Both the position numbers and the translations under genes were made by a program. A stretch of DNA of 64,000 bases, taken from the NCBI GenBank assembly GCA_010672925.1, contig JAAHFP010000023.1, forward strand, positions 22,584 to 86,583, written 5' to 3'. Below are positions 1-64,000 of this stretch, piece after piece. Positions within the stretch are counted from its first letter, which is position 1; each line of letters begins with the position of its first letter. This stretch comes from Symploca sp. SIO1C2. GTDB taxonomy: Bacteria > Cyanobacteriota > Cyanobacteriia > Cyanobacteriales > Coleofasciculaceae. A model generated the notes under the pieces. That model did not search any database and was not told the origin of the DNA. It saw only the letters and a list, made by a program, of their open reading frames with translations.

Positions 1-1860
1 CCTGCGTTACCTCCATTGCTGGCTTCTGCGACAATACCGCCACTACCATCTGTTAAGGTTCCACTCAAGTTAACGGAATCGGAGGCTCCTACAGTAACAT
101 TTCCCGCTTGACCAGTTTGAGTAGAGGTAGAAATTAAACTCTCAGTTACCTCTAATTGCTCTAGTCCTCTTAAGTTAATGTCTCCACCTTGGTTTGCCGA
201 AACATTACTGGCTAAGATTTGGGCAGCATCTTCTAAACTTAGTTGAGAGGTTTGAAGATTGATACCCCCTGCATTACCCCCTTCCCCTTGGGCTTGGGCA
301 GAGATACTACTATTGTTGAGGGCAACTGTGTCTGCCTGATTGAGGTTAATACTACCGGCTTGACCGGTTTTAGTTGAAGCTGAGATACTGCTATTATCAG
401 TCAGGTTTAAGCTATTGACGTTATTGAGGCTGATATTGGCAGGGTCGGTAGAGCCTCCTCCATCGGTTTCCGCACTAATATGACCATAATCGAGGTTAAC
501 GCGGCTAGCATTGAGCTTGATATCACCGGCGATACCATCACCATTGTTACTACTAACGGCTACTTGTGCTCCTTCCTGAATAAACAATTGTTGGGTATTA
601 ATTTCGACACCACCTGCGTTACCTCCATTGCTGGCTTCTGCGACAATACCGCCACTACCATCTGTTAAGGTTCCACTCAAGTTAACGGAATCGGAGGCTC
701 CTACAGTAACATTTCCCGCTTGACCAGTTTGAGTAGAGGTAGAAATTAAACTCTCAGTTACCTCTAATTGCTCTAGTCCTCTTAAGTTAATGTCTCCACC
801 TTGGTTTGCCGAAACATTACTGGCTAAGATTTGGGCAGCATCTTCTAAACTTAGTTGAGAGGTTTGAAGATTGATGCCCCCTGCATTACCTCTTTCCCCA
901 TTAGCTTGGGCAGAGATACTGCTATTGTTGAGGATAACTGAGGCGGCTCGATTGCCTTGTTGGTTTAGGTTAATACTACCGGCTTGACCAGTTTGAGTCG
1001 ATGCTGAGATACTGCTATTATTCGTTAGGTTTAAGCTATTGACATTGTTGAGGCTGATATTGGCGGGGTCGGTAGAGCCTCCACCATCGGTTTCCGCACT
1101 GATACGACCATTATTGAGGTTAACGCGGCTAGCATTGAGCTTGATATCACCGGCGATACCCTCACCATTGTCACTACTAACAGCTACTTCTGCTCCTTCT
1201 TGGATAGACAATTGTTGAGTATTAATTTCGACACCACCTGCGTTACCCCCATTGCTGGCTTCTGCGACAATACCGCCACTACCATCAGTTAAGGTTCCAC
1301 TCAAGTTAACTGATTCGGAGGCTTCTACAGTAACATTTCCGGCTTGACCAGTTTGAGTAGAGGTAGAAATTAAGCTCTCAGTTACCTCTAATTGCTCTAG
1401 TCCTCTTAAGTTGATATCTCCACCTTGGTTAGCAGAAACATTACTCGCTAAGATTTGGGCAGCATCTTCTAAACTTAGTTGAGAGGTGTGGAGATTGATA
1501 CCCCCTGCATTACCTCCTTCCCCATTAGCTTGGGCAGAGATACTACTATTGTTGAGGGCAACTGTGTCTGCTTGGTTGAGGTTGATACTACCAGCTTGAC
1601 CGGTTTGAGTTGATGCTGAGATACTGCTATTATTAGTTAGGTTTAAGCTATTGACGTTGTTGAGGCTGATATTGGCAGGGTTGGTATTGCCTCCACCATC
1701 GGTTTCCGCACTGATACGACCATTATTGAGGTTAACGCGGCTGGCATTAATATTGACATCACCGGCAATACCTTCACCATTGTTACTACTAACGGCTACT
1801 TGGGTTCCTTGCTCAATCGATAATTGTTGAGTATTAATTTCGACGCCGCCTGCATTACCC
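1..1860 (-). repeat. 612-624 bp coding super-repeats in tpsA1
   Basis: The block at position 1 recurs at 613 and at about 1237. Bases 1-275 and 613-887 are almost identical, so the duplication or gene conversion is recent. Related blocks occur in tpsA3, tpsA4 and tpsA5. Each encodes a beta-helix-type segment rich in ISASTQTGQAG and SAQAEGEGGNAGG motifs. Confidence 0.85.
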
Positions 1861-4800
1861 CCATTGCTGGCTTCTGCTGATAACTGCCCATCTCCACTAA
1901 AGGTGACAGAGTTGTTGGCGTTGACTCTCAAGTTTCCCCCCGTACCCATGCCCGAGGTAGAAGCTGAGATTCTAGCACCTTCAGTAAAATTGACTTGCAA
2001 GTCATTGCCGCTATGGGGATTTAACCTCAGATTACCTGCATTAGCAACTCCTTGTGTTTCGGCAAACAAACCAGTTTTAGCACCAGAGAGGTTGAGGGTA
2101 TTAGCTCTGACAGTAAGATTACCACCTGTCCCGGTGTTAGTGGTTGAGGTAGTAGTTGTGGAAACTTGCGCTCCACCGTTAAGATTCAAGGTTGGGGTGG
2201 TAATTTCCACATTGCCTGCAATACCTGAGCTACTGGTTTCTGAAGACAACTTACCATTACCACTCAAGGTTACAGACTGGGGTGCTGTGACGAAAATGTT
2301 ACCACCTAGCCCTTTACTAGTGCTGGAAGTTGATATCTCCGCTCCATCCTGGAATAAAATGGACAATGTTTGTCCATCCGTGTAAGGTCGCAAGTTAATA
2401 TTTCCCGCACTTCCGCTACTGCTGGTTTGGGCAGACAAAGCACTAGCAGCATCAAGAAGTCTAATTTCTGGTGCAGATATACTGATACCTCCTGCCTGTC
2501 CTGTATTGCTAGTGTTACTGATAATTTGACTATTATTAAAGGTGACTAGACCAGGGCTAGTTAGGGCGACATTCCCTGCTGAGGCACGACCTTTAGTGTC
2601 GCTTTCAATCCTACTATTGTTGAATGTAAGGTTTCCTAAGCTGTTGATAGTGATATCTCCTGATTGACCTGCTTCACCAACATTCAAAGTGATTGGTTCA
2701 ACCCGTAATGGGTTTTTCACTGTCACCTGCCCACTGGTCAGAATGTTGGTATCGGCAATCAATAAATCTCCCCTTCCTTCTACTTGAACATTCCCAGCTT
2801 TAGATTCTGCCCAAGAAGAGAGGGTTAATATATCGAGATTGCTCACAGTGTTTTGCGCTTCTAGAGTAACTTTACCACCATCTCCTGCATTTCTTCCTGC
2901 CTCGGAGATAGAAAAGGAGTTAAGCAATATGGTGTCGGGACTTCCTTCAATATTCCCATCTATGGAGCTGAGGGAAATTGCTCCTCCAGTTCCACTACTA
3001 CCCGATTTTGAATACGAAAATGAGTTCAAATCTCTAGTAATAATGATATCATTGTTGGCAATTAGGCTAATCGACCCTCCATTACCTGCATTGCCATTAA
3101 TTGAGTGCGAAACAGAGAGCAAACTACTAGTGATATTGATATTATCGTTGGCAATTAAGCTAATCGCCCCTCCATTTCCTGCATTGCCATCAATTGAGTC
3201 CGAGGGAGAGAACAAACCACCAGTGATATTGATATTGTTGGCAATTAAGCTAATCGCCCCTCCATTTCCTGTATTGCCATTAATTGAGGTCGACCTAGAC
3301 CATGCTCCAGAGAACCAATAGCCAGTGATATTGATATCGTTGGCATGTAAGCTAATCGCCCCTCCATTCCCTGCATTGCCATTAGTTGAGGTCGAGCCAG
3401 AGTCCAAATTACCAGTGATATTGATATCGTTGGCATTAAAGCTAATCGCCCCTCCATTTCCTGCATTGCCTTTCTCTGAGAACGAGCCAGACAATAATCC
3501 AGAGTTCAAATGATCAGTGATATTGATATTGTTGGCATTAAAGCTAATCGCCCCTCCATTCCCTGCATTGCCATTAGTTGAGCGTGAGCTAGAGTCCAAA
3601 TTACCATAGATATCGATATCGTTGGCATTAAAGTTAATCGCCCCTCCATTCCCCCCATTACCTTTCTCTGAGATCGAGCCAGAGACCAAATAGCCTCCGA
3701 TATTGATATCGTTGGCATTAAAGTTAATCGCCCCTCCATTTCCTGCATTGCCATTAATTGAGCGTGAGCGAGAGTCCAAATTACCATTGATATTGATAAT
3801 ATAGTTGGCATTAAAGCTAATCGCCCCTCCATTTCCTGCATTGCCACTATCAGAGAACGAGCTAGAATTCAAATTGCCAGTGATATCGATAATATCGTTG
3901 GCATTAAAGCTAATCGCCCCTCCATTTCCTGCATTGCCATTAATTGAGCGTGAGCGAGAGTCCAAATTACCATTGATATTGATAATATAGTTGGCATTAA
4001 AGCTAATCGCCCCTCCATTTCCTGCATTGCCACTATCAGAGAACGAGCTAGAATTCAAATTGCCAGTGATATCGATAATATCGTTGGCATTAAAGCTAAT
4101 CGCCCCTCCATTCCTTGCATTGCCAAAAAATGAGAACGAGCTAGAGTCCAAAAAGCCAGTGATATTGATATCGTTGTTGGCATGAAAGCTAATTGCCCCT
4201 CCATTTCCTGCGTTGCCTTCAAATGAGAACGAGCTAGAGTTCAAAAAGCCAGTGGTAATACTGCCATTAGCAGCAGAGAGGATGATATCCCCTCCATTCC
4301 CAGGATCGCCAACAAAATCAAAACCACCAACAGAAGTATCAATATTACCAACAGTAATCCCCAATGGTATCCCTAAAGCAGGAGGTATAAAACTCGTACC
4401 TCCTCCATTCTGAGGCAGATTAGGATTAGTTACTGAATCTAACCCTGACCGTAAAATCACCGATGGCTTTTCTGTCAGAGTCGCATAATCTGGATCATCT
4501 ACCGGAATTGTGGCATCAGGTCCGGTAATCTGAATATTCCCACCCTTAATACTACCCGTCGCCTCCACCTTCAGAGCAACACCTGTATAGTTCCCAAACT
4601 CCACATCCCCATTTACCCGAATAATCGGGTCATACCAACTGATAAAATCCCCCGGTGTTCCTGCCAATGTCTGCATGGAGAGATTACCACCACTGAAAAA
4701 GTGAGCATCCCCGGAAATATCTCCATCACTAATCAGAGTAAAATCACCCCCACTTCCTAGCTGGGAGTTAGGGTGATTGAGGGTAAAAATATCAATTGCT

Positions 4801-5651
4801 TGATTTCCTTGCATTGTCAGATGTCTACCCGACGTGGCAATAGCTGGATTGGTTACACTATCGTGCAACTTGGCTGTATCCGTTGCCAGAAGGTTTAAAT
4901 CCCTTCCCGCCTGCAACTGACCCGACAAATCAAGACTACTTCCTACTAAAGTAAGGTCTTGCCCGGTGGTTAAATTCCCTTGATTAACAATTTCTGCTTG
5001 AGGCTGAGCATTCCCCCACTGTATCCCCGGAGTTACGTTAATCGCCAACAACGGCGGTGCTTCTGGATTGGTGGCACTAAAGCTACTCCCATCAGAAAAA
5101 TTAAATCCATTTTCCGTAGAAGCCACAAACGAACCTGCTACATCCAACTGAGCATTGGGGCCAAAGAAAATACCATTGGGATTAACCAAAAATAAATTAG
5201 CATTTCCCAATACCCCCAAGGTTCCTAAAATATCTGAACCATTATTCCCAGTAACCCGACTCAAGATATTCTCAATACCGGCAGGATTGGCAAAATAAAC
5301 CCTTTGTCCATCTAAGACATTGAACTCCAGAAAACTATGGAACAAGTTTGTCCCTCGCAGTGCTCCACCCTCGATACGTTCACCTAAACTACCTTGAATA
5401 TCTACACCTTCTATAACCAGAGAATCTTCCCCTGGTAAAGTAGCATCGGGGATAATTTGAGCATTTGCAGGAGGCAGGAGTAACCCACCCCTAACCCCTC
5501 CCAGGAGGGGAACAAGAGGTAGGAGGCAGAAGCGGAGAAGGCTTTTGTAGTGAGTTTTTTTACCTTTTTTAAGTGGCGAGTGATTAGTGTAGGGCGGCAC
5601 AAAAAACCCAACCATCAGAAAAATTTGTGCACTCATTTTGGTGAAATACAT
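1..5651 (-). CDS. TpsA1, two-partner-secretion exoprotein (3' end outside window)
   Basis: This is a filamentous-haemagglutinin-type exoprotein, predicted to be exported by Sec and then through an outer-membrane TpsB partner to the cell surface. Reading starts at the ATG at 5651-5649 (MYFTKMSA) and the same frame is still open at base 1, giving at least 1883 residues. A long signal region ends near PPANA/QIIPD. It is followed by the TPS secretion domain with the hallmark NPNGIFFGPNAQ. The middle holds about 13 copies of a 30-residue Gly/Asn/Ser repeat (NAGNGGAIS..NDINITGNLDS). The distal part is made of about 204-208-residue super-repeats. A GAGGAG sequence lies 14 nt before the ATG, a rather long spacing. 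The family assignment is strong; the surface role (adhesion, aggregation) is inferred. Confidence 0.9.
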   Translation of the reverse strand, partial: MYFTKMSAQIFLMVGFFVPPYTNHSPLKKGKKTHYKSLLRFCLLPLVPLLGGVRGGLLLPPANAQIIPDATLPGEDSLVIEGVDIQGSLGERIEGGALRGTNLFHSFLEFNVLDGQRVYFANPAGIENILSRVTGNNGSDILGTLGVLGNANLFLVNPNGIFFGPNAQLDVAGSFVASTENGFNFSDGSSFSATNPEAPPLLAINVTPGIQWGNAQPQAEIVNQGNLTTGQDLTLVGSSLDLSGQLQAGRDLNLLATDTAKLHDSVTNPAIATSGRHLTMQGNQAIDIFTLNHPNSQLGSGGDFTLISDGDISGDAHFFSGGNLSMQTLAGTPGDFISWYDPIIRVNGDVEFGNYTGVALKVEATGSIKGGNIQITGPDATIPVDDPDYATLTEKPSVILRSGLDSVTNPNLPQNGGGTSFIPPALGIPLGITVGNIDTSVGGFDFVGDPGNGGDIILSAANGSITTGFLNSSSFSFEGNAGNGGAISFHANNDINITGFLDSSSFSFFGNARNGGAISFNANDIIDITGNLNSSSFSDSGNAGNGGAISFNANYIININGNLDSRSRSINGNAGNGGAISFNANDIIDITGNLNSSSFSDSGNAGNGGAISFNANYIININGNLDSRSRSINGNAGNGGAINFNANDINIGGYLVSGSISEKGNGGNGGAINFNANDIDIYGNLDSSSRSTNGNAGNGGAISFNANNINITDHLNSGLLSGSFSEKGNAGNGGAISFNANDINITGNLDSGSTSTNGNAGNGGAISLHANDINITGYWFSGAWSRSTSINGNTGNGGAISLIANNINITGGLFSPSDSIDGNAGNGGAISLIANDNINITSSLLSVSHSINGNAGNGGSISLIANNDIIITRDLNSFSYSKSGSSGTGGAISLSSIDGNIEGSPDTILLNSFSISEAGRNAGDGGKVTLEAQNTVSNLDILTLSSWAESKAGNVQVEGRGDLLIADTNILTSGQVTVKNPLRVEPITLNVGEAGQSGDITINSLGNLTFNNSRIESDTKGRASAGNVALTSPGLVTFNNSQIISNTSNTGQAGGISISAPEIRLLDAASALSAQTSSSGSAGNINLRPYTDGQTLSILFQDGAEISTSSTSKGLGGNIFVTAPQSVTLSGNGKLSSETSSSGIAGNVEITTPTLNLNGGAQVSTTTTSTTNTGTGGNLTVRANTLNLSGAKTGLFAETQGVANAGNLRLNPHSGNDLQVNFTEGARISASTSGMGTGGNLRVNANNSVTFSGDGQLSAEASNGGNAGGVEINTQQLSIEQGTQVAVSSNNGEGIAGDVNINASRVNLNNGRISAETDGGGNTNPANISLNNVNSLNLTNNSSISASTQTGQAGSINLNQADTVALNNSSISAQANGEGGNAGGINLHTSQLSLEDAAQILASNVSANQGGDINLRGLEQLEVTESLISTSTQTGQAGNVTVEASESVNLSGTLTDGSGGIVAEASNGGNAGGVEINTQQLSIQEGAEVAVSSDNGEGIAGDIKLNASRVNLNNGRISAETDGGGSTDPANISLNNVNSLNLTNNSSISASTQTGQAGSINLNQQGNRAASVILNNSSISAQANGERGNAGGINLQTSQLSLEDAAQILASNVSANQGGDINLRGLEQLEVTESLISTSTQTGQAGNVTVGASDSVNLSGTLTDGSGGIVAEASNGGNAGGVEINTQQLFIQEGAQVAVSSNNGDGIAGDIKLNASRVNLDYGHISAETDGGGSTDPANISLNNVNSLNLTDNSSISASTKTGQAGSINLNQADTVALNNSSISAQAQGEGGNAGGINLQTSQLSLEDAAQILASNVSANQGGDINLRGLEQLEVTESLISTSTQTGQAGNVTVGASDSVNLSGTLTDGSGGIVAEASNGGNA
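3020..4260 (-). repeat. About 90-bp coding repeats in tpsA1
   Basis: Tandem 84-93 bp units encode a 28-31-residue module that contains GNAGNGGAIS and DINITGNLDS. The period is a multiple of three throughout, so unit gain or loss keeps the frame. Confidence 0.85.
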
Positions 5652-6036
5652 AATGGTATTAAAATCTCCTCAAAAATTTAATTTTTCTAAGTAGATGAGC
5701 CAATGAGTAGACAATAGTGCAATTAATAACAACTATCCTGGCATTAGAATTTGGACAAAATTAATTGTTTTATCTTAATTAGTCTATTTACTGTTTCTAT
5801 ATTGATTCATTTAACTCAGCTCTGTCAGTCGTAAAAGTAAGATTATAAAGTTGTAAAGTTGGGTAAGGGATGCCAACTCGCCTTCTACTAAAACTCAGAT
5901 CTTGCACCAAGTCTAAAATTGACCTGTGTCGTGAGGGAACAGGGAACAGGGAACAGGGAAAAGTAAGAAGATTTGACGATTTCAGCATCAGAATTGATTA
6001 TCGAAAAAATAGAGTGTTGGTTTTTGTTTGGACATG
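5652..6036 (-). promoter_or_regulatory. Upstream region of tpsA1, duplicated upstream of tpsA2
   Basis: This 385-bp gap carries the 5' flank of tpsA1. It is closely matched by the flank of tpsA2 (10564-10770), including the run TTTGGACAAAATTAATTG on the plus strand. A -10-like TCTAAT sits in the position of the TATAAT of the tpsA2 copy. A GGGAACA minisatellite is present near 5936-5960, next to the 3' end of tpsA2. No further gene is seen. Confidence 0.45.
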
Positions 6037-9000
6037 TTATCGTCCTCCTTGACAGGATGCTTGGGGTTGCCATGTCCCTTGGTTATTGCTGCTTGGAACA
6101 TGGGCAGTAAGGAGCACGTTACCTTGTTCATCGATAATCCAGCCTTGGGCTTCTACCAGTTGTTCAGGAGAAGAGGTAGGATTAGTTGTTGAGGTTGGCT
6201 GAGTGGCAGTGCTGTTAACAGGTGTGCCTAAATCTGCGATCGCTCTTTGTGAACTGAGCATATCTGTAGGGCTAGGAGGCAGTCCATCCCTTCCTGTTAC
6301 TGTAAATTCATTCCTGCCGCTTCCTGTTGGGGAGCAGGTTTGGTCTAGTTGAGGGGCTACGGTGTCTATGGGGAGTTCGCTTAATCCTTGACTAGGATCT
6401 ATGGCCAGGGAATTAATGGTAATTTGACCAGAAATACCGAAGTCGGAACTCGCATCTATATCATTAGCACCATTACCATCAATCGCTTTTCCTTCTTGGA
6501 TACCGTAGAGACCCAAGTTGGATGTGATGTCGATACGTCCTCCATTTCCCCCTTCGGCTTTGGCAATGATATCACTACCATTTTCCCCAGTTGACGGGAA
6601 GGCAACGAAGATTCCCCTCTCTGAGCTTAGATTAATAGTAATGTTACCGCCGTTAGCCTCTCCAATTGCTTCGGCAGAAATCAGGCTTTCGTTCCTCAGA
6701 AACAGAGCATCGGCTAATTCGAGGTTAATATTGGCACCAAGTTGTGAACCATTACCTCCGGTGATAGCGGTGAGTTGTCCCTGATTTAAATTCAGGTTAT
6801 CGGCGGTGATAGAAAGATTACCAGCTTGTCCAGAGGTACTACTAACGGTGACCTGTGCGCCGTCTTGAATATTCACCTGAGGGGCGGTAATTTCCACATT
6901 GCCAGCACTACCGCCATTGCTGGCTTCTGCTAGGATACCACCACTACCATTTGTTAGAGTGGCACTCAAGTTAACCGAATCGGAGGCTTCTACGGTAACA
7001 TTTCCTGCTTGACCAGTTTCAGTAGAGGTAGAAATTAAGCTCTCAGTTACAAATAATTTATCTAGGGCTCGTAAGTTGATGTCTCCGCCTTGATTAGCTG
7101 ACACATTACTGGCTAAAATTTCAGCAGCATTTTCTAAACTCAGTTGAGAGGTATGGAGATTAATGCCCCCTGCGTTACCTCCTTCCCTATCAGCTTGGGC
7201 AGAGATAATGCTGTTATTGAGGCTGACTGAGGCAGCTGGATTATCTGCTTGGTTGAGGTTAATACTACCAGCTTGACCGGTTTGGGTAGAAGCGGATATC
7301 TCACTGCGATCGCGTAATCGTAGAGAGCTTAAATTCAGTAATTGAATATCACCACCTTCACCTGTCTCGGTGGTTGCGGTTAATCTAGCTTGGTTATCTA
7401 AAACTACGAAAGGGGCATTAATCGTGAGGTTTCCTGCCCTGCCCTCACCCGTACTACTGACGGTGGCACTAGCACTATCTTGAAGGGTCAGTTGGTTAGC
7501 TGTAATCTCTAGGTTTCCAGCATTAGCAGCTCCTTTGGTTTCGGCAAACAGACCACTGTCAGCACCAGAGAGGTTGAGGGTATTAGCTCTGACGGTAAGA
7601 CTACCACCTATCCCTGTATTCTCGGTGGAGGTAGTGGTGGTGGAAACTTGCGCTCCACCGTTAATATTCAAGGTTGGGGTGGTAATTTCCACATTGCCTG
7701 CAATACCGGAACCACTGGTTTCTGAAGACAACTTGCCATTACCACTCAAGGTCACAGACTGGGGTGCTGTGACGAAAATGTTACCACCTAGCCCTGTGCT
7801 AGTGCTGGAGGCTGATATGTCTGCTTCATCCTGGAATAGAATAGATAATGTTTGTCCATCCGAGTCAGGTCGCAAGTTAATATTTCCCGCACGTCCGCTA
7901 CTGCTGGTTCGGGCAGACACAATACTATCAGCATCAAGAAGCCTGATTTCTGGGGCGGAGACAGTGATACTTCCTGCCTGTCCTGTACTGCTAGTGTTAC
8001 TGATAATTTGACTATTATTAAAGGTGACTAAACTGGGGCTAGTTATTGCCACATTCCCTGCTGAGGCACTGCCTTTAGTGTCGCTTGCAATCAGAGTATT
8101 GTTGAATGTGAGGTTTCCTAAGCTGTTGATAGTGATATCTCCTGATTGACCTACCTCTGTTTGCCCAACAGCTAAAGTACTGATTAGTCCTAGAAATGGA
8201 ACTTCCACTGTCATCTGCCCACTGGTCAGAATGTTAGTATTGCTAATCAATAAATCTTCCCTTCCTTCTACTTGAACATTTCCGGCTCTGGATTCTGTCC
8301 CAGAAGAGAGGGTTAATATATCTAGATTGCTCACAGTTTTTTGTGCTTCTAGAGTAATGTGACCACCATCTCCTGCGATTACTCCTATATCAGAGATAGA
8401 AAATGAGTTAAGGGATGAAGAGCGAGTGGTGTCGGGACTTCCTTCAATATTCCCATTTCTGGCGTTGAGGGAAATTGCTCCTCCAGTCCCACTACTACCC
8501 AATGTGGAATTTGAAAATGAGTCTAAATTGCCAGTGAGGTTGATATCATTGTTGGCATTTAAGCTAATCGCCCCTCCATTCCCTGCATTGCCTGAAATTG
8601 AGATCGAGCTAGAGTCCAAATCACCCGCAGTAATGCTGCCGTTGGCATGGAAGCTAATCGCCCCTCCATTCCCTGCATTGCGTTTGCTTGAGAACGAAAA
8701 TGAGTCTAATTTGCCAGTGATATTGATATCGTTGGTATGGAGGCTAATCGCCCCTCCATTCCCTACATTGCCATTAAGTGAGAACGAGCTAGAGTCCAAA
8801 TTACCAGTGATATTGATATCGTTGTTGGCATGTAAGCTAATCGCCCCTCCATTCTCTACATTGCCACTAGTTGAGGACGAGCTAGAATTCAAATTGCCAG
8901 TGAGCTTGATATTGTTGTTGGCAATTAAGCTAATTGCTCCTCCATTTCCTTCATTGCCATTAGTTGAGGAAGAGCTAGAATTCAAATTGCCAGTGAGCTT

Positions 9001-10563
9001 GATATTGTTGTTGGCAATTAAGCTAATCGCCCCTCCATTCCTTCCATTGCCATTAGTTGAGGAAGAGCGAGAGTCCAAATTACCAGTGATATTGATATCG
9101 TTGTTGGCAATTAAGCTAATCGCTCCTCCATTACCTGCATTGCCACTATCAGAGAACGAGCTAGAATTCAAATTGCCAGTATTAATACTACCGTTAGCAG
9201 CAGAGAGGATGATATCCCCTCCATTTGCATCATCACCAAAAACACCAGTATCAATATTACCAACAGTAATCCCCAATGGTATCCCTAAAGCAGGAGGTAT
9301 GAAACTCGTACCTCCCCCATTTTGAGGCAGATTAGGATTAGTCACGGCATCTAACCCTGCCCGTAAAATCACCGATGGCTTTTGTGTCAGAGTCGCATAA
9401 TCTGGATCATCTACCGGAATTGTGGCATCAGGTCCGGTAATCTGAATATTCCCACCCTTAATACTACCCGTCGCCTCCACCTTCAGAGCAACACCTGTAT
9501 AGTTCCCAAACTCCACATCTCCATTTACCCGAATAATCGGGTCATACCAACTGATAAAATCCCCCGGTGTTCCTGCCAATGTTTGCATGGAGAGATTACC
9601 ACCACTGACAAAGTGAGCATCCCCGGAAATATCTCCATCACTAATCAAAGTAAAATCCCCCCCACTCCCTAGCTGTGAGTTAGGGTGATTGAGGGTAAAA
9701 ATATCAATTGCTTGATTTCCTTGCATCGTCAGATTTCTACCCGACGTGGCAATAGCTGGATTGGTTACATTATCGTGCAACTTGGCTGTATCCGTTGCCA
9801 GAAGGTTTAAATCCCTCCCCGCCTGTAACTGACCCGACAAAGTGAGACTACTTCCTACTAAATTCAGGTCTTGCCCAGTGGTTAAATTCCCCTGATTAAC
9901 AATTTCTGCTTGAGGCTCAGAAGTTCCCCACTGAATCCCCGGAGTCACATTAATCGCCAACAACGGCGGTGCTTCTGGATTGGTAGCACTAAAACTACTC
10001 CCATCAGAAAAATTAAATCCATTTTCCGTAGAAGCCACCAACGAACCTGCTACATCTAACTGAGCATTGGGGCCAAAGACAATACCATTAGGATTAACCA
10101 AAAATAAATTGGCATTTCCTAATACTCCCAAGGTTCCTAAAATATCTGAACCATTATTCCCAGTAACCCGACTCAAGATATTCTCAATACCAGCAGGATT
10201 GGCAAAATAAACTCGTTGTCCATCTAAGACATTAAACTCTTGAAAACTATGGAATAAGTTAGCTCCTCGTAGTGCTCCACCTTCGATGCGAGCGCCCGGA
10301 CTACCTTGAATATCGACACCTTCTATAACCAGAGAATCTTCCCCTAGCAAAGTAGCATCGGGGATAATTTGAGCATTTGCAGGAGGCAGGAGTAACCCAC
10401 CCCTAACCCCTCCCAGGAGGGGAACAAGAGGTAGGAGGCAGAAGCGGAGAAAACTTTTGTAGTAATTTTTTTTACCTTTTTTAAGTGGCGAGTGATTAGT
10501 GTAGCGCGGCACAATTAATCTACCCAAGAGAAAAATTACTGCATTCATTCTGGTGAAATGCAT
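6037..10563 (-). CDS. TpsA2, two-partner-secretion exoprotein, complete
   Basis: This is a 1508-residue exoprotein and the shortest complete paralog. The N terminus has a 64-residue signal region with two hydrophobic stretches, ending PPANA/QIIPD. The TPS domain covers roughly residues 66-330 and includes NPNGIVFGPNAQLDVAG. Residues about 450-700 hold about eight 30-residue repeats (NGGAISL..NNIKLTGNLNSSSSS). The rest is a beta-helix-like array of SVTLSGNG and VEITTPTLN motifs. The C terminus has a tail shared by all paralogs, with TCSPTGSGRNEFTVTGRDG and then VEAQGWIIDEQGN. A GAGGAG ribosome binding site precedes the start. The type-A module after the TPS domain (KLHDNVTNP, SGGDFTLISDG) is shared with TpsA1 and TpsA4. 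Export through a TpsB is inferred from the family; the ligand is unknown. Confidence 0.93.
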   Translation of the reverse strand: MHFTRMNAVIFLLGRLIVPRYTNHSPLKKGKKNYYKSFLRFCLLPLVPLLGGVRGGLLLPPANAQIIPDATLLGEDSLVIEGVDIQGSPGARIEGGALRGANLFHSFQEFNVLDGQRVYFANPAGIENILSRVTGNNGSDILGTLGVLGNANLFLVNPNGIVFGPNAQLDVAGSLVASTENGFNFSDGSSFSATNPEAPPLLAINVTPGIQWGTSEPQAEIVNQGNLTTGQDLNLVGSSLTLSGQLQAGRDLNLLATDTAKLHDNVTNPAIATSGRNLTMQGNQAIDIFTLNHPNSQLGSGGDFTLISDGDISGDAHFVSGGNLSMQTLAGTPGDFISWYDPIIRVNGDVEFGNYTGVALKVEATGSIKGGNIQITGPDATIPVDDPDYATLTQKPSVILRAGLDAVTNPNLPQNGGGTSFIPPALGIPLGITVGNIDTGVFGDDANGGDIILSAANGSINTGNLNSSSFSDSGNAGNGGAISLIANNDINITGNLDSRSSSTNGNGRNGGAISLIANNNIKLTGNLNSSSSSTNGNEGNGGAISLIANNNIKLTGNLNSSSSSTSGNVENGGAISLHANNDINITGNLDSSSFSLNGNVGNGGAISLHTNDINITGKLDSFSFSSKRNAGNGGAISFHANGSITAGDLDSSSISISGNAGNGGAISLNANNDINLTGNLDSFSNSTLGSSGTGGAISLNARNGNIEGSPDTTRSSSLNSFSISDIGVIAGDGGHITLEAQKTVSNLDILTLSSGTESRAGNVQVEGREDLLISNTNILTSGQMTVEVPFLGLISTLAVGQTEVGQSGDITINSLGNLTFNNTLIASDTKGSASAGNVAITSPSLVTFNNSQIISNTSSTGQAGSITVSAPEIRLLDADSIVSARTSSSGRAGNINLRPDSDGQTLSILFQDEADISASSTSTGLGGNIFVTAPQSVTLSGNGKLSSETSGSGIAGNVEITTPTLNINGGAQVSTTTTSTENTGIGGSLTVRANTLNLSGADSGLFAETKGAANAGNLEITANQLTLQDSASATVSSTGEGRAGNLTINAPFVVLDNQARLTATTETGEGGDIQLLNLSSLRLRDRSEISASTQTGQAGSINLNQADNPAASVSLNNSIISAQADREGGNAGGINLHTSQLSLENAAEILASNVSANQGGDINLRALDKLFVTESLISTSTETGQAGNVTVEASDSVNLSATLTNGSGGILAEASNGGSAGNVEITAPQVNIQDGAQVTVSSTSGQAGNLSITADNLNLNQGQLTAITGGNGSQLGANINLELADALFLRNESLISAEAIGEANGGNITINLSSERGIFVAFPSTGENGSDIIAKAEGGNGGRIDITSNLGLYGIQEGKAIDGNGANDIDASSDFGISGQITINSLAIDPSQGLSELPIDTVAPQLDQTCSPTGSGRNEFTVTGRDGLPPSPTDMLSSQRAIADLGTPVNSTATQPTSTTNPTSSPEQLVEAQGWIIDEQGNVLLTAHVPSSNNQGTWQPQASCQGGR
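8490..9190 (-). repeat. About 90-bp coding repeats in tpsA2
   Basis: About eight tandem units encode the same Gly/Asn/Ser-rich 30-residue module as in tpsA1 and tpsA4. They include near-identical neighbours such as the two NIKLTGNLNSSSSSTNGN units. Confidence 0.8.
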
Positions 10564-11068
10564 AATAGTATTAAAATCTCCTCAAAAATTTAATTGTTCT
10601 AAGTAGATGCTCGAATGAGTAGACAATTGAGAAATTAATTTCAACCATCCTGGTATTATAATTTGGACAAAATTAATTGTTTTATCTTAATTAGTCTATT
10701 TATTGTTTCTATATTGATTTATTTAAGCCAATTTCGTCAATAATAAAAGTAGGGTTATCAAGTTGTAAAGTTCGGATAAAGATAATAATTTATATTTTGC
10801 AGCTGCATTTTTAATGTAATTATTCAAGTACTAAAGATTATATTTTAAACAAAAATAATTATCTAAATATTAGGCAATTATTTGCGCATTAATTGATGAT
10901 AAAAAAAAAATTATAGCAGTCGCCAGGGCGGTTAAGACATTCTCAGGTAAGTTAACAAGGGGCTTAAGCCCCTTGTCTCAACGGCCTCTTGTCCTAATCG
11001 CCTTGACAGTCCCCCAGAATTGGGGGATTTAGGGGGCATGACAGGCAAGATGCCTGTTCCACAAGACA
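10564..11068. other. Intergenic: tpsA2 promoter region and repeat remnants
   Basis: No gene is seen in these 505 bp. On the minus strand a perfect TATAAT lies at 10660-10655, which would give a leader of about 85 nt before tpsA2. A repeat of the TATAGCAGTCGCC family starts at 10912 and loses its right end near 11006. It runs into another dispersed repeat, CCCCCAGAATTGGGGGATTT, which recurs at 13745 inside the TPR-CHAT gene and, altered, at 23226. Confidence 0.5.
10912..11006 (+). mobile_element. MITE-like repeat family 2, right end damaged
   Basis: The left end TATAGCAGTCGCCAGGGCGG and the central palindrome AAGGGGCTTAAGCCCCTT match the copies at 46248, 46501 and 48135. The right inverted end is cut short. 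Confidence 0.7.
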
Positions 11069-14032
11069 TTACAACCAGCTTCCTACTAGAACATAGGGAG
11101 CCCAGAAAAGAGGAGATTGGAACTGGGGGTCTTGTAACATTGCCTTTTGTGCTTGTTGTAGGGCTTCAGCACGAGAAACCTTAGGCTGTCCTAAGTTCTG
11201 GTAAAATTGTTCAGTGAAGGCAATGCTGGATTGATCATCCAAACTCCAAAGAGACGCGATCGCACTCCTTGCTCCAGCCTGGATAGCAGTCCCGGCAATT
11301 CCCAGTACTGCTCGATTGTTGCCCGTCGCGGTTCGGCAGGCACTGAGGATCAGTAATTCAATTCCTCGGTCTGTTGCTGAATCTTGGCTGCGAAATAACT
11401 TGCTAAATTCGTCTAAGGGTATCTTACCGTCTGCGGCAAGAATGTAGGTCTCTTCTGGGTTATCCCCAAATTGACCGTGAGTTGCTAGGTGTACAATATC
11501 GAAACTGGAGCGCTCAAGTTCTTCCTCTAAAGCTGTTTTGGTGAAATATTGGTCACGGATAAAGGTGGTGGGAACGCCTATGGATCCTATTTTGTCTAAC
11601 TCAGGATTGGCATTGGCTAATACAGCGAAATCACCAATGCCTGAGGGAGGTTCAGTGAGACTGGTTGCCAGTACATTCATACTAGCACGACTCAGGGGAA
11701 TAGGGTCTCGGACGTTTAAGCCCAAAAGCAAGGTTGTTGCATAGTTTTCGACTAAATACTGTTTCCCGTCATAAAGCGCTGCCATGGGAATATTTCGCAA
11801 AGGGCCATCCAGAACAAAGATGAGGGTTTGAATATTGTAGCGTTCGAGGTCGGATTGTGCAGGTTTAATTAACCAATCGTAGATGATTTTCCCTTCCTCT
11901 TTAGCGAAAAAAGATACAGAATCTTGTAAATTGCTGCGGAAACTTTTTAGGGTACTTTCCACCTTTGAGCGAGATAGCTTAGTAGATGGATAATGAATTA
12001 GAGTTTCGTTGCCAGGTAACTTGAGGATAACTTCGAGACGGTCTTCCAAAAGAATCGGATAGAGGACAGCAGCAGTTGCATCTTTTTGCTCAATTACGCG
12101 GTCAACTTGTATAGTTGAATCTAAACAAGCAGACTGAAAGAAGTTTTCCAATTCTGCTACCTGTAGTGCTTCCATCACCTGACGTGCTTGTTCCAGGTTT
12201 TTTTGGCTGGTTTCGGTGCTTCCTTGACGTGCTTGTTTCAGGTTTTTTTGTCCAGGTTCAACACTTCCCTGAGGTTGCAGGAGCAAGTCTACAAGTTCCC
12301 GATAGATGGGTTCAACTTCATCTCGGAAGGTAAATTTAATATCGGGGTTGGCAGCGACTAAGTCTTTTCTGAGGAATTTTAGACTGTTATAGGCCCCGGA
12401 GTAGGCGATAATTGCTTCTTGCTGTTGACCCCGTTTTTTTAATAGTTGTCCCAGCTGCCACTGCCAGCGATAAGCAATTTCCGGAGCATTATGGGCTTGT
12501 ACTAAAGCTTGTCGGGTAAGGTTTTCTGCTATCTGCCATCGTTTGGCTTGTTGGTAGACTTGTCCCAGGTAACCGAGGGCATAAGATTCTGCTACAGTAT
12601 CTTCTAGGCGTTGCGCTTGCTGCTGGGCATGAGCTAAAAGCTGAGCAATTTCTTTTAGAGATATGATCTCAGACTTCGATGAACTTGCTTTGACAACGTA
12701 GGATAAAAATGTCCCTGTCTCCCCATCTCCCCATCTTGCCGTCCCCGTGTCCCCGCGTCCCCGCGTCCCCGCGTCTATTCCCCGTTGAGCTTGATATTGT
12801 TCGAGGAGGGTTTGGGCAAAGTGAATTTGGTCATAGATGGCAGGACGAGTAGTGGGAAGTTGCTTGACTAATGCTTGGAGTTGGGTAACTGTTGCCATTA
12901 CTTCTTCTAAACCTTTAGTTTCTAGCAACAGGTCGAGTTGATTGACATATGCTTTAAACTGTGCATTGGGAGAGGTCGCCTGAGTAGCAGCTTCTTGATA
13001 GTATTGGATAGCCTGTTCCTTGTCCCCTTGGGAACGAGCGGTGTTACCTAGACCCAGCAAAGCGGCACTGATATCTTCCGGGGAGTTGAGAGTACGGGCA
13101 ATCTTGAGGCTGGTTTGCAGTGCCTTTTGCGCTTGGTCGAGGCGACTGACGGAACGAAGCAGATTTCCCAAATTAGAGTAAGCGGCAGCTTTGAGGGCAT
13201 CGTCAGGTTGAGTTTTCAAAGTTGTTTGTTCAAGTTGCTCTAGGGTATTGCTAGCACGACGGTATAGCCCTAAAGCCCGCAATGCCAGGGCTTGATTAAT
13301 TTGGCTGCGAATAATGCCAGGTTCATCGGGGATTTGGGTATAGAGTTTGGTGGCTTCTTTCCAAGTGGTGAGAGCAGTTTCGGATTGTCCTTGAGTAAGT
13401 TGCAAAGTCCCTTGGGTATTGAGGGCTTGTGCTTGAGCCTGCAAATGTTCTTGGGTATTGGCAGGGATAGTTTCGATCAACCCCAAGCTTTCCTCGATGG
13501 CTTGATTGGCTTCATCCCACTGTCCCAACTCTTGATGGGCAAGTGCTAGGTTGCTCAAGGTCATTGCCTGGTTGAGGAGTTCTCCTTGATTGGCATAGGC
13601 AGTCGCGGCTTGTTGCCAAGCTTCTAGGGCAGCGGTAAATTGTCCGGTTTGATAGAGGGTATTGCCTTGTTCAAAGAGATGGAAGGCACTGATTTCTTTG
13701 CCCCCTAAATCCCCATCTATAAAGTAGCGAAGCATCCGCTGATTCCCCCAGAATTGGGGGCTAGGGGGCGGGGGATTTTGAGTATCGGGTTTGAGTGAGT
13801 GAAATGTTGGGTCAAATTTCCATTCTCCCCGTCTCCCCGTCTCCCCGTCTCCCCGTCTCCCCGTCCCTGCGTCTATTTCCACAGTTGGTATCAGGTTATC
13901 TGTCTTGGGGACAAGGGCAGCAGCGGGAGTCCAGTCTAGGTAAAGCTTCAGAAGGGTTAGGCTTAGGCCAAAGCCAAAGTAACACAGGAATTTGAGAAGT
14001 TGGGGATGGGGTCTTATTTGTTGTTTAGACAT
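11069..14032 (-). CDS. TPR-CHAT protein (caspase-like peptidase domain)
   Basis: This 987-residue protein has an N-terminal hydrophobic segment (about residues 11-40), TPR units over roughly 115-600, and a C-terminal CHAT domain (about 680-987). The CHAT catalytic pair is visible as His852 in VHLATHG and Cys899 in LSACRTA, so the clan-CD peptidase site looks intact. CHAT proteases often sit beside TpsA-type exoproteins in cyanobacteria; here the gene is between tpsA2 and tpsA3 on the same strand. Processing or surveillance of those proteins is an inference. The protein has absorbed intergenic repeats in frame: residues around 50-95 (RRGDGETGRRG, then NPPPPSPQFWGNQ) and a second GRGDTGTARWGDGETG patch encoded at about 12708-12783. 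A tandem duplication (QKNLKQARQGSTET / QKNLEQARQ) lies in the linker before CHAT. Confidence 0.92.
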   Translation of the reverse strand: MSKQQIRPHPQLLKFLCYFGFGLSLTLLKLYLDWTPAAALVPKTDNLIPTVEIDAGTGRRGDGETGRRGEWKFDPTFHSLKPDTQNPPPPSPQFWGNQRMLRYFIDGDLGGKEISAFHLFEQGNTLYQTGQFTAALEAWQQAATAYANQGELLNQAMTLSNLALAHQELGQWDEANQAIEESLGLIETIPANTQEHLQAQAQALNTQGTLQLTQGQSETALTTWKEATKLYTQIPDEPGIIRSQINQALALRALGLYRRASNTLEQLEQTTLKTQPDDALKAAAYSNLGNLLRSVSRLDQAQKALQTSLKIARTLNSPEDISAALLGLGNTARSQGDKEQAIQYYQEAATQATSPNAQFKAYVNQLDLLLETKGLEEVMATVTQLQALVKQLPTTRPAIYDQIHFAQTLLEQYQAQRGIDAGTRGRGDTGTARWGDGETGTFLSYVVKASSSKSEIISLKEIAQLLAHAQQQAQRLEDTVAESYALGYLGQVYQQAKRWQIAENLTRQALVQAHNAPEIAYRWQWQLGQLLKKRGQQQEAIIAYSGAYNSLKFLRKDLVAANPDIKFTFRDEVEPIYRELVDLLLQPQGSVEPGQKNLKQARQGSTETSQKNLEQARQVMEALQVAELENFFQSACLDSTIQVDRVIEQKDATAAVLYPILLEDRLEVILKLPGNETLIHYPSTKLSRSKVESTLKSFRSNLQDSVSFFAKEEGKIIYDWLIKPAQSDLERYNIQTLIFVLDGPLRNIPMAALYDGKQYLVENYATTLLLGLNVRDPIPLSRASMNVLATSLTEPPSGIGDFAVLANANPELDKIGSIGVPTTFIRDQYFTKTALEEELERSSFDIVHLATHGQFGDNPEETYILAADGKIPLDEFSKLFRSQDSATDRGIELLILSACRTATGNNRAVLGIAGTAIQAGARSAIASLWSLDDQSSIAFTEQFYQNLGQPKVSRAEALQQAQKAMLQDPQFQSPLFWAPYVLVGSWL
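13742..13885. repeat. Intergenic-type repeats inside the TPR-CHAT coding region
   Basis: Two repeat types normally found between genes are translated here. One is CCCCCAGAATTGGGGGCTAG (13745 onward). The other is a CTCCCCGT minisatellite (about 13824-13870) that ends in GCGTCTATT. The same minisatellite type recurs at 12708-12783 and, outside genes, at 50107-50139. Confidence 0.75.
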
Positions 14033-14280
14033 TTTAGCGAAAACTTAGGGAATAAAAACCACAAAGACACAAAGAACACAAAGCAAGATATAGCAAAAGG
14101 CAGAGGGCAGAGGGCAGAGGGCAGTTCGGCTTTGCCGTTGCCGTAGGCTAGGCAGAAGGGAAGAGGTTGACAGGTAAAGGTTTCAGGATTTGGTATTGTC
14201 CTAACCGCCTTGGCGATTGCTATACAAGGAATACTCTTCTTCCTCCTGCCTCCTGCCTCCTGCCTCCTGCCTCCTGCCTT
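14033..14280. other. Intergenic repeats between tpsA3 and the TPR-CHAT gene
   Basis: This gap holds GGCAGAG units (14100-14125), a half-copy of repeat family 2 (14196-14224, ending TTGCTATA), and CTGCCTC minisatellite units just after the tpsA3 stop. The half-copy and its flank (GACAGGTAAAGGTTTCAGG) recur inverted at 23546-23612. Confidence 0.6.
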
Positions 14281-17200
14281 CTAATGCTCATGACAAGATG
14301 GTTGAGATTGCCATGCACCCTGGTTATTGTGGGTTGGAACTTGAGCAGTAAGGAGCACGTTACCTTGTTCATCGATAATCCAGCCTTGGGCTTCTACCAG
14401 GCTTTCGGGAGAAGAAGTCGAATTGGCTGTTGGGTTTTGCTCGATGACTGTAGAATTGACAGGTGTGCCTAAATCTGCGATCGCTCGTTGTGAACTGAGC
14501 ATATCTGTAGGACTAGGGGGCAATCCGTCCCTTCCTGTTACCGTAAATTCATTTCTGCCGCTTCCTGTTGGGGAGCAGGTTTGGTCTAGTTGAGGGGCTA
14601 CGGTGTCTATGGGAAGTTCGCTTAATCCTTGACTAGGGTCAATCGCCAGGGAATTGATGGTGATTTGACCGGAAATACCGAAGTCGGAACTCGCATCTAT
14701 ATCGTTAGTACCATTACCATCAATCGCTTTTCCTTCTTGGATACCGTAGAGACCGAGGTTAGAAGTGATGTCGATACGTCCTCCATTTCCCCCTTCGGCT
14801 TTGGCAATGATATCACTACCATTTTCCCCAGTTGCTGGCAAGGCAACGAAGATACCTTGATCTGAAAGGAGATTAATGGTAATGTTACCGCCGTTGGCCT
14901 CTCCAATTGCTTCGGCAGAAATCAGGCTTTCGTTGCTTAAAAACAGAGCATCGGCTAATTCGAGGTTAATATTGGCACCTTGTTGTGGACCATTACCTCC
15001 GGTGATAGCGGTGAGTTGTCCCCAATTTAAATTCAGGATATTGGCAGTGAGGGAAAGATTACCAGCTTGTCCAGAGGGGCTACTGACGGTTACTTGTGCG
15101 CCGTTTTGGATATTTACCAGAGGGGCGGTAATTTCCACATTGCCAGCACTACCCCCATCCGTGGCTTCTGCGACAATACCGCCACTACCATTTGTTAAAG
15201 TGCCACTCAAGTTAACGGAATCGGAGGCTTTGACGGTAACACTACCGGCCTGACCAGTTTGAGTAGAGGTGGAAATTAAGCTTTCAGTTACCTCTAATGT
15301 ATCTAGTCCTAGTAAGTTAATATCTCCACCCAGGTTTGCCGAAACATTACTAGCTAAGATTTCAGCAGCATTTGCTAAACTCAGTTGAGAGGTATGGAAA
15401 TTAATGCCCCCTGCATTACCTCCTTCCCTTTCGGCTTGGGCTGAAATACGGCTATTGTTGAGGCTGACTGAGGCAGCTGGATTGTCTGCTGGGTTGAGGT
15501 TGATGCTACCAGCTTGACCAGTTTGAGTAGAGGTAGAAATTAAGCTTCTTGCTACCTCTAATTTCTCTAATCCTCGTAAGGTGATGTCTCCACCTTGGTT
15601 AGCGGAAACATTACTGGCTAAGATTTGGGCAGCATTTGCTAGATTCAGTTGAGAGGTATGGAGATTAATGCCCCCTGCATTACCTCCTTCCCCTTCGGCT
15701 TGGGCAGAGATACTGCTATTGTTGAGGGAAACCGAGGCGGCTGGATTACCTGCTGGGTTGAGGTTGATACTACCGGCTTGACCAGTTCTAGTCGATGCTG
15801 AGATACTGCTGTCACTAGTTAAGTTTAAGCTATTGACATTGTTCAAGCTAATATTGGCGGGATTGCTAGAGCCTCCACCATTGGTTTCAGCACTGATGGC
15901 ACCATTATCAAGGTTAACGCGGCTGGCAGTGAGCTTGATATCACCGGCTATACCCTCACCATTGTCACTACTAACGGCAACTTGTGCTCCTTCCTCAATC
16001 GATAATTGTTGGGTATTAATTTCAATGCCGCCTGCGTTACCTCCATTGCTGGCTTCTGCGACAATACCGCCACTACCATCTGTTAGAGTGCCACTCAAGT
16101 TAACTGATTCGGAGGCTCTTACGGTAACATTTCCGGCTTGACCAGTTTGAGTAGAGGTAGAAATTAAGCTTCTTGCTACCTCTAATTTCTCTAGTCCTCG
16201 TAAGTTGATATCTCCACCTTGGTTAGCTGACACGTTACTAGCTAAGATTTGGGCAGCATCTTCTAAACTCAGTTGAGAGGTATGGAAATTAATGCCCCCT
16301 GCATTACCTCCTTCCCTTTCGGCTTGGGCTGAAATACGGCTATTGTTGAGGCTTACTGAGGCAGCTGGATTGTCTGCTTGGTTGAGGTTGATACTACCGG
16401 CTTGACCAGTTATAGTCGATGCTGAGATACTGCTGTCACTAGTTAAGTTTAAGCTATTGACATTGTTCAAGCTAATATTGGCGGGATTGCTAGAGCCTCC
16501 ACCATCGGTTTCAGCACTGATGGCACCATTCATTATTAAGGTTAACGCGGTTGGCACTAAGCTTAATATCACCGGCGATACCTGAGCCATTGTCACTACT
16601 AACGGCTACTTGTGCTCCTTGCTCAATGGATAATTGTTGAGTATTAATTTCGATACCGCCTGCATCACCTCCATTGCTGGCTTCTGCAAGGATACCGCCA
16701 CTACCATTTGTTAAGGTTCCACTCAAATTAACTGACTCGGAGGCTCTTACGGTAACATTTCCGGCTTGACCAGTTTGAGTGGAGGTAGAAATTAAGCTTC
16801 TTGCTACCTCTAATTGCTCTAATCCTCGTAAGGTAATGTCTCCACCTTGGTTAGCTGACACGTTACTAGCTAAGATTTGGGCAGTATCTTCTAAACTCAG
16901 TTGAGAGGTATGGAGATTAATACCCCCGGCATTACCTTCTTCCCTTTCGGCTTGGGCAGAGATACTGCTGTTATTTAGGGAAACTGAGGCGGCTGGATTG
17001 CCTGCTTGATTGAGGTTAATACTACCAGCTTGACCAGTTTGAGTGGAAGCTGAGATACTGCTGTCGTTAGTTAAGTTTAAGCTATTGACATTGTTCAAGC
17101 TGATATTGGCGGGATTGCTAGAGCCTCCGCCATCAGTTTCAGCACTGATGTGACCATTATTGAGGTTAACGCCGGTGGCACTAATATCGACATCACCGGC

Positions 17201-20200
17201 AATACCTGAGCCCTTTTTACTACTAACGGCAACTTGTGCTCCTTGTTCAATGGATAATTGTTGGGTATTAATTTCGATACCGCCTGCATCACCTCCATTG
17301 CTGGCTTCTGCGACAATACCGCCACTACCATTGGTTAAGGTTCCACTCAAATTAACCGACTCGGAGGCTCCTACAGTAACATTTCCTGCTTGACCGGTTT
17401 GAGTCGAGGTAGAAATTAAGCTTCTTGCTACCTCTAATTTCTCTAGTCCTCGTAAGTTGATATCTCCACCCTGGTTAGCTGACACGTTACTAGCTAAGAT
17501 TTGGGCAGCAGCTTCTAAACTCAGTTGAGAGGTGTGGAGATTAATACCCCCGGCATTACCTCCTTCCCCTTCGGCTTGGGCGGAGATACTGCTATTGTTG
17601 AGGGAAACTGAGGCGGCTGGATTGCCTGCTTGGTTGAGGTTAATACTACCAGCTTGACCGGTTTTAGTGGATGCTGAGATACTGCTGTTATTCGTCAGGC
17701 TTAAACTATTGACGTTGTTTAGGCTAATATTGGCGGGGTTGCTAATGCCTCCCCTATCAGTTTCAGCATTGATGCGACCATTATTAAGGTTAACGCCGGT
17801 GGCGCTGATTTTGACATCACCAGCGATACCTGAGCCATTGTTACTACTAACGGCAACTTGTGCTCCTTGCTCAATCGATAATTGTTGAGTATTAATTGCG
17901 ACACCGCCTGCATTACCCCCCTGGGTGGCTTCTGCTGATAACTGCCCATTTCCACTTAAGGTCACAGAGTCCCTAGCGTTAACGCTTAAGCTTCCCCCCG
18001 TACCTGTACTAGAGGTGGAAGCTGAGATTTTAGCCCCTTCAGAAAAATTGACTTGCAAGTCATCGCCGCTATGGGGATTGAGGCTCAGATTTCCCGCATT
18101 AGCAACTCCTCGTGTTTCGGCTAAGAGACCAGTTTCAGCACCAAAGAGGTTGAGGGTATTTGCTCTGACGGTAAGATTACCACCGGTTCCTGTATTATCG
18201 GTGGAGGTAGTGGTAGTAGAAACTTGTGTTTTACCGTTAAGATTCAAGGTTGGGGTAGTAATTTCCACATTGCCTGCAATACCTGAGCCACTGGTTTCTG
18301 CTGATAACTGCCCATTACCACTCAAGGTCACAGAGTCGCTAGCGTTAACGGTTAAGCTTCCCCCCGTACCCGTGCCTGAAGTAGAAGCTGAGATTTTGGC
18401 ACCTTCAGTCAAATTGACTTGTATGTCATCGCCGCTATAGGGATTTAGGGTAAGACTACCTGCATTAGCAACTCCTCGTGTTTCAGCTAAGAGACCAGTT
18501 TCAGCATTAGAGAGGTTGAGGGTGTTAGCTCTAACGGTAAGATTGCCACCGGTTCCTGTATTATCAGTAGAGGTAGTGGTGGTGGAAACTTGTGTTCTAT
18601 CGTTAAGATTCAAGGTTGGGGTGGTAATTTCCACATTGCCTGCAATACCTGAGCCACTGGTTTCTGCTGATAACTGCCCATCTCCACTTAAGGTGACAGA
18701 GTTATTGGCATTAACGATTAAGCTTCCCCCCTTACCCGCGCTAGAAGTGGAAGCTGAAATTTGAGCGCTATCCATGACGGAAAGCAAGCCTGTGGTGAGC
18801 TTGATGTTGCCTGCGGTCCCTAAACCGGATGTTTCGGCAAATAATTGGGCTCCATTGCTCAGGTCAATCGTTCCAGCTTCAATCTCAATACTCCCACCAT
18901 TACCAGTTGCACCATTCACAGTTGTGCTGACCGTGCTATTGTCTATTTTCACTTGGTCAGTAACGGTTACATTAATTTCACCTGCATTCCCTGTGCTTTG
19001 ATCTGCATTTCCTGTGCCTGATGTGGTGGCAAATAATTGGGCTCCATTGTTCAAGTCAAGGGTTCTGGCTTCAATATTAATACTCCCACCATTACCAATT
19101 GCCCCTGGATTCACCTCTGTGCTGATAGTGCTATCATCTATTTGCACTTTGTCAGTAATGTTTAAATTAATCTCACCTGCCTGCCCTTTGCCTGTTTTGG
19201 CAAATATTTCTGCTCCACTGCTCAGTTCAAGGGTTTCGGCTGCAATATCAATAGTCCCACCATTACCAGTTGCGTCATCATTCACCGTTGTGGTGATTTT
19301 GCCCTTATTTATTATACGCAGCTCATTAGTTATGTTTAAATCAACTATACCTGCTGTCGCTGAGCCAAAAGTCGTTGTAGTGATTAGGGTGTCATCCAGG
19401 GTTAAGGAAGGAGCGTTGATCTCAATGTCGCCAACTTTGCCATCGTTGGCATCATTACCAATAGTAAGTCTCGCTAAATTCAGTGGATTCTGACTCTCAA
19501 AAGTAATATCTCCAGATTTACCACCTCGGCTAGATTGGGTTGCAATATCTAGGGTTGGAATATCTAGGTTTATAATATCTTGGAGTGATAAATTCTTACG
19601 TCCGTTAGCATTATCACTATTATTAAGGGTAATAGTCTGGGCTTGGACGGTAATATCTCCTGCATCACCAGTTTGACCACTATCCCTCAAATCATTAAAA
19701 TTAATATTATTGAAGTTTCTAGTTGTGGTCACCAGGACACCATTTTCGTTGCCAGTAACGCTAATGTCACCTTGAAGTGCCTGTAAAGTAATATCTCCGG
19801 TATTTCCTGAAATACCCCCTTGATCTGCAATCGATTGGGTTAAGATTCCCCCATCAACAGTGATATTACCATCGGAACTGGTGATTTGAACGCCCCCAGA
19901 ATTCCCCGCCGTTGCCTTAGCAGTGTTGGTAAAAGCAGAGGCATTAATTGCTCCATTAAACAAGTTTGTTAACTCTGATGTGATGGAGATATTTCCTTTA
20001 GCCTCGACGGTAATATTTCCTGCATCACCAGTTTGACCAATACCATTCAAATCATTATTATTATTACTTCTAGTCGTGGTAATAAGGCCACCATTTTCGT
20101 TGCCAGTAACATTAATCTTACCTTTAAGAGCCTGTAAAGTAATATCTCCCGTATTTCCTGAAATACCCCCTTGCTCAGCAGTTGAAGGCGTGAATATTCC

Positions 20201-22318
20201 CCCAGTAACAGTGATATTACCCTCGGAACTGGTGATTTGAACTCCCCCAGAATTTCCCGCCGTTGCGTTGGCAGTGTTGGTAAAAGCAGAGGAATCAATT
20301 GTTCCATTAAATAAGTTTGATAACTCTGATGTGATTGAGATATTTCCCTTAGCCTGGACGGTAATATTTCCTGCATTACCAGTTTGACCAAAATTCTTCA
20401 AATTATTATCATTAGAATTTCCATTATTATTAGAATTTACAGTTGCGGTCACCAGGGCGCCATTGTCGTTGCCAATAACACTAATCTCACCTTGAAGTGC
20501 TTGTAAAGTAATATCTCCCGTATTTCCTGAAATACCTCCGTTATTAGCATTTGAATTATTAAATATTCCCCCATTAACAGTGATATTGCCCTCGGCACTA
20601 GTGAGTTTAACGTTCCCAGTATTCCCCGCCGTTGCGTTGGCATCGTTTGTAAAAGCAGAGGTATTAATTGCTCCGTGCCCCGGGTTTGTTAACTCTGATG
20701 CGATAGAGATATTTCCCTTAGCTAGGACGGTAATATTTCCTCCATTTCCCATATTTCCATTCTGATCAACACCAGCAGGAAAAGTACCTAGGGCGAATGT
20801 TCCCAGATTATCTCCTCCTAATACATCAACTGTCCCTTTAGAGTCCAGGTGGATATTGCCGCCATTTCGACCCGGGTTATAGTTAGGAACCGATATTTGT
20901 TTAACTGTGATATTTCCTTCCAAATTAGGATTAGGCTGATACTGATTGGTTAAGAAAACCCGCCCTCCTTGATTGATTATAGTGCCATCAATGGAAATAT
21001 CGGCACGGTTAGGAGTATTAGTAGAATTAAGATTTATTGGAGTAGGATTGCCTGTAAATCCAGGATTACCAACAGCATTCGTTCCTGCCCTAATATCCAA
21101 CGTCGGTTCATTCTTGCCGTCAATTTCTACTGTTGTCCCATCAGAAAGAGTAACTGTCTCCTGAATTCCATTAGTCGCGTCAGCACCTGTAATCTCGATA
21201 TCCCCTGTAACCTTGACACTTCCCCCAGCAAAAATATGTAGCGATGCTCCTTGATAACTATCAAAACTCACATCTCCATTCGCCCGTATCACCGGATCAT
21301 TTGGACTTAACCAACTCCCAGGATTACTATCCAACTGTTCAATCTGAAAAGTACCCCCACTCCAGTAGTGAGCATCACCGATGATACTATTAGCTGAACG
21401 CAACACCAGATTTCCACCGGAAAATAAGCCACTATCGGGGTGATTCAAGGCAAAAATATCAACTGCCTGATTCCCCTGCACCAACAATTCACCAGCAGCC
21501 TCAGCAATAAAAGGATGATGGGCGCTATCTCGAATCTGTACTGTATCCGTTGCCAACAGGTTTAAATCCCTTCCCGCTTGCAACTGACCCGACAAATCGA
21601 GACGACTTCCTACTAAATTCAGGTCTTGCCCGGTGGTTAAATTCCCCTGATTAACAATTTCTGCTTGAGGCTGAGAATTACCCCACTGTATCCCCGGAGT
21701 GACATTAATCGCCAACAACGGCGGTGCTTCTGGATTAGTAGCACTAAAACTACTCCCATCAGACAAATTAAATCCATTCTCCGTAGAAGCCACCAACGAA
21801 CCCCTCACATCCAACTGAGCATTAGGTCCAAAGACAATACCATTAGGATTAACTAAAAATAAATTGGCATTTCCTAATACTCCCAAGGTTCCTAAAATAT
21901 CTGAGCCCTTATTCCCAGTAACCCGACTCAAGATATTCTCAATACCAGCAGGATTGGCAAAATAAACCTGTTGCCCATCTAAAACATTGAACTCTAGAAA
22001 ACTATGGAATAAGTTTGCTCCTCGCAGTGCTCCCCCCTCAATGCGATCACCTGGACTTCCTTGAATATTTATACCTTCTATAATGTGAGAACCTTCACCT
22101 GGTAAAGTATTATCAGGGATAATTTGAGCAGAAACTGGAGGCAGGAGGAACCCACCCCTAACCCCTCCAAGGAGGGGGACAAGAGGCAGTAACCAGGAGA
22201 GGAGAAAGTTTTTGTAGTGAGCTTTTTTTCCTTTTTTAAGTGGTGGTTGATTAGTGCGGTGCGGCACGAGTAACCTACCCAACAGAAAAATTCCTGCACT
22301 TATTTTGGTGAAATGCAT
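14281..22318 (-). pseudogene. TpsA3, two-partner-secretion exoprotein broken by a 4-bp frameshift
   Basis: The reading frame from 22318 encodes 1935 residues with signal region, TPS domain and repeats, then stops at 16511 after an aberrant NNEWCHQC. The remaining 771 residues continue in another frame from about 16530 to 14281, with the usual C-terminal tail. The break is a tandem copy of AATG (minus strand). Paralogs read AATAATGGTGCC where this gene reads AATAATGAATGGTGCC. Removing four bases joins the parts into a 2677-residue protein. The ribosome binding site is also lost: GATAAG replaces the GAGGAG or GAAGAG of the paralogs. Its type-B module (LLVQGNQAVDIFALNHPDSG, SWLSPNDPVIRANGDVS) is shared with TpsA5. 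It could also be a phase-variable or mis-sequenced gene. Confidence 0.85.
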
Positions 22319-22478
22319 AACAGTATTAAAAACTTATCAAAAATTTAATTGTTCTAAGCAGATAGCCAAAGAAGTAGGGTTTACTGGATAAGTGTGTAAT
22401 ATCAATTCCGGCTACGAGGTACATTGTTTATCCCCCTAAATCCCCCTTGGAAAGGGGGACTTTTATCTGGTGTACTTT

Positions 22479-22725
22479 ATTACAGCGCAAAGGGCTGTAT
22501 AAACCAGACATACAAAGCTTTTAGTCGTTGACAAGCCAATTTTTTGCCATGTAAATATCTCAAATGGCTCACAAAGATGGCATTGTTGTGGCAAATCCCT
22601 GGGTCATCTTCAAGCTGACAGATGATAGCTAAAAATTGATGACTAACAATCCCATCATGATTTGAGAGAAACAGTTGTTGAAACTCTAAAAAAGTTTGAA
22701 TTATACAGATAAATGCGAATGTTAC
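22479..22725 (-). pseudogene. Unidentified coding-like remnant, no start codon
   Basis: An open minus-strand frame of about 80 codons ends at TAA near 22479. It reads ...FQQLFLSNHDGIVSHQFLAI and LHGKKLACQRLKALYVWF, which has the look of real protein. No ATG lies in frame. The related flank of tpsA5 (46390-46490) matches only its first part (FRQLFLSN) and then breaks up. The family was not recognised. Confidence 0.3.
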
Positions 22726-23259
22726 AAAAATTAAAATTATACAGACAATGCAAAGGATGCCCTGTATCGAAACACAATTAGCTCAAGAAAAAACAGCTAA
22801 TTGCTGGGGATGCATCTGGCGCAATTTCTAAGGTTTTTGGTAGAGCGAGACACTTGTGTTCACTACGATATAGCTTAATTACAAGAAGACCTCAAAACCT
22901 TGCAATCAATTTATTAGGATAATTCTTATCAGCAATACTTCACCTATCTCAAGCAAGTGCGAAGGTGAGGAAGATAACCCTTGCTTAGCAATTATACAAT
23001 ACAATTTTGATTTTGAGTGCAGTTTCTTATAAAAATTTAGATAAGAAACCGAGAGAAGCTGAAGCAATTGAGTGTTTGGAGATATCTATTATCATACTGA
23101 TTAGTTCTCAACGATGAATTTCTCCACTTTAATCCATCACTTTAACCTAAAGTTATTCAACTATTTTAGGACAAAGTATTATTGCCAAATCCGGTTCTTA
23201 GAATACGTGAAAAATAATTCAAAGTTCCCCAGAATTGGAGAATTTAGGGGGCAAAGTAA

Positions 23260-23385
23260 TATCAAGTTCGGTTGAATACTTACACTTCGGTTGCAATAAG
23301 GCAGAGGGCAGAAGGCAGAGGGCAGAAGGAAAGAAAGAAGGTTGCAAGGGAGAAGGGAGCTATAAGTGATTATCCGAACTTGATA
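23260..23385. mobile_element. Small inverted-repeat element with minisatellite core
   Basis: A perfect 12-bp inverted repeat (TATCAAGTTCGG ... CCGAACTTGATA) bounds 126 bp. The interior holds GGCAGAGG/GGCAGAAGG units. The design, inverted ends around a simple repeat, resembles the element found inside ribokinase and tpsA4, but the ends differ. Confidence 0.5.
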
Positions 23386-23687
23386 TAAGAGGTTTTTTAT
23401 CACCGGATTTGATATATAACAGCTATCTCAACCGAGAATAAGAATCCCCATAGATACCATTCTGGACGAATGCTATCTATGGGAAGTGTCAAAATCAATA
23501 GACATCTCCGGAAATTGGGTTTCCAGCTAGACAGGATAAGGGTTTTATAGCAATCGCTAAGGCGGTTAGAACAACACCAAATGCTGAAACCTTTACCTGT
23601 CAACCTCTTCCCTTCTGCCTTCTGCCTTCTGCCTTCTGCCTCTTGCTATAGATCCTTTGAGAGGAGATGTCTAATCATCCAGGAATC

Positions 23688-26600
23688 TTATAGTTCCTCC
23701 TCAACACCAAAGTACAACGCCGTGTACTTGATAATATCCTGTTCGTGAGGTTGCAACTCTGGTAAGTAAGTCTTCAGAGTCTTACGCACTGCATCAGCGA
23801 AGCTAGAAACATCCTGAGTCTGATTTTTCACAAACGGTTCGAGCTTTTTAATCAACTCGTAATTACTCTCAATATGTGCCGCCCGAAGCGCTTTTTCCAT
23901 TGCTGGTGCATTGGTGGCTTCAATCTCCGGTAAAATCCGGCTGACAAAGGTAACCCGGTGCATAATCCGCCAGCATTTGGGCTTCTTATCCCCTTGATTT
24001 GCTTGACGCAAAGCAACGGCATTGGGGTCATCGCTTTGTTCTAACCAGATGGGGTCTACCACCTTATTGAAGAAATCCTCGAAATTATTTTTGGTGGGTT
24101 CGAGATAGAAGCTCAAAAAGCGGTAGGCATCCACTTTACCAGGACGTGAAATGGGGTTGCCTTGTTCATCATAAGCCCCACCGCCTTCGTTAATTCGACC
24201 GGCATATTTCTCCCGTTCCGCATCGGTATTCACATACAGTTGAATATCACTCTCTGGTTCTGCCTCCACTGCAATGCTAAAGGATTTTTCCGTTTCTTTG
24301 CCCTTGGTCTTGATGGTCTCTACATGACCGCCAAATAGAGCATCCATTTCAACTGCGATAACGACCTTCATTATCATAAGCTTGAGGTCTAGCGTTGGAC
24401 CACCCATACCCTGAAAGAAATAAGAACTGGTGTTTGATTCTTGAACCGATTCCATCACTTCAGTGGATTCAGCGAAAAAGCCCCCATCGGCTGTCCAAAC
24501 GTAGGTATTGACCAGATTGCGAGATGATATTTTTTTCGGAACGTTGCTACTTTGCAGTTCTTGGGCAACTCCTGCGGCAGTGTCGTACTGCTTATAGTGA
24601 GTTTCCAACTCCTGCTGTTCTCGTTCGATCTGCTTTTTCAAGGCGTAGGCTTCAATGGGCTTGAAGTAACTGTAATGACCATAGGTGGTGGCGTTGGCAT
24701 AATCCGGGTCACATTGAACACTGCCATCTTCCTTCAAACCGACTTTGCCATCCAGGGTTCCCTGTTTGGTGTAGGTCTTATTTAGAGGGAAGGTAATAAT
24801 ATTCCAATCTTTAGGAATATCCGGATTCGGCATTATTCGGTAGGAAAGCAGGGCATTATTGTGCGCCAGACGCAGGGCAAACACATCCATCGTATCCGAC
24901 TGCACTAAGGCAAACCCTGTATTCGCCGGGATAAACCGCCGCCCCACAGCAGAATTAATTTCCGAACCTGCTTGTTCCCAAGCACCGCGCAATTCCAAAC
25001 GGCTAGTTTTAGTGGTATTGCGGCCATAGTTGACACTCGATTCATTCAAGCGGCTGCTGGAATACTCTAATGTAGCCCTGATTCCAGCCGTACTTGTGAC
25101 ATCTGCAGCTTTTGAGATGAAGTAAAGACCCAAACCAGCACCCACACTTGCATCAGCCCCCATCCCAATTCCTACTGTTGTGTCAATGGACGTATTAAAG
25201 CCCGTCTCCTTAGAAGCAGCATAGATATAGTTGACACTCTCAGGTTCTTCTAATTCTATAGCGCTACAGCCGGTGTAGTCCTGAAATTCACCCACTTTCA
25301 TGCTGGTGCCAGTGAGGTTTTCGCTGGGGACGGGTGGCGCACCCTCAATGTAGCCAATAATCTCTGGATTAGCTTGCACTTGTCCAATCCATTCAGTGAC
25401 CAGATTACCAACTTTGTAACCGGTGAACAAATGCCATTGATTGTCTTTGATGTAACTGTAACAACGCTTGTGAACCCCAATCAGATTGCCATCGGTATCG
25501 TATTGCAGATCCCCGTACTCTTGTACCCCTGGGCGACTGTGAATTGTATTGTGGAATTGGGTCTTGACTCCCCCTAAAGCCGAGCGCACCTCGGCAATGT
25601 CATCGCTGATGGGAGCCGTGGAAATTACAACAAGGGGTTGGCTATCACCACTACCAACAGTGAGATGGTTCCCCAACAGAGAATGGTCTCGCAGCTCTGT
25701 TTCGCTCTCCAAATCAAAAGTATAGTAGGCAATCAGATCTTGCTTTTCTCCTTTAAGTCGGGCGAACAAGTTATCCTGAATCTGCTCTTGGGTGCGAGAA
25801 ACTTTCCAAATCCGCGCTTCTTCCATGATTCCATTAAAGCACTCTTGCAGACTGCTATTTTGCTTAGCCCCCAGGGTGAATTGTGCTGAACCCCACGATG
25901 ATGGTTGACTCATGTCCTCAAGTTTCACCGGAGAGCCATTGTGGTAGAAGAGCAAGCTGGAACCGTTAATGTCTAGGTTTTTGACCCATTTGGCACCTTG
26001 GACGATGGCGTGATTGTTACTCTGGGAGTCGTGGGCAATGTTGCCTTCGTTCTCCTCAAACTGCCACCAGGCAATTAATGCTTCTTCATTGCCGGGAATC
26101 TTGCCACCTAAATTTTCCTGACTGAGTTCTTTATTGTAAAGGCGGATCTCGCTGATGATGCCTTTAAAGTAGTTTTCCCGAGAACCGTTATAGGTCTTAC
26201 CAATTTCTAGAGGTTGCTCGCAGCTACCAGGGTCTTTGCCTTTGTGTGTCTCGTAACCCCGTTCTTCTTGGTTAATGTAGAAACGAATATCAAACCATTG
26301 ACTAATATTGATAGATGGCTTCTTTTCAGTTCCCGTATTCTTGGTTTCCATTTGAAAAGAGCGAGTCACGGCAATTTTGTAAAATCGCCCCGGCCTGAGA
26401 GTTCCATCGGAGTAGTAAATGTGATTGCCACCATCTTTATCTTCAAAGGCAAAGGCAATTTTCCCATTCTTCTCAAGATAAAGTGAATAGGGAACAGACT
26501 CTTTCGTGCCGTCATCTAGTATGCCTTTGCTCAAAATCCCCCGGCGCTGTTGGAGGTCGTCCACCTGTAAGAATACCTCGATCGTTAAATCTTGAGTGAT

Positions 26601-29600
26601 GTTCAAGGTGGAATTATGAGGGCAGCTTAGGTAGGCACTGCCATTAAACTGCAAACCGTAGGATTGTTGGTAGGCTACAGCGAGATGCTCCCATTGCTGC
26701 AATTTGAGACGGTCCTGGCTTTGTTTAAACAGGTTGCCAACTCCCATAAAGCAGGTATAACCATCTTGGTGAGGTTTTAGTCCCAAAGTGTACTGAGAGT
26801 TAGAGGACTTATGATGGATAATCCTTGTGATGCCAGTAATGGAATTGGGGTTGACCCAAGCCTCTAGAGTCAAATCACCATCAGCATCCAAGTTGTCGGA
26901 GGGCACTGCTAGACCGACATAATCATCTTCACCATCAAAAGCGAGGGCTTTACCCGGTGACTTGGGAACCCACTGACAAGATTTCCTGGTGCCACTCTTC
27001 GTTGCTGTACCGTTTTGCACCTTCCCATTAACATTACCAGGAACAGCGTTGAACTGTAATGAACCCTGTTGTAGATTATGGGTGAGTTTATTCGTGCTTG
27101 CCTTGACTGCGTAGTCATAGGGAACGAGATAAACTGATGTTTTAGCGAAAAATTCTAGCTGGGAACTGACGATTCCAATAGAAGTAGGATTGAGTTCTAC
27201 AGCACCCTCTAATTGTAATTTAGTTTTACCGATTAGCAGAACATCATCCGGTTGAAGGGGATATTTGACTGGCTGCTCCAAGGTCAGAGTTGTCACAGTC
27301 CCTGACACATCAGTAGCCAGACTGCCTATAAAAACTTTTTCGTTAGCAGTGCCATTGAGAACATTGATAAATTGCTCAACCTCTCGTGGGACATCGTTCC
27401 AAGTTTCGGTGAGGTCTGTCGCAGTATTCTGGATAACGACAGTGCAGGTATCTGGAGTCGTGCCATCACTAACGGTGATGCTAGCTTCGTCGATTTCTGG
27501 TTCTGCTGATCGGGCAATAAACGTTATATTTCCGGTTTCTGCAGCCAATAGAGATTGAGCTTTTTCCGTATTAGTGTCGTAATAAGCGGCAAAAAATTGG
27601 TTATCTAGATCCCCAGCTCGACCCTGGAAATAGAGTGCAATTTGACCAGTGGCACTATCAAAAAGTTGTGGCGCATCTTTAGAATCGGCAAAGCTCAGAA
27701 TAGCACCGGACAGAGTTAGACCAAAAGGATCTATATGCAATAGAGACATCGGTAATGGCTCAACATTGCCCTGTTGACTTTTGAGTTCAATGAGTTCTTT
27801 TTCTGCTTCACTCAGTTGCTTTTGTTTGTCAACCTTGTTACGTTTTTGGCCATTTATGAGTCTTGAAAGTTTGTTTTTTTCATTTGTCAGGCGAATTTTA
27901 GTCTGAACTTGCAGGCTGTCTGCCAAACGACTTTTTGACCTAGGCTTGAGTGTGACACGGGTAATATTACCGTGGCTATTTGAGTCTAGCCATTTATTGC
28001 AATCAAATGTAAGACTTTCTAACTTTCGAGAGCCATAATACACCTCAATCACGACTTTCTCTAAATACCATCCATCACCATCAGGTTTGTGGACTTTGAT
28101 CTCTTTTATAGTCCCAATGTTCCCAAAATTGAATAGGCCATACTTGTCCCATTTCCCTTTTTGAAAATCATCACCGGAGTTGTCTAAACGTTTTTTCTTA
28201 CTATCTTTCAATGTTCCATCAATCACCAGATAAACAGGATCATCCGTATCCGCACGACTCTTTGATCCTGTCTTAACTTTTACCTTATAACGATAGGCAT
28301 TCGATTGTTTTAGCTCTTCCTGAAAGTTACTTTTTTGACCCGGTAACCTTGCCAATGTTTGATTAATTGCAGAAATCTTTGCGTTCTTGTTTTTAATCTC
28401 AAATTCAAGCTGTTGGATATCACCTTTAAGCCGCAATATACTTTCCTCGGTGTTGCTAATTCCATCCAAAAGTTCACTGGCCGATAAATTTTGGAGACCC
28501 TGGGTTAACAGCAGAGGTAGATTTATGTTGTCTGGTACTTGGGTTAGCTTTCCTTCTCGGGAGACACCAAAATCGAGAACACCAATATAGTTTTGACCTC
28601 CATTGCTCTGTTCTTCCCCTGTGCCTACTGCTAGCATCACCCGGGCATTTCGTTTAACGGGTTTTGCTTTCTGATCGTAGCCTGTTACTGCTTCTTCCTG
28701 CTGGTAATATAAAATTGCCGAAAGTCCCGATTCAATGGTGCGTCCATTAAACTTAAAACTGCTACGACGAATCCCGAAACCCTCGCCAATGGGAGCATCA
28801 GATATTACCCATTGGGGACTGCCCTCAATTGTGCCGTGGTTCGCGTTGTCAGTTTGGTCGTGGACAGTATTGCCCGCTGCTTCATCAAAGCGCCAATAGC
28901 CAATCAGTCCAGGTTCGTTGCCGACTAAGCGGTAGTTCATCGACCCTTGAATTTCATCTTGGGAGCGAGGGCGGTTCCAGAGACGAACTTCATCAATCGT
29001 TCCCTGGAATTTCTGATTAGTATCGAATAGACAGCCTATACGGAACTCGCCACTAGCTAAACAATCAGAATCAGCAATTCTCGTTTCCAGCAATATTCCA
29101 TCACAGTAAAGCCTTTGTTCCTTATTGGAGTGGTTGTAAGTACAAGTCCAATGATGCCAATTTTGGTCAGTATAAACCTCTTCCGTCTCGATCGCATTCC
29201 CTCCACCAAATGCCAGAAAGAACTTATTACTTGAGCGAAAACCACAGACCAGGCCATGGTTCAACTCTGGATTTGATTGTTGCGCTTGTGATACCAGAAC
29301 TTGTTGATTGCCATCAATCACTCCCCGTTTCACCCAAAATTCAACGGTAAAACTCTTATTCGCCAGGTCAATATTCTGCCCACAGTTAATCTGAGTATGC
29401 CCATCAAAATCCAAAGCTGACTCCGCATAGCCCGACTTGTTAAAAATCGGAATCAAATCTTGACCGGTAAAGGGACAGGTTCCTGGTTGCCGCTCAAACA
29501 CAGATTTCTGATATTCTTCACTGGGGCTGGTGTAGAATTGGGTTCCCTTAGTATTAAACAACCCATCATTATAACGTTCTATATTGAACGAGTCGATTAA

Positions 29601-30386
29601 TCCCGTCTGACTGTTGTGGGTAAAAATCTGCCAGCGCCGGATCTCAGCGATTTGAGTGGGTAGCAGCAACACGGTGAAACGCCCATCTCGTAAGTTCCGT
29701 ACAAAGTCCAATTCCTGAGTAGGCTCTAAGAAGGGCTTTTTCTCCATATCCTGCGCCCCCAAGCTGTCCTTGTTACTGTCGAAACGATACTTATTACGAC
29801 TGCGTTTGTAACGCACTTCCCGTTTGGGTACAAGTTCACTCCCCACCAAGACAAAACGATCAACTAATAATGTCTCTTCTATCACCGGGACTTTGTTGCC
29901 ATCTTGGTCTAGAATTGGGCTGCCGTCAGAGTTACGGGCATAGACCATATCCTCATGTTGACTATCGATGGACTGACGGAAAATATAGATATATTTACCA
30001 TCAGAAAGCGCCTGAAATGGGGTATCTGCGGTGAAACGAGCCGTAGTAGAGAGAAACTGATCGATTTCTTCGGGTCGCAGAGTGCCCGGTTCCGCTTCAG
30101 CACGACTGCCTTTTTTCACAATTGGCATCTTTGTGGGGTCAACAATTCCATAACCCACTTGCACAACTTCATTACAGAAGTTTAATTGTTTCGGGTTTTC
30201 TAGCCAATAGTGGACATCTAGGGGACTTTTTCCCTTTTCACTATTATTTAAATCCAGCACGGAATAGTAAATCCGTCGCCGGTCATCCATTGCTAGGGCG
30301 ACCACTGTGCCTTTGTGCCGCACCATTGTTGAGTTTTTGTAATTGCGATCGCTGTAACTTTTTAGAAAGTTATCGCTAATACTCAT
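23688..30386 (-). CDS. Giant LamG/PLAT-domain protein, 2232 aa
   Basis: This is a very large multidomain protein of unknown function. Residues 1-320 are an unrecognised N-terminal region. A LamG (concanavalin-like) domain spans about 322-530. A coiled coil at about 636-697 leads into a PLAT/LH2-like domain (about 698-803; YKVKVKTGS, DGWYLEKVVIEV, FDCNKWL), then a second coiled coil. Further on, one LamG domain appears to be inserted inside another: the outer one stops at QQWEHLAVAYQQ and resumes at SSLLFYHNGSPVKLEDM after a complete inner LamG. The C-terminal about 600 residues (GYIEGAPPVPSENLT onward) have Ser/Thr-rich stretches and a helical region EIERE-like QIEREQQELETH. No signal peptide is visible, so cell location is uncertain. 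A carbohydrate- or lipid-binding role is inferred from the domains. Confidence 0.8.
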   Translation of the reverse strand: MSISDNFLKSYSDRNYKNSTMVRHKGTVVALAMDDRRRIYYSVLDLNNSEKGKSPLDVHYWLENPKQLNFCNEVVQVGYGIVDPTKMPIVKKGSRAEAEPGTLRPEEIDQFLSTTARFTADTPFQALSDGKYIYIFRQSIDSQHEDMVYARNSDGSPILDQDGNKVPVIEETLLVDRFVLVGSELVPKREVRYKRSRNKYRFDSNKDSLGAQDMEKKPFLEPTQELDFVRNLRDGRFTVLLLPTQIAEIRRWQIFTHNSQTGLIDSFNIERYNDGLFNTKGTQFYTSPSEEYQKSVFERQPGTCPFTGQDLIPIFNKSGYAESALDFDGHTQINCGQNIDLANKSFTVEFWVKRGVIDGNQQVLVSQAQQSNPELNHGLVCGFRSSNKFFLAFGGGNAIETEEVYTDQNWHHWTCTYNHSNKEQRLYCDGILLETRIADSDCLASGEFRIGCLFDTNQKFQGTIDEVRLWNRPRSQDEIQGSMNYRLVGNEPGLIGYWRFDEAAGNTVHDQTDNANHGTIEGSPQWVISDAPIGEGFGIRRSSFKFNGRTIESGLSAILYYQQEEAVTGYDQKAKPVKRNARVMLAVGTGEEQSNGGQNYIGVLDFGVSREGKLTQVPDNINLPLLLTQGLQNLSASELLDGISNTEESILRLKGDIQQLEFEIKNKNAKISAINQTLARLPGQKSNFQEELKQSNAYRYKVKVKTGSKSRADTDDPVYLVIDGTLKDSKKKRLDNSGDDFQKGKWDKYGLFNFGNIGTIKEIKVHKPDGDGWYLEKVVIEVYYGSRKLESLTFDCNKWLDSNSHGNITRVTLKPRSKSRLADSLQVQTKIRLTNEKNKLSRLINGQKRNKVDKQKQLSEAEKELIELKSQQGNVEPLPMSLLHIDPFGLTLSGAILSFADSKDAPQLFDSATGQIALYFQGRAGDLDNQFFAAYYDTNTEKAQSLLAAETGNITFIARSAEPEIDEASITVSDGTTPDTCTVVIQNTATDLTETWNDVPREVEQFINVLNGTANEKVFIGSLATDVSGTVTTLTLEQPVKYPLQPDDVLLIGKTKLQLEGAVELNPTSIGIVSSQLEFFAKTSVYLVPYDYAVKASTNKLTHNLQQGSLQFNAVPGNVNGKVQNGTATKSGTRKSCQWVPKSPGKALAFDGEDDYVGLAVPSDNLDADGDLTLEAWVNPNSITGITRIIHHKSSNSQYTLGLKPHQDGYTCFMGVGNLFKQSQDRLKLQQWEHLAVAYQQSYGLQFNGSAYLSCPHNSTLNITQDLTIEVFLQVDDLQQRRGILSKGILDDGTKESVPYSLYLEKNGKIAFAFEDKDGGNHIYYSDGTLRPGRFYKIAVTRSFQMETKNTGTEKKPSINISQWFDIRFYINQEERGYETHKGKDPGSCEQPLEIGKTYNGSRENYFKGIISEIRLYNKELSQENLGGKIPGNEEALIAWWQFEENEGNIAHDSQSNNHAIVQGAKWVKNLDINGSSLLFYHNGSPVKLEDMSQPSSWGSAQFTLGAKQNSSLQECFNGIMEEARIWKVSRTQEQIQDNLFARLKGEKQDLIAYYTFDLESETELRDHSLLGNHLTVGSGDSQPLVVISTAPISDDIAEVRSALGGVKTQFHNTIHSRPGVQEYGDLQYDTDGNLIGVHKRCYSYIKDNQWHLFTGYKVGNLVTEWIGQVQANPEIIGYIEGAPPVPSENLTGTSMKVGEFQDYTGCSAIELEEPESVNYIYAASKETGFNTSIDTTVGIGMGADASVGAGLGLYFISKAADVTSTAGIRATLEYSSSRLNESSVNYGRNTTKTSRLELRGAWEQAGSEINSAVGRRFIPANTGFALVQSDTMDVFALRLAHNNALLSYRIMPNPDIPKDWNIITFPLNKTYTKQGTLDGKVGLKEDGSVQCDPDYANATTYGHYSYFKPIEAYALKKQIEREQQELETHYKQYDTAAGVAQELQSSNVPKKISSRNLVNTYVWTADGGFFAESTEVMESVQESNTSSYFFQGMGGPTLDLKLMIMKVVIAVEMDALFGGHVETIKTKGKETEKSFSIAVEAEPESDIQLYVNTDAEREKYAGRINEGGGAYDEQGNPISRPGKVDAYRFLSFYLEPTKNNFEDFFNKVVDPIWLEQSDDPNAVALRQANQGDKKPKCWRIMHRVTFVSRILPEIEATNAPAMEKALRAAHIESNYELIKKLEPFVKNQTQDVSSFADAVRKTLKTYLPELQPHEQDIIKYTALYFGVEEEL

Positions 30387-30519
30387 CGTTGTTTTTCTCC
30401 AATCAAGACTTACTTTGAAAATTAAATAACGAAAGATTAATTGACAATCTTTTCGTGATTTATGTCTTTAGGCTGTAGCCTTCAAGAATCAAAAATGTCA
30501 ATAAAATAACTGTATTTAT
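30387..30519 (-). promoter_or_regulatory. Probable upstream region of the LamG-protein gene
   Basis: The 130 bp between the start of the LamG gene and the pyrF remnant are AT-rich and contain no gene. GGAGAAAAACAACGATG at the start gives a plausible ribosome binding site. No promoter can be fixed with confidence. Confidence 0.3.
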
Positions 30520-31532
30520 ATAAGTTTTTTTGAGAGATTAAATGAAGCAATTTATTGCAATCGTAGTTTACTAATTTTCGGACTCAATCCTAATCCTAAA
30601 ATGATATCTAGCTGCTACAGTAAGCCAGAGTATACAGGTAGCAACATTGATAGTTTGTGGGAATGCTTGCAATTGATCATCACCGAGACTAGTGATTTAG
30701 TCTGCGCTTATAAACTAACCTTCTGCTTTTATCAATTTTTTGGGGCTCCAGTCCTGGAACTGTTGGAGAAAATCCTAGCCGTAATCCCCCCTAATATTCC
30801 CATTATCCTAAATGCTCAACACAGTGGCTTCAATACCTGTATTTCCTTAGCTAAACTGTATCGAAACAGTGGTAACTAAATGCCATTAACCTCAATTCTT
30901 ATCCAGTAAAAGACTAATTACAAGCATTTTTAGTCTTTTCTGGTAAAGCAGTATTTATTCTTTGCTGCACACCTTGTATTAGTACATCGTTTGTACGAAA
31001 ATACTATTATATTGAACTACATTTTACTTACAAATAGTCAAAAGAGTAAAAACATAGAACCCTCTTGAAAAATTAGCATTAGAATTATAAAACACTCACC
31101 ATAAGTGCTACAAAGAATCCATTCTTTTGCTCCAGAAAGAGTAGCCCATAATATTTAGAGAAAAAGTATCGCTGAGTTCAACTAAATCCTCCAAGCAGGT
31201 TTAAATACAAGTAGTAATAGCTTGCTCATTGTTGCCATCAAAATATGTTAACAAATGAGCAAACAGCTTAACCAATAAAATCTCTACGAGAAGCAATTAA
31301 TCAACTCAAAAATAAGATTATCTGGGAGGGTTATATCTGCTAATTGTCGATGCCTGATGTTTATTTATTAAAGTAGGATCCTCATCAGGATTTGATTTTG
31401 CAAATCTATGATCTTGGCTGCATGATGTTTGGCAATTTTGTTCAAGCATCAGGTGCAACCTTGCCTTACTATATTGACCTGCGTAAAATTATTTCCAATC
31501 CTCAAATCTTCCATCAAATTCTCTACGCCTAA
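30520..31532 (+). pseudogene. Decayed pyrF-pyrE fusion (OMP decarboxylase / orotate phosphoribosyltransferase)
   Basis: A degraded gene for the last two steps of UMP synthesis. The start codon has become ATA (30520), followed by SFFERLNEAI and GLNPNPKM, then LVCAYKLTFCFYQFFGAP and PPNIPIILNAQH, as in type-2 OMP decarboxylases. A frameshift and stops follow at 30877, but KAVFILCC (about 30943-30966) and MLTNEQTA..PIKSLREAINQL (about 31240-31310) still match. The orotate phosphoribosyltransferase start is recognisable at 31389-31529 (DLILQIYDLGC, FGNFVQASGATLPYYIDLRK), then a stop. The remainder of pyrE is missing. A functional copy must be elsewhere if the cell makes its own UMP. Confidence 0.85.
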
Positions 31533-31875
31533 GTAGTTAGGCACAATTACTTGTAAAACCTCTCTCCTACCAGGAGAGGGGAGTCTTCCTCACAAGGGTA
31601 GGTTTTTAATATTTAGGTGAAAATGAGACAAGGAAGGAACCCACCCCCATTGGTGTCAACACACAGCAATCGCATAATTTGTGAGAAATTATGGTAGAGG
31701 CAATTCATGAATTGCCTCTACGTTCGAACGCTTTTCACCTTAAGTAGACAAGGAGGATTTTTTACGAAAAACTGGGCTTTTCAACATCAACAATTTTGGC
31801 GAACCGAACAGAATTTTGTACGGTTTTACTCCCTTGTCACCTTGTCTTCCTTGTCCTCCTTGTCTTGTCCCAACC
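31533..31875. other. Intergenic repeats between the pyrFE remnant and a MITE copy
   Basis: No gene is seen. A CTCTCCTACCAGGAGAG hairpin lies at about 31563, and a perfect 28-bp palindrome at 31694-31721. CCTTGTC-type repeats occur at about 31830-31868. Confidence 0.5.
31694..31721. repeat. Perfect 28-bp palindrome
   Basis: The half-site GTAGAGGCAATTCA is followed by its exact reverse complement. It could form a cruciform or RNA hairpin, but there is no T-run after it, so a terminator call is not supported. Confidence 0.7.
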
Positions 31876-32027
31876 GGGTGAACGAAATTTTGGGTGGGAT
31901 TTCTTGAGCTTTGTATCCAAACATTATCAGTTCTCTCTTCTTCCTCCGCTCCTCTGCTCCTCCGCTCCTCTGCTCCTCCGCTCCTCCGCTCCTCTGCTCC
32001 TCCGCTCCTCTGCTCCTCTGCTCCCCC
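31876..32027 (+). mobile_element. MITE-like repeat family 1, right end missing
   Basis: It begins with the left end GGGTGAACGAAATTTT and the conserved 50-bp head (GGGATTTCTTGAGCTTTG, CCAAACATTATCAG). The 8-bp minisatellite GCTCCTCT/GCTCCTCC follows. The right inverted end is absent: the core stops three bases before the tpsA4 stop codon. Confidence 0.75.
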
Positions 32028-32030
32028 GAT

Positions 32031-35000
32031 TTAGGGTGCCTGTGTAACACCTTCTCCTTGACAAGATGGTTGGGGTTGCCATTCCCCTTGGTTATTGGCA
32101 GTTGAGACATGAGCAGTGAGGGTCACGTTATCTTGCTCATCAAGAATCCAGCCTTGGGCTTCGACGAGGGGTTGGGGGGAAGAAAACGAATTTTGACCTG
32201 AGACTTCCCTTCCCGGGTAAACGAAATTTTGGGTGGGATTTCTTGAGCTTTGTATCCAAACATTATCAGTTCTCTCTTCTTCCTCCGCTCCTCTGCTCCT
32301 CCGCTCCTCTGCTCCTCCGCTCCTCTGCTCCTCCACTCCTCCGCTCCTCCGCTCCTCTGCTCCCCACCCTTTTTTTCGCTCACCCTCCCTTCCCCGCGTC
32401 ACCGTGTCCCCGCGTGCCCACATCTGCTGCTCATTAACAGCTGTACCTAAATCCGCCATCGGTCGTTGTGAACTGAGCATATCTGTGGGGCTAGGAGGCA
32501 ATCCGTCCCTTCCTGTTACTGTAAATTCATTCCTGCCGCTTCCCGTAGGAGAGCAGGTTTGGTCTAATTGAGGGGCTACGGTGTCGATGGGCAATTCGCT
32601 TAATCCTTGACTAGGATCTATAGCCAGGGAATTAATGGTGATTTGACCGGAAATACCGAAGTCGGAACTCGCATCTATATCGTTAGTACCATTACCATCA
32701 ATTGCTTGTCGTTCTCGGATATTGTAGAGACCCAGGTTGGAAGTAATGTCGATACGCCCTCCATTTCCCCCTTCAGCTTTGGCAATGATATCACTACCAT
32801 TTTCTCCTGTTGCTGGCAAGGCAACGAAGATACCTTGATCTGAGCGGAGGTTAATGGTAATGTTACCGCCGTTGGCCTCTCCAATTGCTTCAGCAGAAAT
32901 CAGGCTTTCGTTGCTCAGAAACAGAACATCGGCTAATTCTAAGTTGATATTGGCACCTTGTTGTAGACCATTACCTCCGGTGATAGCGGTGAGTTGTCCC
33001 CGATTTAAATTAAGGATATCGGCGGTGAGGGAAAGATTACCAGCTTGTCCAGAGGGGCTACTGACGGTTACTTGTGCGCCTTCTTGAATATTCACCAGAG
33101 GGGCGGTAATTGTCACATTACCAGCACTACCGCCATCCGTGGCTTCTGCGACAATACCTCCACTACCATCTGTTAGAGTGCCACTCAAGTTAACGGAATC
33201 GGAGGCTTTGACGGTAACACTTCCCGCTTGACCAGTTTGAGTCGAGGTAGAAATTAAGCTTTCAGTTACCTCTAATTTCTCTAGTCCTAGTAAGTTAATG
33301 TCTCCACCCTGGTTAGCTGACACGTTACTAGCTAAGATTTCGGCAGCATTGGCCAAACTCAGTTGAGAGGTATGGAAATTAATACCCCCTGCGTTACCTC
33401 CTTCCCCTTCGGCTTGGGCTGAAATGCGACTCTGGTTAAGGGTAACTGAAGCAGCTGGATTGTCTTGTTGATTTAGGTTGATACTACCGGCTTGACCGGT
33501 TTGAGTAGAGGTAGAAATTAAGCTCTGGTTTACCTCTAATTTCTCTAATCCTCTTAAGGTGATATCTCCACCCTGGTTAGCAGAAACATTACTGGCTACG
33601 ATTTCAGCAGCATTTGCTAAACTCAGTTGAGAGGTATTGAAATTAATACCCCCTGCATTACCTCCTTCCCCTTCGGCTTGGGCTGAAATGCGACTCTGGT
33701 TAAGGGTAACTGAAGCAGCTGGATTGCCTTGTTGATTGAGGTTGATACTACCGGCTTGACCGGTTTGAGTAGAGGTAGAAATTAAGCTCCGATTGACCTG
33801 TAATCTATCTAGTCCTAGTAAATTAATATCTCCACCCTGGTTAGCGGAAACATTACTGGCTGAGATTTCGGCAGAATTTGCTAAACTCAGTTGAGAGGTA
33901 TGGAAATTAATGCCCCCTGCGTTACCTCCTTCCCCTTCGGCTTGGGCTGAAATGCGACTCTGGTTAAGGGTAACTGAAGCAGCTGGATTGCCTTGTTGAT
34001 TGAGGTTGATACTACCAGCTTGACCCGTTTGAGTCGAGGTAGAAATTAAGCTCTGGTTTACCTCTAATTTCTCTAATCCTCTTAAGGTGATATCTCCACC
34101 CTGGTTGGCGGAAACATTACTGGCTGAGATTTGGGCATCATCTTCTAAACTCAGTTGAAAGATGTGGAGATTAATGCCCCCTGCATTACCTCCTTCCCCT
34201 TCGGCTTGGGCAGAGATACTGCTATTTTTGAGAGAGACTGAGGCAGCTGGATTGTCTTGTTGATTGAGGTTGATACTGCCAGCTTGTCCTGTTTGAGTTG
34301 AAGCTGAAATACTGCTGTCATTAGTTAAGTTTAAGCTATTAACATTGTTCAGACTGATATTGGCAGGATTGCTAGAGCCTCCGCCATCGGTTTCGGCACT
34401 GATATGACCATTATTAAGGTTAACGCCGTTGGCACTAATATTGACATCACCAGCAATACCCTCACCATTGTCACTACTAACAGCAACTTGCGCTCCTTCC
34501 TCAATCGATAATTGTTGAGTATTGATTTCGATACCACCTGCGTTACCACCATTGCTGGCTTCTGCGAGAATGCCACCACTACCATTGGTTAGGATGCCAC
34601 TCAAGTTAACTGAATTGGAGGCTCCTACGGTAACATTTCCTGCTTGACCAGTTTGAGTAGAGGTGGAAATTAAGCTTTCAGTTACCTCTAATGTCTCTAA
34701 TCCTTGTAAGTTGATATCTCCACCTTGCTTAGCAGAAACATTACTGGCTAAGATTTGGGCATCATCTTCTAAACTCAGTTGAAAGATGTGGAGATTAATG
34801 CCCCCTGCATTACCTCCTTCCCCTCCGGCTTGGGCAGAGATACTGCTATTGTCGAGGTTAACTGTGTCTGCTTGATTGAGGTTGATACTACCGGCTTGTC
34901 CTGTTTGAGTCGATGCTGAAATACTGCTGTCATTAGTTAAGTTTAAGCTATTGACATTGTTGAGGCTGATATTGGCTGGGTTGGTACTACCTCCACCATC

Positions 35001-38000
35001 GGTTTCGGCGCTGATGTGACCATTATCAAGATTAACGCCACTAGCACTAATATTGACGTCACCGGCGATACCGTCACCATTGTCACTACTAACAGCAACT
35101 TGCGCTCCTTCCTCGATGGACAATTGTTGGGTATTAATTTGGATACCACCAGCATCACCACCATTGCTGGCTTCTGCGAGAATACCGCCACTACCATTGG
35201 TTAGAGTGCCACTCAAGTTAACCGACTCGGAGGCTCCTACGGTAACATTTCCTGCTTTACCAGTTTGAGTCGAGGTAGAAATTAAGCTCTCAATGACTTG
35301 TAATGTATCTAATCCTCTAATGGTGATATCTCCACCCTGGTTAGCAGAAACATTACTCGCTAAGATGGCAGCAGCATTGGTTAAATTCAGTTGAGAGGTA
35401 TAGAGATTAATACCTCCTGCATTACCTCCTTCCTTTTCGGCTTGGGCTGAGATACTGCTGTTATTGAGAGTCACTGAGGCAGCTGGATTGTTTTGTTGGT
35501 TGAGGTTGATACTACCGGCTTGACCAGTTTGGGTGGAAGCAGATATCTCACTGCGATCGCGTAATTGTAGATAAGTTATATTCTGTAGTTGAATATCACC
35601 ACCTTCACCTGCTTGGGTGGTTGCCGTTAATCTGGCAAGGTTATCCAAAACGACAGAAGGGGCATTAACTATCAGGTTTCCTGCCCTGCCCTCACCGGTA
35701 CTGCTAACGGTGGCACTAGCACTATCTTGAAGAGTCAGTTGGTTGGCTGTAATCTCTAGGTTTCCTGCATTAGCAGCTCCTTCGGTTTCGGCAAACAGAC
35801 CACTGTTAGCACCAGAAAGGTTGACGGTGTTAGCTCTGACAGTAAGATTACCACCGGTTCCTTGATTATTGGTAGAGGTAGTGGTGGTGGAAACTTGCGC
35901 TCCACCGTTAATATTCAAGATGGGGGTGGTAATTTCCACATTGCCTGCCATACCTGAGCCACTGGTTTCCGAAGACAACTTGCCATCACCACTCAAGGTC
36001 ACAGACTGGGGTGCTGTGAGGAAAATGTTACCACCTAGTCCGGTGCTAGTGCTGGAGGCTGATATCTCTGCTCCATCCTGGAATAAAATAGACAATGTTT
36101 GTCCATTAGTGTCAGGTCGCAAGTTAATATTTCCCGCACCTCCGCTACTGCTAGTTTGGGCAAACAAAGCACTAGCAGCATCAAGCAGTCTAATTTCTGG
36201 GGCGGAGACAGTGATATTTCCTGCCTGTCCTGTTTTGCTGGTGTCACTGATAATTTGACTATTATTAAAGATGACTAGACTAGGGCTAGTTATGGCGACA
36301 TTCCCTGCTGAGGCACTGCCTTTAGTGTCGCTTTCAATCTGAGTATTGTTGAATGTGAGGTTTCCTAAGCTGTTGACAGTGACATCTCCTGATCGACCTG
36401 CTTGACCAACATTCAAGGTGATTGGTTCATCCTTATTTAATGGGTTTTCCACCGTCACCTGCCCACTAGTCAGAATGTTGGTATCGGCAATCAATAAATC
36501 CCCCGTTCCTTCTACTTGAACATTCCCAGCTCTGGATTCTGCCCAAGAAGAGAGGGTTAATATATCTAGATTGCTCACAGTGTTTTGTGCTTCTAGAGTA
36601 ACGTTACCACCATTCCCTGTGGTTCTTCCTGCCTCGGAGATAGAGAAGGAGTTAAGAACTCGATTGTTAGAGCCTTCGGAAACTCCCTTAATTTCACCAT
36701 TTATGGCATGGAGGCTAATTGCCCCTCCATTTCCTGCATCGCCAGGTGAGAACGAGAAAGAGTTCAAATCGTCAGTAATCTTGATATCGTTGTTGGCGTC
36801 TAAGCTAATCGCCCCTCCATTCCCTACATTGCCTTCTCTTGAGAACGAGAAAGAGTCCAAAGAGCTAGTGGTAATGCTGCTGTTGGCATGGAGGCTAATC
36901 GCCCCTCCATTCCCTACATTGCCTCCAGTTGAGAACGAGCTAGAATTCAAGGAGCTAGTGGTAATGCTGCCGTTGGCGTCTAAGCTAATCGCCCCTCCAT
37001 TCCCTGCATTACCATATGAGTACAAGCCAGAATACAAAGAGCCAGTGGTAATGCTGCCGTTGGCATCTAAGCTAATCGCCCCTCCATTCCCTGCACTGCC
37101 TAACCTTGAGAACAAGCTAGAATTCAAAGAGCCAGTGGTAATACTGCCGTTGTTGGTCTGGAAACTAATTGCCCCTGCATTCCCTGCATTTGAGCGCAAG
37201 CTAGAATTCAAAGAGCCAGTGGTAATACTGCCGTTGTTGGTCTGGAAACTAATTGCCCCTGCATTCCCTGCATTGCCTACTTGTGAAAACGAGTAAGAGT
37301 CCAAATCGTCAGTGGTAATGCTGCCGTTGTTGGTCTGGAAGCTAATCACCCCTGCATTCCCTGCATTCCCTGCATTCCCTGCATTGCTGATGCGATATGA
37401 GGACGAGTAAGACTCCAAAGAGCCAGTGGTAATGCTGCCGTTGTTGGTCTGGAAGCTAATCGCCCCTCCATTCCTTGCACTGCCTTCAACTGAGAACGAG
37501 CGAGAATTCAAAGAGCCAGTGGTAATGCTGCCATTATTGGTCTGGAAGCTAATCGCCCCTCCATTCCCTGCACTGCCATAAGCTCCATTCCCTGCATTGC
37601 CGAATCTTAAGTACGAGAAAGAGTCCAAATCGCCAGTGGTAATGCTGCCGTTGTTGGTCTGGAAGCGAATCGCCCCTCCATTTCCTGCATCGCCTCGATT
37701 TGATTCCGAGCGAGAATTCAAAAAGCCAGTGGTAATGCTGCCGTTGCTGGTCTGGAAGCTAATTGTCCCTCCATTTCCTGCATCGCCTCGAATTGATTCC
37801 GAGCGAGAATTCAAAAAGCCAGTGGTAATGCTGTCGTTGTTGGTCTGGAAGCTAATTGCCCCTCCATTTCCTGCATCGCCGAACCTTGAGAACGAGTCAG
37901 AGTTCAAAAAGCCAGTGGTAATGCTGTCGCTGGCGTCTAAGCTAATCGCTCCTCCATTTCCTGCATCGCCCAACCCTGAGAACGAGTGAGAATTCAAAGA

Positions 38001-40562
38001 GTCAGTGGTAATGCTGCCGTTGGCGTCTAAGCTAATCGCCCCTCCATTTCCTGCATTGCCTGTATTTGAAGACGAGGGAGAATTCAAAAAGACAGTGGTA
38101 ATGCTGCCGTTGGCGTCTAAGCTAATCGCTCCTCCATTTCCTGCATCGCCCAACCCTGAGAACGAGTGAGAATTCAAAGAGTCAGTGGTAATGCTGCCGT
38201 TGGCGTCTAAGCTAATCGCTCCTCCATTCCCTGCATTACCTCGATTTGATGACGAGGGAGAATTCAAAAAGCCAGTGGTAATGTTGCCGTTGGCGTCTAA
38301 GCTAATCGCCCCTCCATTTCCTGCATTGCCTGTATCTGAGGACGAGTAAGAATCTAAATCGCCAGTGGTAATGCTGCCGTCGGCGTCTAAGCTAATTGTC
38401 CCTCCATTTCCTGCATTGCCTGTATCTGAGGACGAGTAAGAGTCCAAAGAGCCAGTGGTAATACTGTCGTCGGCGTCTAAGCTAATTGTCCCTCCATTTC
38501 CTGCATTGCCTGTATCTGAGGACGAGTAAGAGTCCAAAGAGCCAGTGGTAATACTGTCGTTGTTGGTCTGGAAGCTAATCGCTCCTCCATTTCCTGCATC
38601 GCCTTCAAGTGATTCCGAGCGAGAATTCAAAGAGTCAGTGGTAATGCTGCCGTCGGCGTCTAAGCTAATTGCCCCTCCATTTCCTGCATTGCCTGTATCT
38701 GAGGACGAGTAAGAATCCAAAGAGCCAGTGGTAATACTGTCGTTGGCGTCTAAGCTAATTGCCCCTCCATTTCCTGCATTGCCTGTATCTGAGGACGAGT
38801 AAGAATCCAAAGAGCCAGTGGTAATACTGTCGTTGGCGTCTAAGCTAATTGCCCCTCCATTCCCTGCATCTCCTGTATCTGAAGACGACTCAGAGTCCAA
38901 ATCACCAGTGATCCTAATAGAATCGGCATCTAAGCTAATTGCCCCTCCATTCCCTGCATCGCCGAACTTTGAGTACGAGTCAGAATCCAAATCGTCAGTG
39001 GTAATGCTGTCGTTGGCATCTAAGCTAATTGCTCCTCCATTCCCTGCATCGCCGAACCTTGAGTACGAGTCAGACTCCAAATCGCCAGTGGTAATGCTGC
39101 CGTTGGCGTCTAAGCTAATCCTTCCTCCATTGCCTGCATTGCCATAATATGAGTACGAGTCAGACTCTAAATCGCCAGTGGTAATGTTGCCATTAACAGC
39201 AGAGAGGATGATATCCCCTCCATCGGCATCATTACCAAAAACAGAAGTATCAATATCACCAACAGTAATCCCTAACGGTATCCCATTAGCAGGAGGTATG
39301 AAACTCGTACCTCCTCCATTCTGAGGCAGATTAGGATTAGTCACGGCATCTAACCCTGCCCGTAATATCACCGATGGCTTTTCTGTCAAAGTTGCATAAT
39401 CTGGATCATCTGCCGGAATTGTCGCATCAGGTCCGGTAATCCGAATATCCCCACCCTTAATACTACCCGTCGCCTCTACCTTTAGAGCAACACCTGTATA
39501 ATCCCCAAACTCCACATCCCCATTTACCCGAATAATCGGGTCATACCAACTGATAAAAGTCCCTGGTGTTCCTGCCAATGTCCGCATGGAGAGATTACCA
39601 CCACTGAAAAAGTGAGCATCCCCGGAAATATCTCCATCACTAATCAGAGTAAAATCCCCTCCACTCCCTAGCTGTGAGTCAGGATGATTGAGGGTAAAAA
39701 TATCGATCGCCTGATTCCCTTGTATCGTTAGCTGTCTACCCGAGGTGGCAATAACTGGATTGCTCACACTATCGTGCAACTTTACCGTATCCGTTGCCAG
39801 AAGGTTTAAATCCCTCCCTGCCTGCAACTGACCCGACAAATTAAGACGACTTCCTACTAAAGTCAGGTCTTGCCCGGTGGTTAAATTCCCTTCATTAACA
39901 ATTTCTGCTTGAGGCTCAGAATTTCCCCACTGTATCCCCGGAGTCACATTAATCGCCAACAACGGTGGTGCTTCTGGATTAGTGGCACTAAAACTGCTCC
40001 CATCAGACCAATTAAATCCATTCTCCGTAGAAGCCACCAACGAACCTCTAACATCCAACTGAGCATTGGGTCCAAAGACAATACCATTAGGATTAACTAA
40101 GAATAAATTAGCATTTCCTAATACTCCCAAGGTGCCTAAAATATCCGAGCCCTTATTCCCAGTAACCCGACTCAAGATATTCTCAATACCGGCAGGATTG
40201 GCAAAATAAACCCGTTGTCTGTCTAATACATTAAACTCTAGAAAACTATGGAATAAGTTTGCTCCTCGTAGTGCTCCACCATCAATGAGATCCCCCGAAT
40301 TTCCTTGAATATCGACATCTTCTGTCATGCGAGAACCTTCAGAACCCAAAGTAGCATCGGGGATAATTTGAGCAGAAACTGGAGGTAGGAGGAACCCACC
40401 CCTAACCCCTCCAAGGAGGGGGACAAGAGGCAGTATCCAGGAGAGGAGAAAGTTTTTGTAGTGAGCTTTTTTTCCTTTTTTAAGTGGTGGTTGATTGGCG
40501 CGGTGAGGCACGAGTAACCTATCCACCAGAAAAATTACTGCACTCATCTTGGTGAAATGCAT
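32031..40562 (-). CDS. TpsA4, two-partner-secretion exoprotein, largest paralog
   Basis: The 2843-residue exoprotein starts MHFTKMSAVIF with a GAGGAG ribosome binding site. Signal region (ending PPVSA/QIIPD), TPS domain (NPNGIVFGPNAQLDVRG) and the type-A module are followed by about 27 copies of a 30-residue repeat (AGNGGAISLDANGSITTGSL) over roughly residues 445-1290. Then come beta-helix super-repeats and the common C-terminal tail. A repeat-derived low-complexity segment (AEERRSGG units, then TDNVWIQSSRNPTQNFV) is inserted in the tail by a MITE-like element at 32215-32385. A segment of GCGTC-type repeat (RGDTVTRGRE) lies next to it. The C terminus (GEGVTQAP) is longer than in the paralogs. 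Confidence 0.92.
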   Translation of the reverse strand: MHFTKMSAVIFLVDRLLVPHRANQPPLKKGKKAHYKNFLLSWILPLVPLLGGVRGGFLLPPVSAQIIPDATLGSEGSRMTEDVDIQGNSGDLIDGGALRGANLFHSFLEFNVLDRQRVYFANPAGIENILSRVTGNKGSDILGTLGVLGNANLFLVNPNGIVFGPNAQLDVRGSLVASTENGFNWSDGSSFSATNPEAPPLLAINVTPGIQWGNSEPQAEIVNEGNLTTGQDLTLVGSRLNLSGQLQAGRDLNLLATDTVKLHDSVSNPVIATSGRQLTIQGNQAIDIFTLNHPDSQLGSGGDFTLISDGDISGDAHFFSGGNLSMRTLAGTPGTFISWYDPIIRVNGDVEFGDYTGVALKVEATGSIKGGDIRITGPDATIPADDPDYATLTEKPSVILRAGLDAVTNPNLPQNGGGTSFIPPANGIPLGITVGDIDTSVFGNDADGGDIILSAVNGNITTGDLESDSYSYYGNAGNGGRISLDANGSITTGDLESDSYSRFGDAGNGGAISLDANDSITTDDLDSDSYSKFGDAGNGGAISLDADSIRITGDLDSESSSDTGDAGNGGAISLDANDSITTGSLDSYSSSDTGNAGNGGAISLDANDSITTGSLDSYSSSDTGNAGNGGAISLDADGSITTDSLNSRSESLEGDAGNGGAISFQTNNDSITTGSLDSYSSSDTGNAGNGGTISLDADDSITTGSLDSYSSSDTGNAGNGGTISLDADGSITTGDLDSYSSSDTGNAGNGGAISLDANGNITTGFLNSPSSSNRGNAGNGGAISLDANGSITTDSLNSHSFSGLGDAGNGGAISLDANGSITTVFLNSPSSSNTGNAGNGGAISLDANGSITTDSLNSHSFSGLGDAGNGGAISLDASDSITTGFLNSDSFSRFGDAGNGGAISFQTNNDSITTGFLNSRSESIRGDAGNGGTISFQTSNGSITTGFLNSRSESNRGDAGNGGAIRFQTNNGSITTGDLDSFSYLRFGNAGNGAYGSAGNGGAISFQTNNGSITTGSLNSRSFSVEGSARNGGAISFQTNNGSITTGSLESYSSSYRISNAGNAGNAGNAGVISFQTNNGSITTDDLDSYSFSQVGNAGNAGAISFQTNNGSITTGSLNSSLRSNAGNAGAISFQTNNGSITTGSLNSSLFSRLGSAGNGGAISLDANGSITTGSLYSGLYSYGNAGNGGAISLDANGSITTSSLNSSSFSTGGNVGNGGAISLHANSSITTSSLDSFSFSREGNVGNGGAISLDANNDIKITDDLNSFSFSPGDAGNGGAISLHAINGEIKGVSEGSNNRVLNSFSISEAGRTTGNGGNVTLEAQNTVSNLDILTLSSWAESRAGNVQVEGTGDLLIADTNILTSGQVTVENPLNKDEPITLNVGQAGRSGDVTVNSLGNLTFNNTQIESDTKGSASAGNVAITSPSLVIFNNSQIISDTSKTGQAGNITVSAPEIRLLDAASALFAQTSSSGGAGNINLRPDTNGQTLSILFQDGAEISASSTSTGLGGNIFLTAPQSVTLSGDGKLSSETSGSGMAGNVEITTPILNINGGAQVSTTTTSTNNQGTGGNLTVRANTVNLSGANSGLFAETEGAANAGNLEITANQLTLQDSASATVSSTGEGRAGNLIVNAPSVVLDNLARLTATTQAGEGGDIQLQNITYLQLRDRSEISASTQTGQAGSINLNQQNNPAASVTLNNSSISAQAEKEGGNAGGINLYTSQLNLTNAAAILASNVSANQGGDITIRGLDTLQVIESLISTSTQTGKAGNVTVGASESVNLSGTLTNGSGGILAEASNGGDAGGIQINTQQLSIEEGAQVAVSSDNGDGIAGDVNISASGVNLDNGHISAETDGGGSTNPANISLNNVNSLNLTNDSSISASTQTGQAGSINLNQADTVNLDNSSISAQAGGEGGNAGGINLHIFQLSLEDDAQILASNVSAKQGGDINLQGLETLEVTESLISTSTQTGQAGNVTVGASNSVNLSGILTNGSGGILAEASNGGNAGGIEINTQQLSIEEGAQVAVSSDNGEGIAGDVNISANGVNLNNGHISAETDGGGSSNPANISLNNVNSLNLTNDSSISASTQTGQAGSINLNQQDNPAASVSLKNSSISAQAEGEGGNAGGINLHIFQLSLEDDAQISASNVSANQGGDITLRGLEKLEVNQSLISTSTQTGQAGSINLNQQGNPAASVTLNQSRISAQAEGEGGNAGGINFHTSQLSLANSAEISASNVSANQGGDINLLGLDRLQVNRSLISTSTQTGQAGSINLNQQGNPAASVTLNQSRISAQAEGEGGNAGGINFNTSQLSLANAAEIVASNVSANQGGDITLRGLEKLEVNQSLISTSTQTGQAGSINLNQQDNPAASVTLNQSRISAQAEGEGGNAGGINFHTSQLSLANAAEILASNVSANQGGDINLLGLEKLEVTESLISTSTQTGQAGSVTVKASDSVNLSGTLTDGSGGIVAEATDGGSAGNVTITAPLVNIQEGAQVTVSSPSGQAGNLSLTADILNLNRGQLTAITGGNGLQQGANINLELADVLFLSNESLISAEAIGEANGGNITINLRSDQGIFVALPATGENGSDIIAKAEGGNGGRIDITSNLGLYNIRERQAIDGNGTNDIDASSDFGISGQITINSLAIDPSQGLSELPIDTVAPQLDQTCSPTGSGRNEFTVTGRDGLPPSPTDMLSSQRPMADLGTAVNEQQMWARGDTVTRGREGERKKGWGAEERRSGGVEEQRSGGAEERRSRGAEEEERTDNVWIQSSRNPTQNFVYPGREVSGQNSFSSPQPLVEAQGWILDEQDNVTLTAHVSTANNQGEWQPQPSCQGEGVTQAP
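32215..32385 (+). mobile_element. MITE-like repeat family 1, in-frame insertion in tpsA4
   Basis: The element is 171 bp. The left end GGGTAAACGAAATTTT and right end CCCACCCTTTTTTTCGC..ACCC are imperfect inverted repeats. A 9-bp direct repeat, TCCCTTCCC, flanks it (32206-32214 and 32386-32394). Element plus duplication is 180 bp, exactly 60 codons, so the frame is kept. The core is an 8-bp GCTCCTCT/GCTCCTCC array. Confidence 0.85.
36690..39190 (-). repeat. About 27 tandem 90-bp coding repeats in tpsA4
   Basis: Units of about 90 bp encode AGNGGAISLDANGSITTGSLDSYSSSDTGN-type 30-mers (two halves of under 20 residues each: AGNGGAISLDANGSITTG and SLDSYSSSDTGN). Several neighbours are identical at the DNA level. 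A subset uses FQTNN in place of LDAN. Unit number is the main reason this paralog is longer. Confidence 0.88.
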
Positions 40563-41058
40563 AATGATATTAAAATCTCCTCAAAAATTTAATTGTTCTA
40601 AGCAGATAGCCAAAGAAGTAGGGTTTACTGGATAAGTGTGTAATATCAATTCCGGCTACATTGGGATCATATTCGTAATGTAGGGGCGCAAGCTTTGCCA
40701 TTGGTGTCAACTTAACGTCAAACTCATGCCCCACAAGGAACTTAAGTTCCTTGCTAATAGCTCAAGTCATCTAAAGATGACTCAATTTTCCCCAAAATCT
40801 TCAGTCCACTTGAGTGGACTTTAGCTATTAGCCCAGAACTTGAGTTCTGGGTGGGTTTTGGAGCTTGTTGAGAATGGTGCAAGATCTGAGTCTTAACCGC
40901 TGCTATATATGCAAATACCCCAAGAGTTAAGGAAAATTGTATTCTTCCTCCTCAGCTCCCCAGCTCCCCCAGCTCCCCCAGCTCCCCCAGCTCCCCCGCT
41001 CCTCAGCTCCTCCGCTCCTCAGCTCCTCCGCTCCTCCGCTCCCCCGCTCCCCAGCTCC
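40563..41058. other. tpsA4 upstream region with palindrome cluster and minisatellite
   Basis: No gene is seen. The first 110 bp are nearly identical to the leader of tpsA3. Four hairpins follow closely: CAAGGAACTTAAGTTCCTTG (40734-40753), AGTCATC..GATGACT (40765-40782), AGTCCACTTGAGTGGACT (40803-40820) and CCCAGAACTTGAGTTCTGGG (40832-40851). A CAGCTCCCC/CCGCTCCT minisatellite (about 40943-41063) reaches the tpsA5 stop. Confidence 0.6.
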
Positions 41059-44000
41059 TCAGCTTCCTTGACAAGATGCTTGAGGTTGCCATGCTCCTTG
41101 GTTATTGGCGATTGGGACATGAGCAGTAAGGAGCACCTTATCCCGTTCATCGATAATCCAGCCTTGGGCTTCTACAAAGCTTTTGGAGAAAGAGGTAGAA
41201 TTGGTCGTTGGAGAGGTGAAGGAAATTTGGTTTGTAACTCCCCTTCCCCACGTCTGTTGCTTATGGACAGGTGTACCTAAATCGACTAAAGGTTGCTGTG
41301 AACTGAGCATATCTGTCGGGCTAGGGGGCAGTCCGTCCCTTCCTGTTACTGTAAATTCATTTCTGCCGCTTCCCCTTGGAGAGCAGGTTTGGCTTAGTTG
41401 AGGGACTACAGTGTCGATGGGAAGTTCACTTAATCCTTGACTCGGATCTATAGCCAGGGAATTGATGGTGATTTGACCGGAAATACCGAAGTCGGAACTC
41501 GCATCTATATCGTTAGTACCATTACCAGGTATAGCTTGTCTTTCTCGGATACCATAGAGACCCAGGTTGGAAGTGATGTCGATACGTCCTCCATTTCCCC
41601 CTTCGGCTTTGGCAATGATATCACTACCATTTTCCCCAGTTGCGGGGAAAGCAACGAAGATACCTTGATCTGAGCTGAGGTTAATGGTAATATTACCGCC
41701 GTTGGCCTCTCTAATTGCTTCAGCAGAAATGAGGCTTTCGTTGCTCAGAAACAGAGCATCGGCTAATTCGAGGTTAATATTGGCTCCAAGTTGTAAACCA
41801 TTACCTCCGGTGATAGCTGTTAGTTTTCCCTGATTTAAATTAAGGATATCGGCGGTGATGGAGAGATTACCAGCTTGTCCAGAGGGGCTACTAACGGTGA
41901 CTTGTGCGCCCTCTTGAATATTCACCTGAGGGGCAGCAATTTTCACATTGCCAGCACTACCGCCATCAGTTGCTTGTGCGACAATACCGCCACGACCATC
42001 TGTTAGAGTGCCACTCAAGTTAACAGAATCAGATGCTTCTACGGTAACATTTCCTGCTTGGCCAGTTTGAGTCGAGGTAGAAATTAAGCTTTGAGTTACC
42101 TGTAAATTCTCTAATCCTCGTAAGGTAATGTCTCCACCCTGCTTAGCGGAAACATTACTCGCCAAGATTTGGGCAGCATTTGCTAAACTCAGTTGAGAGG
42201 TATGGAGATTAATACTCCCTGCATTACCTCCTTCCCTTTCTGCTTGAGCTAGGATACTGCTATGGTTGAGGGTAACTGAAGCGGAGCGATTGCCTGCTTG
42301 GTTGAGGTTAATGCTACCAGCTTGACCAGTTTGGGTGGCAGCGGATATCTCACTGCGATCGCGTAATTGTAGAGATCTTAAATTCCGTAGTTGAATATTG
42401 CCACCACTACCGGCTTGTGTGGTTGCCGTTAATCTGGCTTGGTTATCCAAAACTACAGAAGGGGCATTAACTGTGAGGTTTCCGGCGATTCCATTACTTA
42501 GACTGCTGACGGTGGCGCTAGAACTATCTTGAAGTATCAGTTGGTTAGCTGCAATGTCTAGTTTCCCTGCGCTACCACCATTATTCGCTTCTGATGCAAG
42601 GCGGCTATTGCCAGTGAGAGCAACAGTGCCTCCTGTCGCTTGGATGGTGAGATTACTTCCAGTACCACTCCCTGTGGAAGCGGATATTTCACTACTATTG
42701 CTCAGTTGTAAAGATGATAAATTCTGTAGTCGAATATTGCCACCACTGCCTTCGTCTGTGGTTGCCGTTAATTTGGCTTGGTTATCCACAAGCACGGAAG
42801 AAGCACTAACTGTGAGGTTCCCTGCGGTTCCATTACCTTTGCTGCTGACGGTAGCCCTAACATTATCTTGAAATGTAACTTGGTTAGCTGTAATTTCGAG
42901 TTCTCCAGCTTTACTATCTCCCTGTATAGTTTCTGAGGACAACTGCCCATTACCACTTAAGGTAACTGAGTTAGGAGCAATAATCTCCAAGTCTCCTCCG
43001 TTACCGCTGCCTGAAGTAGAAGCTGAGATTTTAGCACCTTCAGTAAAATTGACTTGCAAGTCATTGCCGCTATGGGGATTTAGGGTAAGATTACCAGCAT
43101 TAGCAGCCCCTTGTGTTCCGGCGAAGAGACCACTTTGGGAACCAGAGAGGTTGAGGGTGTTAGTTCTGACGGCCAGATTGCCACCCTTTCCTTTACTATC
43201 GGTGGAGATAGTGGTGGTGGAAACTTTTGTTCTATCGTTAAGATTCAAGGTTGGGGTGGTAATTTTCACATTACCTGCAATACCTGAGCCACTGGTTTCT
43301 GCTGATAACGTCCCATCACCACTCAAGGTGACAGAGTTTTTGGTATTAATGCTTAAGCTTCCCCCCATACCCTGGCCAGAGGTGGAAGCTGAAATAACGC
43401 TATCCGTTACGGAAAGCAAGTCTGTGGTGAGGCTGACGTTGCCTGCAGTCCCTAAACCAGATGTTTCGGCAAATAATTTGGCTCCATTGCTTAGGTCAAG
43501 GGTTCTGGCTTCAATCTTAATCCTCCCACCATTACCAGTGGCCCCATCATTTACAGTTGTGCTGACCGTGCTATTGTCTATCTGCACTTGGTCAGCAACG
43601 GTTACATTAATTTCCCCTGCATTCCCTGTGCCTGATGTTGTGGCAAGTAATTTTGCTCCATTGCTGAGGTCAAAGGTTCCGGCTTCAATCCTAATCCTCC
43701 CACCATTACCAGTGGCCCCTGGATTCACCTCTGTGCTGATAATGCTATCACTCACTTGCACTTGGTCAGTTACGCTTAAATTAATTTCACCTGCCTGCCC
43801 TGTGCCTGTTGTGGCAAATATTTCTGCTCCATCCCCCAGTTCAAGTGTTCGGGCTTTAATATTAATACTCCCACCTTCATTAGTTGCGTCATCATTCACC
43901 GTTGTGGTGATTTTGCCCCTATTTAGTATACGCACAGAGCCAGTTATGTTTAAATTAACTTCACCCGCCGTCGCTGAACCAAAAGTCGCTGTAGTGATTA

Positions 44001-46152
44001 GGGTGTCATCCAGGGTTAAGGAAGGAGCATCAATCTTAATCTCGCCAACTTTGCCGTTGTTGGCATCTGTACCAATCGTAAGTCTCGTTAAATTCAGTGG
44101 ATTCTGACTCTCAAAAGTAATATCTCCAGATTGACCACCTCGGCTAGATTGGGTTGTAATATCTAGGAATGGAAAATTGTTACGTCCGTTATGATTATTA
44201 AGGCTAATGGTCTGAGCCCGGACGGTAATATTTCCTGCATCACCAGTTTGACCAATACCATTCAAATCATTATCATTTCTCGTCCTGGTCACAATGACGC
44301 CATTTTCGTTGCCAGTAACACTAATCTCACCTTGAAGTGCCTGTAAGGTAATATCTCCTGTATTTCCTGAAATACTCCCATTATTAGCAGTCGAATTGGT
44401 GAATATTCCCCCATTAACAGTAATATCGCCCTGGGAACTAGTGAGTTGAACGCTGCCAGAATCCCCTGCTGTTGTGTTGGCAGTGTTAGTAAAAACAGAG
44501 GCATTAATTCCTGTTTGCTCCGGTTTGGTTAACTCTGATGCGATGGAGATATTTCCCTTAGCCAGGACAGTAATACTTCCTGCATTTCCCGTATTTCCAT
44601 CCTGATTAGCAAAAGTACCTAGTGCGAATGTTCTCCTATTATTTCCTCCTAATACATCAACCGCCCCTTTAGAGTCCAGGTAGATATTGCCACTATTGCC
44701 ACCCACGTTAAAGTTAGCAGTCGATATTTGTTTAGCCGTGATATTTCCTTGCAAATCAGGATTAGGCTGATACTGATTGGTTAAGAAAACCAGCCCTCCT
44801 TGATTGATGATAAAGCCATTGATGGTGATATCGGCACGGTTAGGAGTATTAGTAGAATCAAGATTTATCGGAGTAGGATTGCCTGTAAGTCCAGGAATAC
44901 CAACTGCCTTCATTCCTGCCCTAATATCCAACGTCGGTTCATTCCTACCGTCAATTTCTACTGTTGTCCCATCAGAAAGAGTAACTGTTTCCTGAATTCC
45001 ATTAGTCGCATCAGCACCTGTAATCCTGATATTACCTGCAACCTTAACACTCCCCCCGGCAAAAATATGCAGTGATGCTCCTTGATAACTATCAAAACTC
45101 ACATCCCCATTCGCCCGTATCACCGGATCATTTGGACTCAACCAACTCCCAGGATTACTATCCAACTGCTCAATCTGAAAAGTTCCTCCACTCCAGTAGT
45201 GAGCATCACCTATTACACTATTAGCTGAACGCAACACCAGATTTCCACCAGAAAACAAGCCACTATCAGGATGATTCAAGGCAAAGATATCAACTGCCTG
45301 ATTCCCCTGTACCAACAATTCACCATCCGCCTCAGCAATAAAGGGATGATTCGTGCTATCTCGAATCTGTACTGTATCTGTGGCAAGAAGGTTTAAATCT
45401 CTCCCTGCCTGCAACTGACCAGACAAAGTGAGACGACTCCCTACTAAAGTCAGGTCTTGCCCTACTGCTAAATTCCCCTGATTAACAATTTCTGCTTGAG
45501 GCTCAGAATTCCCCCACTGTATCCCCGGAGTGATATTAATCGCCAACAACGGCGGTGCTTCTGGATTAGTGGCACTAAAACTACTCCCATCAGACAAATT
45601 AAATCCATTCTCCGTAGAAGCTACAAACGAACCTGCCACATCCAACTGAGCATTGGGGCCAAAGACAATACCATTAGGATTAACCAAAAATAAATTGGCA
45701 TTTCCCAATACTCCCAAGGTTCCCAAAATATCTGAACCATTATTCCCAGTAACCCGACTCAAGATATTCTCAATACCGGCAGGATTGGCAAAATAAACCC
45801 GTTGTCCATCTAAGACATTAAACTCTAGAAAACTATGGAACAAGTTTGCTCCTCGTAATGCTCCCCCCTCAATACGCTCACCTAAACTACCTTGAATATC
45901 TACACTTTCTATAATGTGAGAACCTTCAAAACCCAAAGTAGCATCTGGGATAATTTGAGCTGAAGCAGGAGGCAGAAGGCAGAAGGCAGAACCCACCCCT
46001 AACCCCTCCAAGGAGGGGAACAGGAGGCAGGAGAGGAGAAAGCTTTTGTAGTAAGTTTTTTTCCCTTTTTTAAGTAGTGACTGATTGGTGCGGCGCTGCA
46101 CGAGTAACCCACCCACCATAGAAATTCCTGCACTTATCTTGGTGAAATGCAT
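41059..46152 (-). CDS. TpsA5, two-partner-secretion exoprotein, complete
   Basis: The 1697-residue exoprotein starts MHFTKISAGIS. Its signal region uses the same repeat DNA as the paralogs but reads it in another frame (LLFPSLEGLGVG rather than PLVPLLGGVRGG) and still ends in a good cleavage site (PPASA/QIIPD). The TPS domain has NPNGIVFGPNAQLDVAG. The type-B module is shared with TpsA3 (FALNHPDSGLFSGGNLVLRS). No 30-residue repeat block is present; beta-helix repeats and the common C-terminal tail (SCSP-like TCSPRGSGRNEFTVTG, VEAQGWIIDE) follow. The ribosome binding site is GAAGAGG. A TpsB partner is expected but not encoded nearby. Confidence 0.92.
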   Translation of the reverse strand: MHFTKISAGISMVGGLLVQRRTNQSLLKKGKKTYYKSFLLSCLLFPSLEGLGVGSAFCLLPPASAQIIPDATLGFEGSHIIESVDIQGSLGERIEGGALRGANLFHSFLEFNVLDGQRVYFANPAGIENILSRVTGNNGSDILGTLGVLGNANLFLVNPNGIVFGPNAQLDVAGSFVASTENGFNLSDGSSFSATNPEAPPLLAINITPGIQWGNSEPQAEIVNQGNLAVGQDLTLVGSRLTLSGQLQAGRDLNLLATDTVQIRDSTNHPFIAEADGELLVQGNQAVDIFALNHPDSGLFSGGNLVLRSANSVIGDAHYWSGGTFQIEQLDSNPGSWLSPNDPVIRANGDVSFDSYQGASLHIFAGGSVKVAGNIRITGADATNGIQETVTLSDGTTVEIDGRNEPTLDIRAGMKAVGIPGLTGNPTPINLDSTNTPNRADITINGFIINQGGLVFLTNQYQPNPDLQGNITAKQISTANFNVGGNSGNIYLDSKGAVDVLGGNNRRTFALGTFANQDGNTGNAGSITVLAKGNISIASELTKPEQTGINASVFTNTANTTAGDSGSVQLTSSQGDITVNGGIFTNSTANNGSISGNTGDITLQALQGEISVTGNENGVIVTRTRNDNDLNGIGQTGDAGNITVRAQTISLNNHNGRNNFPFLDITTQSSRGGQSGDITFESQNPLNLTRLTIGTDANNGKVGEIKIDAPSLTLDDTLITTATFGSATAGEVNLNITGSVRILNRGKITTTVNDDATNEGGSINIKARTLELGDGAEIFATTGTGQAGEINLSVTDQVQVSDSIISTEVNPGATGNGGRIRIEAGTFDLSNGAKLLATTSGTGNAGEINVTVADQVQIDNSTVSTTVNDGATGNGGRIKIEARTLDLSNGAKLFAETSGLGTAGNVSLTTDLLSVTDSVISASTSGQGMGGSLSINTKNSVTLSGDGTLSAETSGSGIAGNVKITTPTLNLNDRTKVSTTTISTDSKGKGGNLAVRTNTLNLSGSQSGLFAGTQGAANAGNLTLNPHSGNDLQVNFTEGAKISASTSGSGNGGDLEIIAPNSVTLSGNGQLSSETIQGDSKAGELEITANQVTFQDNVRATVSSKGNGTAGNLTVSASSVLVDNQAKLTATTDEGSGGNIRLQNLSSLQLSNSSEISASTGSGTGSNLTIQATGGTVALTGNSRLASEANNGGSAGKLDIAANQLILQDSSSATVSSLSNGIAGNLTVNAPSVVLDNQARLTATTQAGSGGNIQLRNLRSLQLRDRSEISAATQTGQAGSINLNQAGNRSASVTLNHSSILAQAEREGGNAGSINLHTSQLSLANAAQILASNVSAKQGGDITLRGLENLQVTQSLISTSTQTGQAGNVTVEASDSVNLSGTLTDGRGGIVAQATDGGSAGNVKIAAPQVNIQEGAQVTVSSPSGQAGNLSITADILNLNQGKLTAITGGNGLQLGANINLELADALFLSNESLISAEAIREANGGNITINLSSDQGIFVAFPATGENGSDIIAKAEGGNGGRIDITSNLGLYGIRERQAIPGNGTNDIDASSDFGISGQITINSLAIDPSQGLSELPIDTVVPQLSQTCSPRGSGRNEFTVTGRDGLPPSPTDMLSSQQPLVDLGTPVHKQQTWGRGVTNQISFTSPTTNSTSFSKSFVEAQGWIIDERDKVLLTAHVPIANNQGAWQPQASCQGS

Positions 46153-46247
46153 AACGGTATTAAAACCTCTTCAAAAATTTAATTGTTACTAAAGCAGATA
46201 GCCAAAGGAGTAGACAATGAAGCGATTAAGGCCAACTGTCCTTGTAA

Positions 46248-46352
46248 TATAGAAGTCGCTAGGGCGGTTAAGACATTCTCAGGTAAGGCAAGTTAGTTAA
46301 CAAGGGGCTTAAGCCCCTTGTCTTTGTCCTAATAGCCTTAGCGGTTGCTATA
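46248..46352 (+). mobile_element. MITE-like repeat family 2, complete
   Basis: This 105-bp element has inverted ends TATAG..GTCGC..GGGCGGTTA and TAGCCTTAGCGGTTGCTATA. The central palindrome is AACAAGGGGCTTAAGCCCCTTG.-type (18-bp core AAGGGGCTTAAGCCCCTT). It has no coding capacity. Confidence 0.8.
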
Positions 46353-46500
46353 TTTGTCGGGTAACTGGGAGGTTAACTCCTACCACAATCTCATGACAAA
46401 GTTATCCTCTAACTAACAATCCAATTGAGATTTGAGAGAAACAGTTGTCTAAACTTGACAAAAGTTTTAATTATATAGATGATGCAAATTCACAAAAGTT

Positions 46501-46594
46501 AAAGCAGTCGCCAGGGCAGTTAAGACATTTTTAGGTAAGGTAAGTTAGCAAGGGGCTTAAGCCCCTTGTCCTAATCACCTTGGCGGTTGCTATA
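46501..46594 (+). mobile_element. MITE-like repeat family 2, with an empty-site counterpart
   Basis: The same family (GCAGTCGCCAGGGCAG ... CACCTTGGCGGTTGCTATA). It interrupts the block duplicated upstream of tpsA3. The uninterrupted version at about 22725-22755 reads ACAAAAATTAAAATTATACA, which shows this copy is an insertion. TAAA flanks it on both sides. Confidence 0.8.
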
Positions 46595-47060
46595 AAATCA
46601 CACAGACAATGCAAAGGATGCCCTGTATCGAAACACAATTAGCTTGGGAAAAGCCAGCTAATTGCCAGGGATACATCGGATGCAGTTTCCAAGGTCGTTG
46701 GCAGAGCTATACATCTGTATTTACTATGATGTAGCTGAATTTCCATAAGACCTCAAAACCTTGCAGTAAATGTATTAGTGATAAGAATTATCACCAATAC
46801 TTCACCTATCTAAAAAAAGTGGGAAGGTGAGGCAGACAACCCTTCTCTAGTAATTGTACAATACGATTGTGTTTTGAGTGCAGCTTATCTAATTTTTTAT
46901 ATAAGAGAGTAGGGAAAAATCCAGTTATTACACCATATATAGTGCTTATAAGTTGAACAATTAAGCCATATGTGGCGTAATTTTTGATTTAGTCTAAACT
47001 CTTCCCTTGAAGTATCTACCTTTTGATATATGTCTTTGGTATATGCCTTGTTTCTTAAAA

Positions 47061-47190
47061 GCAATTAGCAATTAGCAATTAACCATTAGCCATTAGCCAT
47101 TAGCCATTAGCCATTAGCCATTAGCCATTAACCATTAACCATTAGCCATTAACCATTAGCCATTAACCATTAGCCATTAGCCATTAACCA
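47061..47190. repeat. Heptanucleotide array (CCATTAG / CCATTAA)
   Basis: About 17-18 direct copies of a 7-bp unit, CCATTAG with CCATTAA variants, form a typical cyanobacterial short tandem repeat. A shorter copy is at 48839-48884. Both are followed by the same AACCAGAGTGTTTCTTAAGAG-type sequence (ACCAGAGTGTTTCTTAAG). Confidence 0.85.
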
Positions 47191-47219
47191 GAGTGTTTCT
47201 TAAGAGTTATACGTAATTC

Positions 47220-48071
47220 CTAAAGCCGCATTGATAACTGCCTACGTACAGCAAAACTAATTAACCTACTCGGTGTACTCGAACCCTGCATAACTGGCAC
47301 CCTGAGGAATTTTCCCATAGCTAAACGAGCAATTCCTTTTAGGCGAGCTTTCAGCCTTGCTGACAGAAACTTCAGCTGATTGTTCCCTCCTTCCACAGCA
47401 TAAGAAGGAACAAAAGCCAGTTTCCCATAGAGAATATCTGCTCGATGAGTTTTGCTTAAGCCATGACGGTGATGCTCCGGATTAGGTAAGCCCCCATGTT
47501 CACCATAGTTTCGGAAGGGAATGTAGTTTTTCAGCTGTTTGGCCAGTAAAACCGCATCAATCTCCGAGTCCCAACTGGAATAGTTGCTAGTTCCTATTTC
47601 CTCTTTGACTTTCTCTGCTAATTCAATCAAATATTGAGCAGCATAAGGAGTAACAATATAGGCAACTAATGAAGTAGAAAATCCCTGAGCGTAACCTTCC
47701 GAAGAGACGTAATATACCTGAGAAGCACAAGTGTAAAGCCAAGAAACTCCGACATCAGTCTGATAAGGCTCAAAGGGTAAAGGAAGTTTTCCCAATCCCA
47801 GCACCGGCACAAAATCGGCTTCAACAATTAGAGTAGGCTTACTCTGTTGTGTTGCTTCCTCCCAAGCCCTTCTATGGTTGAGTAAGCACAGGTAACTCGG
47901 CGAGAAATTCTTATATTCTGGTTGGTGTTCCTGCCTGAGAACCTCACAAGGTAAGCCTTCCTTTGCCAAGGTTTCTTCCAGTAACTCAGTTGACTCTTTA
48001 TAAGCAATAATAAAAACTTTACCAATACAATCGGCAAGGAGATGAGATTTAGGAGATGCAGGAGAAAGCAT
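47220..48071 (-). CDS. Glycosyltransferase family 25-like protein
   Basis: This 283-residue protein resembles cyanobacterial LPS-biosynthesis glycosyltransferases of the GT25 type. It has an N-terminal Rossmann-like start (GKVFIIAYKEST), then CLLNHRRAWEEA, where GT25 enzymes have the SH..W motif. TLIVEADFVPV takes the place of the metal-binding EDD segment, in reduced form. Later motifs are SWDSEIDAVLLA and NPEHHRHGLSKTHRADILYGK. A basic C-terminal tail follows. It probably adds sugars to a surface polysaccharide; the substrate is not evident. It could be a divergent, non-canonical family member because only one acidic pair remains. Confidence 0.6.
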   Translation of the reverse strand: MLSPASPKSHLLADCIGKVFIIAYKESTELLEETLAKEGLPCEVLRQEHQPEYKNFSPSYLCLLNHRRAWEEATQQSKPTLIVEADFVPVLGLGKLPLPFEPYQTDVGVSWLYTCASQVYYVSSEGYAQGFSTSLVAYIVTPYAAQYLIELAEKVKEEIGTSNYSSWDSEIDAVLLAKQLKNYIPFRNYGEHGGLPNPEHHRHGLSKTHRADILYGKLAFVPSYAVEGGNNQLKFLSARLKARLKGIARLAMGKFLRVPVMQGSSTPSRLISFAVRRQLSMRL

Positions 48072-48134
48072 TGAAGAATTGTTGTTTGTTGTTTGTTATT
48101 TGTTGTTTGTTATTTGGGAATTGGTGAGTGTAAA

Positions 48135-48229
48135 TATAGCAACCGCCAAGGCGATTGGGACAAGGGGCTTAAGCCCCTTGTTAACTTGTCTTACCTGAGA
48201 ATGTCTTAACCGCTCTAGCGACTGCTATA
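48135..48229 (-). mobile_element. MITE-like repeat family 2, complete, inverted
   Basis: The 95-bp copy is bounded by TATAGCAACCGCCAAGGCGA and CTCTAGCGACTGCTATA, with the AAGGGGCTTAAGCCCCTT palindrome inside. It is in the opposite orientation to the copies near tpsA5. Confidence 0.8.
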
Positions 48230-48252
48230 TCTCCCCACCCTCCCCACACTTC

Positions 48253-48636
48253 CTATTTTTTAGTGGATCCACCACTAATTTTCACTTTGTAGCCCAGCTT
48301 AGTCAAAAATGGCATTAGTTTCTCGGTATGGTCACCTTGTATTTCTAGGGTATTGTCCTTAACTGTACCACCGCTACCACAATGACCCTTGAGCTGTTTG
48401 AGGAGCTTGCTTAAGGTTTCTGGTTGAGCTTGAAAACCAGTGATGATGGTCACAGTTTTGCCCTTACGTCCCTTTCGGGAAGCTTGTAGGCGCAAATTTT
48501 GCTCCTGGGGGGAAAGTTCTTGAACTACTCGTTCCACCGCAGCTGGATTACTATTAGAACCAAACTCCTGGTAGACAAGACGATTACCAGAAGAATTAGA
48601 GTTGGAAGATTGGCGTTTGGATTTTGATGAGGTCAT
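48253..48636 (-). CDS. SUI1/YciH-family translation factor (eIF1-like)
   Basis: This 127-residue protein has a Ser-rich N terminus and a SUI1 domain from about residue 45. Signature residues are RKGRKGKTVTIITGF, LKQLKGHCGSGGTVKD and EIQGDHTEKLMPFLTKLGYK. Bacterial YciH proteins bind the ribosome and influence initiation fidelity. It stands alone between a glycosyltransferase and repeats. The identification is firm; the precise role in cyanobacteria is not established here. Confidence 0.94.
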   Translation of the reverse strand: MTSSKSKRQSSNSNSSGNRLVYQEFGSNSNPAAVERVVQELSPQEQNLRLQASRKGRKGKTVTIITGFQAQPETLSKLLKQLKGHCGSGGTVKDNTLEIQGDHTEKLMPFLTKLGYKVKISGGSTKK

Positions 48637-49217
48637 AAGTATTGGGGAATGGGAATTGGGAATGGAGAATGGAGAAGGTCGAATGGAGAATGGGGAATTG
48701 GCAACAGTTATAGGATTTGACTTTTTGGCGTATTATAGCTAAAGGCTGAAAGTTAAAAGCGCTTGACAGGCGGCGTACCATCTGCTGAGTAGGTCATAAA
48801 CAAGCAAAATCCTCTTCACTCCTGACTTGGTGTTTCTTAGCAATTAGCCATTAGTCATTAGCCATTAGCCATTAGCCATTAACCAGAGTGTTTCTTAAGA
48901 GCCCCCCACGGGCGGCGCACCGCCCCCTACAAATGAAAGAAACACTCCCTTCTTTTCTTCTTACCTCCTGACTCCTGACTCCTGACTCGGTGTTTCTTAA
49001 AAGCCCCCCACGGGCGGCGCACCGCCCCCTACAAATGAAAGAAACACTCCCTTCTTTTCTTCTTCCCTCCTGACTCCTGCCTTCTGCCTCCTGCCTTGTT
49101 TCTTAAAAGCCCCCCACGGGCAGCACGCCGCCCCCTACAAATGAAAGAAACACTCCCTTCTTTTCTTCTTACCTCCTGACTCCTGACTCCTGACTCCTGT
49201 TTCTTAAAAGCTGATAG
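48637..49217. other. Repeat-filled intergenic region upstream of the SUI1 gene
   Basis: No gene is seen. It contains an AATGGAGAATGG minisatellite (48640-48700), the second CCATTAG array (48839-48884), and three copies of a hairpin element described separately (48888-49153). Confidence 0.6.
48888..49210. repeat. Three tandem copies of a 58-bp hairpin element plus spacer
   Basis: Copies at 48888-48945, 48990-49047 and 49097-49153 carry inverted ends (GTGTTTCTT ... AAAGAAACAC) around GGGCGGCGCACCGCCC. Spacers of 40-50 bp are CTCCTGA minisatellite. A fourth left end (TGTTTCTTAAAAGC) abuts the araC-type gene at 49199. This arrangement suggests amplification of element plus spacer as a unit. Confidence 0.75.
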
Positions 49218-50030
49218 CTAACTGGCTCTATAGGCTTTTGGTGTTATACCTGTAATTTGTCGAAACTTTTTGCTCAAATGGCTGTGGCTGTTGAACCCAC
49301 AGTCGAAAGCAATATCGACAATGGATTGATCAGTTTGTTTCAATAATTGCTTCGCTCGTTCTATTCGTTGGTGGATTAAGTATTGGTAGGGAGAATTGCC
49401 AAGAGACTGCTTGAACAAACGGCTGAAGTGAAATTGGCTGATGTCGAGCAATTGAGCTAAATTTTCAAGTTTAAGGTCTTGATCTAAATGGGCATCGATG
49501 TACTCCAATACACGCTGGAGTTGACGTGGCGTTAAGCCTCCTTCGTAAGTAGGCAACTGGGGCTTCGTTGTTGTATGATGCCGCAGGAGATTCACTGCCA
49601 GAACATTTGCTAGGGAGTCCAGATAAAGTGGGCTACCGGATAGTCCCTGTTGTAATTCCATATGAAGCATCATAGCGATCGCTTCTATCTGTTGATCGTG
49701 AACCTGGAATTCCGGTAACAATTCTAAGCGATCACAATCTTGAGTAAGAGTTTCTCTGGCCACATTTTGCAAAAACTCAGCAGTGAGACGAATCCGCAAG
49801 CAATTTTCCTCACCTTCCCATCGAACAAACAGGGGTATGTTTGCCGGAGTCAGCAACATATCTCCTGGACGATACAACCCGTTGTAAGTCTTACCATCCT
49901 GAACTTGCAAGTAATGAAGTGGACGAGGAGCAAGGGACATATACAGCGTATGCTCACCCTCCAAATGACAACTTCCTTCTCCCGGTGGATTTTGGAGTTG
50001 TTCGACTTGAATTTGTTCCCTGTGTTCCAT
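49218..50030 (-). CDS. AraC-family transcriptional regulator
   Basis: This 270-residue protein has a cupin-like N-terminal sensing region (about 1-160) and two helix-turn-helix motifs in the C-terminal AraC domain (about 168-268). Visible motifs are LAQLLDISQFHFSRLFKQ and VDIAFDCGFNSHSHLSKKFR, ending GITPKAYR. It is a DNA-binding activator by family. Its gene is 120 bp downstream of the ribokinase gene on the same strand, but no link to ribose control is shown. The effector is unknown. Confidence 0.92.
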   Translation of the reverse strand: MEHREQIQVEQLQNPPGEGSCHLEGEHTLYMSLAPRPLHYLQVQDGKTYNGLYRPGDMLLTPANIPLFVRWEGEENCLRIRLTAEFLQNVARETLTQDCDRLELLPEFQVHDQQIEAIAMMLHMELQQGLSGSPLYLDSLANVLAVNLLRHHTTTKPQLPTYEGGLTPRQLQRVLEYIDAHLDQDLKLENLAQLLDISQFHFSRLFKQSLGNSPYQYLIHQRIERAKQLLKQTDQSIVDIAFDCGFNSHSHLSKKFRQITGITPKAYRAS

Positions 50031-50149
50031 TAAGCATTCTTATATTCTTAATTCTTAATTCCGCGCAGAGGTCTATTACTCTGTCAATCAACAAATGATG
50101 GATAAACTTTCTCTCCGCGTCTCCGCGTCTCCGCGTCTAACTCAACCCG

Positions 50150-51238
50150 TCAATTCAAATTTGGCAGACTACTATCGTTTTCCAGAAAACGCTGGAAAGT
50201 CTCTAAATCAGGTAGAGAAGTTTGAGCCCCAGCTTGAGTAGCAGCAAGAGCACCAGCTGCTGATCCCCAGACTACCGCTTGTCTCAAAGAGAGCCCCTTG
50301 GTGAGAGCAACTGCTAAAGCACCATTGAAGGCATCACCCGCTGCCACGGTATCAACTGCCTGGACTGGGAAGGCAGGAACAAAAAAACTTTCCGACTCCG
50401 TAGCACAGAAAGCTCCTTGCTCCCCTAGTTTAACAATTACTGTGCCCACACCCCGTTGCTGTAGCACTTTTGCAGCTTGAGCCGCTGTTTCTTGCCCCTC
50501 TACAGGAAAACCTACCAACTGAGAGGCTTCTACTTGATTGGGAGTCAGAATATCCACGCTCTGGTAAAGTTCTAGTGGGAGTTCTTGAACCGGTGCAGGA
50601 TCGAGAATTACTGGAACACCTGCTTGCCTTGCGGCCCAAGCTGCTGACAATACTGCGGATAGGGGAATTTCTAGCTGCATAAGTAAGACGGCTGCTTCTG
50701 GGTGAACGAAATTTTGGGTGGGATTTCTTGAGCTTTGTATCCAAACATTATCAGTTCTCTCTTCTTCCTCCGCTCCTCCGCTCCTCCGCTCCTCCGCTCC
50801 TCCGCTCTTCCGCTCTTCCGCTCCCCACCCTTTTTTTCGCTCACCCCCTGCTTCTGGCAACAGGTTCTTGAGTCGTTCTACATCTGTTTCCCCTAACTGC
50901 TCATTAGCACCAGGAATCAAAATAATCTCGTTTTCCCCAGCATCATCCACCAGAATTACCGCAATACCGGAACTAGTTGCTCCATCTACCACAATCCCTT
51001 CGATATCAACACCCGTTGCCTGTAAACTACGACTTAGCTGTTGTCCGAAGTCATCATCTCCCAAGCGTCCCACCAACTTAGTAGAAATACCTAATCGCGC
51101 AGCCGCCACCGCTTGGTTTGCTCCTTTACCACCAGGGGCAGTAAAAAACTCATAGCCCTGCAAAGTTTCACCAGCGATGGGCAACCGAGGGGTTTTGGTT
51201 ACCAAATCCAGGTTGATGCTGCCAAAAACTATAATCAT
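50150..51238 (-). CDS. rbsK: Ribokinase with a 52-residue repeat-derived insertion
   Basis: A PfkB-family sugar kinase that phosphorylates D-ribose to ribose 5-phosphate. N-terminal GSINLDLV and GGKGANQAVAAARLG, and C-terminal AGDAFNGALAVAL (catalytic Asp in the GAGD-like AAGDAF motif), are intact. The length is 362 residues; ribokinases are usually about 305-310. The excess is a segment after LLPEA, beginning GGERKKGWGAEE and ending NFVHPEA, encoded by a MITE-like element at about 50700-50847. Without it the chain would read LLPEAAVLLMQLE, as in normal ribokinases. The insertion sits in a surface loop region before a beta strand, so activity may survive; that is inferred. Confidence 0.93.
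   Translation of the reverse strand: MIIVFGSINLDLVTKTPRLPIAGETLQGYEFFTAPGGKGANQAVAAARLGISTKLVGRLGDDDFGQQLSRSLQATGVDIEGIVVDGATSSGIAVILVDDAGENEIILIPGANEQLGETDVERLKNLLPEAGGERKKGWGAEERKSGGAEERRSGGAEEEERTDNVWIQSSRNPTQNFVHPEAAVLLMQLEIPLSAVLSAAWAARQAGVPVILDPAPVQELPLELYQSVDILTPNQVEASQLVGFPVEGQETAAQAAKVLQQRGVGTVIVKLGEQGAFCATESESFFVPAFPVQAVDTVAAGDAFNGALAVALTKGLSLRQAVVWGSAAGALAATQAGAQTSLPDLETFQRFLENDSSLPNLN
50700..50847 (+). mobile_element. MITE-like repeat family 1, in-frame insertion in rbsK
   Basis: The element has left end GGGTGAACGAAATTTT and right end TTTTTTTCGCTCACCC; the 23-bp ends match at 18 positions when inverted. The core is GCTCCTCC 8-bp units. The direct repeat CTGCTTCTG flanks it (50692-50700 and 50848-50856), encoding PEA on both sides. 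Element plus duplication is 156 bp, 52 codons. The exact edge is uncertain by one base. Confidence 0.9.
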
Positions 51239-51492
51239 TGTGTACTAAAAATAGATCTTAGTATTAGACACTCAAACTACAACAAAAAACGCTATAATTT
51301 CGAGGGATTGAAAAAATAGCTTCAAATACTAGTTATTTCATAAACTCCCAAGCTTTAGTGCAAGAAGGCATAAGGCAGGAGGCAAGAGGCTAGAAAACTT
51401 ATGGTATCTACCTTTCCGTCTATTGTTAAGAAGGTGAGTTATTACCACCGCGCCGCACTAGTTTAAAATAAACCAATAAGTGAGCGTAATAT
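51239..51492. promoter_or_regulatory. Divergent upstream region of rbsK and the cold-shock gene
   Basis: The region is 254 bp between divergent genes. It contains GGCAGGAGGCAAGAGG minisatellite units at about 51370. A leader with little secondary structure precedes the cold-shock gene. No clear promoter pair was fixed. Confidence 0.3.
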
Positions 51493-51699
51493 ATGTCGCA
51501 ACAATCAGGTGCTGTTAAATTTTTTAACGAAACTAAAGGTTTTGGCTTTATTAAGCCAGACGATGGTGGTAAAGATATTTTTGTTCACGTCAGTGCTTTA
51601 GGTGGTCTACAGTCATTAGCAAACGACCAACGTGTCGTTTTTGACGTTGAAGAGGGTCGTCGTGGCCCCCAAGCAGTTAACGTGCAAATCGAATCTTAG
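51493..51699 (+). CDS. Cold-shock domain protein (CspA type)
   Basis: The 68-residue single-domain nucleic-acid-binding protein has RNP1 (KGFGFI) and RNP2 (DIFVHV) motifs. Proteins of this family bind single-stranded RNA or DNA and act as RNA chaperones. Length and motifs are standard. It is followed after 76 bp by a protein kinase gene on the same strand. Confidence 0.95.
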
Positions 51700-51775
51700 A
51701 GTTGAGATTTGAGTTGGCATTTCTCCCTAACCTGAACAAGGATAGGGAGGAATCTTGACTTAATACTTCTGCCAA

Positions 51776-53155
51776 ATGTTAAACTCCCAAGAGATATTAG
51801 CACAACGCTATCAACTCCAACAACAATTGGGACGCACCGCTGCTGGTCGTCAAACCTGGCTCGCCACAGACTTACACTCCAGTGAATCGGTAATAGTCAA
51901 GCTACTAGCTTTTGCTCCTCAGATGCAGTGGGAAGAGCTCAAGCTATTTGAGCGAGAAGCACAAGTATTACAAGCACTTAATCATCCCCACATTCCCTGC
52001 TATCGAGATTATTTTTCCTTGGATCAACAAACTGGTGCAGGTATACCTTGGTTTGGACTAGTGCAAGACTATATCCCTGGTACATCTTTACAAGAATTAC
52101 TAGAAAAAGGTAAACGATTTTCGGAAAAACAGGTACAGCAGATTGCCAGGGAAGTGCTCAATATCTTGGTGTACTTACACGGACTAAGTCCCCCAGTTTT
52201 ACACCGAGACATTAAGCCCGGTAATTTAATTTTAGGTGAAGATCAGCAAATCTATCTTGTAGATTTTGGCGCAGTACAAGCACAAGCGGCAGTCACAGGA
52301 GTTACCTTCACTGTCGTAGGCACTAGTGGCTATGCACCTTTGGAACAGTTTTGGGGTAGAGCCGTTGCCTCATCAGATTTATATGCCTTGGGAGCAACCT
52401 TAATTCACTTATTAACGGGTACTCCTCCAGCTGAATTACCCCAGAAGGATTCTCGCATTCAGTTTGCTCATCTTGTCAGCATCCAACCTAGCTTAGTCCA
52501 TTGGATTGAGCAGGTGACCCAAATAGCTGTAGAAAAGCGTTTTAGTACTGCCTTAGAAGCTCTAGAAGCTCTCAAATCCGGCAAAAGACTTGCTAAATCT
52601 GGCAAACAGCCGACTCTAGGCAATATTTCTAAACCTTTTGGTACTTTAATTCAACTCAGTCAATCACGAGGGCACTTAGAAATTCAGATACCAGCCCCTG
52701 GTTTAAGAGTAATGTTACAACCTGTGAACTTTATTAAAATATGTTTTTTGTCTAATGTTCTCTGGGTACTGCTGGCATTGATTACAGAAAGTTTAGTGAA
52801 CCTGTTCAGTATAGAATTATCAATGGTTTTAATCTCTTCAAATATATTGCTTTTTGTTTTTTCCTTAATGCTATTAACAATAGTAGCAGCTGTATTATGT
52901 AAGCTTTTTGGTGAAAAAACTAAACTTGAATTTAATCATCAAGTTTTTCAGATAAAACGACAAACATTATCTTTGAATTACGGTTTTCAACAAAATCGTA
53001 CTCAAAATATTTTGAGTATTTTTTTGATCAAGAACGGTAATTATCAAGTAAAAATTCGTTCCCAGAATAAAACCTATGACCTTGGTGGTGCTTTGGGAGA
53101 AAATGAGAGTGCTTGGTTAATTCAACAAATCCAAAACTGGCTTCATGAAATATAA
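51776..53155 (+). CDS. Serine/threonine protein kinase with C-terminal membrane segments
   Basis: This 459-residue protein has a kinase domain over about residues 10-280. Visible elements are the glycine-rich start (QQLGRTAAGRQTWLA), the VAIK-type lysine (VIVKLL), HRDIKPGNLIL and VDFGAVQ, and the GTSGYAPLEQF activation segment. These match the cyanobacterial Pkn2-like group. Two hydrophobic segments follow (about 318-375), then a cytosolic-looking tail. It is probably a membrane-anchored kinase; the target is unknown. The active-site residues are all present. Confidence 0.92.
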   Translation: MLNSQEILAQRYQLQQQLGRTAAGRQTWLATDLHSSESVIVKLLAFAPQMQWEELKLFEREAQVLQALNHPHIPCYRDYFSLDQQTGAGIPWFGLVQDYIPGTSLQELLEKGKRFSEKQVQQIAREVLNILVYLHGLSPPVLHRDIKPGNLILGEDQQIYLVDFGAVQAQAAVTGVTFTVVGTSGYAPLEQFWGRAVASSDLYALGATLIHLLTGTPPAELPQKDSRIQFAHLVSIQPSLVHWIEQVTQIAVEKRFSTALEALEALKSGKRLAKSGKQPTLGNISKPFGTLIQLSQSRGHLEIQIPAPGLRVMLQPVNFIKICFLSNVLWVLLALITESLVNLFSIELSMVLISSNILLFVFSLMLLTIVAAVLCKLFGEKTKLEFNHQVFQIKRQTLSLNYGFQQNRTQNILSIFLIKNGNYQVKIRSQNKTYDLGGALGENESAWLIQQIQNWLHEI

Positions 53156-53216
53156 GTGTAAGTAAGTTGTTGAAAATTGTAAGTATTTTACCGGACATGA
53201 ATAGGATAAGGGATTT

Positions 53217-53825
53217 ATGAGAAAGCCAATACTGGAATCAGGGAAATCATATACTTTTGCAGATTATTTTTATCTGAGCCATCCTACCAAAGAGCTTGTT
53301 GCAGAATTTGGTTATCAGTTCCAGTTAAGAAAAATTGAGCTTCCCCAACATCCTTGTGAAGGTTCGCTGGAAAAACTGAAAAACACTTTTTATCAAAAAC
53401 TGCCCCATATATCACTTAACTCAGAAATAGCCAAGAGGGAAGTTCTAGTTGCTCCGGTACTTCTGGAATTACTTGATTTTGTTGATATGGATATTGATAT
53501 TGAATATCCCCTCAATGTCAGCAACCAGCTTAAAGGCAGTATTGATTATTTTATCAGGTCAGCGGGCTCTTTAGTGGTTATTGAAGCCAAGAAAGCAGAC
53601 CTCGAAAGAGGATTCAGTCAGCTAGCAGTGGAAATGATTGCTGTTGACCAATATTTTGAAGAAGGTGATACTCCTATATACGGAGCAGTGACAGTCGGAG
53701 ATTTATGGAGATTTGGAGTGCTAGACAGAAAAGAGAAGCTGATATCAAAAGATATTGACTCTTATCGAGTTCCTTCTGACCTTGAAGAGCTTTTTTCAGT
53801 ATTTATAGGAATACTCGGACCCTAA
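53217..53825 (+). CDS. PD-(D/E)XK nuclease-like hypothetical protein
   Basis: This 202-residue protein is of a type common in cyanobacteria. A core D-x(n)-ExK motif is visible: Asp110 in GSIDYF, Glu123 and Lys125 in VVIEAKK, followed by a helix (GFSQLAVEM). This fits the PD-(D/E)XK nuclease fold, although nuclease activity has not been shown from sequence. A truncated relative with LAEAKNE lies at 61131-61423. It is 61 bp downstream of the kinase gene, same strand. Confidence 0.65.
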   Translation: MRKPILESGKSYTFADYFYLSHPTKELVAEFGYQFQLRKIELPQHPCEGSLEKLKNTFYQKLPHISLNSEIAKREVLVAPVLLELLDFVDMDIDIEYPLNVSNQLKGSIDYFIRSAGSLVVIEAKKADLERGFSQLAVEMIAVDQYFEEGDTPIYGAVTVGDLWRFGVLDRKEKLISKDIDSYRVPSDLEELFSVFIGILGP

Positions 53826-54041
53826 CACTCTGATCTTAAATATAACACTACAGGAATTATCTAAACCAGTAAATAATGAATATCAAGATTGGTGGTGCGT
53901 TACGCCTACGGCTAACGACACCCTACCTTCTTACAAAGGACAAAACTATTCAATATTAAACCAGCTGTCCACCTAAGTGAGAGCAGCTGGCTGGCTTGTC
54001 CTTTTCAGTACTGTTAGTTCCAGTACGGCTATAGGATTTAT
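53826..54041. other. Short intergenic region with hairpins
   Basis: No gene is seen. Inverted repeats CCAGCTG..CAGCTGG (53961-53990) and GTACTG..CAGTAC (54008-54026) lie downstream of psbY. Neither has a T-run, so they are only weak terminator candidates. Confidence 0.35.
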
Positions 54042-54161
54042 TTATTCAGACTTATTGAGAAAGTTCTGAACTTGTTGCAAAGCGAGAACGCCAATATTGT
54101 ATGCCACCCAGCCTAAAGCTAGGAGTAAAGGGAACAGAACTATCAATACACGCAGATCCAT
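54042..54161 (-). CDS. psbY: Photosystem II protein Y
   Basis: A 39-residue single-span membrane protein: MDLRVLIVLFPLLLALGWVA, then YNIGVLALQQVQNFLNKSE. It fits the PsbY pattern of MD-RV at the start, a hydrophobic span with a Pro, W-A-NIG and a polar C terminus with Q-Q. PsbY is a peripheral low-molecular-weight subunit of photosystem II in the thylakoid. A strong ribosome binding site (AGGAGGG) lies 10 nt before the ATG. It is a lone gene, easily missed because of its length. Confidence 0.88.
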   Translation of the reverse strand: MDLRVLIVLFPLLLALGWVAYNIGVLALQQVQNFLNKSE

Positions 54162-54303
54162 GTTTTTAGTGCCCTCCTTGAAGGATTAAAGTTTTTTGAA
54201 GATTTCTCATATTTTCATTTTCAAGCAAATTGGCGCGATTTACCACAGAACATTTGCCTAGTGCAAGAGGGCCGCTTTTCTTTTTTCCCTACACCCCACA
54301 CCC

Positions 54304-54492
54304 GGGTGAGGTGAAATTTTGGGTGGGATTTCTTGAGCTTTGTATCCAATAGCTATAAGTTCTCTCTTGTCCTCCAGCTTCCTCAGCTCCCCCAGCTTCC
54401 TCAGCTCCCTCAGCTTCCTCAGCTTCCTCAGCTTCCTCAGCTTCCTCAGCTCCCTCAGCTCCTCACACCCCCACACCTTTTTTCGCTCACCC
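54304..54492 (+). mobile_element. MITE-like repeat family 1, intergenic copy
   Basis: It starts GGGTGAGGTGAAATTTT and ends CCTTTTTTCGCTCACCC. A 10-bp direct repeat, CCCCACACCC, flanks it (54294-54303 and 54493-54502). The conserved head is present, but the core uses a 9-bp unit (CAGCTTCCT) rather than the 8-bp unit of the other copies. The right duplication touches the stop codon of the carbonic-anhydrase-like gene. Confidence 0.85.
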
Positions 54493-54501
54493 CCCCACAC
54501 C

Positions 54502-55056
54502 CTATATGTGATTTTCGGTAAAACCTAAATCAGTTCCTCTACCTGCATGTACCAGAGCTAGTTTGGCATATGCTTTGGCATGTTCAACTAATTCAGCCGC
54601 CTCAGCTTCAGAAATTTCCCGCAATCGCTTAGCAGGAACTCCAACAACCAGAGAAAATGGTGGAACATCTTTATTTACCACTGCTCCAGCACCAATAATG
54701 CTACCTGAACCAACTCTGACACCATCCAGCACTACAGCACCAATACCAATCAAACAACCTCTCTCAATGTGAGCAGAATGAACTACAGCACGATGACCAA
54801 CGGTGACATGAGCTTCTAAGATGGTTGGCTTACCAGGATCGCCGTGTAAAATAGCCCCATCCTGAATATTAGTTCCCTCGCCAATTTCAATGCGCTCGAC
54901 ATCTCCCCGTACCACTGCACCATACCAGATACTAACTCCTGCTGCTAGGGACACCTGACCTATAACTACCGAATTTGGGGCGACAAAAGCTGCTTGAGAT
55001 ACATCAGGAATAGGCCAATAGGTAGTTGACAAAAAGGGAGGATTTGTATATTCCAC
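54502..55056 (-). CDS. Gamma-carbonic-anhydrase-like hexapeptide-repeat protein
   Basis: This 184-residue left-handed beta-helix protein has hexapeptide repeats (VVIGQVSLAAGVSIWYGAVV). The three zinc-binding histidines of the gamma-carbonic anhydrase family are present at His71 (ILHGDPG), His88 and His93 (VTVGHRAVVH). Members act as carbonic anhydrases or as structural or binding proteins; which applies here is unknown. It is separate from CcmM, having no RbcS-like repeats. A C-terminal helix (AEAAELVEHAKAYAKLA) is usual for the family. Confidence 0.88.
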   Translation of the reverse strand: MEYTNPPFLSTTYWPIPDVSQAAFVAPNSVVIGQVSLAAGVSIWYGAVVRGDVERIEIGEGTNIQDGAILHGDPGKPTILEAHVTVGHRAVVHSAHIERGCLIGIGAVVLDGVRVGSGSIIGAGAVVNKDVPPFSLVVGVPAKRLREISEAEAAELVEHAKAYAKLALVHAGRGTDLGFTENHI

Positions 55057-55356
55057 AATTATAGTTAGTTGACTTTAAAACTTCCAATCGTAAAAATCCT
55101 AGCAAGTTATCCTTGTAATTTTGATTAAAAATAGATATTATTATATTAATAACTCAATAGTTATAAAAAATATATCTAAAAAAATTATTTTAAGAAATAG
55201 ATATCCCTATCCCACTCCAGATGGCGATTCTCGAGTGTATTCTATAATAAAAAAGCCATAGATACGAGTACACATGCTAAAGACAACGATAAGTAGGTCA
55301 CCTTCTTTCGTTATGCCCTACAGGTATAATCAATGGCTCCTGTCGGAAAAAAGTTG
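55057..55356 (+). promoter_or_regulatory. AT-rich divergent upstream region
   Basis: No gene is seen in these 300 bp. A perfect TATAAT occurs at 55325-55330. It would place the transcript start near 55337, downstream of an upstream ATG at 55333. This favours the next ATG (55357) as the real start of the following gene. Confidence 0.5.
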
Positions 55357-55866
55357 ATGATTAATTCAGGTTCACAGTATCCCATATTTGGTTCAGAGAT
55401 TCAGTGTCCTCACTGCCGCCAAGTAATTCAGGCATTAACACTGACAGATACTTATCTTTGTCCTCGCCATGGTGCCTTTGAAGCCGACCCCAAGACAGGC
55501 GAATTGATTCACTTACAATCAGGGCGTCACTGGCGTCAGTGGCAAGATAAATGGTATCGCCAGCACACTCATCCTGATGGAATTCGTTTTGAGATTCACG
55601 AAGCCCTAGACAAACTCTATACACAAGGTTACCGAGCAACACGAGTGATTATTGCCAGTCGCTATCGGGATTTAGTAAGTTCCTACCTAGAGCGTAGTAC
55701 TCCTTGGCGTGGTACCTCAGAACCGACTAAACCTAGACTGTATGGTTTACCAGTGGAATTTAGCCCTGAACCAGAAGAAGACAGTTGTTGGGAAGTAATC
55801 AATTTCGACCTAGAAAAAGAACCAGGTGTGCCTGTACGCTACCCTTATTTCCGTCTATTTGAGTAG
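55357..55866 (+). CDS. TIGR02652-type conserved cyanobacterial protein
   Basis: A 169-residue protein of unknown function that matches, from memory, the cyanobacterial family TIGR02652. It has an N-terminal zinc-ribbon-like CPHC..C..H pattern (QCPHCRQ, LCPRHGAFEA), then LQSGRHWRQW, and a strongly conserved end (INFDLEKEPGVPVRYPYFRL). The start at 55357 (MINSGSQYPIFG) is preferred over the ATG at 55333. The TATAAT at 55325 is too close to the latter, and relatives begin just before QYPIFG. Confidence 0.72.
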   Translation: MINSGSQYPIFGSEIQCPHCRQVIQALTLTDTYLCPRHGAFEADPKTGELIHLQSGRHWRQWQDKWYRQHTHPDGIRFEIHEALDKLYTQGYRATRVIIASRYRDLVSSYLERSTPWRGTSEPTKPRLYGLPVEFSPEPEEDSCWEVINFDLEKEPGVPVRYPYFRLFE

Positions 55867-56033
55867 CTAGAAGGCTCCGAGGCAGAAGGCTCCGAGGCAG
55901 GAGGTAAGAATTTACAGTTAGGTTTTAACCTTCTTTCACGCTATAGGTTATTTTCGCAGTGTTGGACTAGAGAAGAAAGCAGAAAACAGTTTTGATGAAA
56001 AAATTTTACCGCTAGCAACCAACCAAAAAATCC

Positions 56034-56495
56034 ATGCATCATGCTTCGATTCGTACAGCGAACATTCACCGTGCGATAGCTTTCTACGAACTATTGGGAT
56101 TTACTGTTTCTGAACGCTTTACCACTGGCATCACCCTAGCCTGCTGGATGGAAGGGCTCAGTGGGCGCATTGAACTCATCCAAATTCCTGAACCAAAACC
56201 TGCTCCCGATGCTTTCGGTGATGAACATTATGTTGGATACTACCATTTGTCTTTTGACTTAACTGATACTTCTACTGATCTTCCAACTTGGCTTGAGTCC
56301 CTGCAACATAAATTTAATGAGGCTTCCAGTCACAATCCTGATCAGTTTCAGCCCCTGAAAGTTTTGCTGGGGCCAACTCAGCAGATCATTGGCGATTATG
56401 TCTACGAAGTGGCTTTTATTGCTGATACTGATGGACTTCCTCTAGAATTTTTGCGGGTTTTAGCTCACCGTGCGGAAAGCCCCACGCTTCCTTAA
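56034..56495 (+). CDS. VOC-superfamily (glyoxalase-like) protein
   Basis: A 153-residue protein with the paired beta-alpha-beta-beta-beta fold of the vicinal oxygen chelate superfamily. Metal-ligand candidates are the His pair at the N terminus (MHHASIRTANI), Glu in RIELIQIP, His in YYHLSFDL and Glu in LPLEFLRV. It could be a glyoxalase I-like or dioxygenase-like enzyme; the substrate cannot be read from the sequence. It stands alone, just before the small-RNA-like array. Confidence 0.88.
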   Translation: MHHASIRTANIHRAIAFYELLGFTVSERFTTGITLACWMEGLSGRIELIQIPEPKPAPDAFGDEHYVGYYHLSFDLTDTSTDLPTWLESLQHKFNEASSHNPDQFQPLKVLLGPTQQIIGDYVYEVAFIADTDGLPLEFLRVLAHRAESPTLP

Positions 56496-56780
56496 GCGAC
56501 AATACTAGTTAGGTAATGAGATTTTTGTTGTCCCTGGGTAACTGTTATTTTAGTTCCGCCGCAAAAAAATATAACCGCAATTTGTGATTAATTTAGCAGC
56601 AATTTATCCGGGTAATAGGGTTTTCTAGAAGAAGAAAGAAGTGGTAGATGCACCCTGATAATTCCCTCCTGGTTCTGATGAGCTTGGGGGATTTTTATTT
56701 TCTCTATCTAATTATTGATTTGGTTCTATAAAAGAAAAATATAACTAAAATTTGTAATTGATTTAGTAGTGATTTATCCG

Positions 56781-56786
56781 GATAAT
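56781..56786 (+). promoter_or_regulatory. Representative -10 element of array unit 2
   Basis: GATAAT follows TTGATT at a 17-bp spacing. Equivalent boxes occur at 56611 (GGTAAT), 56951 (GATAAT) and 57121 (GATAGT), and in all later units. The predicted transcript start is near 56793. Confidence 0.55.
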
Positions 56787-56833
56787 AGAGTTTTCTAGAA
56801 GAAGAAAGAAGTGGTAGATGCACCCTGATAATT

Positions 56834-56870
56834 CCCCCCTGGTTCTGATGAGCTTGGGGGATTTTTATTT
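56834..56870 (+). terminator. Representative intrinsic terminator of array unit 2
   Basis: CCCCC and GGGGG enclose GGTTC..GAGCT with a four-base loop (TGAT), then ATTTTTATTTT. The same structure recurs in every unit of the array and points to transcription on the plus strand. Confidence 0.7.
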
Positions 56871-58400
56871 TCTCTATCTAATTATTGATTTGGTTCTATA
56901 AAAGAAAAATATAACTAAAATTTGTGATTGATTTAGTAGTGATTTATCCGGATAATAGAGTTTTCTAGAAGAAGAAAGAAGTGGTAGATGCACCCTGATA
57001 ATTCCCCCCTGGTTCTGATGAGCTTGGGGGATTTTTATTTTCTCTATCTAATTATTGATTTGGTTCTATAAAAGAAATACGCCACGACCATTGGTGATTG
57101 ATTTAGCAGTAAATTATCCGGATAGTAGATTTTTTAAAGAGAAGGAAGAAGTAGTAGATGCACCCTGATAATTCCCCTCTAGTTCTGATGAGCTTGGGGG
57201 ATTTTTATTTTCTTTGGATAACTAGTGACTGAGTTCTCTCAAATAAATCCGCCACGACCATTGGTTATTGATTTCAGTAGTAAATTATCCGGATAGTAGA
57301 TTTTTTAAAGAGAAGGGAGAAGTAGTAGATGCACCCTGATAATTCCCCCCTAGTTCTGATGAGCTTGGGGGATTTTTATTTTCTTTGGATAACTAGTGAT
57401 TTAGTTCTCTCAAATAAATCCGCCACGACCATTGGTTATTGATTGAGAAGTAAATTATCCGGATAGTAGATTTTTTAAAGAGAACTAAGAAGTAGTAGAT
57501 ACACCCTGATAATTTCCCCCTAGTTCTGATGAGCTTGGGGGATTTTTATTTTCTTTGGATAACTAGTGATTTAGTTCTCTCAAATAAATACGCCACGACC
57601 ATTGGTGATTGATTTAGCAGTAAACTATCCGGATAGTAGATTTTTTAAAGAGAAGGAAGAAGTAGTAGATGCACCCTGATAATTCCCCCTGGTTCTGAGG
57701 AGCTTGGGGGATTTTTATTGCCTTTGGTTAAATAGGTAATTAGTTCTCTCAATGGAATACACTACCACTATTTATGATTGATTTAGCAGTAAATTTCCGG
57801 ATAGTAGATTTTTTAAAGAGAAGGAAGAAGTAGTAGATGCACCCTGATAATTTCCCCCGGCTCTGAGGAGCTTGGGGGATTTTTATTGCCTTTGGTTAAC
57901 TAGGTAATTAGTTCTCTCAATGGAATACACTACCACTATTTATGATTGATTTAGCAGTAAGTTTCCGGATAGTAGATTTTTTAAAGAGAAGGAAGAAGTA
58001 GTAGATGCACCCTGATAATTTCCCCCGGCTCTGAGGAGTTTGGGGATTTTTATTGCCTTTGGGTAACTAGTTAATTAGTTCTCTCAATGGAATACACTAC
58101 CACTATTTATGATTGATTTAGCAGTAAATTATCCGGATAGTAAATTTTGTAAAGAGAAGGAAGAAGTAGTAGATGCACCCTGATAATTTCCCCCGGCTCT
58201 GAGGAGTTTGGGGGATTTTTATTGCCTTTGGGTAACTAGTTAATTAGTTCTCTCAATGGAATACACTACCACTATTTATGATTGATTTAGCAGTAAATTA
58301 TCCGGATAGTAAATTTTGTAAAGAGAAGGAAGAAATAGTAGATGCACCCTGATAGTTATCCCCTGGCTCTAAGAAGCTTGGGGGATTTTTATATCCTTGG

Positions 58401-58729
58401 GTAGATGGCTGATATTTAGTTTGAAGGTTGACAAATTGATCAACGAGCAATCAAGACTTTCCGATTTTTCCATCACTCAAGGAGAAACGCTATATTTACC
58501 GTGATCAGGGATAGGTGTAAATTAAGCTCAAACATACTTAAATTGTTTAGTCTGAATCCCTACGTCCGATGCATCCCCACATCAGCGCCAATTGTAAATT
58601 TTCAGGCCAAGTAGCTTATTCTGTCCACCCTAGTCGTCTATCCTAGTAAGTATACTTATAGCCATTAAGTCAGAACATAAGGATTAGGGGTGCAAAAATC
58701 AACAGTAGATCTTTCCTAGGGAACATCCA
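58401..58729 (+). other. Intergenic region upstream of the cyclase gene
   Basis: No gene is seen in these about 330 bp. A TTGACAAATTGATCAAC inverted repeat lies at about 58427-58443. No confident promoter was found. Confidence 0.3.
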
Positions 58730-60175
58730 ATGAATTCTTCGTGTGAGGAGGGTGAGCAAAACTTAGTACAAACGGAAGCTTCTCTGCAAGCCTTCTTTGA
58801 TCTTTCCCCAGATTTGCTGTGTATTCGTAGCAGTGATGGTTATTTCCAGCAGCTAAACTCAGTTTGGCAGACGACTTTAGGGTGGACACTAGAGGAATTG
58901 CGATCGCGTCCCTGGTTAGATTTCGTCCATCTTGATGATATTGCCTTCACCTTTGATTGGGAGCGTCAATGCTATCTTCAGGAAAACCACACTCCTATAC
59001 AATTTAAAAATCGCTATCGTTGCCGAGACGGGAGCTACCGGTGGTTATCCTGGCGTTTATCCCCCTATGAAAATGGCTTAAGTTACGGCATTGCTCAAGA
59101 TGTTACTCAAAACAGTTGGCTGGGTAGTGAAGCCTATCGCGCCGAGTTACAGGAAATGGTGAAATTAAGGGATCAAGCGATTGCTGCTAGCAGTGTCGGG
59201 ATTACCATTGCCGATGCTCGATTACCGGACATGCCCTTAATTTATGTTAATCCTGCTTTTGAAGTTATCACCGGTTACTCCCCTGCTGATGTACTAGGTT
59301 ACAACTGTCGTTTTTTGCAAGGAAAAAAAGCTCATCAACCAGCGGTTGCCGAACTCCGTGCTGCCATTAAAGCTGGAAAAAACTGCACTGTCACTTTACT
59401 CAATTACCGCAAAGATGGGACCCCCTTCTGGAATGAATTAACTATCTCACCCATTTATGATGATTATAACAACCTCACCCACTTTGTCGGTATTCAATCT
59501 GATATTAGCGCTCGTGTAAGAGCAGAAACAGCCCTACGTGTAGAAAAAAACAAATCAGAAAAACTACTACTCAATATTTTGCCCCAACCGATTGCTGAGC
59601 AATTGAAACAGCTTCAGAGTTCTTTGGCTCAACAATTTGACCAAGTTACAATTTTGTTCGCTGACATTGTGGGCTTTACCCCTCTATCTAGCCAAATGCC
59701 ACCTTTAGAACTGCTCAATTTTCTCAATCAAATTTTTTCGGCTTTTGATAAATTAGCTGAAAAACACGGGGTTGAGAAGATTAAAACCATTGGGGATGCC
59801 TACATGGTGGCAGGTGGCTTGCCTGTACCCCAAGATAATCATACCGAAGCGATCGCTAATATGGCTCTAGATATGCAGCAAGAAATTACCCGCATCCAAG
59901 CACAACAGGGAAAATCGTTTCAGATACGCATTGGTATTAATACCGGTCCTGTGGTTGCTGGAGTGATTGGCATAAAAAAGTTCATCTATGATTTGTGGGG
60001 TGATGCCGTCAATGTTGCTTCCCGGATGGAATCATCAGGAGTTGCAGGAAAAATACAGGTTAGCGCTGCTACTTATGAACGCTTGAAGGACAAATTTGTC
60101 TTGGAAAAGCGAGGTGATATCTTAGTTAAAGGGAAAGGAGAAATGACTACCTATTGGTTGATTGCTAGGGTGTAA
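58730..60175 (+). CDS. PAS-LOV-adenylate cyclase, probable blue-light-activated
   Basis: This 481-residue protein makes cAMP from ATP, probably under blue-light control. Residues about 18-127 are a PAS domain. Residues about 150-262 are a LOV domain with the flavin-adduct motif GYNCRFLQ (Cys193), plus NYRKDGTPFWNEL and GIQSDI, all canonical for FMN binding. The class III cyclase domain (about 300-480) has metal Asp312 (FADIVGFT) and Asp356 (GDAYMV). Lys352 and Asp421 are the adenine-selecting pair, and Asn428 and Arg432 are the transition-state residues. Domain order agrees with the LOV-type photoactivated cyclase known from Microcoleus chthonoplastes (mPAC). Light regulation is inferred. Confidence 0.92.
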   Translation: MNSSCEEGEQNLVQTEASLQAFFDLSPDLLCIRSSDGYFQQLNSVWQTTLGWTLEELRSRPWLDFVHLDDIAFTFDWERQCYLQENHTPIQFKNRYRCRDGSYRWLSWRLSPYENGLSYGIAQDVTQNSWLGSEAYRAELQEMVKLRDQAIAASSVGITIADARLPDMPLIYVNPAFEVITGYSPADVLGYNCRFLQGKKAHQPAVAELRAAIKAGKNCTVTLLNYRKDGTPFWNELTISPIYDDYNNLTHFVGIQSDISARVRAETALRVEKNKSEKLLLNILPQPIAEQLKQLQSSLAQQFDQVTILFADIVGFTPLSSQMPPLELLNFLNQIFSAFDKLAEKHGVEKIKTIGDAYMVAGGLPVPQDNHTEAIANMALDMQQEITRIQAQQGKSFQIRIGINTGPVVAGVIGIKKFIYDLWGDAVNVASRMESSGVAGKIQVSAATYERLKDKFVLEKRGDILVKGKGEMTTYWLIARV

Positions 60176-60240
60176 AGCACTGGCAAGATGCCAGTTCCAC
60201 AGTATATATACTGTATATAGTAATCTAAGGTACTCAAGCT

Positions 60241-60840
60241 ATGAGCAAACAGACAACAGAAAGTAAAGACCTGTCTTTAGCTCTGGATATTCGTCTGATT
60301 AACGTTGCAGAGTATCATTGTATGGCAGATGCTGGAGTTTTCCATCCAGAGGAAAGAGTAGAATTAATTGCAGGACAACTAGTCAAAATGGCCGCGAAAG
60401 GAACTGCTCATACTGTCACTCTCAGAAGAATTAACCGCCTCTTTACTTGTCTTAGTTTTCAGATAGAGGTGATGGTACAAATTCAAGACCCAATTGTACT
60501 TGATGACTATTCCGAGCCGGAGCCAGATTTTGCTTTACTGAGGTTAGAGCCCAGAGAATACATTGATGCTCACCCAACTGCTGCTGATACTTATTTAGTA
60601 ATCGAGGTCGCCGATTCTAGTTTCAAATACGATAGCGAAACTAAAGCTAAATTATATGCTCAGTCAAATATTGCCGATTACTGGGTGTTGGATGTAGTTA
60701 AAAGACAATTACATGTTTTTCGTCAACCAAGTAACCAAGGTCACCAAAGTGAAGTTATTTTAACTGAAGATGATAGTATTTCCCCTTTGCAGTTTCCTGA
60801 GATAAAAATTTCTATCCAAGAAATGCTAGCTCCGTTTTGA
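60241..60840 (+). CDS. Uma2-family (DUF820) endonuclease-like protein
   Basis: This 199-residue protein has the Uma2 / PD-(D/E)XK pattern: PEERVELIAGQLV near the start, PEPDFALL (Asp96), VIEVADSS (Glu122) and the KAKLYAQSNIADYWVLD segment. The family is greatly expanded in cyanobacteria and is of uncertain function, often linked with mobile DNA. It is 65 bp downstream of the cyclase gene. Confidence 0.9.
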   Translation: MSKQTTESKDLSLALDIRLINVAEYHCMADAGVFHPEERVELIAGQLVKMAAKGTAHTVTLRRINRLFTCLSFQIEVMVQIQDPIVLDDYSEPEPDFALLRLEPREYIDAHPTAADTYLVIEVADSSFKYDSETKAKLYAQSNIADYWVLDVVKRQLHVFRQPSNQGHQSEVILTEDDSISPLQFPEIKISIQEMLAPF

Positions 60841-60911
60841 GTAAACTGGAGGAATGGCAAGGAGGGGAGACACGGAGACAAGCAACAAACAACAAATAAC
60901 AAATGACAATT

Positions 60912-61130
60912 TTATGGGTTCATCAAGCGCTGAACTTGAAACTGAATATCGGGAAAAGCTAGAGGGGCGATTGTACCTATTGTTAGGACGAACTCAGTGG
61001 TGTAAGCTCCCTGCACTAGATCGCGAAAAATATGCACACAGGCATCTTTAAGGTTAACTACCCAGTATTCTTTGATCCCAGCTTCAGCATAGATGAGTTT
61101 TTTATATTCTGACAGCTTCCAAAGAGTCTT
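60912..61130 (-). pseudogene. C-terminal remnant of a Uma2-family gene
   Basis: Only the end of a Uma2 protein remains: SEYKKLIYAEAGIKEYWVVN, then a beta segment (FVLTIGTIAPLAFPDIQFQV). The N-terminal two thirds, including the first catalytic Asp, is missing. It is on the opposite strand to the intact Uma2 gene and meets a second broken gene at about 61130. Confidence 0.75.
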
Positions 61131-61423
61131 ATGAGATTCGGACTCCAGTTGTAACTTTAGCAGAAGCAAAGAATGAAAGTATTAGATCTGGCTTAGGGCA
61201 ATGTATTGCGGAAATGGTTGCAGCTCAATTATTTAATCAACGGCATGGCGAGGTGATAGAAACTGTCTATGGTGCTGTAACTACCGGGACAGAATGGAAG
61301 TTTCTGAAATTGAGTGGCAAGAAGATTTGGATTGACAAGCGGGACTATTTCATTAATGAAGTGAGTCATATTTTAGGAATTTTAACCATACCGTTTAATA
61401 AATCTTATCCTATTGAAGAGTGA
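61131..61423 (+). pseudogene. C-terminal remnant of a PD-(D/E)XK-type gene
   Basis: The frame reads TPVVTLAEAKNESIRSGLGQ, then CIAEMVAAQLFN and YGAVTTGTEWKFLKL, and ends PIEE at 61423. This is the E-x-K half of a nuclease-like protein of the kind at 53217. The N-terminal half is missing. The only internal ATG (61214) is after the motif. Confidence 0.72.
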
Positions 61424-61826
61424 AGGATTAATAAGGTAACTACTCTCACAGAGGAAAATGTGATCGCATCTCTCACCTGCTAGACTCAGAATTTTATAGC
61501 GATCGCTCCGTAGAATCTCTTGCATTGGGGCTACAAATTAAACCCATAGACTTAAATTATCGAGTCCAAGCTATATTTCTTTCACTATGCTGAACTGGGC
61601 TACACCCTGGCTTGCTGGGCATCAATGCCAACCCCCAGCCCCCAGATGCTGCAAGTGTTTTCCTTGGGTTTCGCTACTCAAATCCACAGCTGAGGTGCTG
61701 AGGTGCTGACAGCCTATAAAAAATAGGCTTCTATTGAGATAGCGTACAAATTTTCTATTCATTTAACCTCATAATAGAGAACTGTTTGCCAAAATAGTAA
61801 CGAAATCTGAAGTAGGCTCTGTTGTA
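61424..61826. other. Intergenic region upstream of ndhF
   Basis: No gene is seen in these 403 bp. A HIP1 site (GCGATCGC) lies near 61498, and a hairpin AGCCTAT..ATAGGCT at about 61709-61727. CATAAT at about 61770 is a possible -10 for ndhF without a good -35. Confidence 0.35.
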
Positions 61827-63890
61827 ATGGAACCGCTCTATCAATACGCCTGGCTGATTCCAGTCCTGCCCTTGGCAGGAGCAATGCTGGTCGGTCTAGG
61901 GCTAATTTCACAAAACAAAGCAACTAACCGTCTGCGGCAGCTTGTAGGCGTGTTTATCGTCTCCGTATTGGGGGCGTCGATGGTTCTCTCCTTTGCCTTG
62001 CTCTGGAGTCAAATTCAGGGACACGAGCCTTTTACTAGAACCTTTGAGTGGGCTGCAGCGGGAAATTTTCACCTGATGATGGGCTACACCATCGATCACA
62101 TAACAGCCTTGATGTTGGTGATTGTGACTACAGTAGCCTTTCTGGTGATGATTTACACCGATGGCTATATGGCTCATGATCCTGGCTATGTCCGCTTCTA
62201 TGCCTATTTGAGTCTATTTAGCTCTTCGATGTTAGGTCTGGTCATCAGCCCAAACCTACTGCAAGTTTATATTTTCTGGGAACTGGTCGGCATGTGTTCT
62301 TACCTGCTGATCGGTTTTTGGTATGACCGTAAAGCAGCAGCGGATGCTTGTCAAAAAGCTTTCGTCGTCAACCGTGTCGGTGACTTTGGTCTGCTGTTGG
62401 GCATGTTAGGACTTTACTGGGCAACTGGTAGCTTCGAGTTTGAAGTTATGGGGGAGCGCTTGCAAGTCCTGGTAGAATCCGGCGCCCTTAGTGGTCTTTT
62501 GGCAGCACTCTTCGCTGTCTTAGTATTTTTGGGTCCAGTAGCCAAATCAGCTCAGTTTCCCCTTCATGTCTGGCTTCCTGATGCGATGGAAGGTCCGACA
62601 CCCATTTCTGCTTTGATTCACGCCGCAACGATGGTGGCAGCAGGAGTATTTCTGATTGCTCGGATGTACCCGGTGTTTGAAGAAATTCCAGCAGCAATGA
62701 ATGTCATTGCTTGGACAGGTGCTGCAACTGCATTTATTGGAGCAACGATTGCTATTACCCAAAATGACATCAAAAAAGGTCTAGCTTATTCCACTATGTC
62801 CCAGTTGGGATATATGGTAATGGCAATGGGAGTAGGAGCTTATACTGCTGGCTTATTCCACCTGATGACTCACGCTTATTTCAAAGCGATGCTGTTCCTG
62901 GGCTCTGGTTCTGTGATTCATGGCATGGAAGATGTTGTCGGCCACGATCCGGTTTTGGCTCAGGATATGCGACTCATGGGGGGATTACGGAAATATATGC
63001 CGATAACTGCCCTAACCTTTTTGGTAGGAACCCTAGCAATTTGCGGTATTCCTCCCTTTGCCGGTTTCTGGTCAAAAGATGAAATTTTGGGCAGCACTTT
63101 CCAGGCAAATCCAGTATTGTGGCTCATTGGCTGGCTCACTGCGGGGATAACTGCTTTCTATATGTTCCGGATGTATTTCTCCACCTTTGAAGGAGAATTT
63201 CGGGGTAATCAGAAGGAAATCCAACATCAGCTTAAAATTGCTGCTGGGCAAATAGTACCGGCTTTTGGACCTGGTGCAATGAATGTTCAGGAATTGGCAG
63301 CAACAGCTGATGATGAGCATGATCATCACCACAGTGAATTTCCTCATGAGTCACCCCTAACTATGACTCTGCCCTTGCTAGTACTAGCAGTGCCATCAGC
63401 CTTAATTGGTTTAGTGGGGATGCCATTTAAGAACTACTTTGAGGAGTTTATCCATCCCTCTGGAGAAACAGTTGCCGAAATAATCGCCCACGAAGAAGCC
63501 TTTGAATGGTCAGAGTTTCTAATAATGGGTGGTACATCTGTAGGAATAGCACTGATTGGTATTACCTTAGCTTCCCTGATGTACCTCAGAGGAAAGATTG
63601 ATCCCGGTGCGATCGCTAAAAGCATTCAGCCCTTGTATCAATTCTCTCTCAATAAGTGGTACTTCGATGAAATTTACGATCGCCTGTTCGTTCAAGGAAG
63701 CCGTCGGTTAGCGCGGCAGGTTATGGAAGTAGACTACCGAGTTGTTGATGGTGTGGTCAACCTAACAGGTTTGTTCGCATTATTGAGTGGCGAAGGTTTG
63801 AAGTACATAGAAAATGGTCGCGCTCAGTTTTATGCTCTGATGATCTTTGGCGCAGTACTAGGTTTAGTGATAGTTTCTGGAGTCACCTAA
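61827..63890 (+). CDS. ndhF: NAD(P)H-quinone oxidoreductase subunit 5 (NDH-1)
   Basis: This 687-residue polytopic thylakoid protein is a proton-pumping subunit of the NDH-1 complex, used in respiration and cyclic electron flow. Characteristic stretches are MEPLYQYAWLIPVLPLAGA, WELVGMCSYLLIGFWYDR, FPLHVWLPDAMEGPTPISAL and LAYSTMSQLGYMVMA. Length and the long C-terminal amphipathic region fit NdhF1 rather than the CO2-uptake paralogs NdhF3/F4; that sub-assignment is less sure. ndhD commonly follows in cyanobacteria, beyond the window. Confidence 0.95.
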   Translation: MEPLYQYAWLIPVLPLAGAMLVGLGLISQNKATNRLRQLVGVFIVSVLGASMVLSFALLWSQIQGHEPFTRTFEWAAAGNFHLMMGYTIDHITALMLVIVTTVAFLVMIYTDGYMAHDPGYVRFYAYLSLFSSSMLGLVISPNLLQVYIFWELVGMCSYLLIGFWYDRKAAADACQKAFVVNRVGDFGLLLGMLGLYWATGSFEFEVMGERLQVLVESGALSGLLAALFAVLVFLGPVAKSAQFPLHVWLPDAMEGPTPISALIHAATMVAAGVFLIARMYPVFEEIPAAMNVIAWTGAATAFIGATIAITQNDIKKGLAYSTMSQLGYMVMAMGVGAYTAGLFHLMTHAYFKAMLFLGSGSVIHGMEDVVGHDPVLAQDMRLMGGLRKYMPITALTFLVGTLAICGIPPFAGFWSKDEILGSTFQANPVLWLIGWLTAGITAFYMFRMYFSTFEGEFRGNQKEIQHQLKIAAGQIVPAFGPGAMNVQELAATADDEHDHHHSEFPHESPLTMTLPLLVLAVPSALIGLVGMPFKNYFEEFIHPSGETVAEIIAHEEAFEWSEFLIMGGTSVGIALIGITLASLMYLRGKIDPGAIAKSIQPLYQFSLNKWYFDEIYDRLFVQGSRRLARQVMEVDYRVVDGVVNLTGLFALLSGEGLKYIENGRAQFYALMIFGAVLGLVIVSGVT

Positions 63891-63891
63891 T

Positions 63892-64000
63892 TAGGTGGTA
63901 GGTGGTAGGTGGTAGGTGTTAGGTGGTAGGTGGTAGGGAGCAAGATGCTCCCACTACTGAACTCCTGACTCCTGAATCCTGAATCCTGAACTCCTGGACT
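63892..64000. repeat. Short tandem repeats after ndhF
   Basis: TAGGTGG heptamers (63892-63938) are followed by CTCCTGA and ATCCTGA heptamer-type units to the edge of the window. Confidence 0.8.

Follow-up and report, generated by a model that had tools for sequence, protein, structure and literature searches.

What is encoded by an array of direct repeats that stands, in the cyanobacterium Symploca sp. SIO1C2, between a gene for a VOC-fold protein and one for a PAS/LOV-like cyclase, and to which regulatory circuit would its products belong? The repeats lie in the 64,000-nucleotide stretch of DNA that was analysed (the window), part of a host genome of 8.67 Mb that is 97.9% complete, and their features are collected in Table 1. 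A preliminary description of the locus had proposed eleven direct repeats of 168-171 bp, which is borne out by the distances between successive copies of a 5' motif, the seed (170, 170, 170, 171, 170, 170, 168, 168, 168 and 169 bp), and by Tandem Repeats Finder (score 2323, 93% matches, 10.7 copies, period 170). Each unit ends, as had been described, in a terminator-like hairpin followed by a T-run (11/11), and each gives a full-model match to the Rfam family RF02399 (NsiR1), at 46.4-54.1 bits against a gathering cut-off of 39 bits in covariance-model score. NsiR1 had been named at the outset as the close parallel; direct comparison with the family model makes all eleven units NsiR1 itself. 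Judged by these matches the array is a known kind of RNA, a local expansion of nsiR1, and thus an addition to an established family, found in a host where it was not expected. That the units are NsiR1 genes, each transcribed separately, we regard from their sequences as almost certain.

The units fall into three sequence groups (units 1-3, 4-7 and 8-11), with greater likeness within than between groups and with unit 7 intermediate, about equally close to unit 8 and to units 4-6; this fits local duplication, as was expected when about three groups were first proposed. The 5' seed UAGUAGAUGCACCCUGAUAA is mostly unpaired and nearly invariant across the units, and the early suggestion that the conserved unpaired stretch GATGCACCCTGATAATT binds targets is judged right, this being the likely pairing region. 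Predicted folding energies of the RNAs are -14.3 to -19.0 kcal/mol, only a modest gain over shuffled sequences (z -0.35 to -3.29), so that folding alone is weak evidence for them. One stem pair is U-G in seven units and C-G in four; the wobble-to-Watson-Crick change noticed earlier is therefore real, but the copies that carry it are, in our reading of the alignment, units 8-11 and not 8-10. Two-sided pair changes were found at none of the 18 pairs in the array alignment. Other repeats occur in the window: long tandem repeats, perhaps belonging to repeat-rich proteins, in its left part (3022-4245, 8519-9180, 36792-39191 and others; periods 84-366 bp, mostly multiples of three), and 7-8 bp microsatellites (TCTCCCCG, TCCTCCGC and AGCCATT) at 13824-13865, 31942-32028, 32281-32363, 47060-47190 and 50766-50824.

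Table 1. The nsiR1 array and its neighbouring genes, in window coordinates.
Feature	Position	Strand	Remarks
VOC/glyoxalase-fold protein gene, neighbour	56034..56495	+	Pfam PF00903
Tandem array, 11 nsiR1 units	56580..58392 (approximate)	+	Period ~170 bp, RF02399
NsiR1 unit 1	56642..56698	+	RF02399 49.1 bits; DIF1-like TCCGGG 56607-56612
NsiR1 unit 2	56812..56868	+	RF02399 53.9 bits; DIF1 TCCGGA 56777-56782
NsiR1 unit 3	56982..57038	+	RF02399 53.9 bits; DIF1 56947-56952
NsiR1 unit 4	57152..57208	+	RF02399 48.9 bits; DIF1 57117-57122
NsiR1 unit 5	57323..57379	+	RF02399 51.2 bits; DIF1 57288-57293
NsiR1 unit 6	57493..57549	+	RF02399 46.4 bits; DIF1 57458-57463; seed G to A, GTAGATACACCC
NsiR1 unit 7	57663..57718	+	RF02399 49.3 bits; DIF1 57628-57633
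NsiR1 unit 8	57831..57886	+	RF02399 51.6 bits; DIF1 57796-57801
NsiR1 unit 9	57999..58053	+	RF02399 49.3 bits; DIF1 57964-57969
NsiR1 unit 10	58167..58222	+	RF02399 50.4 bits; DIF1 58132-58137
NsiR1 unit 11	58336..58392	+	RF02399 54.1 bits; DIF1 58301-58306
PAS/LOV-like adenylate/guanylate cyclase gene, neighbour	58730..60175	+	Pfam PF00211 and PAS models

The promoter assigned to each unit required revision. A sigma70-like promoter had been proposed, and TTGATT with GATAAT or GATAGT can indeed be read by eye in ten of the eleven units, unit 1 having neither. In all eleven, a DIF1 element begins 37 nt ahead of GTAGATG, exact in ten and TCCGGG in unit 1; DIF1 (TCCGGA) is described, in the text available of PMC6133370, at -35 of nsiR1 and of other heterocyst-induced promoters. 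When 58 NsiR1 loci were compared, one copy per locus, information peaked from -37 to -31 (TCCGGAT), from -14 to -9 and from -2 onward. TCCGGA is exact in 49/58 of these loci, whereas TTGATT-like hexamers occur in 17/58, near the 14.25 found in shuffles, and the hexamers were rejected as the promoter on these grounds. The array promoter is thus better read as DIF1 at about -35, the element better supported across loci, than as TTGATT/GATAAT. A similar picture emerges among 212 distinct NsiR1 copies upstream of hetF, in which DIF1, counted within the stretch 28-45 nt before the seed, is exact in 158, has one mismatch in 44 and is absent from ten, and starts precisely 37 nt before the seed in 179 of the 202 that have it. 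The position of DIF1 and the information peaks place the likely start close to where the Rfam match begins, giving a predicted RNA of about 57 nt. Each unit would accordingly be started by its own DIF1 promoter and ended by its own hairpin.

Two alternatives bear on this promoter. That the units are constitutive sigma70-type genes, making longer RNAs unrelated to HetR from the TTGATT/GATAAT hexamers, draws on the ten units in which these can be read; their near-shuffle frequency elsewhere, the conservation of TCCGGA and the lack of hexamers in unit 1 make it highly improbable. We think it just as improbable that the array acts as DNA, its eleven DIF1-type sites, packed inside 1.7 kb, titrating the activator of DIF1 promoters with the RNAs as by-products, given that across the 58 loci conservation is stronger in the RNA seed than in the DIF1 site, that a hairpin with T-run is kept in each unit and that a class of RNAs sharing the seed exists without DIF1 (below).

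Activity of DIF1 promoters depends on HetZ according to the available part of PMC7377430. A covariance-model search across cyanobacterial genomes, which had been suggested as a check, was run on 386 genomes. It gave 95 with NsiR1 at E 0.001, from which 15 with weak matches (E 2.6e-5 to 5.2e-4) were dropped; all of the 80 retained have E 2.1e-7 or better and all 80 exceed the family cut-off. HetR (E 1e-20) is likewise present in 80 of the 386 and nifH (E 1e-100) in 59. NsiR1 and HetR occur together in 78 genomes, NsiR1 only in two, HetR only in two and neither in 304 (phi 0.97; the genomes are related, and the counts are not independent events), whereas for NsiR1 and nifH phi is 0.56. NsiR1 is found in 34 of the 36 genomes that have HetR and no nifH, and in none of the 15 with nifH and no HetR. 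NsiR1 follows HetR rather than nitrogen fixation, a co-occurrence of which we found no report in the open-licence literature searched. As to the exceptions, both HetR-only genomes (G058 and G083) have weak NsiR1 matches among those dropped. One NsiR1-only genome, G229, has hetF and a same-family relative with HetR (G419), and its missing HetR is possibly a draft gap; the other, G308, has a single NsiR1 match. A control search of E. coli with RF02399 gave a weak match, below the cut-off.

The host genome itself conforms to this pattern. HetR is present (542.6 bits, cut-off 489) and nifH was not found (best match 217 bits, cut-off 394), which makes heterocysts unlikely; the host appears, from its genome, unable to fix nitrogen. 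Just upstream of hetR (L160:4046-4951, minus strand) lies a gene for a PatX-like protein (L160:5263-5715, minus strand) with four RGSGR motifs, scoring 22.5 bits, under the PatX cut-off of 30; the counterpart in the same-genus genome G386 (L181) has five such motifs and that of Moorena bouillonii (L182) has one. An exact DIF1 was not found just upstream in this patX-like/hetR region. At E 0.001 the host has fifteen RF02399 copies: the eleven of the array and four at other places, of which that on contig C202 is under the cut-off. Altogether 27 seed genes were counted, 14 of the DIF1 type and 13 of a type with a HetR box. On these data the array is probably under control of the HetR circuit. 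It could instead be a silent relic, inherited from an ancestor and without present action, an idea in keeping with the missing nifH and with array transcripts being so far unreported. Yet each of the 20 same-family genomes searched, the host included, has between 4 and 34 RF02399 matches, promoter, seed and hairpin are kept among the copies, and an NsiR1-like RNA gene of 57 nt is listed with expression values in Limnospira in the available part of PMC8400943. We consider a relic very unlikely.

What would these RNAs bind? In Anabaena the hetF start site is placed at -256 with nsiR1.1 downstream of that start (PMC8406250), and NsiR1.1 is reported to lie antisense to the leader of hetF and to inhibit hetF translation (PMC9045159); alteration or removal of the nsiR1.1 -10 box barely affected transcriptional hetF reporters (PMC8406250), fusions that leave translation outside their reach. 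These points rest on the parts of both papers that were available. In the host hetF adjoins CRR6, and its product matches the N-terminal part of HetF at 622-624 bits, the whole-protein cut-off of 1200 bits being reached by genomes of family f6 only. The NsiR1 copy on contig C35 lies antisense upstream of this gene, the seed falling some 165-182 nt ahead of the GTG start. Complementarity between the array units and this upstream region is perfect over 18 nt in units 1-3, over 16 nt in units 4, 5 and 7-11 and over 9 nt in unit 6, so that ten of the eleven RNAs could pair with it over 16-18 nt. Duplexes between the 5' ends of the units and this region have energies of -30.6 to -36.2 kcal/mol (-23.9 for unit 6), compared with a mean of -13.1 and a best of -20.4 kcal/mol in 300 base shuffles tested with unit 4.

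The same arrangement was sought upstream of hetF in the 78 of 386 genomes with HetF at E 1e-100, fetching up to 2.5 kb (eight regions are shorter, at contig ends) and searching with a model, R1, made from 40 sequences, among them NsiR1 copies from some of the genomes searched. NsiR1 precedes hetF in 47/78 regions and is antisense in every case, although in some of these as much as 2.3 kb separates hetF from the nearest exact site. Family f6 contributes 36/41 and all others together 11/37 (f1 and f20 3/3 each, f4 1/2, f22 1/3, and f16, f17 and f19 1/1 each). No match to R1 was found within the fetched sequence, up to 2.5 kb, in the remaining 31 of 78 regions, eight of the 78 being short, with 0/11 in f7, 0/5 in f2 and none in seven other families. 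As RF02399 matches genomes of both kinds, the antisense copy at hetF is here taken to characterise the Nostoc locus rather than the RNA family. All eleven f7 genomes carry NsiR1 elsewhere; targets besides hetF must therefore exist, the main evidence being that no site was found in the regions before hetF in f7 and f2. Whether hetF is a main target in the host species is, on the complementarity described, a question we judge evenly balanced.

To the competing reading, in which the RNAs are made as described but the seed serves mRNAs other than hetF in trans, for example hetP-like ones, as its main targets where heterocysts are lacking, we give somewhat less than an even chance. It accounts for genomes such as the eleven of f7, in which NsiR1 is present and hetF has no upstream site, and it has a precedent in Nostoc NsiR1.4, which binds the start region of the hetP homologue alr3234 (PMC9045159, text available in part). 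It has to contend with the 16-18 nt perfect match before the host's own hetF. In a genome-wide search, near-matches to the seed complement occur at 72 places in the host, compared with 25 for the reversed pattern, and 27 of the 72 are RNA genes; 40 of the other 45 were inspected, of which ten are near crude ORF starts, a figure that has no background for comparison. One near-match is recorded here as a candidate trans target: at L361 (host C112:301461), 48 nt ahead of the crude start of a presumed ParA gene (judged from its sequence only), 14 of 16 positions agree with the complement of the seed.

A function might also be sought in the genes beside the array. The position between a VOC gene and a cyclase gene is as first described, but this setting carries little meaning, since the neighbours vary. 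The VOC protein shares 96% identity with its counterpart in Symploca sp. SIO2E6, and an array stands beside the VOC gene in only one of 80 named VOC loci, that of a same-genus genome, some of the loci ending at contig ends; at L109 a lone seed match with three mismatches stands beside VOC without an NsiR1-like terminator. The cyclase, whose match to the YtvA family is below that family's cut-off, is 275 bp from the array in the same-genus genome G387 and about 1.7 kb away, with one gene between, in G386. In Moorena and relatives the array adjoins methionine aminopeptidase. A functional link to VOC or cyclase was rejected because the neighbours change between genera, and a link of the array to light is unsupported. 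In two f7 genomes arrays away from hetF adjoin a gene for a subtilisin-like protease, which is found next to the hetF-linked arrays in G410 and G229 too; this suggests that the older place of the array was by hetF. Separately, a single NsiR1 copy found in two species of the genus (L002, host C1:342673, and L178, G386:C49) has homologous genes on both sides, one of them a PAS/cyclase-type gene other than that of the window and the second presumably a precorrin methylase.

The genome search for the seed complement also yielded a second class of RNA genes. It comprises a tandem array of eight units of about 200 nt (contig C57:74346-75758, loci L265 and L359) and single copies at C112:252167, C112:319819, C186:23936, C187:37607 and C202:140074. 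In the copies that were read, the NsiR1 seed is accompanied by a hairpin with T-run and preceded, at a distance of about 40 nt, by GGGGTGACACCCC, which has a GAT centre in C202 and lacks one G in the first unit of C57. In place of DIF1, which is absent from all ten distinct copies tested at five loci and from C202, an inverted repeat, GGGGTNNNACCCC, stands at about 40 to 28 nt ahead of the seed and forms a HetR-type box that can be written AGGGGTGACACCCCTCA. With RF02399, scores of 30.1-31.2 bits were obtained for all eight copies on C57 and for three other loci, and 37.9 for C202, all below the cut-off of 39, and the C187 copy (L286) has no match at E 0.1; the class, which shares only the seed with NsiR1, is filed here as its sibling. 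HetR is reported to bind GAGGGGTCTAACCCCTC before hetP, with GGGnnnnnCCC required (PMC4192349 and PMC4649674, in the parts available). The second-class box differs from this core in the central three bases and contains GGGnnnnnCCC.

The combination of box and seed recurs in other genomes, mostly with a constant spacing. Of 57 genomes (the host and relatives), 30 contain GGTGAYACCC-gap-GTAGATGCACCCTG, including 20/20 of the same family, and the reversed pattern gave no match in the 57. A looser pattern, GGGTNNNACCC-gap-GTAGATGCACCC, with the gap free from 20 to 40, was found in 37 of 314 genomes sampled across the phylum, and its reversed control in none of the 314. HetR is present in 36 of the 37, the exception being G229, and a further 32 HetR genomes lack the looser pattern, the sample being taken as G000-G313. 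The total length is 52 nt in 38 of 55 distinct strings among the 61 rows listed, with at least one such string in 28 of the 37 genomes. Genome-wide, HetR-type boxes give 39 strand hits compared with two in a control, many of them one palindrome counted on both strands. Fourteen box loci outside RNA genes appear, by eye, to share a few repeated, transposon-like flanks, and since boxes seem to stand in repeated elements the box alone is a weak sign of HetR and no proof of control by it. Such apparent repeated elements include L330, L332, L341, L346 and others with GGGGTNNNACCCC boxes and flanks such as AAGGATGCCACTGG; in L330, L332 and L341 two boxes are 95 nt apart. The HetR-box class, of which we found no report in the open-licence literature searched, is a new variant and, if real, would be under direct HetR control.

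Taken as a whole, we consider it very probable from sequence that the array is an expansion of nsiR1 made of self-contained DIF1 units and linked to HetR. We infer transcription, control by the HetR circuit and pairing with hetF mRNA; the many copies of the array would raise the dose of the RNA, and two classes of RNA would give HetR two routes to one seed. More broadly, we give an even chance to the proposal that the HetR circuit has an RNA layer common to filamentous cyanobacteria, whether or not they form heterocysts. In this layer a single invariant seed of about 16 nt would be supplied by the DIF1 class and the HetR-palindrome class, HetR releasing it directly and, a second time, through HetZ, in a feed-forward arrangement with hetF and other mRNAs as targets. 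That species without nitrogenase keep and expand seed genes (27 in the host) would indicate an original job other than nitrogen fixation, which on this proposal would probably concern HetR level and cell division in filaments. A tie of NsiR1 to HetR in the absence of nifH provides a handle on the role of HetR in species without heterocysts, with small RNAs that have defined promoters and a predicted target as the read-out. Should the HetR-box class prove genuine, small RNAs would be among the direct targets of HetR, also in certain heterocyst formers, and a model system of bacterial development would gain a further layer.

The closest known system is NsiR1 of Nostoc (Anabaena) PCC 7120. As far as the sources available in part describe it, it shares with the host an RNA of about 60 nt with the same 5' seed, a DIF1 promoter for each copy, a tandem array of slightly divergent copies (12 there, 11 here) and a copy antisense upstream of hetF. 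NsiR1 is further marked by transcription that depends on HetR and NtcA and by expression confined to heterocysts, the nitrogen-fixing cells; the host has the hetR gene, and heterocysts are unlikely in it. The host differs in that nifH was not found, in the VOC and cyclase neighbours, in having one copy found at hetF and in its terminator loops; array and hetF are on different contigs, and the eleven-unit array lacks the arrangement that marks the Nostoc locus, where the array precedes hetF and a copy runs antisense to the leader. Limnospira indica PCC 8005 RNA162 (PMC8400943) is likewise NsiR1-like, in a host without heterocysts or N2 fixation, and NsiR1 outside heterocyst formers is therefore not new as such; the available part of that paper describes one RNA gene, with no array and no promoter or target analysis. 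The second class compares best with the HetR regulon, having the same inverted repeat as the hetP-type box with another centre, but the genes behind the known box, hetP among them, encode proteins, whereas those behind the box described here specify small RNAs with the NsiR1 seed.
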